Shown here piece after piece: positions 1 to 64,000 of a DNA stretch of 64,000 bases (its first letter is position 1; each line of letters begins with the position of its first letter). The stretch covers positions 1 through 64,000 of the forward strand of contig JANDJZ010000133.1 in the NCBI GenBank assembly GCA_027943245.1. Direction: 5' to 3'. The notes below the pieces were generated by a model that worked only from the letters and a program-made list of their open reading frames with translations, had not been told where the DNA came from and did not search any database. Both the position numbers and the translations under genes were made by a program. Source of the DNA: Acanthamoeba sp. SK_2022b (Eukaryota; Discosea; Longamoebia; Acanthamoebidae).

Positions 1-3000
1 AGGTCGACCCCTACACTCATCGCGATCGCTTCGGCGGCGCGTCGCCACTGCCGCCCACCGGCGACTCGGCCCGAGCGTCCCGCGACACGGAGCGGCCCGA
101 GCGCTCCGGCTGCAGCGGAGGAGAGGCGCCGCCGCGAGGCCGCGATCGCCCAACCGACTACCACCCTCACCACCGGTACGCCATTCTCGTCAGTACACGG
201 CTTTGGGGCTGGCGGGGAGATCCGAGGCTCACGGCCTGTGTGGTGGTGCAGCGACGACGTCCTTTCGGGTCCCGAGCTCGAGGCGGCGTCAGGCCTCCAT
301 CGGTCCGGTTCACCGACGACGCTGGCGGGCCAAACCTCGACGCCGACCTTCGCGACGGCGAGCGTGACACGAGATGGTGACGATCTACGGGCGTCGTCAT
401 CACCGCCGCCTCCAGCTTCGCCGCCCATCTCCGAGAAGGAGAGAGAGAAGAGATCTTCTTTCTTTTCCTCTCCTGTCGTCCCCTCGACGCTCGAGGGCGA
501 GGGCTCCGCTGTCGCCACTAGCCTTTCCACGCCCTCGACCTTCTCTCCGTCTCCATCTTTCCCTCCTTACTCGCCGGCACAGGCACGTGTCCCTCCGGTT
601 GTTGTTATGGGTCATCTTTATTTATTTATTTATTTATTCAATCTTTTGTTTTGTTTTTGGATCCTGCGTGCGACGGTGACAGCAGGCATCGGAGTTGTCT
701 GCGGGAGCACAGCAGAACGCCGCGCCCGCGTCAGCATCGTCGGCCTACCCGATGCCGACCTCGCCGCTGCCCGGCGTTCAGTCGCCACCGCTCTACGCCC
801 ACTCATCGCAGGTTGGCGCCCCGTGGACATCGGAGGGCGGCGACAATCAAATCGAGGACCTCAAGGAGGGCGAGGTACCTGACTTTTTCCTCCCCTGTGT
901 GTGCGAGTGCGAGTCGCGCGACCTAAAAGCTAATCAACGTCGCGGCGTGCGCGGACTCAACCCAACGCAGGAGTACCTGCTGACCACGCTCTACATCAAG
1001 AACCTGGCCTACCAGGTCACGGACGAGGACATCAAGCTCAAGCTCGACTCTTTGGAGTGCAAGGAGGGCCTCAAGGCCATCCGATGTATCACCGACAAAT
1101 TGCAGGGACACTTCACCGGGTACGCGTGATCGCCTCTCCGACAGTCCAACTCGTCGGACTAGTAAGAAAACAGTTTAATTCAATTGCGTTTGTTTTGCTG
1201 CTAGTGAGGCGTTCGTGGAGTATGACTCGGTGGAATTGGCCGCTCGAGCCTTGGACAAGCTCAAAGGTCGGCGCATGCTCGGTCGGCGGATGAAGATCAG
1301 CTACGCCAAGTCCAAGAAGAAGACCCCCCAGCCCGCCTTCACCGGAGAACGAGAAGGTGCACATAGGAGTTAATTTAATTTTTTTGTCGATTCTTTCCGC
1401 CCAACCCACGCTCAATCCTCCATTCATTGACTGATTGCTCTCTCCGGCCCTCCTTCCCCAACAGTCAAGGAGGAGAAGCGTCCCAAGTATCCGGGTTGCA
1501 AGACGATCTTCATCGCCAAGCTCGAAGACGGAATGACGGACGCCACGCTCAAGGAGATCTTTGGAGCGTTCGGCGAGATCCAGCGCGTCCACCGCCTGTT
1601 CGATGCCAACACCAAGAAGTTCAAGGGATGCGCCTTCATATGCTACTCGATACCCGAGGAGGCCGACAATGCCGTTCGACAGATGGACGGCGTTCGACTT
1701 TTTGGCAAAGGTGAGGCTCCTCATTTTGTTCGAACCTCTTTCCTCCCTGTAGGGCTGTGCTGATCTTGGGGGTCTCTCCTCCCCCGTTTGCTGTGCGGCC
1801 AGGTCGCTTCATTGACGTGAATTTTGCCGACAAGCCGGAACCGCACTCGGTCGGAACCACGCCGGGCTTGGCAGGGCACGCGCCCTACCCGTCGCCAACG
1901 GGCCTCAGCTTCGGCGGAGGCCAGGGCGGCATCCCGCTCTCGCCGCCCTTCTCGCCCTCGTTCCAGGGGGTGCCGCTTTCGCCACTCCACTCGTCCGCCT
2001 CGCTGAGCGGCAGCTTCTCCTACTCGCCTTCCGTCTCGCAATTGTCGCCGTCGCTGCTGCCATCTTCCTCGCCGCTCCTGAACGGAGCGACGCCCACTGC
2101 GCCACCTCATTGGGCCTCCAACCTCGAGCCGGAGACGCAGCGTGAGCCGAGCGCCAACGAGGAAGGTGACCACAGGCCGAGTTCCAGTGACCACATGACG
2201 ATTTCTTCGCTGCCCTTGTCCACGCTCGCGTCGACACCTTCGTTGACGACGCAAAATGGCCCTACCCCGGCCACTGCCCCCGCCTCGCCTGCCCTAGAGC
2301 CGCCGCCGCAGCAGCAACAGATGCGCCAACCAAGTGCCCAAGCCGTGTCTGCCAGCGCCGAAGGCCAGACGGCGGCGGCCAGCAGAACACCAGCAGCGAA
2401 TCAGAACCAGCAAATGCTGGCCATTACCCCGGACCGGCCAAGTGCCGCCATGGAGAGCGCCGACAAGGTAAAGGAGGAGGCGCAGGTCAAAGGGAAGTGG
2501 GGTGCTATGCCCCTCAAGTACCGAATCCTGAAGAGCTTCGGGATTCCGACCAAGGAGGACCGGAGGGACGAGCCCGCAAAAAAGGAGGAGTGCACCGACG
2601 CAGCGGCGTCGGCTGCCGTGGCGAGGAGACAGAGGGAGGAAGACGAGGAGCGGGTGCGGAAGCAGCGGCGCATGGAGGTGGAGCGGAACGATAAGATCGA
2701 GGCCGGCCTGGCCCAGGCCCGCGAACGCGAGCGCGAGCGAAGGGAAAGGGAGGACGAGCTGGAGCTGCTGCGAGCCAGGCGTGGCGCCCTCGCGATCAAG
2801 CGGAGGCGGCCCAGCGAAGACGCCGGCGGCAGCAGCGCGATCGGTCTGCGCACGCGGAAAGAGGAAAACAGGCCGCGGGGCAAAAGGCAGAAGATGGGAA
2901 GCGAAGACGACGACGACGAGGACGACGACGAGAACGACGAGCGCGATGGCGACCACATAGAGGGCCCCACCAGTGCGATGACGCGGCAGCCGCCGACGCA

Positions 3001-5608
3001 GAAGAAGAAACAGCGAAGGGTGGTGATGGTCGACGATCATGAGGACCCCGGGGAACCAGGAAATGAGGAGGAGATACGAGCGCGAATGGAGCTCATCATC
3101 AACAAGTACGACGCCATGAAGGACAAGAACACCGCCGTGGCGTTCCTCCTCAACGTCATCCGCAACTCGAACCGGTACGGCCTGTGTGTGATGGATTGAA
3201 CAAACAAACGAACGAACGAACGAACGAGAGCCCCGTGCTTGAGGGGCGACACTGTCTCTGACGACCGCCCAACTCGTGCAGGACCAAGATTGAGGTGGGC
3301 ACGGCGTGGCGGCATCCTCCCGAGTATGCCGATATCTACGGCGAGCTGGGCATGATCAAGTTGCCTGTCGTCAACGTGCGCAATTTTCTTTCACATGTGC
3401 CCTTCTTCCGATCCGTCAGGGAGTTCTCATTACTGAGACTTTGTTGGCGTGCGTGTATGCGTGAAGGGGCGCTACCACATGTGGCAGCTGCCGCGCGAGG
3501 GCTCGGTGAGGCGGGCGTACCTCGACTCACTGAAGCCGGCCGAGACCAAGGAGAAGAAGAAGCGCGGAAAGAAGCGGAAGGAAGAGAAGATGCGCGAGGA
3601 AGAGGAGGAGCGCCGCCGCAGGATGGAAGAGGCCGCCGCGGCCCGCGCTGCATCTGCAGCCAAGCGCGCCCTCGACAAGAAAGCCGCCGCTGTCGCTGAG
3701 GCGACTGCCAGGAAGGACGCCCTCGCCGCTCCGGTTGCACATCAGCCGCCGCCCAAGAAAATGAAGCGCGAGATGCCAACCACCATCAAGGAACAGAAGC
3801 AGCAGCTCCCCGTCGAGCAGCGATCCAAGGACCAGGCCATGACGGCCGCCGTCGTCAGGGAGGAGAGCAAGCCCAGTCTGCACTCCCTTGCCAGTCTCTG
3901 CTCGGCGGACACCGTCCTGCCACCCACTCCAGCCGGCAATGCCGACTGCACAGTCGGACTGACCAGTGGCAAGCCGACTGTGGCGGATCAGAAGGCAAGC
4001 ATCAGCCTCTCTGCCGACGTAGGCCAGCCACCGGCGACAGAGAAAGCTTCAGCCGCGCCCAAGCCGCTAAAGAAGCAGCCCTTGCCTCAGCCTCAGCCTC
4101 TGCGCCAGCACCAGGAGACGAGCAAGCAGTCGCCTGAGGTGGAGAAGGACAACCCGCCTCCGTCTCGACCTGAACCTCAGCAGACGGAGAAGGGGGAGGA
4201 GACGAGCAAGCCACAGGAGGCGCTTAAGGCCACCAAGCTCTCCGAGGAGGAGTCGACCGACCCTCATCAAGAGAAGAGCAGCACCATCACCGCCGCTGCC
4301 AGCAGCAGCCAGTCCAAGGAGAGAGACGAGAGCCAGGCAAAGGCACCGGAGCCGACCGCAGAGGCGAAGAAGCAGCAGGACGAGCTCCCGGAACCGTCGA
4401 TGAAGCCCAGCAAGCCTGAGGAGAAGGATCAGGTCGAGAAGAGCGAGCCGACCTCCGAGAGGAAGGAGGAAGAGGAGGAGGCACCGAAGGAGAAGCAGGC
4501 CGAAAAGCTCCGGGAAGAGATTGTGCCGAGCCGAGTGGGTGAACCGGCAGCGCCGGCGCAGAAGTGCAAGCCAGAGGAAGAGGAGAAGTCAAGCCCGCCG
4601 CTTGAAAAGGAGCAACCCGCCAGCAGCGAGCCAGTGCCGGAGGAAGCGGCCAACACCACGTGTGCGGCAGCCAGCAGCAAACCGGAGGTGGAGGTCAATG
4701 GCAAGAAGAGGAAGACGCCAGCTGAGCCAGGGGAGGAAGAGGAGGAGCGGCGGAAGAGTGTGTCGAGCAAATCCGAGAAGCGAACGAAGCAGCGCGCCGC
4801 GACCGGCAGCAAGAAATCGTCGGGCTCTGATGACGACGAAGAGAAGAGCGATCCACCTCAGCCAACACGTCGAAGGCGTGCCCGCGGGACCGCTTCGGCT
4901 TCGCCGACGTCGAGCTCGGGCGCGGGCAAACCCGTCGATGGACCACCGGAGGAGCTGCTGCGAGTGCTGCAGCGCGAGGCCCTAGGACTGCGTAAGCGGA
5001 CGGGCGGGAGCGGCAGCCGTGTCGAAAAGGCGTCCTTCCTCGAGGAGATGCGCGAGCGGCGAAAGGAGCGCAACCGTGAGCGAATCAAGCGGGAGCGTGA
5101 AGAGGAGCTGCAGCGCGAGAAGGAGCGACGAAAGCGAAAGCGAGCAGAGAGGGAGCGGGAGAGGAGGAAGGAAAAGAAGGAAAAGGAGGAGAGGGAGAGA
5201 AGGGAGAGGAAGAAGAGAAGAAGGGAGACAAAGAGAGAAAGCGAGGCAGAGGAGAAAGAAAAGAGCGAAAGGGAAGCGGAGGAGGAGGACGACGACGAGG
5301 AGGAGGAGAGTAGGGATCGGATGCCGCGGGAAATCAGCCTGCAGAGCCGACGAACGGGAAGGCACCGGCTCGAAGCCGCCAAGACTGATGTCAGCGAGCG
5401 GAAGGCGAAGGAGCAGGCACGCAAGAAGACTGCGCGACTAGCCAAGGAGAAGAAAAATGGGGAGGAGGAGGAGGAGGAGGAACTGGAGGAGTCCTCTACT
5501 TCATCGTCTTCTGATGATGACGACGACGACGATCACGACGCGGAGGCCGACGAAGGCGAGGACGCTGAAGAGGAATACATGGCCGAGGAAGACGAGGCGG
5601 AGGACTGA
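1..5608 (+). CDS. Two-RRM RNA-binding protein with long charged C-terminal tail (5' partial)
   Basis: Coding begins before the window; base 3 onward is open, and exons join across GT-AG introns near 175-251, 608-683, 876-925, 1119-1209, 1357-1464, 1711-1801, 3175-3281 and 3377-3468. RRM1 (about 975-1320) has RNP2 'LYIKNL' and, after splicing, RNP1 'FTGEAFVEY'. RRM2 (about 1490-1840) has 'IFIAKL' and 'KGCAFICY'. The spacing resembles nucleolin- or CELF-type proteins that bind single-stranded RNA. A Ser/Pro-rich stretch follows, then Arg/Glu-rich coiled coil, then an unassigned ordered-looking module (about 3080-3540, 'NTAVAFLLNVI', 'YHMWQLPREGS'), then some 700 residues of alternating Lys/Glu, acidic and Ser-rich sequence ending in a Glu/Asp tail. 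Nuclear RNA processing or chromatin work is an inference. The RRMs are solid; the first exons and the single-gene reading across 3175-3470 are less certain. Confidence 0.75.
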
Positions 5609-5753
5609 TGCTTCACTCACCAGAAGCAAAAATAGCAATAAATCGACGCCTATCGACATTTAATCATGTGCATTTTGGCGCCAAAAACGCAACACACAAC
5701 GCAACCAGTGCAATCCGCGGCAAAAGAAGAAGTTGAGGAAAGCAGCGAGGAGG

Positions 5754-8700
5754 ATGGAGGGGCAAGGCCAAACCTTCGCTGTGCCCTTTTCGCCAGCATC
5801 TAACAAAGAAAACAAAAATCCCAACATCTTCAAGTACCTGCAGGATGAGGACTGTGCGCCAAGGTATGGATCCAAAATGCATTTCCTCCTAAAGGCCTTA
5901 TTCCTGAAGCTTTCTCGAACAGGAAGGGCATGCCGAAGCTTAGTGCCCAGAAGGTTTGGGGGTACGCAGTGTAAAAAAGTTTGAATTTGTTTTATATATA
6001 AAACAGCGCTAATCAAGTTTCCATACAGGAGCGATGACGATACCATTACCCTCACGGGGAATATGCTCTTCACTGCAACGAGCAAGCTCAGCGGAGCTGA
6101 GGGTTTAAACACGCCTTCTCGAGGTTTGTCTGCCTCGTTCTGGGCCCACTGCATTATGCATCGCAACTGATCTGCATTCTGCCTCTTAACTCCAGGAGAT
6201 GAAGAAGTCACCCTATCGAATACTTCGGTGATGCCTGAATTTGCTGTCCTTAACGCCCTTCAGAAACAAGGCTTGCTCGATCGAAGTAGGCTGGGCACAT
6301 CATCCGACTCTACTACGCAGGATGATCTCACCGGGCACAGCTCTCCCACGATGGCAGTCTTGAACAAGCTGCTCCAGCAAGGGTTGCTCGACAGCACCGG
6401 TGCGTGACTGGTTCAAGTTCTTACCGTCTTTGGCCCGCCAGTCTTATCTCGTTTCTCTTTCTTGCGGTGAGCACAGGGCTACCCGAGGACCGAACGGATA
6501 CCATCAGCACTCAAGGTGGCCTGGAGAAGTCTATCTTGAACAAGCTGCTCCGGCAGGGCCTGCTTGACAACAGCACTGGTGCGTGACTGTCCTGCATTAA
6601 CGATGTCTTTGGCTCGCCAGTCTTACTGGTTTCCTTTCTCACGCACGTAGGCTCATCCGAGGATCGAACATGCACCATCAGCACGCAAGGTGGCCTGGAG
6701 AAGTCTATCTTGAACAAGCTGCTCCAGCAGGGGTTGCTCGACACCACTGGTACACAGAATACATATTCGACTTCCGCCCTATCATTGTAGGCTCAGTACT
6801 GCTCTCTTGTTGATCTCGACACAGACGAAACAGTCACCTTCACTGGACCGATGACCGGTGCTTTACTCAGTGTTCTGCAGAGAAAGGGGCTTCTTGACGC
6901 CTCTGGCAGCGGAAGAATCACCGGTAGGCAGCTTGCTTTTGTGTTCGGAGGTGTTGGTACTTACATAACCAGTGCAGACGATGACACGATCACCGTTACC
7001 GACACCTTTCCGGAAGCAGCGATGCTACACGTACTGCAACAGCAAGGCCTACTTGATACACCTGCTGGGTCGTGCAAGAAAGGTGAGGGTCCCGCTTGAT
7101 CTGACACATTATTGCTCTGGCCATGTTCTCATCATCTGTTCAGATCGCGATGACACTATCGCAGTCACAGAGACTCTGCCCGACGCAGCGCTCCTCTCCG
7201 CTCTTCAGGAGCACGGTTTATTCGACATTTCGTCAGTGGGCCAGTCAGCTCAGGGTGCGTTCCACGCTACACTGCCCGTGGACAAACCCGGTGAAGCTTA
7301 CTCCAAATCAAAACGCAGATGAAACGATGATCAACACGGAGACTCTGCCCGAGGCTGCTCTTCTGACCGTTCTTCAAAAACAGGGCTTCTTTGATACCTC
7401 GTCAAGGCTATCCTCACATACAGGTACATGCCGGAATTGAGCACATGGATCTTAGTGTCAAACTAACTTAGTTGTCTTGGTTCAGCATCCAACGACTCGA
7501 TGACCATAACGCAGACTCTGCCCGATGTTGCTCTCCTCAGCGCACTGCAGAGTCAGGGTCTTCTTGACGCGACTCCACTTCGCACACAATGCACCGACAA
7601 CATTGTGGTTAATGAAGCTCGGCCAGGCATGCCGGTTCTTACTGTATCGCGCGGTGCACTCAACACAAGCGTGATTAGTTATGGCAAAGGTACGCACCAT
7701 TATTGGTCGACCATCTGGCGTCTTTGTGGCGCTTACAGGCGGTTCTTTAGATGGTACTTCCAGCGATGAAGACACTGGAGTGATCACTAGTTCGTTCCCT
7801 GAAGCGGCCCTTCTTGACGCGCTAGACCAACGCGGATTGCTCGATACTACCTATGACCATTCTGCTTCACTAGGTGAGTCTGCTTAGATAGGTGACTTGC
7901 TCGCTCCTCTTTTAGTAGTACTATTCTCACACGCGTGCTTCAGCTGAAACAACCGTGCTGGGCACATTGGCAAGACATGGTCTCCTCAACACTTCTTCGC
8001 GAACCACGGTCTCGGGTAATAGGGTCTTTGTCTTCTCCCGATGGTTAACTGTTCCTTAAAGTTAAAGCCTTCATCAACAAACACAGTGAGCGCTAGCGCG
8101 GGCACCCCACAGGCCCTCGACGCAAGTATGGACGCAGTGGATGACTTCGACACTTCAGAAGTTCTGGCTTCTGATATTTCAAGAATCGCCACCGAGTCCG
8201 CCGACGAGGCTGGCCTTGAAGAAGCATCGTCAGAGGGTGAGTCGTGCGAGGAGTTGACTGAGTTGATTCGCACTGCGCTTGCGCCCAGTGACCCACAAGG
8301 AGACGATCAAGTGAGCGATTTCGAAAGCTCGATCGACGAAGGCACTGAGGAAAAGCCACAGAACCAAACGGTGGAATGCAGACCTGCCTGTGATAAGGGT
8401 TCCATCACTCTCGCGCTGGAGGAGTCAGACATCGAGCAGGACGTCGAAGAAGGAGAGAAGTGGCGGGAGGGCGTCGCCAAGCTCCACATCTCGTCAAGCT
8501 TCGGAGAGCCTAGCTTCATCGCCAAGGCCTCGACACGCAAGAGCGAGAGCTGTTATTCGTACAGCTCGGACTTCGTGCCCATGTTCGACATCAGCTTAGT
8601 CTCGGCTGCCACGGAAACCGACAACGAAGTGATTCACGACGTTTCTGCCACGATCCTTATCGAAGACGACGAAGTAGTACGAACAGAAGCCCCTTCGGAG

Positions 8701-11700
8701 GACGAGAAGCGCCATTTAACAGCTACTCTCCTGATCGAGGAAGTCCACGAACCCTCTGGTACTCTGCCAGAGAGCAGGGGCATCTCCTGCGCGCCGGCGA
8801 CCGAGGACGGCTTCGGAGCGATGACGGTGGACAAGCTGCGACGAGAGCTGAAGCAAAGAGGGCTCAACACGAGGGGAAAGAAGGCTGAACTGATAGATCG
8901 TCTACGCTTGCTGAGCACGGAAATGTCGACTCAGGTGATCACGGCCATTTCGGAGGAGACCAGCGCCGATAACGCCAAGGCAACTGAAGAAGAGGCGAGC
9001 TTGGCCATGAGCGAGGTCGCTAACGAGAACGAAGAAGAGAAGGACGACCTCGAGAGCACGAAAGGAGCGAAGGAGGACAGCATAGAAAGCGAAGCAGGCG
9101 AGACAGCACTGGAGGTGACTACAATGACCGTCCGAGAACTCCGACGCGAGTTGAAAGGTAGAGGCTTGGACGTGCGAGGAAAGAAGGATGCACTCATCGA
9201 GAGATTGGAGCGAGCTATCACCAACGGTACTGAAGAAGTGCGCCACGATGGAGAGAGCGAAATGGATGAGGGAGCGAGCGCGACACAAGAAGACGGGAGC
9301 GATGAGGGCGAGGGGATAGGAAACGTCGAGGTGGGAGCGATGCTCACCAGCTTCGAGCAGGAACAAGCCACGACACTTGCCAACGAAGCTTCCAGCAATC
9401 TGCACGAAATCGATTCCTTGGCGGAGATGAAGGTCGTCAAGCTGCGAGCCGAACTAAAGAAAAGGAGCCTGTCAACTCGGGGCCGCAAGCCTGAGCTCGT
9501 CGACCGTTTGCGAGCAGCTCTTACTGACCCAAACATGCCTGACTCAAGCGACCTGGGTGAGGGACCCAATGGTGCGGACAGCGCAGACGTGCCGCCTGTC
9601 GAACTCGATCCTGCGAGCGAATCGGAGCCAGGGGAGGAGCAGACAGAGGGAAGATCAAAGGAAGAGGAGAAGGAGGAGGAGGAAGAAGAAAGTGAAGCGA
9701 ACGAAGCGAACGCCGAAGCGGCTGCCTGCGCACAATCTCGACCGGACGAAGTTGCAGTTAGACAGGGCGAGGCCGACGATGAAGGCGAAGATGAAGAGGA
9801 GACTCAGCCGCTGGAAGCGCAGGTTGACGAGCTGGTGGAGGAACATGACGGAGAGGAGAGACCGAGGGTCGAGAGAAAGGAGCAGCCAAAGGGAGCGCAT
9901 GCGGAGTATGAGGCCTCAGTGGAAGATGACATCGGTGGCATGAATGCGCATGAGGCGAATGACGCAGGGCTCGAGAATCAGCTGTCGAGCGGCCCTGAGT
10001 TGCATGTCGAGCAGCTGACGGAAGAGCCACTGGATGAACTTAGCCGTTGCGAGGACGAGAGAGCTTCCGAAAGTAGTGCTCAAGAGGAAGCGACTGTCGA
10101 AGCGGAACTAGAGGTCGAGGGTCGAGATTCGGACGAGGCCGGCGCAAGGATCGAGGACCTGACGAGAATGACTGTGGCCAAGCTGCGGCAGGAGATGAAG
10201 AAGCGTGGGCTCTCCTCCACGGGGAGGAAGCTCGACCTTATCAAGCGACTGCGCGAGCATGAGCACAAGAGCCGAGCAGAGTCGAGTGTCGAGAAGCCGT
10301 CAACCGCGGCCGAGGAAGGAGTCGCCGGAACGAGCGTGCGGGTGAGCGAGCCCAGTCCCAAGCCTCATCGATCGCTGGCTCTGGTGACAACGTCCAAGAC
10401 TCCAAGAGGGCGAAGCGACGATCTAGAACACGAGCAGCTCGTCGTCGAGGTCAAGGAAGACAGCTTCGAGGACGGTGCCGAGCAACTTCAGGACGTCCCT
10501 CATAGACATGCTGAGGTCTCCGCAGTTGTCAGCTTCGTGGCGACCGCCGGGCTTTCTAGGGATCCTGATGATGTATCAGTGATGGATATATCTGCGATCG
10601 CTCCCTTCAGGGCATCGGCGAGGCCCAGCAGCGCGTGCGAGGAGGGCCGTGCGTACAGCTTCATGGCCGAGCGTAGCCACTGCCACAAGGCCGAGAAGCT
10701 TTCTGTGTCGATGCTCGACGTGAGCGGGATTGTACGTGGTGAGGAGAACGACGAGGCAGCCGGTGCCGAAATCACCTTCGCCAGCGACAGCAACACCAGC
10801 GGACGTGCAGCCAACGCCTCGAGTTTCAAGAGACCCCAAGACCGGACACCGAGGTCGAGCCTCTCCGCGCCTACTTCTCAGGGTATCGCCACTACGCCTT
10901 CCCCGCCTACCTGGTCGCCCACGCAGACGCCACCGCCTGGCTCTGGACTGCGTAGTCGGTCGCTCGGCCCTCCGCCCGGGCCTGAACTCTCATCTGTTTT
11001 CGCGAGCCGATCGCCTGGTGGTGGCCCTAGCGCCAAGTCGCCAAAACGAATGGGCGCAGCAGCGGCACCAGCACAGAGACCACCGCCGTTGTTTGAAGAA
11101 GCCCCGGTCTCCGCTCGTCGATCGCTCTCTTTGTCCTCGCCTGTAGCCACGCCGGTAAGCACGATACGCCGAACGCCCGCGGTGTCTACAATGCGACGCA
11201 GACAAACCAGCGCGTTCTGGCCCGAACTGCCGGCTCTAGATAGGTGAGCTGCTGTCCGTTTTATCTGGCAGTTTGCTGTGTCGCTTAATTAATTGACAAG
11301 GCTCCTTTCCTCTCGTGCGCAGCCTCGACGACGAAGTGGCCGAGCAGGTTACGGGTCCCACCGCGGACTGCCATTGGGTTCTGCCCGGTCGTCTGCTCAT
11401 CGGCGAGTATCCAGGCTCCCGAACCAACACGGCGATCGACGTCGAGTGTGTTACTAAGTTGGTGCAAGCAGGTACGCTTCGCTTTTCTGCCCAACTTGCA
11501 TTCACTACCAACATGCGGCGCGCTGATCAATGCGTACAGGCGTGTGCACATTCATCAATCTGCAGACCAACCCCTCGCAGTACAAGATGTTGGGGCTCAA
11601 CTTTTGGTCCTACAAGCAGACATGTCGTGAGTTGGTGGCCCAACGATCTCTTCGTCCCACCCGTCCGCTCCAGTTTATACATTTCCCCATGGCCGGTGAG

Positions 11701-12164
11701 TACCTCGCCAGCGCAAAATTCAAATGTATGTAAAGCGTCTGGTGCTGACGACGTATGCTGTATGTTTTGGTCACAGAGCGAGTGCACGAGAAGGTTTTTT
11801 ACCGGCTGCTGCGCAGTCTCATCAACAGGATGCGCGAGGGCGAAGTCGTGTACCTTCATGCCGACCAGGATTGTCCTATCCTCCCTATCATCGGTGTCAC
11901 TCTGCTCTGTACGTTCTTTCCATGCCCTTGCTTATTCGCTCTGTTGGTGACTCACCACCTCGGGTTGCTGCATGTGTCGCAGCTCTGCTGTACGAGATGG
12001 GCGATGTCGAGGCCTTGGAACGTGTAGAGCAGTACCACGCGACCCGCAGAAGGCCTACCCGGTTCTGCCTTGGCCCGGAGCACCCCGAGCATCAGGAGTA
12101 CCTGGCCTCGCTGCTTGCCGCCCTTCCTGACTTTGCTGATCAGCTGTGCATCCATGACAACTGA
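5754..12164 (+). CDS. Repeat-SAP-pseudophosphatase multidomain protein
   Basis: About 17 exons join in frame. The start at 5754 gives an N terminus with a KEN motif ('NKENKNPN'). From 6200 to 8016 most exons encode one copy of a roughly 33-residue repeat, consensus acidic-T-[IM]-x-[VIN]-T-x-[TS]-[LF]-P-[ED]-A-A-[LM]-L-x-x-L-Q-x-[QH]-G-[LF]-[LF]-D; I count ten clear and two weak copies. An intron at 8017-8086 joins this to a long acidic exon with four SAP domains (near 8821, 9124, 9427 and 10168), each of the form 'MTVxKLRxELKxRGLxxxGxKxxLIxRL', a DNA- or RNA-binding helix-extension-helix fold. The last exons (11323-12164) form a tyrosine/dual-specificity-phosphatase-like domain ('WVLPGRLLIGEYPGS', 'FINL'), but the HCxxGxxR loop reads 'HADQDCPIL', so catalysis is not expected. 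A nuclear scaffold role is inferred. The repeat family is one I do not recognise. Confidence 0.8.
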
Positions 12165-12527
12165 GCCCCCACACAAATACCAATGCAACCTGGTTTAAGG
12201 TCAGTTTCAGCTATTGGGCACAGGAACGAAAGCTCTCAAGCAGTTTGGTGTGTGGAGAATGAGGTACAGGGGCTGCCCAAAAACAGCAAACTTCATGCTG
12301 GTGATTGCACAGCTGCATTGGGAGAGGGAGTTATTGGAACTTGACTGAACATACAAAAGTAACCAAAATCAACCAACCACCTCTTGGTTCATATTTTTTC
12401 TGCATACTCTGTTCTCTGTTTTTTGTCTTGTGTCATCCTTTGGTGTGGGCTGCACCAAGGGTTTTACTAATCTTTTGGTGTAACTGTAAAAAGGCCAACT
12501 TGTGCTCTAAGAGACTTCCCTCTTGGG
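12165..12527. other. Intergenic, CpG-poor
   Basis: No gene is visible. The stretch is AT-richer than its neighbours, and between about 12230 and 12533 I find no CG dinucleotide, although flanking genes are full of them. It may hold a decayed repeat plus the 3' UTR of the upstream gene and the promoter of the next. Confidence 0.5.
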
Positions 12528-13106
12528 ATGGTCACGGCCAACGCGCGCACTACGCGTCAAAGAGCGAAGCGTGTCGACACCGACGAGGGGGTGTGGCCCA
12601 AGGTGAAGGACATCGATGCGGTCGTGCGGCGCGTCAAGTATCGCCTGTGGGACGAGCACGAGCGAGGGATCGTGCTGCCCCGCACCCTGTACGACTTGCG
12701 CAAGAAGGTGCCCCAGCTGTGCGTCGTCGAAAAGAGGCTGGACAGCCACGCCGTGATGATGCTGCTGGAGCGGTCGCGCCTGATCACCGTGTGTCCCATC
12801 TGCGGCGACTTTGACTACTCGTTCGACCTGTACAACGCGGCGCGGAGCGAGTCGAAGAGCGAACGGCCAACGCCGGAGAGACGACGGCCAAGGGAAAGAA
12901 GGACCGGCACAGCAAGCAGGAGCGGACCAGGCGGGCGGCGCAGGCCATCACGGTCAAGCTGCTCAAGCGCGACAGGCCAAAGGGCCCCCGCGCGCTGCTG
13001 GGCTACATCGAAGGCGGCCACGCCGCGCTACAAGACGCGGATCGACGCCGAGCTCGTGATGGCCAAACGACACCACCGCGCGAGGGGACGCGATTCTCGG
13101 GCGTGA
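12528..13106 (+). CDS. Unknown protein with CPxC motif, apparently frameshifted
   Basis: The ATG at 12528 opens a frame with convincing GC-rich coding bias ('VKYRLWDEHERGIVLPRTL', then 'ITVCPICGDFDYSFDLYN'). The CPICG knuckle could bind zinc, but no second Cys pair is seen. After about 12845 coding character moves to another frame (a Lys/Arg-rich stretch, then 'ALLGYIEGGHA'), returns to the first frame near 13030 ('YKTRIDAELVMAKRHH'), and moves to a third near 13085 ('REDIAVEYNTDLLSPADRR'), closing near 13245. Three shifts in about 250 bases mean either sequencing or assembly indels in a GC-rich stretch or a decaying gene. The coordinates given are the uninterrupted first-frame ORF. I do not recognise the family. 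Confidence 0.45.
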   Translation: MVTANARTTRQRAKRVDTDEGVWPKVKDIDAVVRRVKYRLWDEHERGIVLPRTLYDLRKKVPQLCVVEKRLDSHAVMMLLERSRLITVCPICGDFDYSFDLYNAARSESKSERPTPERRRPRERRTGTASRSGPGGRRRPSRSSCSSATGQRAPARCWATSKAATPRYKTRIDAELVMAKRHHRARGRDSRA

Positions 13107-13329
13107 GGACATCGCGGTCGAGTACAACACCGACCTGCTCAGCCCAGCCGATCGACGGCGAAGCGCCGCCGAGGAGGCAGCAATTTGTAGCAGAACTCAG
13201 AGTTTCAATTCAGAGTCATACAAAAAGAACCAAACAAGGTGATCAAGGCACATGGTCTTCGGAACTGATTAGGGTGGTGAGTTAGGGTCAGGATTAGGGT
13301 TTACTTGTATTGCTCATTTCTGGGAAGGT

Positions 13330-13894
13330 CTAAAACAACTTCAAGTTCTCCTGAAGTTTGTAGGCAAGAAGATAGAAGGCGAGGCCAGCGGGGCCACTCC
13401 ACATGGTGAGGAAGAGACACACAGCAAGTAGGGCATGGGGCATGTTGTGACGTCCTTCCCAAAACCTGCATGGGGCAGCAATAGTGAGCGAGTTAAAAAA
13501 GAACAGTGGCGAGAAGAACGGCGTACATCCATCTCCCTACGAAAAGGCCCAGGGTGAGAAGATGGAGGTCGAGAGAGTGGGTAGCGGCCAGCACGTCGAG
13601 CCCTTCGGTGCCCAACAGCACGCTGGAGTAGGTGGCGTTGGCGGTAGGGTGGATAAAGAGGTCAAGCTTGCGTGGATACAGGGGAAGGACGGACAGCGTG
13701 TAGAGGACGAGATGAGGCAAGAGACAGAAGGGCGTGCGAAGGAGCTTGATGGTGTATTTCCAGTTGGGCAGGAATATCATCATCGCCCACAGCGCCAGCG
13801 TGTAGAGCGTGGCCGTGATGTCGGTCAGGCTCATTTCGGGAGACAGGAACAGGTGCTGGCCCAGTACTGGGGATTGGGCAGTGATAGTGGCCAT
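13330..13894 (-). CDS. ABA4-like (DUF4281) small membrane protein
   Basis: Two exons (13527-13894 and 13330-13465) join to give a protein of about 165 residues with four predicted membrane helices. Features matching the ABA4/DUF4281 family are 'ALWAMMIFLPNW' in helix 1, a histidine-led pair 'ATHSLDLHLLTLGLFVGRWM' split by the intron, and a closing helix 'LFLTMWSGPAGLAFYLLAY'. In plants ABA4 is needed for neoxanthin synthesis in plastids; bacteria and other eukaryotes have relatives of unknown role. An amoeba has no plastid carotenoid pathway, so no reaction is assigned. The start is at 13894 (MATITAQ); the frame is open upstream to 14029 with basic residues, so a longer organelle-targeted form is possible. 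The TAPT1-like gene lies upstream on the same strand. Confidence 0.65.
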
Positions 13895-14353
13895 TTCTCT
13901 TTCAAGGCGAAGGGTACGGCGGATTGAGGTGCGGTGTCTGGTGGAGAGGTAGTATTTGGAAGCGAATGGACGGCGTTGTGGCAGAAGACGCCGACCCTGC
14001 CAAGCACCACGAACCCAGTAGGTTTGCACCGAAGTGTTGGCGTTGCACCATCGGAATTTCGCAGTTTTGTGTCGCCACTACGCCGACAAAGCTTGGCCCA
14101 CAGACCGCGGCTTCCTAGCTGGGGATCTTGCCGGCGCACATCTGGTACCTCTGTACTGCCGATAACGCCAGCAACTCTGCCTCCTCCTCTTTGGCACTCC
14201 TCTCCTCCTCCTCTTCCTAATCCCCATGGGTAGTGCGTGAGCAAGGTTCGATAAAATTGAGTTGTCTGTCTGTGGAGGACGTATACGCTTGGTGGCGGCG
14301 CCTCTTGCGAGATCTTGAGGCAGGCAGCTATGAGCTGTATTCGTAGCAACCAT
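13895..14353. other. Intergenic between two minus-strand genes
   Basis: Presumed 5' flank and leader of the ABA4-like gene and 3' flank of the TAPT1-like gene. The minus frame is open from 14029 and could extend the ABA4-like protein. No other feature is supported. Confidence 0.4.
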
Positions 14354-16538
14354 TTACAAACCGCTAAGCACAGCTGCCCAGCCAAATGAAAAAGTGGAGG
14401 TCAGTCGTAGGCGTATCGTATCGTTGCAAAAGACTCCCTTACCCAAAGCAGCAGAAGCGAAGCGATGCTCCACCACGTTCCCCAGGGAAAGATTTGGGAG
14501 AAGATTCGAGCCACCTGTTACACCGTAAGCCCCAGACCACTGTAGGTAACGAGAGAGGAGACGTACCAGACAGGCCAAGGGCAGCGAGATGAAGCCCACC
14601 CTTTGTGACACTGCGTAGTTGTTATCCAGCTTTAACAGAGAAGTATTTAGGTTAACGTTTGCGCTGATGCAAGCGAAACAACTAAATAGCAAATAAAAGA
14701 ATAGAAAAGAAAAGAAAGGTAAGAGCGTCGCACCCGTAGCCCGCCGGCAATGAAGTCGGCGGCGAGGATCGACCGGAACTTGGTATAGAGCGGATACGGC
14801 AGCGAATTGAACTTGCACACAAAGCAGTGCTTGACCCAATCCACCAGGCACTCGCTGTGACAGAGCACAATGAGTACCGACAAGCATAAGTGGTGTAAGT
14901 GGATTGCCGCACAAATGATTGCCCACATGCACAGCAGCACCGGGAGGGGAAGGGATCAACGAACCTGAGGTATACGGCCAATAGCATGTAACCCATGGAG
15001 GAGAGCCATTTGATGGAGACGTCCCACTCAAGATCGGAGCAGTTGTGGCCCACCACCGCGAAAATAAAGATGAACACCTGAAATCGCTCCACAATATCTG
15101 CACGTCGGTTGGTGTGTGTCGGTAAGACGAGAGCATTGAAAACACAAAAGCTGTGAAGGGAAAGGAAGAGAGAGCTGAACGCACGCACCGCTGCAGGAGA
15201 TTTGGAAGAGATTCTCGCGGGAGTACTTCTTGAAGGCGGCCGACTTGAGCTCGACGAATTGGTTGGACACGAGGAGGGTGATAAGCGAGCTGCTCCCCGA
15301 ATTGATGGCCACGTTCAGCGTGATCATCAGGTACAGCAGCACCAGCGAGTGCAATGCTGTTCGAATCCGGCAATTTACATAAGTAAATAAAATGGAAAAA
15401 TAGTTGGTCAAGTGCGCGATGGCAGTCACCTCTCCTCCTCAGCGTTATGATGTGGAGGTCCATACCGTTGTAGGCTCCGGCGATGAGGAAATGGGGGAAG
15501 AGGAGGAAGACGGACTGAAGTGTGGACGACGAGCGGGTCGATGCATTCACGCGGCTGAAGAGGGCATCGAAGATGTCTTGCCCAAACGCGCAGCACAGCT
15601 TATCTACTACCTACACGCACGCACATATATACCAGCAGTTATTCGTGGTTGCTAAATTCGTGCATGGAGCCTGCGGGCACCTCAAGCAAGTTGAAGATGA
15701 CGTAGAGCTTGAACACGGCCTGGCCGCGAATGTAGTGGTAGGCCATACTGATGTCGATGTGCGCAAGCACCCAGCAGGATGCGAGGAGGATGGCTCCGCG
15801 CATGAGGTCATATTTGGACGTCGCCTTGACCGGTCTGCGTGTTGTGCGGTGTCGACGCACACACATGCACACGCCAAGGAGTTAGCCATATCCGACAGGC
15901 GGTACGCTGGCGCGTGAGTGGCCGGTCCATTGAAGTGTACCGGCCGGTAAAGAGGGCCCAGATGAGTCGCACGGTCCCGAGGAACACGCGCGGGGGCAGG
16001 AACGTGAAGACGAACAGGAACGAGTCCAGACAAATGAAGAAGCCCAAGAACAGCAGCTGTTGAGCAGTCCACACGCCCGCAGATGAGGACGGGTTAGTGG
16101 GATGAGGAGAAGAAGAAAGAGGCAGGCCGGAGGAACACTTGCAGCACCTTCTCGAGAACGATGGGAGCCTGAAAGAAGTTGTGTATCTCGCGCTGCTTGA
16201 GGAGAAGGGCGGGGTCGGGCGGAAGGTAGTCCGACCCCAGCTCCTCTTGCAGGTACTGCAGCACTGGAAACAACAGTCGTCTGTCACTCGTTCGCCTGCT
16301 CAGTTGTGGAGAAGAGGTAGAGGACTCGAGGGAGGCTCTCTGGTCGAACTCCTCTGTCACATGTCGGTCGTGGCCGTGGGCGGTTGTTGCATCTTGAAAA
16401 GTTCACGTGATTATTGTTCTGAGTTGTTAAGTCTTGTGGAAAGAACACACCTTGTTCGGAACCAGATGTATGTTCGCTAGAGGCGATGTGACTTGCTTGC
16501 AGCAGTTGATCTGCAGCGCTGATGTTCTCACTCTCCAT
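14354..16538 (-). CDS. TAPT1-family multipass membrane protein
   Basis: About nine exons encode a polytopic protein matching the TAPT1/POD1 family (DUF747), ER or Golgi membrane proteins linked to ciliary basal-body organisation in vertebrates and pollen-tube development in plants. Family landmarks in order are 'GFFICLDSFLFVFTFLPPRV' (16000-16060), 'LAHIDISMAYHYIRGQ' and 'VFKLYVIFNLLEV' (15660-15780), 'CCAFGQDIFDALF' (about 15560-15600), 'LHSLVLLYLMITLNVAINS', 'LLVSNQFVELKS' and 'SRENLFQISC' (15190-15360), 'IVERFQVFIFIF', then 'DWVKHCFVCKFN' (about 14800). The start at 16538 (MESENIS) gives a Ser-rich soluble N terminus, as in relatives. The last exon reads through a splice near 14440 to the stop at 14354. 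The gene is divergent from the small membrane protein at 16903. The family call is firm; exact exon edges are not. Confidence 0.85.
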
Positions 16539-16902
16539 GCCGCGCCACAGGGATAAGAAATCCAACAGAAACACCAAAAAGAAAACATTTTGGGTTTAAA
16601 GAAAAAGAAACCAATTACCGAAGCCAGCCAGATCCGTCACACTCGGGCTTGAGCACGCATTTCGAGAATTCGGTAAACATCCACACAGTAGTGGTGAGAA
16701 CTTCACATGGCCACGGATCGGCCAATCTTGAGGTCAGGTCGGCTGTCAAGCTTGTTTGTAGTGATGTGCAGTAGCAGTTTTGACTGTTCTAGCCTCATCA
16801 GAGCATTCAAAGCCAAGATCCCGGCAGTCTCAACCACTGTGGCTGCCCATCACTTCATTCTCACTCTTCCTTTGCACACTCGAACCTCAGCCGACGACCA
16901 AA
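16539..16902. promoter_or_regulatory. Divergent intergenic region
   Basis: This 364-base gap separates two divergently transcribed genes and should hold both promoters. No TATA box or other element stands out. Confidence 0.35.
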
Positions 16903-17269
16903 ATGTTGTTTCTCGTGAAGAGGCTAGTTGTGGCTGCTGTGGTCATCGTCTCTTGCGCCGGCGCGGCCGCGATCACCTTCTTTTTGGCTCCCTTCTGGGG
17001 CTTGGCTCTGCTTGGCGTTCCTATCTTCCTCGGCATCTACCTATGCATTGTACACTGCGCCATGGCACTTGCATGCTTGAGCCTTTCTCCAGCTGTAGCT
17101 GACTTACACCTTGTGCGCTATCTCTTCCTCCACGTAGACCACCTTTACCGGCGACCCAGAGATGGGTACGTGTTCTCTGCGCAAGAGCAAGAAGGACAAG
17201 AAGGAGGGAGAAACTGCGACAGACCAGAACCAGGCCAACCCTCTCGCTGAGGCGCCTCTTCCCGTTTAA
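16903..17269 (+). CDS. Small two-helix membrane protein
   Basis: Exons 16903-17049 and 17138-17269 (GTACAC donor, CACGTAG acceptor) give a 92-residue protein. Residues 8-48 are almost wholly hydrophobic, with two helices around 'FFLAPFWGLALLG', and would sit in a membrane. The second exon is polar with a Lys-rich run 'RKSKKDKKEGE', likely a cytosolic tail. Without splicing the frame stays open to 17250 but turns Gln/Gly/Arg-rich; the spliced version has the more natural tail. I do not recognise the family. The convergent neighbour is the FAD monooxygenase, whose stop is at 17347. Confidence 0.55.
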
Positions 17270-17346
17270 ACAAAACTTTTCCCCTGTGTGCCCCAAGCAT
17301 GATGAGGGGGAGCGAAACAATGGGTCCCAGAGATAACCCTGGCCTG

Positions 17347-18672
17347 TCAACTTTTGACGGCTCCGCCACCAGCGCGCACGTGCTTCTTGAACTGCTGGGG
17401 GAGCCCTTCTGTACGCCAGCTCTCGATGGGGCGGTGAACGTTGAAAACGGCCTTGCGGCTCTCAAGTACGGCAGTGCGTCCTCGCTCGAGCATTTCCGCT
17501 TCGTACGCCTTGAACACGGAGGGGTAATCGACCTTGTCGTTTGATCCATTGTGGGCTTGGATGATGAGCGTAGCAAGTTTGAACGCATCTCCCAGGGCGT
17601 GTTGAGCGCCTTCGCCCCTCACTAAGTGAAGGAGAGACAGGTTGTCAGTCTCTGACGCGGCGAGTACTTTGGGACAGGCAGCGATTACGTACTGGGGGTC
17701 ATGGCGTGGGCGGCGTCTCCTAGCAGCGTGACAGGTCCGCTTGGAATGTCAGGCAGGATGATGGAACGGATGACCACCTGGCTCAGACAAGTCTCGGCAG
17801 GTGTGTCCACCACCAGCGATCTGAGCGGTTCGATAAAATCCTCCACCAAGCTCGATGCCTTGGTGAACAGCTGAGCCCGCGTCTGTGCCTGGCCAGGCTG
17901 TGGGTCGCCATCTTCGAGGTTCGGCAAGTACGACGCGTACCATATCACGTCGGCCTCATCCCCATCCGGAGTTACATCTACTATAGAAGCGAGGAGTGCT
18001 GCCCATAGCCATGAGCACAGGTCCGCCGTGGGCCATGCTGTTAAACAAGGGCTCGTAGCTCGCCTTGGGAAGCCTGCGCTCGCCGATGATGAAGTTGGCG
18101 GGAACAACCTCCAACTCCACACACTCCTCGCTGAACAGTGCTTGGCGCACGGGGGAGGACACACCATCTGCTCCCACTAAACTCGCGCCGTCTGCGGTAG
18201 ACCCATCAGAGAAGGTAACCCGCACACTTTTCCCATCGGCCAGACAGGTGTGACTGACGTAGCGCCTGTTCCACTCTATTGGGAGGTCTTGAGTCAGCCA
18301 GTGACGTAGGCGCGCTCGGTTAGCACGAAGACGCTGAGGAAGGCCGTCGGAAGTCATCTGATTAGGAATGTGGCCGAGCTCTTCGCCTGTGTAACCGTCG
18401 ATGATTCCAAGCGCCCCGCTAGCTCCTATCGAAGCGTTGACGGCGGTCGAATAGACAGACGGCTGGAGATGTCCGAGCTCGTTTGTGATCGTGGCAACTA
18501 CCCAAGCCAGAGAGAGTGACCAGCCCTGACTTCTGGACTCAGCGTCAGCATCGCGCTCAAAGATGCGGAAGGGAACTGACGCAGACTTAAGTCGTTGGGC
18601 TAGCACAAGGCCGCCCAGGCCAGCGCCGACAATGAGCACGGGCAATGGTTGAGTTGGAGGTGCAGTTGTCAT
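17347..18672 (-). CDS. FAD-dependent aromatic-hydroxylase-type monooxygenase
   Basis: Start at 18672. The Rossmann motif 'VLIVGAGLGGLVLAQRL' lies at about residues 11-27, ending in the acidic ribose-binding 'FRIFERD'. A middle 'LVGADGVSSPVR' matches the DG motif, and 'VTLLGDAAHAMTP' the GD motif. An intron (about 17619-17696) joins this to 'RGEGAQHALGDAF', the usual continuation of the FAD-binding fold. The family (UbiH/PHBH-like) hydroxylates small aromatic or polyketide substrates with NAD(P)H and O2; substrate unknown. There is one problem: near 17985-18005 the frame changes from 'GSTPRF' to 'VDVTPDGDEADVIWY' with no credible intron, so one base seems missing or two added. This is a sequence error or a recent frameshift. 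The gene is divergent from the PH-DCUN1 gene, with starts 203 bases apart. Confidence 0.75.
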
Positions 18673-18875
18673 GGGTGTGGTCGAAAGCTTGGGTAGAACT
18701 TGTTGTGGCCCGAATGCGCCAAGTCTTTGGTGGTTGCGCTTGCGCCGTTTCGGCTTCTTTCTTGGCAAACGTGCGACCAATCGCGTTATTGCGGGCAACC
18801 AAGACGAAGCCAAGATAAAGGCAGGAAAAAGATGGGAAAAACAAAGTTGGGGCAATTTCGTTGTACAATTCCGCG
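18673..18875. promoter_or_regulatory. Bidirectional promoter, monooxygenase / PH-DCUN1 genes
   Basis: The two predicted start codons are separated by 203 bases and read outward, so both promoters and leaders must fit here. No specific elements are identified. Confidence 0.4.
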
Positions 18876-20891
18876 ATGGAGATGCGTGGGGGTAGGGGTG
18901 GCATGCCGTTCGCTTCGTACCGCTGCGGCGAAGATGGGCTGGAAGGGTTCGTCGAGAGACGCAACAAAGCTCTTCCTTTTCTGTGGCACAAGCGGTGGGC
19001 TGTCTTGCAACCGCGCAGCAGCTCCAAACCTGCCTACCTGATGTTCTACAAGAAATCAATCGTATGAAAGCTCTGCAGCTTGCGCAATCAATAGGCAACA
19101 CGTACTGATGATTGAGCGGGAAAGGATGAGAGGCCAGAGTTGACGCTAGGTCTGGATAGAATGGCAGTGCTACCGGTGACTGGGCGAGGCAAACCCATGT
19201 TCAAGCTGGCCCACCCTAACTGCGAGACCATCTACGTTGCCCTCCCGACCAAGAAGGTGTGCCTCCCGCCCTAGAGAGGAACAGGCACCGGTGGATTCAC
19301 CCAATGGTCACCTCGTAAATAGGAGCTGGTGAAGTGGCTTGTGGCAGTAATGGAGGAAATCGAGGAGGGATCGTCATCGCGCTTGGGACAGCACTTGACC
19401 GACTCACACGGTGGCCGGGAGCACACCATCAAGGACAAAGACCTGGGCGAGTGGACTCTTGTCGACGATGAGGGAGAAGGTAGTCAGTTCTCTCTGATGC
19501 CTCGTAGCTGCTGCAACTGACGTGGCATCACTCCACTAGCCCAGGGCAGTGAAGCATTGGATGGAGGAGAAGAAGTAGAGAAGGAATCCAAGTCCTATCA
19601 ACGGCGAAGCAACCGAGACTCTGCAAAAGAGGAGGTGCCCAACAACTCAGCAGTTGGCAGTTCGAGGTGTGACGACCTGGGCGAGTGGGAGCGGGACTAC
19701 AACGCCAGGTTCAAGAAGGTGGCAGGGGTAGAGTTTGCTTGCGAGAGGCTGGAGTACCTCTACGCCCGATACCGCGACGCACCCAGTGCGCTGCCCCCTC
19801 CCCACATGATCTCGACCTCAGCCCTCGGCGTTGGTTACGCGCGGCACGACTGTTGCCAGACCCCTCCTAAACTTCTCTCTTCTACAGGTCATGAAGGAGA
19901 CAACAACGAGGACGAGGACGAGGACGACGATTGCATTCGACAGAGTGGTATCGAGCTCATGAGTAAAGACGTGGGAGTCGATCCCAACGATGTACGAACG
20001 AAGCAAATGTTCTCTCTCAAGGTCGATTGCTTATTGAACCTCCCCTTTACCTTTCTCACTTCAGCCGCGAGTGATGGCCCTCACCTGGCGGCTGGAGGCC
20101 AAGACCATGGGCTCGTTCACACACGAGGAGTTTGTCTCTGGCCTTCAAGCGCTGAAGTACGCACCTCACTCACCACTCCTTTGCTTCGTTTGTTTTGATG
20201 CGATCAAGCAGAGCCCTCCTCTCTTTTCCTCTCTCACAGCAAGGTGTGGTGTTTAGGGTGGATTCAGTCACAAAGCTGCGTCGACTGTTTGAACGCCAGC
20301 TGCCGGCGGACCTGAAGGACACCGCCACGCTGAAGGAGATCTGGCGGTTCGCCTTCACCTACGCCAAGGCGGACGCCAACAGCAAGGTCATCGGTACGTT
20401 ATGGCCATGCGTGACCGAACACACGACTGACTCTCTCCCTCTCTCGGGGCCTTCCCTGCGGTGCTAACGCTCCCCTCTTCCGTGACAGACCTGGACACGG
20501 CCGAAGTGCTGATGATGCTGCTCCTTCAGCCGCCAGCCCACGACTACCCTCACGTGCAGCCGTTCCTCGAGTTTCTGTCTCAGGTCTGCCAGCCAGGAAG
20601 GGAGGGGGGACCGAGGGGTTTTGTGATAAGCTGACTTAATTTGACTTGGTGTCTGTGCAGCAAACGTCGTGTAAGGCGCTGAACGTGGACCAGTGGACCA
20701 ACCTGCTGGACTTTTTGATGGACACCAAGGCCGACCTGTCCAACTACGACGAGGAAGCTGCCTGTACGCATCAATGTTCTCACCGCATTGGCCATCACGA
20801 CATCTCACGCTTTCTCCCTTGGCGGTTTCCTCACACAGGGCCGGTCCTGTTCGATGAATACGTGGAATGGGCCAAGAAGAACTGCCAGTGA
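18876..20891 (+). CDS. PH domain fused to DCN1-like cullin-neddylation (PONY) domain
   Basis: Roughly nine exons. The N terminus is a PH domain: 'GFVERRNKALPFLWHKRWAVLQ' with the usual strand-loop-strand, 'AYLMFYKK', 'MFKLAHPNCETIYVALPTKK' and the closing helix 'ELVKWLVAVMEEI' (to about 19370). An acidic linker with two 'DLGEW' segments follows (19440 and 19677). From about 19920 comes the DCN1/DCUN1D domain: 'SGIELMSKDVGVDPNDV', 'ALTWRLEAKTMGSFTHEEF', 'EIWRFAFTYAKADA', 'VDQWTNLLDFLMDTKADLSNYDE', and the terminal 'WPVLFDEYVEWAKK'. This domain is a scaffold E3 that positions UBC12~NEDD8 on cullins. Known DCN1 proteins carry N-terminal UBA domains or lipid anchors; the PH domain here suggests membrane-lipid recruitment (inference). 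The start at 18876 is the first ATG in frame with the PH domain. Confidence 0.8.
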
Positions 20892-20962
20892 TGCGCGGTT
20901 GTGGTTTCTTGGCCTTCGGTTCCTGGGACGCAAAACAGGCGGGTTGTGGCGGGCAAAAACTA

Positions 20963-21001
20963 AAACATTTATTTATTTATTTATTTATATTTATTTATTT
21001 T
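20963..21001 (+). repeat. (ATTT)n microsatellite
   Basis: Near-perfect TTTA repeats directly upstream of the JmjC gene start. A similar run lies at about 618-640 inside an intron of the RRM gene. Confidence 0.8.
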
Positions 21002-21010
21002 GCACTTGTG

Positions 21011-21925
21011 ATGGAAGAGAAAAATCTGTTGGCCAAAGATGACGACGCCTGGGGTGTGTTCGGCGACGATGAAGATGCTGATGCGCCTCCGGCCGAGGCA
21101 TCTATGGCTGCACAGACTGCGATGGCTCGTGCTTGGGAGATTTTTGACGGCGAGGACGAAGATGAAGACGAAGCGGATGCTCCGCCCCCGCTCACGAGTG
21201 GCAACCAAGACAGCACCAAGGGGCAAGCAATCGAGTCTCAAATTTCGATGTCGCCCACCACATCGGCCAAATCTGTGCGAGATGAGGAGAAATTACGAAC
21301 GCTCCTCCGAGAATTTGTGGAAGAGCACCTCCATCAGACCTGCAGCGACTTCAAAGACGTGAACCAACCGACTATGGCCGACGATCTCCGTTCCATCTGC
21401 GACCTGGCCTTCATCTCCAAACATTTGGACGAAGCCGCTCTGTTGACCAAGTCCAGGCAGGTCCACGCGGCCGCGTGGGATCGACTCACGCGCGGTGGTG
21501 GCTGGGACCATGTGTGCTGGCGCGAGGCCTTCGTGTTCGCCCAGCTGTTCATCGCCCTGGCGCTCATTGGCGATCGCCCGCGAAGCAAGCAGAGCCCTAT
21601 CCCCAGTGACGGTACGCTCGCTCTCTCCACGCACGCGCTCGCCCATAGCATTGGCGCATCTGCTTAAGCAGACACCGGTGGGGAAAAGGCAGATGTGCAG
21701 CTCAGGGAAGCGGTGAAGCACCTGGACATGGCCATCATCATGGGCGGCCCTGCCGACCTCGTTCAAGTTTTCCTCATGCAGATCGAACCGGCGATCGTGG
21801 CCACCAGCCGAGCCTCTGCGCCCGCTGACCTGGTGCCACCCTTCCCCACATTCAAGTCTTAAAGTAGAGCATCTCATTCTCGCCGTCTTTTGTCCTTGTG
21901 CGTGCGTGTGCGTGTGCGTGTGCGT

Positions 21926-21991
<66 letters not shown>

Positions 21992-23009
21992 CGAAGGATC
22001 CAGCGCATCTCATCGTGAGCGCGCTTCCACACAGCAAGCTGGTGCCCGCCATACGACACCCGATCGCCAGGGAGGCTGCGCCCACGCTGGCCGCATTCCG
22101 TAAGACCTACTTTGACCACCGACTGCCCGTTGTCATCACAGGTGGCGCCCCATTCCCTCTTCTCTGCCTCTCCGCCTTTCTCACCCATACTTCGGAATGC
22201 GTGCAGGGGCGACGACCGGCTGGAGGGCTCTGGACAAGTGGCGCGACCTGGCCCACCTGGAGAGGGAGTACGGGCACCGCACGGTTCCGGTGGAGATCGG
22301 CCGACCGTTGGACGACGACGAGCGCTCGTCGCTGGCCAAGGACAACAACACGGTGTGGAAGGAGAGCGCGCTCACGCTATCCGAGTTCATCGCTGCCTAT
22401 CTCCTCCCCAGTAGCCGACACGACCACCAGCGAAGCCGCCCCCGCAACGACAGCGACAAAGACAGCGATGCTGACGTCGGGCTGCAGTTCGATCGCATCG
22501 GATACTTGGCCCAGCACGCCCTCATCGAGCAGCTGCCGTCGCTGCAGGACGACTTTGCGCCGCCACACTACTGCACGCTGGGCGAGCTGTCCAACATCAA
22601 CACCTGGCTGGGCACGTCGGGCACCGTGACCTCACTCCACTTTGACAGCTACGACAACTTCCTCACCCAGGTGGCCGGCTACAAGTACGTCCGCCTCTAC
22701 CACCCGAGCCAGACGCCCTTCCTCTACCGCGACTCCCCTTCATCGTCTGTCCGTGGAGACGCGGTCGACAAAAACGAGGAAGAGGGAAAGGAGGCGATGG
22801 CGATCTCGGCCCAGAGCGCCAAGGCACAGGGCAACTTCAGTGCGGTGGTCAACATCGAGAACCCCGATTGGGCGCGATACCCGCTGCTGCGCGAGGCGGC
22901 CTACACTGAGACCATCCTCGGTCCCGGCGAGATGCTCTTCATCCCGCAGAACTGCTGGCACTACGTGCGCTCCCTCACCACCTCCTTCTCGCTCAACTTT
23001 TGGTTCTGA
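21011..23009 (+). CDS. KDM8: JMJD5/KDM8-like JmjC oxygenase
   Basis: The start at 21011 gives an acidic N terminus, then a helical domain ('WREAFVFAQLFIALALI', 'HLDMAIIMGGPADL') matching the N-terminal region of animal JMJD5. The catalytic half has 'GYLAQHALIEQLP', 'NINTWLGTSGTVTSLHFDSYDNFL', and 'GPGEMLFIPQNCWHYVRSL' ending 'FSLNFWF'. Fe(II) ligands are visible: His at 22638 and Asp at 22644 (HFD) and the distal His at 22959. JMJD5 is a 2-oxoglutarate-dependent hydroxylase or protease-like enzyme acting on arginyl residues and histone tails in the nucleus. The halves are joined by an intron holding a (TG)n tract (21898-21989). Its donor is uncertain: a GTGCC at about 21833 keeps phase 0, and unspliced message would stop at 21862. 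Confidence 0.85.
21898..21989 (+). repeat. (GTGCGT)n/(GT)n microsatellite in JmjC intron
   Basis: GTGTGC-type units followed by pure GT. Alternating purine-pyrimidine over about 90 bases could adopt Z-DNA. It lies in the intron separating the two halves of the JmjC gene. Confidence 0.9.
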
Positions 23010-23117
23010 CCTCTTGCAAGAGACGGCCACGACAGCACTGGGCAATTAGACTTTGTATTTGCCAACAAACATGCCAAGGAGAGGGGGGGGGGCAATGGCC
23101 GCTATCGCAAGACCCGT

Positions 23118-24695
23118 CTAGAAGGCGTAGGGGTTGGGCGGAACGGCGTAGGACGGGAGGAACTGCGAGGCGGTGTCGTCCTCCAGCACGGGAGTGTCGG
23201 GCACCTCGGGCTCGGGGCCCCGCATGCGGATGATGTCCACGGTCGAGTTGAGGATGAGGAAGTTGCGCGCGATCGGCATCAGCCCGCCGCGGATCTCGAG
23301 CGTCCGCAGCAGACCGGCGTGCTTGTCCTCCTGCTGCTTGAGCCAGACGCGGGCCTCGCCCACCTTGCCATGGTCCCTGTAGGCAGACGATGGCATCGAT
23401 GGGTCAATCCCAGTCCACACACACACACACACACGTGCGCGGTAGAGGGGCGAAAGGACGCGTGACGTACCAGCTACTGCTGTAGCTGGACTCGGCGAGA
23501 TCGAGGTAGGCGAGCGCGAGGGCGGTGGCGAAGAGGCCCTGGAGGAGCTCATAGGTGTCGATGCCCAGCGACTTGGCGCCGGTCATCACCAGCTTGTCCT
23601 GGACGCTCTCGAGCGACACGCCTGGGACGCCGAGCAGTCCAATTGAGTGATCACAAGACACAAAACGCGGCAGTGGGGAGAGAGCGGCGTACCCATGATG
23701 TCGGCCAACTCGGGCGTGAGCTCCCAGCAGACGCCGGGCTTGAAGCTCTTGCTTCGCTTCTGCAGCGCCAGCACTGACGCCCACTTGTTGGGGGACTCCA
23801 CCGAAGGACCTGCGTGAGCAGGCACACAAGAAGGTGATGCAATGAGCGGTGAGCGTGACTTGAAAAAAGTAAAAATTATAAGGTAACAATCAACGAACCG
23901 CGTAGCCTGAGCACGAGGTGCAAGGTGGACTCCTTCTGGATGTTGAAGTCCTGCAGATCGCGGCCGTCCTCCAGTTGCTTGCCGGCAAAGATCATCCTCA
24001 TCTGGTCGGGCGGAATGCCTGCCGTGTTGCGTGTCGTGTCATGTCACGTTGGTTTGGGGTTGCGTGCGCAGCGTAGCGGTAAGGAGCAAACAGAAGATTA
24101 GTCACAGGCCACTCACCCTCCTTGTCCTGGATGCGCTGCTTGATGGTATCGACGCTGTCGCCGGGATTCATCTCGATGGTGATCGTCTTGCCGGTCAGGG
24201 TCCTCACGAATAGCTGACCGCCGCCTCCGCCTCCTCCTCCGCCTCCTCCTCCGCCTCCGCCTCCGCCTCCACTGCGCGAAGCTGGGGCAAGCTGCTCCTC
24301 TGAATAGAGTGAACGAGAGAGAGAGAGAGAGAGGATAAGCGAGAAGAGAGGTCAGCCGATTCCACCAAAAGAGGTATCGCTCAGCTCAGCTGCGCGCATT
24401 ACGCGAGCGAGCAGCGTACCGCCGCTGCACCATTCGTCATCTTCGTCGGCATCGTCATCACTGTCGATTACTGCAGCGCGTCGACGCAGTAAGCACGACG
24501 TGAGCCCTGCCAACAGATCCGGCTCTGCCTTGGGCTTACGCTCTTCCTCTTCGCTCGCCTTGCGCAGCTGAAGGCCGGCGGAGATCTCGTTGAGCAGGCT
24601 GCTCCTGTTCGACACCTTCTCCTTCTCGTCGCGGATATGCGGCAGCTGCTGCCGCTGTCGCTGTAGCTGCTGCGGCTGCTGTTGCTGTTTCGGGA

Positions 24696-24734
<39 letters not shown>

Positions 24735-25584
24735 TCTTCATAGGCAGGGCCGACTTCAGCTGGGCAGTTTGGCTCGAACCGTAGGCAAACGAATACTTGA
24801 ACGAGTCCTTGGGCTGCGGAGCGCGGGCTGCGGGCGGCGGGGCCATGGGCATAGGCATGACGGGCGCACGCAGGGGCGCCATGGGCGGGGGCGGGGCTCC
24901 GTAGCCCGAGGGCGGGGCCGAGTAGGCGGGGGGCGGGGGCAGTGCGGAGAAGCAGGCGAACGGATCGTCTCCCGGCGGAGGCGGCGGGGCTGAGCAGGCG
25001 GGGGGCAGGGGCTGTGCGTTGTAGGAGAAGCAGGCGAACGGATCGTCTCTCGGCGGAGGCGGCGGGGGCATGTCGCAGTCCTGCTCCATCATGAAGGGGT
25101 CTGGAAATTTGGTGGAGGGCGAGAGCGATGGGTGAGCATGCGCAGATAAAGGTTGAGGGAAGAGCGAGAACAAGAGCGCGTGAGGGGTGGGCCGGTCGCG
25201 CACGTACTTGAGGCGTATGAGATATTGCTCGGGGCAGCGGAACTCATCCTGCTGGACATCTTGTCCTTCTTCTCCACAACGACCATCTTCTTCTTCCTAT
25301 TCTTCTTCGCCTTGTCCTTCCTGACTTCGGGCTGGACGCTGCGCGACCTTTCCATGGAGGGGACGTACGAAGCCTCGTCGCCAAACAGGTCGCAGCCCAT
25401 GACATCCTCATCCTCTTCGGCCTCCTCCTTGTACTTCTCCTCTCGGTAACGCGGTGCGGCGGCGGCGGCGGCGGCGGCAGGAGCAGGTGACGGTGTGACT
25501 GGCGTACTCCACTGCAACCCCAAGCGTCAGCCATACGCACAGTAGCAACGTCTCTCTCTCTCTCTCTCTCTCTATACACACGCA

Positions 25585-25654
<70 letters not shown>

Positions 25655-26992
25655 CGGTCATACACAGGGGGAAGGGGCTACCTTAACAGAGTCAAAGGCC
25701 AGCTTTGTGCTGGCTTTCTTCTTTTCGACTAATAATCCTTGCTTGGGCTTGTCCCTGGCCATTCGACTCCTCGATATCTCCTTCATGGGCAATTCCGCCG
25801 CCTTCTCGATGCTGCTGCTGCTGCTCGTCGAAGTCAGCGTCATCGCGGGCATGTGCACTTCCCGCCTGCGCTCCTCCTTCTTGTCCTTCTCCTTCTCCTT
25901 CTCCATTTTTTTGTCCTCCCTTGCGCCGCTCGAGGAGGACCACGACGATGAGGATGAAGACGAATATGCGGCTGGCTTGCGTGGCAAAGACCTCGCGGCT
26001 GCCTGGCCCTCGGTGTCGATGCCAAAGAAGTCGTAATCCAGAAGCGATCGGCTGTTGGGAGATGGGGCGCCCTGCTCCAAACAAATCGCACACGCACACA
26101 GCCGGGTAAGGCGTTGTTCCTACGGCCGCGTACTCGCCGCGCAATAGCGAATGCGCGCGTACCTTGCCAGGCGCGCTGGGCTTGGCACCTGCGTACGACT
26201 GCGGCTTCAGGACGCTCTTCGACTCTGCCAGCACCTCCGCTTCAAGCATCTCCAGCTCCCGCTCCAGCTCTTCCTCCTCCTGCGACAACGCCAAGAGAGA
26301 GAGAGAGAGAGCCAGTGAGTGGGTGGTTCCGTAGTGCGCGCGCAGCCACGCAATGTGACAGACCTGAAGGCTGATGCTTAGGGGGAGGCTCAAGGCCTCG
26401 CTCACTTCAGTCTGCTCATTGAGCTCCGCGCATTGGTCCAAGAGCCACATAACATCGTCCTCCTGTCCGACTTCGATGGGGATACGCCCGTCAGACGCCC
26501 TCCTGTGAGTGCGGCTTCTCCGAGGGCTCAAGGGGCTGTTCATGGCCTCCTCGTCGGAGACAGAACCATCGCTCTCTGAATCAGAGGAGGCGTCGGACTC
26601 CCAGTCGGGAATGGCCGAGGCCAGGCCGAGCTGGGCGAGTTCGTCCGCGTATGCCTCCAGAGCGGGATCTCCGCTGCTCAGGGCACCACGCGGCAGTTCG
26701 GCCACCAGGGCACGCGCTTGGTTCTCGTCCTCCAGAATCTGTGAGCCGACCGCACGCATTGGCTCTCTGCGATCAGAGACGAGAAAGAGGGAGTGTAGGA
26801 CGGGGGAGGGGGACGGCCTTACCCGCGCGTGGACCGCGGCTTGCTTCACGGCCAAGCGAATGCGCACGGGATCCGATGGAGCCAGAGATTCCTTGTGCGC
26901 CAGCTGCGCAGCTGCTGCAAGGCTCTGCAGCGCCTTCTCACCTGCAGACGTTTAGGAGCACAAATCAGTACTGCTTGTAGGAGTGGGAACTC

Positions 26993-27045
<53 letters not shown>

Positions 27046-30000
27046 GTACCAAGCTGCTTCCGCTTGAGGCCACTGGCAAGTTCCGCTAGCGTGAGCAGGT
27101 ACTCACCGCGCAGGATCTCAAGGCGACGCTTGGACTGGTCGGTAGAGGCGTGCGGCAAGGCGTGCTTCTCCACGGCGTCGAGGGCCTCCTGCGCCACCTT
27201 GCCGAGGCCCTTCTCCAGCTGCGTGCGGTTCTTTTTATGCTGCGCCAGCTTGGCCCATACGCCGTTTGCCTTGTCCGCCTCCTCAACCTCCCTCACCCCG
27301 CGCAGCTGTTCAAGCTGCGGGCCGAGCTGTGAACACACCAAGAGCGCACATCAGCACGCGCACAGAGCTATGCGGTCATGAGGGCCCTTTGGAGCCAACA
27401 AGTGTTCAAGTGTACTCACCTTGTGAGCGTAGGCTTCGGAGAAGAGCTGGGCCTCCTCCTCGGTCATGTCCACGTTCATGGTCGCGATGGCGCGCACCGC
27501 CTGCGCCAGCTCTGTTCAACAGCGTAAGGGCATCCGATCGTCAGCGCAGTTATGCGAGAGCGCGGGAAAGGAGGGAGTCACCGTCAAAGTTCTGCTGGGC
27601 GTGGGCGGCCTTGGCGTCCTCGAGACACTCCTTTCGGCTCTTGAGCGTTACGACGGACTCCTCCTTCTTCTCCTCCTGCCAGCCGACGTAGGGCAGCGAG
27701 TCCACGGTCTCCTTCTTCACCAGCTCCTCTATCGACGGGCCCTTGACCTGCTGCTCTCCCGCTTCTCTCTTCTCGATCGCCACTGTTCTCCCAACGAAGG
27801 AAAGCGATGAGCCAATCAAGATAGGGGAGAGACAGAGAGAGATTGGGGGGAGCATGGACAAGTACCGAAGGAGGTGAACTGGGTTACGAGGGAATACTGT
27901 ATAGAGAGCTTGATGATCTCCTCCTTCCTCTTGCGCTTGATGATCTCATGAATGAGAGCGTCCTTGTCGTAGTTACCGTCCTCCCTGTAGCGTAGAATGT
28001 GCATGGTGCGGGGCGAGTGCGTTGGTCAATGCGAAGTGAAGAAGCGCAAACGAAGTGGCTCGGTACCAGTCGCGAATCATGGCCCTGGCGGTAAGCGTAT
28101 GGAGGATCTTGCCTCGGGTGATGCTCAGATCGTGGGTACTGACGAGGTTGCTGACCTCCGCCTCGCCGTTTTTGGCCTGTTTCAAAAAAACGCATACATC
28201 GGTCAGCGGTTCAGCCCACACGACACACGACACACGACACACGACACACGACACACGACACACGACACACGACACACGACACACGACACACGACACACGA
28301 CACACGACACACGACACACGACACACGACACACGACACACGACACATATCTGGCTTTCAAGTCCTACTCACCTTGAGAGTGGCAGCGGTACAGTAGTCGA
28401 CGAAACCGTATACAATCTGCCGCTCGCCAAAGAAGAGGGAGGTGAGCTGCGCCGGGGCCTGCGTGACCGAGCCTCTGTCGGAGATGTTCCACGCCACGCT
28501 GATCTCGGACAGCGCTGGGAGAAAAGAAGCGTAAGCGATCACCAAGGCCAGCGGCATTCCATTTCCGAGGTCGATGTGAAGGTTTACCTGGCTGGAGGGC
28601 GCGACGGAACTGGCGGTCGATCTTGGAGCGCGTGGGCAGCTTGTTCGCGGGCATGAACTCGGCCACGCCGCCGCCCACACGGGCCAGGGAGCGGACCATG
28701 TGGCGTGAGCAGTTGCTTCCGAATCCGAACGAGAACAGGCGCGTGTGCGAAGCGTTCTGCTTGATTAGCTCGATCAACGAATCCTGGTACAGGTGGCACA
28801 CGCAGACATCGACGGTTAACGAGTGATGACTGTTATAGGCTCGTATTAGGACGAGGTGCGATTGCCAAACCTGATTGGTGGGGTGGCCATCCGAGAAGAC
28901 AAAGATGTTTCGCGGAGTGCGTTCCTCATGCGCAAGCAGGAAGAGCGTGCGGAGGGGCTGCCACAGCTCCGTGCCGCCAAAGTTGGGGCGCATCTTGTCG
29001 ACGTAGTTCTTGGCCGTCGCAAGAGCCGACGGGTCGGCCGTGGGCTTGCTATCGACAAACAGGCGCTCGTACGTGGAGCCAAACGATACGATGTTGAACG
29101 TTGCTGGCGAAGTTGCAGGAATACATCAGTGTTTGTTCATGATTGGAGGCGCGACTGGCAGACGTACCGTCCATCTTGGCGAGTCGCTCAAGACAGGCCA
29201 GCAGGCAACGCTTCATGTCATCGAACGGTTCACCCTTCATCGACGAGGAGCGATCCACCAGGAAGATGAACTCGTGGTCGTCGGGAGCTATTGTGTTGCA
29301 ACGCGCAGGCACCGCTTTAGGCAAAGTCGTGAGGAAAACAGATAGGGCAGCTTAGGCATACCCTCGCCCTCGTACTGGAAGTCGGGGTAGAAGGCGACCA
29401 TCGCTGCGTACTTGCCCTTCTCGGACTCGTCTTCTTCAACCTAGAACCACATGACTGGCGGCGTGAGCTCCTATGTATCACACGCAGCGCGCTCGACATG
29501 AAGGAAGGGCGATCGCACCCACATGCGGGGCTCGTAGGGCTTCTCCAAGCCCACCAGCAGAGTAAAGGGGCGGCCCTCAAGCGATGTATCGGGCTTTAGC
29601 TGGACCGTGGCCTTGGTCTGGGTCTGCTTGATCAGTAGCTTGCCGGGATGGGAGGAGCTCTTGAGCCGCACGATGGGGTAGGGCATGTCGATCGACACCT
29701 GCAGGTCGAGAGGCAGCCCGCCCGAGGCCTCGCCCTCGACGTTGACCGTCTTCGTAACGGTTTGGGTGACGTCCTTCAGCGCCTTGTCCCGCTGAGGCGG
29801 CGACACGCTGGCGGGCAGCACGAAGGCAATGTTGGGGCCTTCAACGCTCAGCTCCGTGACGTAGGTGATCTTGATCAACACCGACGAATTGGGCGGCTGG
29901 GATACGTAGGCAGGTTGTCAGTTGAGCTGGGTTGGCGAGAGTGCGAGTCGTGATATGTACCAGGTTGCCGACGCTGACGGTGAAGACATCAGGCTTTTCT

Positions 30001-33000
30001 TCGTCCATGAGGTAGGCGCCATGGCCAGCCGCGACGGCCTCCTTGTACTCCTTGTGCGCCTTCTCCTTCTCCTTGACTTCACCGACGATGTGCTTGCCGT
30101 TGATGAAGGCCTCGAAGCCGCACACAGCCGCCATCTCGTCAAGCGGACACACGTACTTGGCTTCGATGGGCACTTGGCTCGAGTTGTGGTAATGCTGTGC
30201 AGGACGTACGCCAAAATACGGAGACCCCTATCAACGCTACAGGCTACATCACAAGCTTGATATGGGTAATGTACCTGCATGACTACCACCTTGGCCACCA
30301 TATCCAGCAGGGTGGCTCGTACGTGCACCGACTTCAATGGAACCGCCTCGCCTCCTGGTCATTATAGCACGCAATAAGACACCGGGGAGAACCACAGCAG
30401 GAACACTGACGCTCGAGTAGCGAGCACCTTTGGACATCAGCCCCGCCTCTTGGTCCTGCTCGTCTCCCTTGTCCTCGCCCGAATTGGATTCGGCAGGACT
30501 GAGGGTGTCGACCACGTCGAAATCTTCGGCGGGCACGAGGAGGCTCGCCTGCGACACGACCTGCTTCTGGCTGTAGAGAGACTGACGAGGCAAGGGCTGG
30601 CGGCTGTCCTCCTGGTTGGAGAACTCGACGAGGTAGGACATGTGCTGCTGCGCCGTCCTGTAAATCACGTACTCATCGTCCACAAAGTCTGTCTGCTGAC
30701 CTTCGGTCGACCTCACGCCGTGCACGCTATCGTAGCCCTTGGGCGGCTCCGTAAGCGTGGTGTCGATCCGTGCGATGTCGGCTGACTGCATAGTTTTTTA
30801 TATAAAGAAAATTGAATATAATTTCATTTCGAATCTCATTGTCATCAAAGGGGGCAGGACCAACGTACTTTGCCGAGCGCTACATTACAGACGAGCATCA
30901 TGCGGGTGCCCTGCTGGCCGGGCGTGGTGTACTGGGCGGCGGTCGAAGAGCAGTCGCCAAAGTAGATGCCGGCACCCAACATGCCCGCGTCGGTCCTGGT
31001 GCCGCCTGTCTGCGTGACGATGTGCGGGAGAAGCACGCCTCTACTGAGTATGCCCACCCAGTTACTGATACGCGAGCCATGGAACAACAAACGCTGCAGA
31101 GGCGGCCATATCACACATCACAACACCAAGCCAGAGATAAGTCAGAGCTTAAGCGTTGTTGACGCCAATCAGATCGCAGAGCGCACGCACCTGATTGTCC
31201 ATCTGCTTGGTGAACTGCTGGCGCTCGACTTCCCTTCTCACCGTGTAGACATTCCTGACCTCCAGCTTGGAGCCCTTGATCTGGGTGGAGAGAACCTGCT
31301 CCCGGATCTTCTGGTACTCTTCGGCATCCGAAGCCAGGGCGTTGATCTGGCACCGCAGGGCGCGGTACTTCATGTCCACCTCGGCAGTGGCCGTGTCTCC
31401 GGTGATCTCGTCCACAGTAAGCATGTCCTTGAGAAGCTGGACCAGTTCCTGCTTCTCTTCCAGCACCGACGCATTGTCGACTGTCGGTTGCTGATTCTGA
31501 GGTATGGCCGAGTAGAATTCCTGATTATTGGTGCAATGATGTCAGCGAGGAAGCAATCCTGGCACGCTCACAGGCGAGAAGGGATCACCTTGGAGAGGGC
31601 ACGGATCTCCGCCATCTGCTCCGGGGAGGGGTTGTGCTCGGTGTGCTTCAGGGATTGATAGATCTGCATGAGGAGGGACTCGCCCTTTTCAACCTGCTGC
31701 AGCGTTAAGGTCCCAATGGGGCTGCGCCGTTGAAGGCAGGCCAAAGGAGGTGAGCATCCCATGTGACGAGCGACTAGAATGGTCATTCAGGGGGAGATGA
31801 GAGAGAGAGAAGAGAGCTCACCTCTGAAGTGCCGATGTTAGCTTGTGGGTGGCCTCCGAGTACAAGTACTCGATCAGTTTTTGTACGGGCTCGGAGAGTG
31901 CAGAGGGCCCTTGCATAACTCGGTTGCCCTGCACCTTGGCCTATGTTTCCATGTCGAGGATAATGGTAAGCTCGGGGGCAGTCGTAAGCTTGCTCTGCCT
32001 GGCGCTCAGTATCCACTAAGTAATTGATTGGTTTACCTTATCCGAACCGATTCTGCTGGAGGCGAGCAGGTTGACGCGCTTGTAGCCCTGTCCACTCATG
32101 ATAGTATACAGCTGGGAGTAGGTGCTCTCCGCGTCCTACATACGCATGCGCGAATGTGCTGGGCGATGAGTGCCCCAACCCAGAACACCACGACGCGCGG
32201 GAGGTCTGTTGTTGCGTTTGGTACCTGCAGGTTGCCCAGGTACCGGACCTCCTTGGTGCCCGCCTCGGCGTCTGCGTCGAGATCGCTCACGCTGCCTGCA
32301 TGGGTGAATATTCTGTACATGCGCCGCTTGCGGGGCGGCTCGGCAACGTGAAGCTCCACGTCGAAGTAGCTGTTCCCTTTCTGCGACAGCAGGACACATC
32401 TCGTATGTCAGACATAGAGCTTCGGCCACGACCCCACCCATTGCCATGTACCAGGAGCACGTCGGTCTTGGCAATCTCGTAGTTATCTTCGGGCCACTGC
32501 GGCGCCTCGCGGTCAGTGGTCCTGTAGGGCCACACGCGCACGGTCGGTGGCGCACGAGCGACGGCCTTCTTGCGCGCCATGACCTTAACTGTGCTCAGTC
32601 CAGCCGTCTTCGCTCCCCCTGCAGGCGCGCCATCTCTGAGGATGAGCTAAACAGCCAACAGCGCGAAACAGAGCTGTACTCAGATCAACAGCGCGAGGTA
32701 GGCGGTACCGTCGCCGCTGCTGGCATTGCCGCCGGCCTGGAGGAGATAGGGCTTGGCCGAGACCAGGCCGCCCGCCTCGGCGCAGTCCTTAAGGAAGTCG
32801 AGCGTGACCACGGGAATGCCGTGGCGGGTGGCCGCCTGCAGCTTGGACGAATAGCTCTTCTCCAGAATGTCGTCGCTCGCCACCAGGTACGACGTCTACC
32901 CCACCCCGCGCGTATTTGGCACCGTGAACTGGGGATAAGGGTGAGGGATAGGATAGGACGAGGTACCTTCCTGTTGATCATGTAGGATACCCGTCCGCCA

Positions 33001-33107
33001 TTGTCTGCGATTAGGCGGTTAATCTCTTGCTTCTTTTTGAAGGGCACCGCGAGGCCCAACTCGAGGGCGAACGTGAGGTCCTTCAAACAGCCTGTTGCGG
33101 CGGCCAT
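23118..33107 (-). CDS. Vault-PARP-like (PARP4-type) giant protein with 14-3-3-like and ubiquitin domains
   Basis: About 30 exons, each joining in frame. In protein order: BRCT (33107-32685; start [11 protein letters not shown]); WGR-like region (32580-32040, '[17 protein letters not shown]'); PARP regulatory helices (32016-31150); catalytic domain with 'LLFHGSR' (31085), '[16 protein letters not shown]' and '[11 protein letters not shown]' (30660), so the His-Tyr-Glu triad is complete; VIT (30330-29480); vWA with MIDAS 'DRSSSM' (29255); a divergent 14-3-3-like domain (27800-26560); a long Ser/Pro/Gln/charged linker with three DPF motifs and WH2-like '[13 protein letters not shown]' (24600); a ubiquitin domain (24215-23898); and a C terminus with '[13 protein letters not shown]' and '[21 protein letters not shown]' like the MVP-binding end of PARP4. 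It should transfer ADP-ribose and may sit in vault particles. The order BRCT-PARP-VIT-vWA-MVP-binding is PARP4's; the insertions are unusual. The (CA)n and CACACGA arrays lie in its introns. Confidence 0.82.
23898..24215 (-). other. Ubiquitin domain inside the vault-PARP gene
   Basis: Two exons encode a full ubiquitin fold: '[20 protein letters not shown]', '[20 protein letters not shown]', '[11 protein letters not shown]'. Lys equivalents of K6, K11, K48 and K63 appear present. The fold runs straight into the next exon as '...RLRGPSVES', so the second glycine of the usual GG tail is replaced by proline, which should resist deubiquitinase cleavage. A poly-Gly spacer precedes it. Confidence 0.85.
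24690..24742 (-). repeat. Poly-Gln codon run
   Basis: CAG/CAA repeats on the minus strand encode a dozen glutamines in the vault-PARP linker, followed by further Gln/Pro/Arg-rich sequence. Confidence 0.85.
25550..25650. repeat. (TC)n then (CA)n microsatellite in vault-PARP intron
   Basis: A TC tract (about 25550-25573) is followed by an essentially pure CA tract (25586-25650). On the coding strand it reads as a GT run close to the 5' splice site of an intron. Confidence 0.9.
26560..27800 (-). other. 14-3-3-like domain exons of the vault-PARP gene
   Basis: Exons give the nine-helix 14-3-3 order: '[20 protein letters not shown]', '[18 protein letters not shown]', '[18 protein letters not shown]', '[16 protein letters not shown]', '[14 protein letters not shown]', then an acidic tail. 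Compare 14-3-3 'LLSVAYKNV', 'GDYYRYLAE', 'HPIRLGLALN'. The Arg-Tyr pair of 'YYRYLAE' is replaced ('YLLTLAE'), as are the Lys and Arg of the first signature, so the phosphopeptide pocket looks dismantled. A (GT)n intron (26994-27044) splits it. Confidence 0.7.
26994..27044 (+). repeat. (GT)n microsatellite in vault-PARP intron
   Basis: Pure GT dinucleotides for about 50 bases, within an intron inside the 14-3-3-like domain. Confidence 0.9.
28217..28346. repeat. CACACGA minisatellite in vault-PARP intron
   Basis: About eighteen uninterrupted copies of a 7-base unit (CACACGA). It is an ordinary tandem repeat with no spacers, so not a CRISPR array. Its perfection suggests recent expansion. Confidence 0.92.
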
Positions 33108-33525
33108 TTCTGCTTTATCCAAGTTAATCTTTCTGTCACTGGTACCAGTTGCGTCTGCGTCCCAAGAGAGAGAGTGGTTGGTGAAGCGCGAGGGCGGCTC
33201 TGGTGCGTCGTGCTTGTCGTCTTCAGCAAAAAGTCATTTCACTCATACGAGGCATGCTATTTCAAGAATATTTCCCTTAGTTCCTTTTGTGCGTTTTTCC
33301 CCATAACAAAAGGAAAACATGGCAGCTTGATTTTGAATTTGAACCAATGGCATGGAGAGGGATGCATGGACAAATCCTGGGAGCTTACCTCCGATAAATT
33401 AAATTGCATGAACGATAGGGCCGATAACGACTAACTGTGCGAACACCACGACCAACACGAGGGCGTTGTTCAGGGCAAGTATTGTCTTTATCTGATTTGC
33501 TCGCCCCAAGCAAGAATAGTAAAGA
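33108..33525. promoter_or_regulatory. Divergent intergenic region, vault-PARP / Rho GEF
   Basis: Starts at 33107 (minus) and 33526 (plus) read outward, so both promoters should lie here. The interval is AT-richer than its surroundings. No motif stands out. Confidence 0.4.
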
Positions 33526-36500
33526 ATGGAGCTCCTCCAGCAGCGCATGAAAGAGCGGAGTAGCGGGGGAAGCTCTCCAGGTACACAACTTTCATCGATC
33601 GATCAAATCGAATCTCAGATGGTTTGCGATTTACGGAAGAGGAAGCTTTTTTGATGAAGTAACCCTTCTGACCTGCGGGGTTGGGCCGTTACAGGCAGTC
33701 CTACCTTCGCCCGGAAGGAGAACCGCAGCTCAAGGCAGCTCTCGCCGGCGCCTCGCGTGGGCAGCGTCATAGTACAGAATGGGGAGCTCCCCATCGACCG
33801 CAGGTGCACGGCGCTGCGTTAAACTGTTCAGTTTTTAATTTTTATTCTTTTATTTGAATTTTTGTGTAGTTTTCCTACTCACCCTGTTGGTTGTTCTCAC
33901 AAGGTCTCTGGTGGTGGAAGAAATATTGATGACGGAGGAGAACTACATTGACGACCTCCGCCTATGCATTGACGTATGCGCCCTTGCCGGCGAGTTGTTC
34001 GTTGAGTTTCTCACACGGCATTATGACGCGTCAGTATTACTTGTTCCCGCTCCGCAACTCGGCTCACCTGATGAAGCCTGCCGACGTCACCCACGTCTTC
34101 TCCAACATGGAATTCCTGTGCGTTTCCTCGCCCTAGACCTTCATTCTTTTTTCACTTCATTTTTTGGAATTATATACTAAAAATGAACAATCATAAATGT
34201 TTTGTGATCGCAAACTGATCACATGTGGCTTCGGTGTAGGTACTTTATTCACTGCGAGATTTACCACAAGATCAGCGAGAGCGTGAATAAAGAGGACAAG
34301 GTGGCCACGCTCGAAGAGATGGTGTCCGCCATCAGCAAGGTCTTCATTCAATATGTACGCGTGCCTGGCCTCATGTTCAGTAGGACCGACAGTGCCTGCG
34401 TCTCGGTTGGTCTCATCCATCGTCCTGGTCGGCAGGCCGATAGGCTCGTGGCCGTGTACGGCCAGTACTGCGTCGACCACATGCAGGCGCTGGATCTCCT
34501 CCAGAAGTGCATTACCTCAACTCCCGCCCTCAAGAGCTGGCTCGAAGTACGCGACGCTCGTTTGCGCTCTAAGCTCTAAGAGTCTCATCATGTCCATCCG
34601 CTCATCTCCATTGTCATGCTTAGACCCAGGTCGAGAAGATGACCCAGGGCCTCTATCTGCGCGACTTTTTGGTCAAGCCCATTCAACGTACCAACCACAC
34701 ACCACGCCCACCGTCGTCCTCGAATCCGATTGGTTGGCTGAAACCAATTGAATTATTCTTGTTATAACCTACCCACCACCAGGCATCTGCAAGTATCCGC
34801 TCCTGTTCCGAGAGCTGACCAAGCTGACTCCCGAAGGGTCGCAGGATCTGGGGGACCTCCAGCAGACGCAGTCCACCTTCGAAGAGGTCCGCAGAGAGTC
34901 GTGTCGTGTTGCGTGTTTTCCCCCCGAGGTCGTGAGCGACCGATCGATTCCTGACTCCTCTACACACATAGATTGCCGGACGAGTCAACACGAACAAGGC
35001 CGCACAAGAGAACAAGCGCAAGATCGAAGAAATCGAGAGCCTCCTGGACGACTACAGTGTATGAACCTCCGCCTCACTTAATTGTGGCCCTGCTTTGTTT
35101 TTCTTTCTAACGCGTTCATGCATCTCCCTGAGAAGAAACCGGTGACTTCGTTCGGTCGAGTGTTCCACAAGGAGGGCGACCTGATGAAGTACAACAAGAA
35201 GCTTAAGGGCCAAGTGCGCTACTGCTTCCTGTTCAATGACCTCCTGATCTACACCCAAAAGAAGGGAACGCGCTACCAATTCAAGGGCGAGATTCCTCTC
35301 AACGGCTCCCTCGTCAGTGACATCAATGTCAAGAGCGAAGCGGGAACCAAGCTGGCCGGCATGGCTAAGGACGTCAACGTCGGGTTTCAGATCACTCATC
35401 TCGAAGCGAAGGTAAACAACGTTTCTTCGCTCTTCGTTCTGTTCTTCGTTTCTCTCTCTCTCTCTCTCTCTCTCTCTTTGTTATTACGTCACTCATCACA
35501 TTTCTTTCTTTGGCGGCAGCGAATCTACTACTTCTTCCCGACCACGGAGGCAGAGAAGAAGGATTGGGTGCAGCGAGTCGAGGTCCTCACGCAGCAAGCA
35601 TTCGAGGCCGAAAAGAAGAGGCGAGAGACGTCTCCCGATTCTGGCAGCGGTTCGTTCCCCCTGCCCTCTTATTTATTACTCAAATCCTTGGTTTAAGGAA
35701 CCTCTCTTGACTCTTGGCTCTTTTCACAGGCGGAATCAGCCCGATCGGCCGCTTCTGGAAAGGTCGGCGTGAAACGAACGTCACCCTCAACTCGATCACG
35801 GCCAAGTACGGCGCTATGTCACCGGCCAGTGCCGAGAGGAACGCCGTTCCGATAAAGCCTGTATCTCTGGGCTCCAAGACAAGCGGGTTTGGTATGCACG
35901 GCCTTGTATCAGCTTTCAACCCCTCTTTGTTCGAAACCCTGGGCCTAACCGGTTGGCTGACGAGCGCAGACGAGAATTGCAAAGAGGAGGAGCAGAAGCC
36001 GACGAGTCTTTCCAGTCGCACTAGCGGCCTCAAGCAGCGGCCATACAGCATGCAAGTGTCGGAAGTCAACTCTAGTGGCAACGAGGTGCAGCAGGTACAG
36101 CGCGACGTCGGTGCGCCGAACGTGGAAGATTGCGGATGAATAGCTGACTCCCTCTCACTCACCCAGATGATGAAGGCTATCGACACTATGGTTGGACTGG
36201 AGAAGCTTGAGCGCGCCAAGCTGGGCGAGCGGATCCGGGAGCTGGAAAAGAAATGGAACGAGTCGCAGCAGGCGCACAACGAAAAGGTCGAGCAGATGAA
36301 CAAGGTTCCGTATCTCGCTCACTCTCTTCAATCCAACCACGGTCCGCGGCTTAAGGAAAGGGCGACTGTGTGGCCGCACAGGCGATCGAGGAGCAGGAGG
36401 AGCGATACAAGCGGCTAGAGGAGACCCTGCTCAAGATCGTGGCCGACAACGAGCAGCAGCGGCAAGAGGAGGCCAAGAGGACCGAGGAATTCGAGGCGCT

Positions 36501-37206
36501 CAAGCAGCAGCTCGAGGTGATGAAGGGCAAAATGGCTATTGCCGAACAGAGCAGCAGCGCAAGGGAGGCGAAGGAGGACGCATCTGCCGTCTCTACCACT
36601 ACCACCACCACGCCCACCAGCCAGTCCCAACAAGCTCCTGAGACTGAGAAAGCGGAGCCGGCGGCGAGCGAGGGTATTGTCGAACCGAACGTGGCTCAGG
36701 AGCCCGCAAAGACTGAGCAAGCGCAAGAGGAGGAGTCCAAGGAGAAGAAGGAGAAGGAGAAAGAGGCCGATGAGGAGAAAAAGGATACCGAAGAGGAGAA
36801 GGGTAAGGAAGAGCCGAAGGATGTTCCTGCGGAGCTTCCGCCGGCAACGCCAACGAAGAACTCGGCCGGAAAGAAGGGGAAGCAGCCGTCGTCGGCCACC
36901 TCCTCGCCATCGACGCCCAAGAAGAAGATCGACACGCCGCCGCCCGCCATCGACGACGAGCCGGACCTCGGGGTGTTCTCGCCGCGGAAGGGGCTCAAGG
37001 CCAAGGAGGGCTCCGGATCGCGCTTCGGTGCTCTCTTTGGTAGCAAGAAGGACAGCGGCAAGAAGACCACCAGCGGCAAGGCGGACGACCCCAAGGCCAA
37101 GTCCAAGGACGCGAAAAAGAAGGAGGAGAAGATCAAGGGCAAGGAGAAAAAGAAGGAGAAGCCGCCCAAGAAGGCGCCCAAGACAGCTGCGGACACCAAG
37201 CCCTAA
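33526..37206 (+). CDS. Rho guanine-nucleotide exchange factor (DH-PH) with coiled coil
   Basis: About a dozen exons. The start at 33526 (MELLQQRMKERSS) leads into a Ser/Arg-rich segment, then the DH domain: 'SLVVEEILMTEENYIDDL' (CR1), 'YGQYCVDHMQALDLL' (CR2), 'LYLRDFLVKPIQR' + 'ICKYPLLFRELTKL' (CR3) and the final helix 'NEENKR/KIEEIESLLDD'-type region near 35030. A PH domain follows (35140-35610): 'EGDLMKYNKK', 'RYCFLFNDLLIYTQ', 'RIYYFFPTTEAEKKDWVQRV'. Then come a Ser-rich linker, two coiled-coil exons (36170-36560), and a Pro/Ser/Lys/Glu tail ending in a Lys-rich segment and the stop at 37206. It should activate Rho/Rac-type GTPases controlling actin at the membrane. Confident on family, not on target GTPase. 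Confidence 0.88.
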
Positions 37207-37690
37207 TGTTATGCATAAACTGCTCCTTCCGCACCCCGCATGTCCGGAGCGAGGCGGGCAGTCTTCGCGGACGCACGGCTTATTCTTGACGGGCGGTGGC
37301 CTTGTGGGGTGGTCCTATCCATACGCTCGCCAGGTTGACACCATGTTGTGGACGCTCGTAGTTGGCCTCGTTTCTGCTGTACTCTTCGTTGTACACCGCA
37401 TCTGTAACCCTCTCCCTCTTTTCCACTTCTGAACCCTGCGCTCAAACCTTTCTTGCTGCAAGGTTCTGCATTAACGTCTCCACCGCATGTGCCGCTGCGG
37501 CCTGCTGTCACCACCAACTCCACTGGTACCTCAATCCATCCAATACGACCGAAATCAATATTTTTGAGTGCCGCGGTACGTGCAGGGCAGAAGAAGAGGC
37601 GATATCGGAAATGAAAGTTCAGAAACAAAAAAGGCGCCAAAAATGCGGAAAGGAGGTGGAAAATTCTGGAACAGGGTTAAAAGAGGACAA
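37207..37690. other. Intergenic, 3' flank of Rho GEF gene
   Basis: No gene is visible. The base composition still contains CG dinucleotides and then changes abruptly near 37690 where the CpG-poor island begins. Confidence 0.4.
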
Positions 37691-37748
37691 GCCTTCCTTT
37701 TTTTATTTCTATGCCTAACACAACCAGGTCCAGCACCAGAATAACAAG

Positions 37749-40740
37749 ATGGAGACACCAGCCACAATCCAGCAAAGGTGGGGAGAAGAGTGGAGGTTCT
37801 TGAGCCAGATTCCCACAACAGTGCTGGCAGCATGGTGGTGTGGTGAACACCCTGATGCACCAGACTTCTGCAAGGCAGCATGGCAGACACAGTCAATGAG
37901 GGTCAACACAAGTGTGGTAAAACTAAGTGCACACACAAGAGGAGGGGAGAGGTCAAACCCACAAGTCATGAGCATCATGGAGTGGGAGCCAATCAACAAA
38001 GTAGGCAAGAATCCAAACTTCATGCTGGGCAAGATCAGCAACTGCAACAGCCACACAAACTGCAAGAATCCTGCAGAGGCAACAAGCAGTAAGGAGGCTA
38101 CCTGTTGAAAGGCACTGCAGTGGGCAGGAGACATACACAATCTTCAGTATGTGTACCTTTGGCATAAGGGGAGCCATGGTGAGCTCTTCCAGCCCATCCT
38201 TGGCCAGATGCAGATGGCCCACCACATCCATGCAGAAATCATCAATCAAGACAGCCTCACCTACAGTGGCACCAGACAATTGACAACAGCTGCAAAGGAG
38301 GTTGTGCACCTGCACAAGCACACCAACACAACCAGGGCAGTTAGCACCACTGTTGCACCAACACAAGCCCAAATCACCAACATGCTGGCATATCCTTTTG
38401 GCTGCCGTAGGGTGTATGGTGCTTTTTCATGGTTTTTTTGTGTGGGGAGGAAAATGTTTTTTTAATTCGTTTTCATTGTGTGGTGGTACGCCGCAAAACA
38501 ATCTTTCTTTCCATCGTGGAGGAAGAATGGATGTTCAGCGGTCAAGCATGCACTACAGATGCAAGAGCAGTTTCCGCGTGCTTTGAGGCCTCCCACAGTG
38601 CAGCAGTAGTAGCAGGTTCCACGCTTTTCAGAGCGAACTGGGAAGTGGATTTCCCCTGGCTTCAGATTTCAATTTCAGGTACACACTCAATGTACCCCCC
38701 CCTTGGCAGCAAGGGCTTCAATGAGCGCAAGGAGGAACTGACAGTAGCTCATGCCAGAACAGTTGACATATCAACGCAGAATCCATGTGTTGACGATAGC
38801 GAGGAGGAAGAGGTGGAGGAACTGGGCACGTGTGTGCTTGTGGATTCAGTGCCTCCATGGGTAGCAGAGCCGATAGCTGTTGGCATGGTCAACGTAGCCA
38901 AGAGTTGAGCAATAGAGAGCCACTACCTGAGGTACATGCACCGTAGTCCCGTCCTTGGCGTTCTGCTTCTCAAATGTTCGTGGACGGGTGAACCAATTCG
39001 TCAGTAGATTGATTGGCTTCTTGTCCCGCCAGGAGAGGGCAAGGATCTGGCACTTCCAGGAGGCCCACTGCAAGGCACCACGTGTGCTGCCAAGGTGTGG
39101 ATGCAGGTGAGTGGAGAACAGATTCTCAGCCTTGCAGCTCAGGACGAAGTAGTGCGGTCTCTTCAGCAGCTTCATTGCCATCTTCATGCGCCCGTAGTAC
39201 AAATCAGCTGTTACACAATACCCTGGCCCTATCACTTACACTGCTTAGTGTGTGACATCTTCTTGAAGATCCACGGCGAGCCGAGTAGGACTGAACGCGA
39301 CCAGTGATCCTTGAGTGCAGGTGCTCCCTTCACACACATGACAAGGAGGATGGCAAGGTAGGTGTAGAGCTCCTTGAGACTCACCTCCCACTTTCCTTCT
39401 CCTAGCTCATGAGCTGCGTACTGGTTTGTGTCAGCAACAATGTGCTCAAGTAGCTCCAGTGGGAATAGGAGTAGGAAAGCTGTGAGGACAGAGAGGGTTG
39501 GTGGACAGTTGATTGGGCCTGGTGTCTGTGTGTACAGGTACACTGGCACTTGGATGCGCTTGTGTCGCCATGTGTGGGGGGTTGGCTGTCGAGGCATGTG
39601 GTGTGTTGCTCTCTGCCTCTCCTCTCCGACCCAATTTATGTTCACTACTGAATTTTTTTGTGGAATAAACAACTCTGAATTGTGGTGCCCAATCAAAAGG
39701 CTAGGACCATAAGGTGTATGGTGTACATCGCCACTAATTTTTACTAAATTCTCCAATTGTTGTGGTGCTTTGAAAAAATGCGACCATTGCCATTTTCTCT
39801 TTGAAATTAATGAAAATCCTTTTCTTGTGGTAGCCAAAAGGATATGCATGGCAGCTGCCATGAGAGAGGGGGCCAGACCTGGTGTCCATCTTTCAAGCAA
39901 CAATTGAACAACCTGACATCACACCCACCATCCTGTTCCCTGGTGAAGGCAAGGAGACCATCCAGGGGGCCTGGAATGATCACCACCCCTTCCTCATTAT
40001 CCTCAAGGCCCCAAATGTTTGCAAGATTGTTCATGAATGGGGCAGGCACATAGTAGGCCTAGATGGCCTCTACAAGGCCACACACTACAGACTGCCACTC
40101 TACACTCTGGCAGCCAGCAACACCAATGGGCACACCTGGCCAATCACAATGGCACTGATGTCAACAGATACATCAGAGATGCTTAGTAAATTCATCAACA
40201 TTGTTCTCATGAACCTAGGAGATGCCACCTAGCAACCAACAATCATGATCAACAAAGATGCTCACAAGTGCACAGCCACCACCACTCTTGGCCTTGACTT
40301 CATGCTCTGCAACTTCCATGTCCAGCAGGCCTGGCAACACATGACTACCCACTTCTGCAAGCCAGGTACAATTAGCACACATGCCAGCTTCATGATCACC
40401 AGCCTAACACCAATCACACAACAGAAAAACGTGGAAAGGTGATATCCTCAAGCACCTGCAGTGGGCATGTACTGTGAAAGACTTGAACTTTAATTTTCGT
40501 TCCAACCATCCCAAGTTTTACCCATTTCACAAAGAAGAGGTTCAGGGAGGCAGCAAAAATTGGAGCAGCAGCATGTATTGTACAACCTCAATCAACACGT
40601 CCAAGGACATGATGAGCTACTCCAACTTCCCCATGCCCAAGCAGCTGGCCCCATTCCCCAAGCAAGACAAGCTCTGCGAGTACATTCCAGGCCACTACTC
40701 CCATGCCCCACAACATGGACAGCAGCACACAGGAGGGAAG
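37749..40740 (+). mobile_element. Decayed MULE-like DNA transposon
   Basis: Broken plus-strand reading frames resemble a Mutator-like transposase. The clearest block (39880-40390) reads 'VGLDGLYKATHYRLPLYTLA', 'GHTWPITMALMSTDTSEML', then after a stop 'DFMLCNFHVQQAWQHM', matching the first Asp of the MULE DDE, the conserved 'lPL.tl' strand and the C-x2-H helix. An N-terminal part (37749-38390) ends 'AQITNMLAY'. The two are separated by the insertion at 38388-39847. Stops and frame changes make it non-functional. The sequence is almost free of CG dinucleotides (none between 39783 and 40429). Element ends and target duplication were not found. Confidence 0.6.
38388..39847 (-). mobile_element. 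piggyBac-like transposon remnant with inverted ends, nested in the MULE
   Basis: Minus-strand frames resemble a piggyBac (DDE_Tnp_1_7) transposase: N-terminal 'ELLEHIVADTNQYAA' and 'LKELYTYLAILLVM', then directly 'TADLYYGRMKMAMKLLKR' and 'LALSWRDKKPINLLTNW' with 'VPQVVALYCSTLGYVDHANSY', as in the conserved 'SWxDKKxV...STxH...YNxxMGGVDxxDQ' region. The middle of the catalytic core is missing, so it is an internally deleted copy. The block is bounded by 19-base inverted repeats with one mismatch, GCATATCCTTTTGGCTGCC (38388-38406) and its complement (39829-39847). It keeps more CG sites (38500-39030) than the flanking MULE, suggesting later insertion. Confidence 0.55.
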
Positions 40741-40745
40741 TTGTC

Positions 40746-40864
40746 AGATACAGCCACACTGCACAGAAAGCACCACTTCCCATCCAAACAGCAAAGTTAA
40801 GCTGTGCCAGGCAGTGCTAGTACTGGGGTGGGTGACCACCTGGGAATCCACTGTGCCACATCCT
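40746..40864 (+). pseudogene. 5S rRNA pseudogene (CpG-decayed)
   Basis: This 119-base sequence follows the eukaryotic 5S plan: a 3' end complementary to the start, box A-like 'AAGTTAAGC', and 'TAGTACTGGGGTGGGTGACC' with 'CCTGGGAAT'. It agrees with the Acanthamoeba 5S rRNA as I recall it, and every difference I can identify lies at a CpG that became TpG or CpA (e.g. GCGCAG to GCACAG, TCCGAACAGCGAAG to TCCAAACAGCAAAG). No CG remains. A T-run follows at 40864. The acceptor stem is partly mispaired, so it is probably not functional. Confidence 0.8.
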
Positions 40865-40918
40865 TTTGGCCACCTCACACTCTGCAGCAAGCAACCTCTT
40901 GCTCACATGTGTCTGGCA

Positions 40919-42758
40919 GGTACTTGGAGTCCTACACCAACCACTTTGGGGTGCACAAGACAATACACTTCAATACAAGCATGCTCCATGCATGCCCACT
41001 GAGTGAAGGCACAGAGTGTCAGTGCAAGATCACCTACCAGACCACTGGCGATGAACTGCACACCAAGGCGTTTGACTTTGTCATGGTCACCAACAGCCAT
41101 CATGTGGCCACTGAGGTCTCACACTGGGCCAAGTCAGTCTATCTCATCACCCAAAGGTACAACAACACCAGCTGAGCCTTCAATCAGCTTCCTCCCTTTT
41201 TGGCACGCTGACACATGTTGATGGATCAACCAGGGGAGCCCTGGGTTATTCCCAAGTACATTTTTGGCAAGCCTATTGACCACACTGTCTCCAGGTTTGT
41301 GCCAGGCCTTGCTTCAGCATTGGCTTCTCAAATAACACCATTGTATATCTCTGGTATAGGCTGCAAGGCCAGATGCCATCGTACTTCTTCAACTGGTTAA
41401 TGAAGCTCCTCCTCAAGGTGTGGTGACTTGGCACAGATAAGCCAAGTTTTTGTAGTTCATGTTTTGACCTTTGTTTGTGGTCAGACCAGCTGACCCATGG
41501 AGACATGGGCAAGTGGGGGCTGCGTCCCAAGTTCAAGCCTCTTTCAGGTAGCTGTCCACACTCTCTTGTTCTGTCCATTTGCTTTTTCCCTCATTTCTTG
41601 GTTCTTGCTCTCCACTGCACTCACAGCTCACCCTACAGTGTCATTGGACTTCCTTCCACACATTGGGATGGGCAAGGTCATCATCAAACTGAACATTAAG
41701 TGCCTCATGCCTAATTCCAGCATTTGTGTCCAAGCTGGGTCTGAGTGTTTCCCTCTAGCTCCACTTACATGTGGCTCACCAATAATTATGCAGGTCATTG
41801 AATTTGAAGACAACATGTCCATGCAATATGACAACATCTACACCATGGGTACACTTTCAATCCCCTATTGCCACAAGTAATTGTTACACTGACACAACTG
41901 CTGATGTGTGGCCTCTGCCATACAATGAAGGCTACAAGTTGTCATTTCCCTTCTATGACGACAAGCTACAGCTGGTTGATGAGGAGAGCAATAAGGTCAA
42001 CTTCTACAAATTCGTCTCTCACCCAACTATTTCAATCTGTACATTCGCTTTTTCCCACATGTCATGAATGTGGTGTGCTGGCCAGGGCAGACTCTTTTCC
42101 CCCAACCTCTCTTTGAACTGTCTTTCCATTTCCTCCAATGTAATGTGGTGTGACACCCAGGAAAAGGAGAAGGCAATGGCCCTCCACTACACCGAGTTGC
42201 CTCATCACACTATCCAGGTACTCCATACCATTGAGGCCACCAGCAGCTGCATAATGCGTTGCTCATGCTCACACATTCATTGCTTTGTTGTGGGGGCTAA
42301 GGTGGATTACTTGCCCTACATGGATGGCTAGCTGACCAAATTGGCGTTCAGGTATAGCTCCTTGAGATGTTGTGCAGATAACCAAGTTTGCCCAACTCAT
42401 CATGGCTTGGTGTGTGTTGTTTTCAGCCCAATATATGGGGCCACTTGGGACTCGTGAGCACTTTGCTCTTGGGCCCAGCCACCCCCATACAGTGTAGGCC
42501 ACCACCCACCTAGTGTGTGTGTGTGGTAGCTCAGCACGTGCTAATCAGCGGAGGTGCACAGATCGGCTCAAGGGCCCAGGAGCGTGGGCTGGTGCTCGCG
42601 AGGAGATCCTCTCCAAGTTCAAGGATGAAAAGGTGTCTCTCTCGCTCTCTTCTTCCTCACAGACAGGTGCAAGGCCTTAGACTGATTTCTTGTTCTCATT
42701 CCAGAGGAACCTCCTCAATGCTCTCCACTTGGATACTGCCGCAACCCTCCGCCACTGA
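40919..42758 (+). pseudogene. Flavin-containing monooxygenase, 5'-truncated
   Basis: Exon-like blocks match the C-terminal two-thirds of FMO enzymes: 'YLESYTNHFGVHKTIHFNT' (40920), 'FDFVMVTNSHHVATEV', 'WVIPKYIFGKPID' (41240), 'IKCLMPNS' spliced to 'EFEDNMSMQYDNIYTMGT' (41650-41850), 'LSFPFYDDKLQLVDEE' (41940), 'YTELPHHTIQVL' (42200), then 'DRLKGPGAWAGAREEILSKF' (42560-42630) and a last exon 'RNLLNALHLDTAATLRH' with stop at 42756-42758. The N-terminal FAD motif is absent; the MULE and 5S sequences lie where it should be. Stops interrupt earlier blocks. CG sites are nearly absent before about 42510 and normal after. An alternative is a functional gene whose 5' half was displaced, but the internal stops argue against it. 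Confidence 0.6.
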
Positions 42759-43092
42759 CCTCAGAAATGGCGTTTCCCGCATTGCTGGATCATTGTGCAG
42801 CACCACTGGTCTGTCTTGCTTTGGTGGTGTGGTTGGTCGTGGTAGTTCAAAGCCGCCAAAGAAGGAAATGGCCCACCACGCGGCATGTAGACGAAACCAC
42901 TCTATTACAAGGAACTGGCCGATGCGCTCCATGAAGTAATCACGGGGTTGTTGCTTGCTGCCATACCTCGATACGGCGCCCACGCACCAAACGTTTGTCG
43001 GTGCCAGTACGGCCACCGAGCACAAAGAAGTCTCACACTTTGTTGAGGTGTGCTCTCAGAGATACATCTCCACATTCGTATTCCACTGAAAG

Positions 43093-43526
43093 TTATCGAC
43101 ATTGTGCGTGTTCACTTCGTGCCTGCACGCGGAGCATTAGTACAAGAGGACTGAGCGAGATGACGCAGCATACGCACTCGCTGATGGCAATGCCCTGAGG
43201 CAGTTCATCAAGCTGCTCTACTCGCGCACCCCAGCTGTTCAACTGGCGGCCTGACCGCAGAAAGGCCACGATCTCTTCCACTTTGGCTGGGTCCTCAGTG
43301 CAGTAAAGCGTAAGTTCCACCAGCTGTCTGTTGTGCCTCGAGTTGGACGCTCCCGCCTCCACTCCTCGCTTTTGTGCTCCTCGCATCAGGGTCTGCCTGC
43401 AACTCCACCCCCCCCCCCGATTAGCAGAAGAACCAGCGAGTGAGCTTGTGGCAGCGAGCACCTAAACATGACGTTCTGTACTGTCCCTTTGGCCTGGAAG
43501 TACCGCACGCAACCGCTTCCGTTCAT
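43093..43526 (-). CDS. Acylphosphatase-like protein
   Basis: Exon 1 from 43526 reads 'MNGSGCVRYFQAKGTVQNVMF' and a splice (AG|GTGCTC ... TTGCAG|GC) completes 'NVMFRQTLMRGAQKRGVEAGASNS'. This is the acylphosphatase pattern 'V.G.VQGVxFR..t...A..lGv.G...N': the phosphate-binding Arg and the catalytic Asn appear kept, while the usual VQG is VQN. These small cytosolic enzymes hydrolyse acyl-phosphates. The rest ('LTLYCTEDPAKVEEIVAFLRSG') fits the second beta-alpha-beta half. The C terminus is unclear: unspliced it stops at 43093; a donor at about 43165 with an acceptor near 43096 would add a different tail ending near 42906. It is divergent from the kinase gene at 43659. Confidence 0.55.
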
Positions 43527-43658
43527 AGTGTTCCGCTTTTTTGTGTGAATGAAAAGCCTACGTAGTTTTTCCTCTTTTGTTTTCTTTGACTCGATCGGTT
43601 TTGGCGGGAAAACGGCACCAGCAAACAAGCAACGCGCGCACGGCAAGAACGCAAGAAG

Positions 43659-45779
43659 ATGAAGGGAGAAGCGATTCAAGTGCGCGCCCCATCGGTCGCC
43701 TTTGCTTCAGTATCGAATTTGGTGGTTGGCCGAAGTCTAAGCGAGCTTATCCGAAATGGAAGAGTAGCACACGATTGCACGCTACGATTCACGGACCACC
43801 AACGTTCAGTGCACACGGCCACCTTAGCCATCGAGGAACGTAAAGAGGAGACCCAGCGAGGAACGAAGCGAGTGCTGGACATTAAAATAATTGATTGTGC
43901 CACTAAGACCGAGTTCACGAGCGAGGAGGAGTGGGCCAGCGATTGCCTGCGACGCAAAGACAAGAAGCTTGCCTTCATCGTGTGGGACAAAATTCATGCC
44001 TGGACGACTGATGGTGAGGACCTCGGCAGCCTCAATGATCTGCGCCGCATCTCGCCCCATTTCGAAGGTAACGAGTACCCTCTGCCCGTAAAGAAGCGGG
44101 GTGCCGAGCGACCAGTTCGGGAGTACGAGCAAGAGGCCTTGGGAGTTGGCGAAGAAAGCGAGGAAGACGACGAGGGCGAGTGGCACACATTGGATCAGAT
44201 CATGAGGAGCGAGGTGACCGCCGAGGAGCAGGGAGAGCTCGCTGCGGCCAACGTCGACTACGATGTGACCAGCGGAGTGCAGGTCGAGACAGATGGCGTC
44301 AGCGGCTACGTGGACGCCGAAGAGCGAAGCGTGGAAGACACGCAGTTGGTCGATCTAAACTACGGCAGCGAGTGGGCCATAAACGGCAACGAGGTGAGGG
44401 TCTTTGGAAGACCCTTCCTCGGCTTTGGGGTAAATGGCCCTTTGTGGATGTTGTGCCGGTTTCTCTCCTTCTCCTTCTGACGCTCAATGGCGGCTCCGTG
44501 GATGCAGGCCTTTGGCACGGTGAAGCGCGGCGAGTGGATGGGTATCCCCATCGCGATCAAGTCCATCAACAAGCTCAAGAAGGGTACGTGGCCACGCTCC
44601 TTCGCTTGACGGTGCTGAGAGGCATTTGGCTCTCGACCTTCAGGACAGTACGCACGCGGGATCCAGAGAGAGCTCAAGGTGTGGTGGTGCGCAGCGCTCC
44701 TTCCCGGTCGCCTCTGCTCCCTGATGCAAGTCTCACATATACATGCGTTTGTATACAGGCCAGCAAGGCATCCGCACATCGTCTCGCTCTACGGTGCGCT
44801 GGAGAACGAAAGCAACATCTACATCGTGATGGAGCGGCTTCACATCAACATGGCGCAGGCCGTGGAGCGTCTCTCGCGCGAGCGCGTTCTCGAACTCTGC
44901 AAGAGGTCCAGCGAATTCCTTCCTCCGCAAAAGGGCGTCTCGCATTGAGGCTGACGCTTCGCTTCCCGCCGTTGCAAACAGGTGGGCCATTCAGATCGCC
45001 AGCGCCATGCACTTCCTGCACTCGCGGGGGGTGCTGCACCGAGACCTCAAGCTGGGAAACATACTGATGGTTAGTTCCTAACCCCATGCTTGCCTTTTCC
45101 TGACCACGTGGTGTGTCTAACGTTTCATGTTGCGGTTAACAACAGACCAAAGACTTGAAATCGTGCAAGATAGCCGATTGTAAGCACAACTCACACATCC
45201 GTCCTAGCTTTGTGTGCCCCAACCCACTCTAACGTCAACTCCGCACAGTTGGGACTGCAGTGAAGGAGAGCGAGGCGGATAGCATACGTGTTGGCACAAC
45301 CGAGTACATGGCTCCAGGTGCGTCCCGCCTCCTTGGCTGGGGCAGCATTGGGCTCACATTGCGGTTCCAACCGCCCAGAGTTACACGTGCGTAGCCTGCA
45401 CAGCACGAAGATGGACGTGTACTCCTTTGGCATTCTGCTGTGGAAGCTGTTCAACCCCCATACCTACCCCTATCCGAAGCACGACCCCGTCAGCTACGGC
45501 GCCGGCAAGCGGCACCGAAATCATATCCTCAAGTAGGTCACCCCCTTCACAGTAGTAGTTAAGAAGAAGAAGAAGTGCTGGTCTGACCCCTCGGCCTGCC
45601 TCTCCTGTGCTTCTGTATGCGTGTGCAGAGTGGTGCACGAGGGCGCGCGACCACAGGTGAACAAGGCCACAGTCCCGCCTGCGTGGCGTGAGCTCATGCA
45701 GGACTGCTGGGCCGCTGATCCCAACCAACGGCCCACATTCGACGAGGTTGTGTGCAGGCTTAAGAGCACCCACGCCTGA
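43659..45779 (+). CDS. Tyrosine-kinase-like (TKL-type) protein kinase
   Basis: The start at 43659 (MKGEAIQVRAPS) gives an N-terminal region of about 240 residues, Glu-rich, with no recognised domain. The kinase domain begins near 44390 after 'SEWAINGNE' and a splice to 'AFGTVKRGEWMGIPIAIKSI' (glycine loop with one Gly replaced; VAIK-type lysine), then 'HPHIVSLYGALENESNIYIVMER', 'HFLHSRGVLHRDLKLGNIL' (catalytic Asp and Asn), 'CKIADFGTAV' (Mg-binding DFG), 'RVGTTEYMAPE', 'MDVYSFGILLWKL' and 'WRELMQDCWAADPNQRPTFDEV'. All core catalytic residues look present. The gene has about nine exons and stops at 45777-45779. The substrate is unknown; Acanthamoeba and Dictyostelium have large TKL families. 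Confidence 0.88.
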
Positions 45780-46409
45780 TCATATTTATTTCTTTTGCCC
45801 ACTCAAGCAAAACACGCCCCACGTGCTTGCACCTGCATATCACCAGAATATTGTCCCATAATGACATTAAAAGGCTTTTCCAATTGAAACTGTGAAGGCG
45901 TGGTGCACTTGCCCAGGCAAGGTACCAGGGGAAGCTGTACATTGGCAAAACTATCAGCAATACGCCTGACAAAGGCAGAGTAGGTAAGGAGAAGTGTGTC
46001 AGGGGAATGGTAAGCTACACAGATTGTATAGACCTCTTTCCCACAGGAACATCAGTAGCTGGAGGTCAGAGAGGTGTGGTGTGTTCATGCAATCTCACAG
46101 ATAAAATGAACCTATCGTTCATATGGAATTGTTGATTTTCTCTCCCTTCGAAACGTTGCAAAAACAAAGCAAACTTGTGTTAAACAACAATAAAAAAGTC
46201 AACAAAAGGCTTATGCAACGTAGGGACTTTGTTTGACAGTCCCATACTTGGAATTCCTGTGAGTTGTTTCTGCCAAATTCCGACAGCGGAGTCTTAGTGA
46301 TTGGATGCTGGCACTTTATTTTAATTCCTCCCAAAGCCCGAGCAGAACGATTAATTTCTCCACCCGGACACACTCTCTCCCTTTAAGCCAACCTTCCTCA
46401 CCACAATAG
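45780..46409. other. Intergenic
   Basis: Gap of 630 bases, lower in GC than the genes on either side. No coding, RNA or clear repeat feature is supported; it should contain the 3' end of the kinase transcript and the promoter of the glycosyltransferase. Confidence 0.4.
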
Positions 46410-47904
46410 ATGGTGAGGCTGCTTCCTGCTGGGTTTTTCGATGGGAGGGTACAGCTGTGCTTGTTCTTCCCGTTTGCGCTGGCTTCCATCTACCTGATCG
46501 CCCTGTATGGAGGAGGAACCTCGTGCCCCCCTGCTGGGGAGCAGCCGGATGTGGGGCCTTCTCCACCGGTGAGGTCACCACTGACGGAAAGCGATGAAGA
46601 GGACATCACGTTTAGCACCCCGAAGGAAGAGGAGAAGCAGAAGGACGAGGGGAGGGAAGGGGACAAGAAAGCATCAGCTGATCTGGAGATGTCAGCCGAA
46701 AAAGCACTGTGGGAGCTGAGGAAGAAGGTCAGGATCATCGTCTCCACCGTGGAAAAGAACCGACACCGGATACAGCTGCTTCGGGAAGCAGTGAAGGACG
46801 ACTTGTGGGCGCGCGACCTCTTCATATTTCTCAGCGACGTGCCTCACCCCGAGGAGGGCGTCATTTCGTATCCCCAGTGTGCCCACGGGTCGTGGACAGT
46901 GGCCAAGTGCTGCAGGTGCGCCGCCGCCGATTCGGTCTCCGCTTTTTTTTCCCCCCTAACCTGGCGCTCCTTCTCAGGTTTACCACGTGGTACTTTGAGA
47001 CGTGGGAGAAGGAGCACCCTGAGGTCGAGTGGGTGATGAAGGCCGATGATGACACTTATGTTCACGTGCACAACCTGCTCCTGGCCATCGCGAGCTTTGG
47101 CGGCTCGGCACACAACAACACCGTTGCCAGCACACGGCCGATGTTCCTGGGCCACCGCAGCCATGAGGACCCAGAGTACGCTAACATGCCCATGATGTGG
47201 CCTCACGGCGGTGGTACGTGGCAAACTACACGCGCACGCCGCTCCCATCGTCGCGATCTCAACGCCCCCCCCCCGCACACCACGGCCGAATCAACGCATA
47301 GGTGGCTGGCTGATAAACCGGGCGGCGATCGCCCTCCTTAAGGAAAAGCCCCCTCTCAAGTGCACCATGCACGACGACGTTGACTTTGGCAACTGGGTCC
47401 AATCCCACGGGCTGCCAGTGGCGCCCTACGGCGGGATCTTCAGCCGACCGGTCTTCCTCAACTGGGAACAGGCGTACGAGGTCGACTTCCTCGCCTCGCC
47501 GGCGCCAGAGGGCTTCTTCGTCTGCGTGGCGGACGACGTTGTGCGGATGCCCTATTATCCGATCACCTTCCACAAGCTAATGATATCATTCCCGCAGGTA
47601 CTCCTCCTCCCCCCCCTCTTTGTGGCGAGCGCTAACGACCAGAGCAAACGACAACTGACGGTCCACACCCGGGCAGGTTGCCGAAGTGATGCGACGTAAG
47701 CGATTTGAGCTGATCGATCTGCCGCCTCTCCGACCGGAATACCACGATCGGATTGGCAAGAGCGACAACTACTATCACCGCTTGATGCCCTGGCTGGAGG
47801 ACATGGCCAACTCGAAAAAGACGACCTTCAGGCAAGTTGACTGCCGCTCGATCTTCAGTCTGGCCAAGATGCGGCAGATCGGGCAAGGCCTGGGCCTCCC
47901 CTGA
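46410..47904 (+). CDS. GT31-type (beta-1,3-glycosyltransferase-like) type II membrane protein
   Basis: The start at 46410 gives a short cytosolic tail and one hydrophobic anchor ('LCLFFPFALASIYLIALYGG'), then a Ser/Glu-rich stem with a coiled coil, the layout of Golgi glycosyltransferases. The catalytic part has 'DLFIFLSDVPHP', 'EHPEVEWVMKADDDTYVHVHNLL' with the metal-binding DDD near 47050, 'GGGGWLINRAAIALL' formed across an intron (about 47215-47302), and 'CTMHDDVDFGNW' holding the conserved acidic cluster. This pattern fits the C1GALT1/fringe-like branch of family GT31, which adds a sugar from a UDP-sugar donor to glycoproteins. Acceptor and donor are unknown. Two further exons complete the C terminus to the stop at 47902-47904. 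Confidence 0.78.
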
Positions 47905-48091
47905 AAAAGTCCAACCCCGCTCTCAATTCGGGCTTGCACTTCAGCGCGAGTATCTCAACGTTGTTGCCCTCCTCGATAGAGAGTGGGGAAGAGGCTTCTC
48001 TTGCTGTGTGGACAGCACCTCAAGGTGAACTGCACTCCGCTGCCGATCTGTACAAGTAAGCAGGAAGACGAAGACGTCTGACCTCTACCAC

Positions 48092-49954
48092 TCACTGCTG
48101 TTGGAACTCGTCCCTCGGATCGAGGAGGTGAGGGGCCAGCTTGTAGAAGTGGAAGGGGGCGATGGGCACTGTATCATAGTCGGTCGTCACGCCTATGAAG
48201 TGGGAAAGAAGACAACAACACATCAGAACTACCGCGAATGGACCAGGACAGAGACATCACCAGCAGCACGAAGAGGAGGGGGTTTGTGTGGGTACCGAGC
48301 TTGGAGGTGCTCAAGTATTTGTGGATGGAGATGCCGATGAATCGTCCGCCCTGCTTACGGCGCAGCGTTCCGGCAAACTGCTGGGTCATGTCCTTCCCCT
48401 GGATCCACAGCTCCACCGCTCCCGACACGTCATCGAGGGTGAAGGTGCCTTTATCGCAACCCAATACACAACGCAACACAACACGACCCAATACACAACA
48501 CACAACACAACAACAGACAGGAAGAAAAAGGGCGTAAGCATGACCAGCTGATACCGAGACGGGGAGAGGGACGCACCCACGGAAGGTGTGCTCGAGGAGG
48601 GCGTCGCGTTCCTCTCGCGGCCCCTCTGCTTTTCCCTTTCCTGCTCCAGCGTGCGCGGGTTGAACCACTTGAGCACCTTGCGCGGCTGCTCCAGCGCCAT
48701 GGCGTACAGCACCCGCCCGTCGGGCATCAGCCGGAGGTAGCGGCTAGACGGACGACCCATGAAACACCGCAGCGAGCAGCGCAGACCCTCTGACTTAGTA
48801 TTTGTTTGTTGTTCAGACGCGAAGCGGGAGCTGCAGGATGCAGGGGCCACGTACTAGTAGACCACTTGGTGGACAGGCTGGTTGTAGGCCCACTCCGTGC
48901 TTCCGGCCCGAAGATAGGAGTTCTTGCTTACGTAGATCCCGTCGTACCGTGCCTTGGGCCTCGTCAGGAACATGCGCTGCGGTTTACGCAACGTACTTGA
49001 GTACCCCCAAACACGGTCACGCGGATCGCACACACACATGAAGCCGAGTGGCCGTAGCGTGAGGGTACCTGCCACGTGCCGAACTGCTGGTAGACGTCGC
49101 GGGTGCAGTTGAGAGGCCAAAGCCTGTGATGGCCGTTCGAACGGCGCGGAGTGAGTGCAACAATGTTCGCTCTATGCATAGAGCTCAGCGTCCGCTCGCC
49201 CCAAGCGTACCGCTGACAGATGAGGCGCCATAGCACCGGCTCTCTGCTCACACTGTACGCCTTTTTGCAGGACATGGCCAAGCGCGCAAGCGAGACCGCG
49301 TCCAGGAAGCACAGGAGGTAGGTCAAAACCTGTGAGGCACGATGAGTTGAAAAGTTGCAAGTGTTGATGAAAGGCCGAGTGCGAGAGAGAGATGGCGGTG
49401 AGGAGATGGAAGCCGGACCTCGTCTGGGATGGAACCGATGTGCAGTGCCTCCACGGGAGCCAAGGCCAGGATCGCCAGCGGCTCGTCCGCCGAGACGGCG
49501 AAGGGCAGAGGTTCGGTGTTCTCGCGGGAGATGAGGAGGACGTTTCTTCTGTCCAGATCTCTGCCTCTTCCACTCTTCGGCCGCCCTCAAGAATTGCTTT
49601 TCTTCTATGATGGCCTTCTTGCCTGACTGTTCGGAAGCCGCAGACGAAGAACCGGACACAGAGCCGCTTTTGATTTGTTCTCGCTTGAGCTCGGTTCGCC
49701 ATTGCTCTGCAGAGTGCAGAGCAGATTAGGCCATATCGAAGCAGATGCTGCATCACATTCAGGAGAAAGATACCTCGAAACTTGACAAGCTCTGCTGGCT
49801 CGCTCTCTGAATCGTCCGCTGGCACCAAAGCAGGAAGCTTGGTGTGTTTAGACGAAGAGGGAGGGTCACTGCCTCCCGAGGCGGTGCGGCTTAGCGGCGT
49901 AGAGGTAGGGGTGGCGGAAGACTGTTCCTCTTCATCTCCATCGACGCTCTGCAT
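48092..49954 (-). CDS. FBXO9-like F-box protein
   Basis: The start at 49954 (MQSVDGDEEEQS) leads to a low-complexity N terminus and a charged helical segment. The F-box (about 49450-49240) reads 'PDEV' joined to 'LTYLLCFLDAVSLARLAMSCKKAY' and 'VLWRLICQRYAWG'. Downstream are FBXO9 landmarks: 'RMFLTRPKARYDGIYVSKNSYLRAG', 'VVYYRYLRLMPDGRVLYAMALEQP', and a final 'DYDTVPIAPFHFYKLAPHLL' before the stop at 48092. The F-box would link a substrate to SKP1-CUL1 ubiquitin ligase; FBXO9 regulates mTOR-pathway adaptors TELO2/TTI1 in animals, and that role is not shown here. The FBXO9 N-terminal TPR is not evident. An intron (about 48440-48535) holds an ACACAACA-rich tract. Confidence 0.82.
48455..48525. 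repeat. ACACA-rich imperfect tandem repeat in FBXO9-like intron
   Basis: Irregular CACAACACAA units, comparable in style to the CACACGA array at 28217 but imperfect. Confidence 0.6.
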
Positions 49955-50169
49955 TGTCGAAGCATACACAAACGGAAGCAACGGGGTTTTGTGTTCTTTT
50001 GTGCTGTGAGCACCGGCAATGCAGCCTCCTCGCTAATCTGCAGATGCAGGCCAGCAACTCGCCGATTGTGGAAGGGGAATTCTGGGAAAATGACGAGAAA
50101 ATGAGGAAAAAACGCCACGACGGTGAAGTACGGGCGTGCATTGCCGTATTGCTTCATTGCTTCGGCTGT

Positions 50170-52033
<1,864 letters not shown>

Positions 52034-52169
52034 TTCGTGTAGTCGTGGCCTGGGGTACCGGGTGTCCCCCGGCTTGTGGTTGGTCTGCACCCAAATGAAG
52101 TTACACGTTTTCCTTGTTACTTTCTCTTGCATTTTTTGTGCTACACTTTGAACGCAAGATCGATTTGGC
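52034..52169. promoter_or_regulatory. Bidirectional promoter, PRMT / Tim44-like genes
   Basis: Only 136 bases lie between the two outward-reading start codons, so both transcription starts must be here or overlap. The stretch is AT-rich with T-runs in its right half. No TATA box is evident. Confidence 0.45.
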
Positions 52170-53323
52170 ATGAAGCGCTGGGGAGGAAGCACAACGCCAC
52201 TCTGCCACCTTTCTCCGTTTGTCCCTATGGCAATGAGATCCAGAGGCGTAAGTGTTTCTTTGCAGATTGCAGGACGACGGACACAGCAGACGAACCTGTG
52301 GTTGCGCTCCTGTGCGCTTCGATCGTACTCGACTGCTCCTGCTGCTCCCTCCTCGCCACCGTCCCCCCCGCAACCGCCAAATGACAATCCTCCACCCAAT
52401 CAAGAAAAAGAGAAAGAGCAACAACCCGCGAGCGAAGACGATCTGCAAGAGCCACTGCTCCCCGGATTGGCACTTCGTAGGGCATGCATCTTTCTCTCTA
52501 TACTATTAGGTATTTTGATTTTAAGTTTTTCTTTCGGCACAGTCGACGCTAAGCGGCTGCGACGGCCGTGGCGCTGGCCCATCATCACAACCTTCAAGGT
52601 GCACGCCATGCTCAACTGGCTCTCGAGCAAGGACCCCAATTTCACCGTACCTGCCCCACCACAGGGTGTCGTCTTGCACACTTGTCTCCTACCTAAAGCG
52701 ATCTCTCCCTCTCCAGAGAGAAGGCTTTCTGGAGGGAGCCAAGATCGCCTTTCGCACGCTCATGAAGCGCTTCCCGCCAGAGCGGCCGGAGCAATACCGC
52801 GGTCTTACGAGCCCTATGCTGTACCATGGGCTGGTGGACACATGCACAGAATACCACCAGGTTTGCCCCTCGTCCTTTCTCGTGTGCACCCTCATCTGCT
52901 AACCTATCCTTTCGTGTATGTCGTGTATGATGATACGACGAGATAGAGCCCACTACGAACCTTTACAGAGATGGAGGAGCTAGTGTCAGCGGAGATCGTT
53001 AACGTACACTTGGTTGACCAGCACCAGCGCGCGGGCGGCGAGGTGGGCAAGGAAACCAGTGACATAGACCCGAAGCTCGAGGTGCACATTGAAGTCAGGT
53101 TTCTCTACATGGACCGTAGAACCACTGTCTTCGAGGCCAAGGACAAACCAACTAAGGTGAGCAAAGCGCCACTCACCTTGAGCCGCTACTTTTTGTTGAA
53201 CCCCTTCTCTCTCTTGTGCAGATCCTCTCGCAGGAGCGGCAGCCACTATCCTCTGAGTGGTCATTCGAGGGTACTTTCCATGCAGGCGAACCCCTACAGT
53301 GGAAGCTCTACATGGTATGGTAA
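52170..53323 (+). CDS. Mitochondrial Tim44/MRPL45-domain protein
   Basis: The start at 52170 opens an Arg/Ser-rich segment without acidic residues ('RSRGVSVSLQIAGRRTQQTN'), typical of a mitochondrial targeting peptide, then a Pro-rich part and one membrane helix ('ACIFLSILLGILILSF'). Three further exons form a Tim44-like fold: 'REGFLEGAKIAFRTLMKRF', 'LYHGLVD', 'AEIVNVHLVDQ', 'KLEVHIEVRFLYMD', and the closing 'SSEWSFEGTFHAGEPLQWKLYMVW'. This fold serves in inner-membrane anchoring of the import motor (Tim44) and of mitoribosomes (MBA1/MRPL45). The membrane helix and short length suit an MBA1-like ribosome receptor at the matrix face, an inference. The stop is at 53321-53323. Confidence 0.72.
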
Positions 53324-53424
53324 GGCAAAGAGAAATCCCCCCCGGATGCCCAATAGAATGGGAGAGCTCCCGATGTTGCGGGTACTTTCGCTGGTCCGAT
53401 AGGCCTCACAGGCCACGCGTGGGA

Positions 53425-53880
53425 ACGGGAGGTCTGGTGAGGAAGGCATCGAGCAGGTAGCCCTGGGCGTTGGCCACCAGTCCCGCTCTTGATTGCGCTG
53501 TTCTGTCGTACGTCTGTTGTCGGCCTCATCGCCGCACATAGTTCGACGAAAACGAGCACGGTTCAGCATCACCAGTCAGTGCGCTCCCACCGCTTGCGTC
53601 GCTCTGGTTCTGGATCCTTCTGGCGCCACGATCATGTGCTGGCGTGCCTCCCATGTGCCGTCGGATGTTGCGACAAAGTTTGGCCGTGATCAGCAAAAAG
53701 TCAATGTATCAGGCGTCCAGAGGTGTGCAAGTGGTTGAGTCGCGCGGCTAAACAACGCTTATTCTCCTGCTTAGAGTCCCACAGGGCACTTGCATGTGGC
53801 TCAAGGCACCAACGTTACAGCATACATGTCAACGAACGTCACATCAGGAATGGTCAGGGGGGGGGGCAACTGACCAAACC
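53425..53880 (-). pseudogene. Decayed partial duplicate of the ankyrin-PARP gene
   Basis: Three short segments repeat parts of the neighbouring ankyrin-PARP gene in the same order and strand: 53434-53520 matches about 56424-56515; 53575-53630 matches 57195-57250; 53720-53860 matches 57884-58020. The kilobase gaps between the originals are nearly lost here. No open frame remains and base changes are frequent. It looks like an old tandem duplicate collapsed by deletions, sitting just beyond the parent's 3' end. Confidence 0.7.
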
Positions 53881-54124
53881 AACCATCCCGAAACTACTTG
53901 CCTGTTCTCACCGGTGTTCCAAAGATGCCAGTGAAGCGCATAGGTCCTCTAAATGGTGATGACACCAATATTTCCACTCCACTGTAAGGCTGCACTCTAC
54001 TAAAGCCGTTACCACTTCTTCCTTATCCACTTTTCCCTCCATCTCTGTGATAGCAGATTCCCCTTCATTTGTGCGCACACTTCGCACGATCTGTCCCGTG
54101 CCTGCGTGGGCTGCAGACCAGCAG

Positions 54125-57100
54125 ATCAGCGGAGGAGCACAAGATAGCGAATGCGGACTTGATCCTCGTTGGGCAGCACAAACTCGTTGTACGGCAGGCT
54201 GGCACCGTCCAGCTGCACAGGACTCACACCGAGCGGGATCATAACCCCCTCGTCCCTTCACAATGTAAGCCACCACGTCAGATGCTGCATTTGGTACCCC
54301 AGCAAGGAATAGCGGCAGTACGTATGGAGAGACGTAGACGGGTCGCAGACCTTCTTCCCCAGTCCCAACGAGTGGTGTCGCCCCTACAATCGTTGCGCGT
54401 AACGCGTCCCGGGATACCAGAGTGTCAACTGGTACTGTCATGTAGGTGAACGGGGGGGGGAGTGTTACCTGAGGCAGAGCTGCGGCGCCCTTGGTGCTCC
54501 TTCGAATGAGTGCTTCACCCAGAGCCGTCTCGCACAACAACAAGCAACCCGCCTGCTCAGTCGCCAATTGGGCGTCAAGACGGTCAGGGCTGAGAGAGAG
54601 CAATGGAGGGTTCGCTCATTACGAACCGATGTCACGCTGCATTGAGTGTACTTGAGACTCTTTTCTGGCTGGTCCGAGAAGTACACTGTTCCGGCGGGCC
54701 GCGCACCGGAAAAGAGAGAGAGAGAGAGAGAGAGAGGGTCACTCAACCATCTGTCTCACTGTCCAATGGAATGAAATCATTGCGTACAGCCTTTGCCCAA
54801 CGTAGATCCAGTTCTTGTAGCTCCTGGGGGGCGCATACAGAGACCTTTGCGCAGGATGCCCATCACATTGGCCATTCTCGTGCCATGCCCCCTTGTTCCA
54901 CGTAAGTTGAGGACACACGAAGCAACTGCCTAAAGGCCAAGAGAAGGCGTACAGGAGCATTCGATTGGGCAGGCAGGCGTAGGGGCGATAGCGTTCGGCT
55001 TCGCCCCTACGCTCCACGGCAAAGACATCAACAAGTCTTTTCTCTCCGCCCAGCTCCAGGATCTTCTCAATCACCTTCCACTCATCTGTTTTGCGAAGAT
55101 CAGGAGAGTGCAATCACAGCTTGGGGTTGTAGGGGAAGATCTTACCAGAGCGCCTGTCAAGCGGAGTGAGTTTGGTGCATAGAGCCTTGCTCAACAGCCG
55201 CATCCTGGCCAGCTTGCTGTCTTTGCTGTCGTCCAAGGGGAGAGATGCCACGTCCGCTTGCTGCCTCTGGTCAGAGCGTTTTTCCATTAACGCCCCTCCT
55301 GGTCGCTCCTCACAACCAAAGGTTGCTTCGCAGGTGGATACGAGCTTGCATGGCGGCAACGCCTCGTGTAGCACCTCCAGACCGATCCCGATCTCCTGTA
55401 GCGTCTGCAGGATGTCAGCCTTTTGCTTGAGCTTCTCTCGATCATCTATCACCGCCCAATTGTGGCTGTCGCCAGATGTCGTGAAATCGAACGGCAGCAC
55501 ACAGTGGAAAGCGTGAGATAAGTTCTGGCGTGCAAGCTCCACATGTGGCGGCAGTGTCAGCCCTCTCCGCCTGAGCTCCTCCTCATATTTGATGATGTCT
55601 GTCCGACCGGCGATTAGCAAAAGACGCAGCCAACACACCCTGAGTTCCTAGGGCTTATAACGGTACCGTCAACCACGTTGAGGATGTTGCACGCATTCTT
55701 GAGTTGTTCTGCGGTGAGCTGGCCTAGCGTGGCCACCTTAAAAAGTCCCACCCTGTTACCCAGTGCCAAGGGCATATCATTAATGAGATGCCTCTCGGAC
55801 GCAGCGTCTCCCTCGGTTGTGTACCTCTGACAGTAATCAAAGATCAGGAGCTTGTTATACACCAAGGAGAGCAGATCGTATACGCGCTCTTCGTCAGAAC
55901 GCGGGTCGGCTTTGCCTGATTGATGCCATAGAGTGAGCTCGCCGGGGAATGCGCACGTATGCATGCGGCACCATGTACCTGGTGCAGGCAGTCTGGCCCA
56001 CAATCGTGCTAGCTCCGTGATGACCTTTGGTTGACATTGCGCGGCGTTGCGGAACTGCAGTACTGCCTGGTGATTAGTTGGTAGGTACAGGTACTTGCCG
56101 CTCGTTGCCTTGGTCTCATTGCTTGTCGTCCCTGCCTCGGTCTCCATGCCTTGCATCGACTCGATAACCCTGTCCTTGCTTGCTCCAATCGTTCCACCGA
56201 CGAGTTGAGAGTACTGTTGCTGGCTCCGATCGGCCCAAGCATGACCTGTGAGCTCCCTGAAACGCTCTTCGAACGTCGCCAAGGCTTCCGCTTGCGTCCG
56301 GAACAGCTCTGTGATCTCGTTGGCACTGCTCTTGCTCACGGCATAATAGGGTTGTTTGTGGCAGGAGGGCAGCATCACGACGGCCTGCAGCACCATCCGA
56401 TCGATCCTGTCCTGCGGGCCCTGGGGAGGTCTCGTGAGGAAGGCATCGAGCAGGTAGCCCTGAGCGTCGGCCACCAGTCCCACATTCGATCGCGCTATTC
56501 TGTCGTACGGCTGCCACGGTATGGCGCGAACCATCGACTTCTTGACTGCGTCGTGCACAAGCACCGCTGTGCGCTCGATCATCGATTCCACATGCAGGAG
56601 AGAATCGTTCGGCTGGTCGGCGCTTAGCTGATCGATCGTGAGGAATGGAGGCGAAAGAGGGATGGTGTCTAGCTCAGGCACCATCAAGAATGGCTCAGGC
56701 GGCAGATTGTCTAAGTTCCTGTCATCATCTGCAAGGCCCCTCATGAGTGATGGCGGCAGAGTAGAGAGGAAGTGAGTGAGTGGGTGAGAGAAGAGAAGAC
56801 TACCACCGCCTATGTGGCTGAGCCGAGGCCTCTTCACATCAACCACGTGCTTGTCGTCGCCATCCTCAGCGCCTTGTGAGGACTGTGGCTCGCCTTTTTC
56901 GTGCTGAGTCTCAGCCTCCTCATCATCAAGCCCTGATGAAGAAAGGTGTTCAGTGAGCAGTACTTGCGTCATCGGTGCACGACACGGCACAGGCGATGGG
57001 CATGAGCAGCGCACTCTTTCGTTTCTGTCCTCGGTCGTCAAGGCCTTGCTGTTGCTTACTCTGCAGTTGACGAAGGTAGCTCACCATCTCGCTCTGGCTC

Positions 57101-58893
57101 AGTGTCGAGAATGATTGGTGGCGAGTGATGCGCGGAATGTGCGCCTTGCTCGCCTTCAGCCATCCCGTCAATTGCCTCTTCAGCGTAACAAGCGATTCAG
57201 TGCGCTCCCACCGCTTGCGTCGGTCGTGTTCTGGATCCTGCTCTTTGCCGGCTCCCGCCACGACCGGATCGGTCTCTGCGGGGCTTCCGTCGTAAAGCAC
57301 AAGGGCTTCGAGCACTCGTTCGAGCAGCGAGGCCACCTGAGTCACTGCTTGTCGATCGTTGCGTCGTACGTCCGCCGTAGTGCAGTTCGTCGGCGCCGTC
57401 TCCTGTGCCATTCGGTCAGGAGTGGCATCCTTGGTCGATGTAATGTCGATCTCAGGGAAGCTGGTGCTCAGTGGCTGCAGCTGGTCCTGCTCCCTCAGCG
57501 ATTGTGGTGATGGAACATCGGACGGGACGGCTTCCTCGAGAATTATTGTCATTGGATCAGCTGGCAGCTCCAGAGAGACACCCAGTGAGGCGACACTGGG
57601 GGTGCTGGACGACAGTTTAGCCGTGAAGAGCGTAACGTCAATGCCAGGACAGAGCACAGGCATCAAGCGTCCAGAGATGAACTCGAGAGAACGCGGTCGT
57701 GTGACGAAGTCGTGGATCACCGCGGCGCAGAGGGCCGACGACGCCATGAGCACGCACTCTCCTGCTCTGTTCGTGACATGGGCATCTGCTCCGCTCTGTA
57801 AAAGCGCTCACATAAACATTAACAGGTGAGATGCGAGTGGAGGTAATAATATCGTACGCACCAGAAGGAGAAAGAGCGTGGTGTGCCAGTGGTTGAGTCG
57901 CGCGGCCGCAAACAACGCTGTTTCTCCTGCTTCGTTCTTAGCGTCGATCTCAGCGCCGCTGTCCAACAGGCACCTGCACCAATGCCAACGAACGCACATC
58001 AGACATCTCAGGAATGGCGCTCTCGGCAGGGGACGCACTTGCAAAGTGCAACGCTGTTGGTCGTCGCCGCATAGTACAACGCGGTATTGCCTGTTCCTGC
58101 CTCTTGTTCGTTGATGTCGATGCCTATCTTCGTCAGCAATCTCACCTGTTTGTGTTTCTGTTAGTGTTGGACGTGGTTAGAGGTCCATCCATACCATCAG
58201 GACAGGGGTACGAACCATCGCAAGGTTTGCTTGCGAAGCAAAGGGGTACGGCCGGATGGCAGCCAGCAGAGCTGTCTGTCCTCGTCCATTCTTCATTCTC
58301 ACAAGAGTCTGCGTTTGCTCGCGAAGCCTGACCTCACTCACCGATGTGCCTCGTGAGCCCTTGGAGCGCGCTTGGTCGCTTCTCTGAAGAGTGGTGGTGG
58401 TGGAGCCACTCATCAGATTGGCCAAGGCCTCCAGGAATCGCTCGTTACTGGTGACCAGGGCCAAGTCGAGACACGACTGACCCTGCTCGTTGAGCTCGCA
58501 CAGATCGGCAGCACATATCGGAAGGATAAACTGCATCATCTCTACCGATGGATTGGGCCGCTTCTCTAAGAACTGCCACAATAAGCTCTTGCCGTTTTTC
58601 CTACCTGGCTTGTAGTCCATATCTGAATGAAATGAGTGCAACAGCCGTCAGCTCCTCATCAGGACAGAGTACGACGCATTCTAGTGCACTAGGCCTAGGA
58701 ACTATCTTACCTCGAACAACCTTGACAAAAGCTGAGACAAACTTGAGGTGACCCAAATGCGCAGAAGCACTTGATCGAGCACTCATGGCCAAGGCCCAAA
58801 GCGGACTCTTGTGGTCTGATAGCGCCAGGTAGTCTGCCAGCTCTCTTTCTCGTTCCAAATGGATGTTCTGATGGTGAAGATGAAGATGATTGC

Positions 58894-58957
<64 letters not shown>

Positions 58958-61900
58958 TGGGAGCACATGTCGCCAGTGAGCGTGATCGTGTGCGTGATGG
59001 AGACGGAAGAGGTCAGTGGCACAAATCAAGGTGCCAATTAACAGAAACATGAGGTGGGAGCAATGAATTGAGTTGGCAGATGCGATAGCGCGTGTACCTG
59101 AAGCAATGCAATGGCCATCCCCATCATATTGTCCGCCACGAGATAATAGATATGGGCCGGGCTCTCCTGACCATTGTATGTCAGCAGCGCTCCCTTTCTG
59201 TGACGACAGACCACTGATGTCAGTCAACAAACTACTGCTGGCAGAGAAGTGCGTGCACACATACGATCTGAGGAGTCGACCGACGAAGCTGAGCGCAGAT
59301 TCCTTCTTGGTCGGCAGTTTACCTACGTGCACTCAAAAAAGAATGAACAAGAGATCAGCACATGCCCAGAGGGGTGATGCATTTTTGTTCGTACGGGTTT
59401 TCTGGCGTGTGCCGTATGTGTCGAGGCTGGCACCGGCAGCAAGCAGGAGCTGTGCTGCCACCGCATCTTTACAGTGAAACAGGGCCGTTACACCGCTCTT
59501 GTCCTTGGCTTCGACGTCGGCGCCAAACCGCAGCAGGGTGACGATGATCGAATGATCACAACTGCTGTATGGACAAGTCACCCACGCGCATACCGTGTGA
59601 AGGCCTGGCTTGACGACGAACACTCGTGCTCATCTGAGTAGTATTGCTCACCTGTGTTTTACGGCCTGATGCAGGAGCGGAAGGCCAGACTCGGGATCGG
59701 GCTCGTTGATGTTGACATGCCCCAGCATCGGCAGTGAACGCAAGCCCGGCTCCCAATTACCAATGTCGTCGCTTGGAAGGAGGTGTCGCATCAACCTTTG
59801 CCGCAGGTCGACTGGAATGGCGAGATTCTGCATGTTCCCTCACTCGGCGTCAGCCTCGACGAGTCAAGAGGATAGTGGCTGGTATCATGATGTGCGCACC
59901 TTATTCTTGATGGCGATGAGCATGCGCCGAAACAGGCTTCCGCATTCGGTCTTTTTCACTGTCCTGGCCACTGCTTCAAGAGCTGTTTCCGCCTTGGCTA
60001 CGTTTGGCGCCAGCAGTAGCTCGGGCCGGTCTTTCATCACTCGCCAGGCCGAACTATAACAACAGCGCTTCTCCATGAGAAGGGAGAGCATGGATTTGCC
60101 GCGGTTCTTAACGAACTGATCACCGAGTGCGCCAAGGCACATCTCATGCGCGTCATTCCTGCTCGCCCACTCATCGTCCTCGACCTCTTCTACCATGGCC
60201 GTCATGGCGTCGTGCCCGTTGCCAGTGCAGGCAGCCGCCACAAGCTCAACAACTTGGCGCTGTTGCTCGCTAAGCATCGGTGCTGCTGTGGATGCCGATT
60301 GATCGAGCCGGCCATCAAGGTGCTCCTTCATGCCGCGAGTGATAGGTCTCCGGATGTTCCATTCCACCCGCTCTTCCCACCACTGCGCTCCATGGCCAGC
60401 TGGAGGGGCTTGGTCGATTCGCTGCCCATCGCTGTCGTCCGTATCGCCGAACATCGTGTCTCGAGTAGTGTCAAGCTTGCTGGTACGTAGAAAGCCAAGG
60501 TCTATCAACTGGTCCAGCATCCATGAGGCCCTGTAAATGACAGCGTAAACGTAAACAGAGTTGCCGGCGACGTCCTTCTGGCTAGGGTCGAGCCCTCGCT
60601 GCGCAATGGCCGCAACAAGTTTAGATGTGAGTGACAAAAGAGCTGAGCCAGTGGAGGGGGAAACTAACTTGGAGCAGACTCGAAAGGAGTCCAGTGCGTT
60701 CTGAACCCATCGCTAGCGCGTGCAACTCGTTTCGGCCATCTGATTCATGTGTGGGCACGCACCTCCGCTGGTGAGTATATCGTGCACGGTGGAGTCAGCA
60801 GACCTGATTGCGTACAGGGATCAATAATGGGTGCGGCAACCGGGGCGTCAGCAACCGTGGCAGCAGCATCGAGCATCGCCTTGATCACAGGTTTCGAGCA
60901 GCCGTGTCGATAGGCGAGAAAGATTGGCATCTCGCCCGTGTCGCTCGTTGGCTTCAACACATTGGCCCCGTGACTCAGCAGCATGGTCAACCATTCCTTG
61001 TCGTGCGACCAGTGGCGGAGGCTTCTATGAAAGGTATCATCAATATCGATGATGGGCTTACCGAACTTGTGCCGGTTGGCCAAGAGTAGTTCGGCGAACT
61101 CATCGGGCAGAGACCAATTGATGAGCGGGTTCTCGTCATCTGCAGCCTGACAGATCCGCGGCATGTAGTCCTGTGCAGCATCACACACATCTGATGCGTC
61201 AGAATACAGAAACGTACGGGTTGTTGGCGTGTGCTTGTAAACGAAAATGATGACACCTTGAGTTCGTCGTCGCACTCAAGTAGCAGCTGCAGCAGTTTCG
61301 AGTGCTTGGCTTTATACACAGCTCCGAAGACCAACTCGCAATGATGGCGTCCCCAGCGCGTATGCCGAAGCAACGCTTTTATGGTGTCCAGGGCTTTGTC
61401 GGTCAGCTTCGCCTTCTCAGTCTGTTTGATGGCCTTTACGAGTGGCAACTCTGCTGGTACGCAAGTACGCACACGCGATGAAAAAAAGCCAGTTCACAAG
61501 TCACACCAGCAGGGCTGTTATACCTGAGCCTGCTTCGTGCTGGTTGGGATCGGCACCGCGCGAGATCAACAATTCTATCAGCTCCTCACCCAACAACACC
61601 ACGGATGCCGTGCCGAGCGGAGTCAAATTCTGCAGGTCTTCACCTTGCCCTTTGCTGTTGACATTGGCACCTGTAAGGAAGAGCAGAGAGAGAGAGAGAG
61701 AGAAAGATGAAGTGAGCGACGTTTGGTGTTGTGCGCGTCGATAAGTCATATGGGCGCACCAGCATCCAACAAGAAGCGTACGGCTTTGATGTTGCCGGTC
61801 CGGCAAGCCTAGTGGGTGGTGAGTACACACTGACGAGGGTACCACAGCAGGCAGGCAGGCAGGCAGTGCTTACCCACACCAGAGGCGTAAGGCCTGGGCC

Positions 61901-62320
61901 AGGTAAGCCGATTCGCTTCTTTACCACCGGATGCTCCAGCAGCGCATGGGCACCAAACACACGCAACAGCAATTCCGCCATTGTTTCGTTGAACTCAGTC
62001 GCTGTTGAGTCGCACCCGCACAAAGCGTGAGACAGCGAGATACTCGTCCTGCACGTGTACTCTCACTCACCTGGCTCTGGCGTCCTGGCCGCGTATGGAA
62101 AGAGTCTGTCGTAGTACTCATGGCCAATGAGGTGGTGAAGCGGGCATAGGCCCAGGAAGCGCGAATCCAGTTTCGGGTTGGCTTTGATGTGCTCGAGCGC
62201 AGCCTGGTCGGTCGTGCCCGCCAACAACGCTTGCAACGCCTTCCGCGCCCTCTTCTTCAACTGGTGACTCTCGAATTTATCTAGGTAAGATTTGGTGGCT
62301 GTCTTCCCACTGAGTCGCAT
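54125..62320 (-). CDS. Ankyrin-repeat WGR-PARP (poly-ADP-ribose polymerase)
   Basis: More than 20 exons. The N-terminal half carries ankyrin-type repeats, e.g. 'GANVNSKGQGEDLQNLTPLG', 'LLSRGADPNQ'-like, 'GADVEAKDKSGVTALFHC', 'SGAEIDAKNEAGETALFAAA', 'GIDINEQEAGTGNTALYYAA'. Then follow a nuclear-type 'KRPRLSHIG', a WGR-like 'EERFRELTGHAWADR' (about 56250) and PARP regulatory helices ('ERVYDLLSLVYNK', 'VATLGQLTAEQLKNACNIL'). The catalytic exons join as 'YACLPNRMLLGHGTRMANVMGI' (His near 54885), 'GSTLGKGVYFSD' (Tyr), 'CLLLCETALGEAL', 'HHSLGLGKKVCDPST', and 'ASLPYNEFVLPNEDQVR' (Glu near 54190), so the His-Tyr-Glu triad of poly-ADP-ribosylation is complete. Stop at 54125. The architecture resembles nematode PME-5 more than vertebrate tankyrase (no SAM domain seen). 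The start at 62320 (MRLSGKT) is tentative. ATR lies upstream. Confidence 0.82.
54712..54735. repeat. (GA)n microsatellite in PARP intron
   Basis: Pure AG dinucleotides; on the coding strand a CT run near the 3' splice site, lengthening the polypyrimidine tract before the 'VYFSD' exon. Confidence 0.85.
58891..58956. repeat. (CG)n(TG)n microsatellite in ankyrin-PARP intron
   Basis: About eight CG units run directly into about 24 TG units. This is a strong Z-DNA-forming sequence. The intact CG run is notable given the CpG loss at 37.7-42.5 kb. Confidence 0.9.
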
Positions 62321-63145
62321 CTTGCGTTGCGAAGCTTGTGGGCAAAGCAAATACCGGTGCGGGCCACAATGTCATCTTTGATCTGATTTCGAGGAAGATT
62401 ATAATTTTAATTTTTATTCGGAGGTTAGGGGATAAAACCGCCAGCGGATAGGAATGTGAATTACGTTGCTTGGCCTAACAGTTAGTTGCTCTTTCCTCCA
62501 TGTTGGCTTGGCGACAACCATCTTGAGGAAGGCCACTGAGGTCTCATGTGGTTATGTTGCCTATGTATGCAATAAAATATTCACAGGTGACAAGCGCTGT
62601 CAGTAGTAGGTAGTAAGTAGTGATTTTGGAGGTATCTTCCTACTGAAAAAGCCACTGTGTGCTTATAAGCACCCAATCAGATTTTTTGTGGATATTAGAG
62701 TTTAGCTGTCATTTGAGTTCCCTTGTTTTATTGAGTTTTTTCTGGTTTTGATTAGTTAATATATAAGGAATTTTTTAGATTTACATGGATGTGGTCCACA
62801 TTTCCAAAATCTTTAAATTGCTAAAATTGATTTTGCTTAAACACAATGAAATTTTACCCCTTTAAAATCTGTTTTATTGCTCTTAAAGCCTTTACCCCTC
62901 CTTAATTAGAATCCTTGTGTATGATTAACCATAGTAAATTTTGCCTGGTGGCATGAATGCAAAAAAAAAAAAAAAAAAAAAAAACAATGGCCATTCTACC
63001 TGAAAACCTGACCTGCACATTGTCCAAAAAAACTGATGCACATTGGTTACAAAAGCTGGTATGAATAAGGGACTTCTTCATGTACACTTTTTTTTCTATG
63101 ACATAGAAAAAGAGGGCCGGTCTAATCAATTCAGTTTGCGGCTCC
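62321..63145. other. AT-rich intergenic region between ankyrin-PARP and ATR genes
   Basis: The lowest-GC stretch of the window, with no coding feature and almost no CG from about 62593 to 63115. A run of 24 A lies at 62961-62984, which could mark the end of an old retrotransposed sequence, but no matching body is recognised. Both flanking genes are on the minus strand, so it holds the ankyrin-PARP promoter and the ATR 3' flank. Confidence 0.5.
62961..62984 (+). repeat. Poly(A) tract
   Basis: Twenty-four consecutive A in the AT-rich spacer; on the minus strand a poly(T). Confidence 0.9.
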
Positions 63146-64000
63146 TTACATCCAGGGAGCCCACCCGATGTACATGCGGGAGAGGTTGTCCTGCGAGATG
63201 GCCTCGTTGATTTGAGTGTGGACCTGGCCCTCCACGGAGAGGGTCACGTAGGACTTCTCTTGTCCCTTGAGCCTTCGCTCGATGTCCGCCACCGTCTGCA
63301 CCGCGCTCTCGTTGTTGGTCTCGCCAGTCGCTGCCGTCTGTCAGAGCAGTCAGTGAGCCGAACCTCAGGCCAACGGAGAGGGAGGGGTGAGCGCTGTACG
63401 GTGGAGCGATGGCCCTTGGCGGTCCACTCGACAAGCGGATCGTAGATGAAGGTTTCGAGCACGCTCATCAGAGTGTCCTTGTTGTCGCGGAGCACGCGTA
63501 GTGTCAGCTCGCACACCGATCGATAGACCCCCTCGTGTTTGGTCAAGCCCAGCGCGTCGGTCATGTTGGGCGTCAGCCGGAACGGCACCTGTTGTCACCA
63601 ACACTCACTCATTCGTGGACTGCCCACCCCCTCACGCCATGCCCAGCGCGCACGCACCTTTTCAGGCTTCTCGAACGTGAGGCCGCGCCAGAAGAGGCAA
63701 TTGAAGTCGACGTGCACGCACTCGCCCGTGGTGGAGTCGAACAGAATGTTCTCGCCGTGTCGGTCGCCCAACCTATCAGAGATGGTGTGCGGTGTGTGTG
63801 TGAGAGAGAGAGAGTTTTTCAGTCTGGAACGAGCGATGGTGCGCGTGGGAGAGTGAGAGACGAACCCAACGAGGTAGCCCACCATGGACATGACGGCGAT
63901 GGCGCGAGCATAGGCCAGGCGCGCCTCGAACCAGGTCGTGGGGTCGGAGAAGGACTTGAGGAACCACTTGTGGAAGACCGGCGGATAGAATGGCAGCACG
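63146..64000 (-). CDS. ATR: ATR-type PIKK protein kinase, C-terminal part (5' beyond window)
   Basis: Exons encode the last part of a PI3K-related kinase: '[20 protein letters not shown]', '[11 protein letters not shown]', then after an intron '[27 protein letters not shown]' (catalytic Asp and Asn of DRHxxN; DFN as metal motif), '[14 protein letters not shown]', '[16 protein letters not shown]', and a FATC domain '[18 protein letters not shown]' ending 'MYIGWAPWM' at the stop (63146). The 'HVDFNCLF' wording and the FATC end fit ATR/Mec1 better than ATM, mTOR or DNA-PK. ATR is the replication-stress checkpoint kinase. The remaining several kilobases lie to the right of the window. Confidence 0.9.

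Follow-up and report, generated by a model that had tools for sequence, protein, structure and literature searches.

A gene of Acanthamoeba sp. SK_2022b reads as a PARP4 orthologue whose variable region, lying after the vWA domain and before the vault-binding end, has become an arm for actin assembly, an interpretation that stands about evenly poised between right and wrong. The gene lies on contig JANDJZ010000133.1, in a stretch of 64,000 nucleotides called the window here, and runs on the minus strand from an ATG at 33107 to the end of a stop codon at 23118 (23118..33107; 34 exons, 2330 amino acids). What a first-pass annotation of this DNA called a WH2-like motif is, as far as its residues tell, the start of a complete WH2-central-acidic (WCA) module of the WASP/WAVE type. 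Beyond that annotation, the putative complete WCA, the apparent loss of the phosphopeptide pocket from the 14-3-3 domain, and a predicted ubiquitin without Met1 and Gly76 are newly reported.

The model has the same limits as were first proposed, and its frame is open throughout, without an internal stop. All 33 introns are GT-AG and measure 64-195 bases, a count that is partly by construction, given that the exon edges of this hand-built model were picked by eye. Third-position GC is 0.69-0.95 in each of the 34 exons, versus a GC of 0.54 in introns. From the N to the C terminus the order is BRCT, WGR-like, PARP, VIT, vWA, 14-3-3, linker, ubiquitin and a PARP4-type vault-binding end. Pfam was run on the whole 2330-residue protein, and its seven main domain calls are all above the cut-offs. 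A match to a 60S acidic ribosomal protein (residues 1726-1769, 8e-07) is just above cut-off; it is probably compositional, with an Ala/Lys/Glu-rich stretch beneath it. The proposal of a vault PARP whose single polypeptide also contains 14-3-3, WH2 and ubiquitin is supported at the level of sequence, and the existence of the multi-domain model is confirmed in silico, with corrections. The earlier interpretation as a whole is partly supported.

The PARP4-type order is clear in the core, all of it on the minus strand. The BRCT domain (residues 1-109, exons 1-2, 32709..33107) is called by Pfam at 5.4e-10 and aligns to human PARP4. The WGR-like region (residues about 110-289, exons 3-6, 31822..32618) is uncalled by Pfam, its basis being the alignment of residues 161-547 to PARP1 580-975. 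The PARP helical regulatory and ART catalytic domains (residues about 261-578, exons 6-10, 30428..31940; PARP_reg 1.4e-12, PARP 5e-34) have their catalytic H-Y-E intact as H449, Y488 and E557. The BRCT-WGR-HD-ART part of a PARP4 is therefore present, the WGR by alignment only, and the ART is followed by the expected VIT and vWA (ITIH-like) region: VIT with the following ITIH-like stretch (residues 639-869, exons 11-13, 29519..30354; Pfam VIT 1.5e-38) and vWA (residues 896-1078, exons 15-17, 28588..29287; VWA_3 2.9e-25). Human PARP4 is the best PDB match both of residues 1-574 (E 9e-72) and of residues 639-1300 (E 1e-152, aligned over residues 640-1243).

At the C terminus, the proposed PARP4 likeness is matched weakly. 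The candidate MVP-interacting (INT/MVPID) domain (residues about 2165-2330, 23118..23783, minus strand) has a single PDB match up to E 1, which is human PARP4 1585-1636 at E 0.019, and the C-terminal position fits. A two-sequence profile of this part gives human PARP4 at 0.0068, with one unrelated sequence next at 0.7. The genome also contains MVP, in the form of three shoulder-domain matches. Human PARP4, a clade 5 PARP, has the same parts in the same order: BRCT, WGR-like, helical domain, ART with H-Y-E, VIT, vWA, post-vWA motif and, on the weak match just given, a putative INT-like C terminus. The difference lies in the additions: there is no PARP4 chain among the 60 matches listed, of 123, for the 14-3-3 part, nor among the 20 and 10 PDB matches of the WCA pieces.

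The first-pass annotation named 27.8-28.3 kb as the place where transcripts of separate genes might end or start. A break between vWA and 14-3-3 is unlikely because exon 21 (27582..27782, minus strand) holds both a post-vWA motif of PARP4 type (VAIEKRE...) and the start of the 14-3-3 domain; this exon spans both sides, and on that ground a gene break there is rejected. The motif is recognised from the human PARP4 alignment, which extends beyond the vWA to residue 1243, inside the exon that opens the 14-3-3 domain, and a similar motif is found in a paralogue (stretch L049). The Pfam 14-3-3 match begins at residue 1259.

The locus could also consist of at least two genes, with a PARP4 ending after the vWA or the 14-3-3, and a separate downstream gene from exon 29 carrying WCA, ubiquitin and INT. 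Met codons (residues 1831-1832) do stand at the start of exon 29, and the unspliced exon 28 reads to a stop at 25089, just beyond the intron (ORF 25089..25526). Such a split is nevertheless very unlikely: besides the bridge formed by exon 21, the ubiquitin has no Met1, the INT end has no start codon at its beginning, and coding composition is found in 34 of 34 exons. In human PARP4, moreover, the PARP core and the INT end share one polypeptide in the same order, so that the intervening region most simply belongs to the same gene. A DNA search of the genome with 23118-27800 for a second gene copy returned 85 matches, which are the locus itself and short ones (at most 131 bases), many over the ubiquitin exons and others in repeat-like stretches.

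In the single-gene model, the 14-3-3 domain is followed by a disordered-looking linker (24607..26600, minus strand) with poly-Gln, poly-proline at about residues 1838-1923, an NPF at 1828-1830 and DPFs at 1847-1849 and 1873-1875. These are the three NPF/DPF motifs in residues 1480-2056; 1 shuffle in 5000 has as many, though the pair of DPFs looks locally duplicated.

The WCA module comes next, also on the minus strand. Its W part, the WH2 motif (residues 1993-2009, 24556..24606), matches N-WASP and WAVE1; with a 4-residue linker, it agrees with the published pattern at 8 of the 10 fixed positions and departs from it at N1998 and S2001. Pfam places this WH2 below threshold (E 0.088, 13.0 versus a cut-off of 23.1 bits). 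The central part (residues 2022-2039, 24466..24519), placed by the WAVE1 alignment, has L2023, L2027 and L2031 spaced by three, RRR at 2033-2035, and V2038, in agreement with the general C-domain pattern in section 11 of PMC3298513. The acidic part with its tryptophan (residues 2040-2051, 24430..24465) is read from the sequence.

When a 67-residue WCA piece is compared with the PDB (E up to 10), 10 of 10 matches are WASP-family proteins or chimeras with them. The best is N-WASP at 8e-06, summed over three WH2 copies; WAVE1 follows at 4.3e-04 (0.0011 for a single stretch). For a 142-residue piece, the best 8 of 20 matches, and only those, are WASP-family, the other 12 (E 0.012 and above) being outside it. 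The alignment score to WAVE1 is 89, versus 24.6 +/- 4.5 in shuffles. Conversely, human WAVE1 WCA searched against six frames of the 45-Mb genome picks out this locus and no other up to E 1 (43% identity, E 0.0028); a single candidate had come through the initial screen. As a second WCA in the genome, one other match was considered and rejected: it lies on contig C629 (E 0.21) and contains a stop, and reading the three forward frames there by eye turned up nothing that resembled WASP. The actin link first suggested from a WH2 has in this way become stronger, the motif continuing into central and acidic parts.

The arrangement resembles that of the WASP-family class I NPFs (WASP, WAVE, WASH, WHAMM, WAWH and WAML; PMC3298513), which share a proline-rich stretch, then WH2, central and acidic parts with tryptophan. 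It differs from them in place: their WCA is C-terminal, whereas the one here is internal and stops about 280 residues short of the C terminus, with ubiquitin and INT after it. No WASP-family N-terminal domain is called by Pfam in the whole protein, and the survey in PMC3298513 has 0 occurrences of the word 'PARP'. An Arp2/3 complex subunit, ARPC4, is present in the genome (1e-32).

It is possible, if on the unlikely side, that the gene structure is right and that the WCA-like stretch does not activate Arp2/3, being a binder of monomeric actin only or a low-complexity lookalike; the protein would then be a vault PARP with a decorated linker. The Pfam score below cut-off, the two WH2 positions off pattern and the internal location are consistent with this, as are the acidic and basic low-complexity surroundings. 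What argues for a genuine module is that the WH2 leads into a central and then an acidic part, as it should, tryptophan included, that the small piece finds WASP-family proteins or chimeras in all its PDB matches, and that its WAVE1 score exceeds 5000 of 5000 shuffles. The whole WCA pattern recurs in 0 of 20000 linker shuffles, for a pattern composed after the sequence had been seen.

The 14-3-3-like domain (residues about 1252-1478, 26601..27636, minus strand) belongs to its family by sequence. On the spliced protein Pfam calls it at 1.3e-21, and 14-3-3 epsilon is found at 2.7e-26 among the matches listed. The Pfam alignment takes residues 1259-1447 to profile positions 2-189 of 223, the last helices being unmatched. 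A genome-wide search for the family gave 15 matches, without this gene's own 14-3-3, which is in short exons; the spliced protein does match.

The phosphopeptide pocket, which we take to be K49, R56, R127, Y128 and N173 in human zeta, is replaced at all five positions: K49A, R56L, R127L, Y128T and N173K. These were read against the genome's own 14-3-3 pieces, from 4 of 6 contigs with 14-3-3 matches (C551, C904, C538 and C362); C564, with match scores equal to those of C362, and C563 were left out. For K49A and R56L the difference is seen with 4 of 4 native N-terminal pieces; for R127L and Y128T it is seen with 3 of 3 pieces holding the site, and for N173K with 4 of 4. The K49, R56 and R60 entries of C551_C and C904_C are uncounted, as the landmark AYK recurs in these C-terminal pieces and makes them artefacts. 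N224 falls within a gap for each of the three pieces containing that position. R60 is kept, and V176 reads Ala. The phospho-like recognition once proposed for this domain is rejected, the checked pocket residues being gone relative to the genome's own 14-3-3s. A canonical dimer is doubtful as well, because the dimer-face positions, presumably L12, A16 and R18 of human zeta, read A, Q and N in 3 of 3 comparisons.

The ubiquitin domain (residues 2082-2157, 23805..24219, minus strand) stands where an 18-Gly run ends and is called by Pfam at 4.9e-26. It is identical to the genome's own polyubiquitin at 56 of 76 positions, carrying the ubiquitin signature and the L8-I44-V70 patch, with H68, K48 and K63 also kept. 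Met1 is Gly (M1G), and the end reads LRLRG-P (G76P), with Gly-Pro where Gly-Gly is expected and hence no free diglycine end. A cleavable precursor is rejected for want of Met1 and Gly76. The ubiquitin first reported is thus there, though not as a conjugating unit; lacking both residues, it should be locked and non-conjugable, a fixed docking surface of the ubiquitin fold.

The main job of the added region might be ubiquitin-type signalling: through the fixed ubiquitin, vaults would be constitutive clients of ubiquitin receptors (in endocytosis, autophagy or the proteasome), with actin binding secondary. The kept residues and the NPF/DPF cluster fit this, and major vault protein has been linked to autophagy avoidance by Listeria in the title of PMC3150275. 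It is improbable all the same, leaving a complete WCA beside a poly-proline region unexplained.

PARP4-like proteins bearing a 14-3-3 are not new. The 2014 survey PMC4245714 describes them in Acanthamoeba castellanii, Dictyostelium fasciculatum, D. purpureum, Polysphondylium pallidum, Branchiostoma, sea urchin and Capsaspora; they share VIT, vWA and an appended 14-3-3 with this gene, which probably belongs among them. Clade 5 PARPs of A. castellanii also come with ubiquitin-related, actin or actin-binding domains (section 3.1.2). The first-pass claim that no PARP with this set was known therefore falls for the 14-3-3 fusion and the ubiquitin- and actin-related domains, and novelty is partial. 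As its text assigns the ubiquitin-related domains to other types than the one with 14-3-3, that survey may not have recorded the full set on one protein. A word search finds no WH2 in its main text, and section 3.1.2 makes no mention of a WCA, of Arp2/3, or of a pocket that is lost or a ubiquitin that is locked.

For the PARP4 orthologue with an actin-assembly arm, the most likely function would be that of a vault-tethered Arp2/3 activator. The C terminus would anchor the protein on major vault protein; poly-proline and WCA would start branched filaments by engaging the Arp2/3 complex together with actin, both as monomer and as profilin-actin. Partners that act in endocytosis or read ubiquitin might dock on the NPF/DPF motifs and on the fixed ubiquitin, and neighbouring proteins could be marked by the ADP-ribosyltransferase. 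Since the INT domain, used for packing cargo into vaults, carries it into the lumen (PMC5665922), a vault-held WCA may stay out of reach of Arp2/3 for as long as the cage is closed and the protein retained.

More tentatively, and with rather less than even confidence, the vault PARP may itself be an Arp2/3 NPF that forms a new subfamily of the WASP family, one whose nucleator is held, shielded and released by the cage and in which ADP-ribosylation and a built-in ubiquitin mark are coupled to branched actin. We know of no earlier PARP that meets the WASP-family definition; this would be the first. If true, the vault particle would be physically linked to the actin skeleton. A vault protein with a complete putative Arp2/3-activating module invites a cheap and concrete test, namely whether a vault component nucleates branched actin, gated by the cage. 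It would also offer a natural case of ubiquitin fixed into a protein, a form that should resist removal. What vaults do, and what PARP4 does there, is stated as an open question in the texts of PMC13100048 and PMC4245714. It counts against an actin role that the word 'actin' is absent, by word search, from a paper on vaults in situ in Dictyostelium.

The same genome has a paralogue on contig C521 (L049, L060) with BRCT, WGR-like, PARP, VIT, vWA and the post-vWA motif. In the stretches compared, at E 0.5 for L049 and at E 0.05 for both L060 and L061, nothing matches the 14-3-3, the WCA, the ubiquitin or the INT part, and Pfam found nothing useful in two pieces of its tail. It differs in carrying RS, RGG-like, CTD-like heptad and FG repeats instead.

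What the sequence establishes is the composition and order of the domains in the vault-PARP protein. The gene model (minus strand, 33107-23118) was built by hand from the reverse strand of 22.5-34.0 kb and then checked by script. Its 34 exons form a single open frame of 6993 coding bases, or 2330 residues, which starts with the ATG at 33107 and closes with a TAG whose last base is 23118. All 33 introns are GT-AG, an agreement that is partly by construction, given that the edges were picked by eye from frame and homology. Independent support comes from base composition: third-position GC is 0.69-0.95 in every exon (0.81 overall), against an intron GC of 0.54. By eye, three introns are rich in microsatellites: intron 18 (28177-28371) has a GTGTC-type array, and introns 23 (26942-27049) and 27 (25512-25681) contain runs of AC and GT/GA.

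The first-pass annotation had proposed a single polypeptide, and had named beforehand transcripts breaking at about 27.8-28.3 kb, between the vWA and 14-3-3 parts, as the point against it. Exon 21 (27782-27582, minus strand) carries a post-vWA motif and then the start of the 14-3-3 domain without interruption. It bridges both sides, which bears out the proposal as far as sequence can. The locus is very probably one gene.

On the 2330-residue protein, Pfam calls BRCT, PARP_reg, PARP, VIT, VWA, 14-3-3 and ubiquitin, each above its curated cut-off; all of these but PARP_reg had been suggested earlier from the sequence alone. A further Pfam match, to a ribosomal protein at residues 1726-1769, is probably compositional. 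Among solved structures, human PARP4 is the best match for residues 1-574 (9e-72), and also matches residues 639-1300 (1e-152, alignment covering 640-1243). Over roughly its final 40 residues that alignment covers the post-vWA motif, which human PARP4 shares with our gene product and with a paralogue on another contig of this genome. Inter-alpha-trypsin chain H4, also found in the 639-1300 search, has a best-scoring stretch that stops at about residue 1219.

The 14-3-3 domain has 14-3-3 epsilon as its best PDB match (2.7e-26). It is absent from the 15 matches of a whole-genome search for the family, presumably owing to the shortness of its exons. In human 14-3-3 zeta we take K49, R56, R127, Y128 and N173 to be the residues that bind the phosphopeptide. 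Set against other 14-3-3 pieces from this genome, the domain has Ala for K49, Leu for R56 and Lys for N173 (4 of 4 comparisons each), and Leu for R127 and Thr for Y128 (3 of 3). The domain thus retains its sequence signature and has lost the known ligand site, which speaks against the phospho-like recognition once proposed for it.

The WH2-like motif of the first-pass annotation is present, judging by its WASP-family matches, and is more than was claimed: central and acidic parts continue it into a candidate WH2-central-acidic (WCA) module at residues 1993-2051 (24606-24430). This consists of a 17-residue segment, a short mixed-charge spacer, and segments of 18 and 12 residues. A 67-residue query found 10 PDB sequences (E up to 10), every one of them a WASP-family protein or a chimera with one. 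N-WASP scored best; its 8e-06 is a sum over three WH2 copies, with a best single stretch at E 2. WAVE1 matched the WH2, central and acidic parts jointly (4.3e-04; 0.0011 for the stretch). With a 142-residue query there were 20 matches, of which the best 8 were WASP-family and the remaining 12 were not.

In the other direction, 57 residues of human WAVE1 were searched against the six-frame genome (45 Mb, 1129 contigs). With E allowed up to 1, this locus alone matched (E 0.0028, 43% identity). That search was not exhaustive, since a single candidate survived its first stage and it did not report the native WASP and WAVE genes, a gap probably explained by split or diverged modules. In local alignment to WAVE1 the locus scores 89, and 5000 shuffles average 24.6 (s.d. 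4.5, maximum 52). The whole-WCA pattern, composed after seeing the sequence, occurred in none of 20000 shuffles of residues 1480-2080, and WH2 alone in 36.

Section 11 of a survey of WASP-family nucleation-promoting factors (PMC3298513) describes the central domain as three large hydrophobic residues with three others between one and the next, followed by two or three Arg/Lys residues and one more large hydrophobic residue. L2023, L2027, L2031, RRR and V2038 fit this. Of the 10 fixed positions in that section's WH2 pattern, 8 agree, and the linker has four residues, which the section gives as the usual length. A poly-proline stretch lies upstream. Two things count against the WCA reading: the Pfam WH2 model scores 13.0 bits against a cut-off of 23.1, and the module sits internally. 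On balance the sequence leans towards a functional WCA module.

The ubiquitin domain begins at the end of an 18-glycine run, whose final Gly occupies the place of Met1. It has 56 of 76 residues in common with the polyubiquitin of this genome. Gly76 is Pro, and K6 and K29 are Arg; L8, I44, H68, V70, K48 and K63 are retained. The domain lacks a start of its own, and by established ubiquitin chemistry its end should be one that known enzymes can neither cut nor conjugate.

For the last 175 residues, human PARP4 is the sole PDB match at E up to 1, a weak one (E 0.019). PMC10450202 names the human vault-binding domain MVPID. Another contig (C862, 8 kb fetched from 70-78 kb) holds a VIT-vWA stretch, with no PARP match anywhere in these 8 kb. 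By eye, RING- and ankyrin-like frames lie directly upstream on the same strand. Downstream of the VIT-vWA stretch, and with it within 2648-6530 of the fetched sequence, is a domain related to our vault-binding end (3.4e-05, 33% identity), so domains of this type may also occur outside PARPs. A profile of the two sequences matched PARP4 at 0.0068, and one unrelated sequence at 0.7. The genome has three matches to the shoulder domain of the major vault protein (MVP), two with identical scores, and one to ARPC4, a subunit of Arp2/3.

In the proposed mechanism, the C terminus would anchor the protein on vaults, the WCA module would engage actin and Arp2/3, the ubiquitin domain and NPF/DPF motifs would dock partners, and neighbouring proteins would be ADP-ribosylated. 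The MVP-interacting (INT) domain has been used for packing cargo into the vault lumen (PMC5665922), which suggests that the cage could silence the nucleator until opened. Vault-gated actin assembly of this kind is a tentative idea, which we hold to be possible rather than probable. In Dictyostelium several PARPs were labelled near MVP (PMC13100048); the word 'actin' does not occur in the main text of that paper.

The earlier statement that no PARP with this set is known stands only in part. Section 3.1.2 of a 2014 PARP survey (PMC4245714) describes PARP4-like proteins that combine VIT and vWA with 14-3-3; their hosts are four amoebae, A. castellanii among them, two animals and a filasterean. 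It gives three further types of clade 5 PARPs in A. castellanii, two with ubiquitin-related domains, and actin or actin-binding domains in clade 5 PARPs of that species and others. On these descriptions the pairing of vault PARP with a 14-3-3 domain was already published, as were, in broad terms, its combinations with ubiquitin and actin. Among the matches listed for open-access papers, using search terms that cover some of the possible wordings, we found no WCA module in a PARP, no vault link to Arp2/3, and no loss of the 14-3-3 pocket or of ubiquitin Met1/Gly76 in a vault PARP. 'WH2' does not occur in the main text of PMC4245714, nor 'PARP' in the text of PMC3298513.

The paralogue (contig C521; positions 1-5300 of fetched stretch L049, with L060) matches BRCT, WGR-like, PARP, VIT and vWA. 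Its tail, by eye, has nucleoporin-like FG repeats, repeats of the RS and GGRGGFS types, and YSPTSPT heptads resembling those of the RNA polymerase II tail. A divergent second PARP-like catalytic stretch lies in the window at about 53908-55650 (minus strand; one exon alone gives E 8.7e-4, and together with its neighbours it passes the cut-off). A plus-strand Cupin_8/JmjC open frame (22116-23009, 4e-38) is tail to tail with the vault-PARP gene and ends 108 bases from its stop codon. Also on the plus strand, a 1074-residue open frame at 8023-11247 has four SAP-domain stretches.
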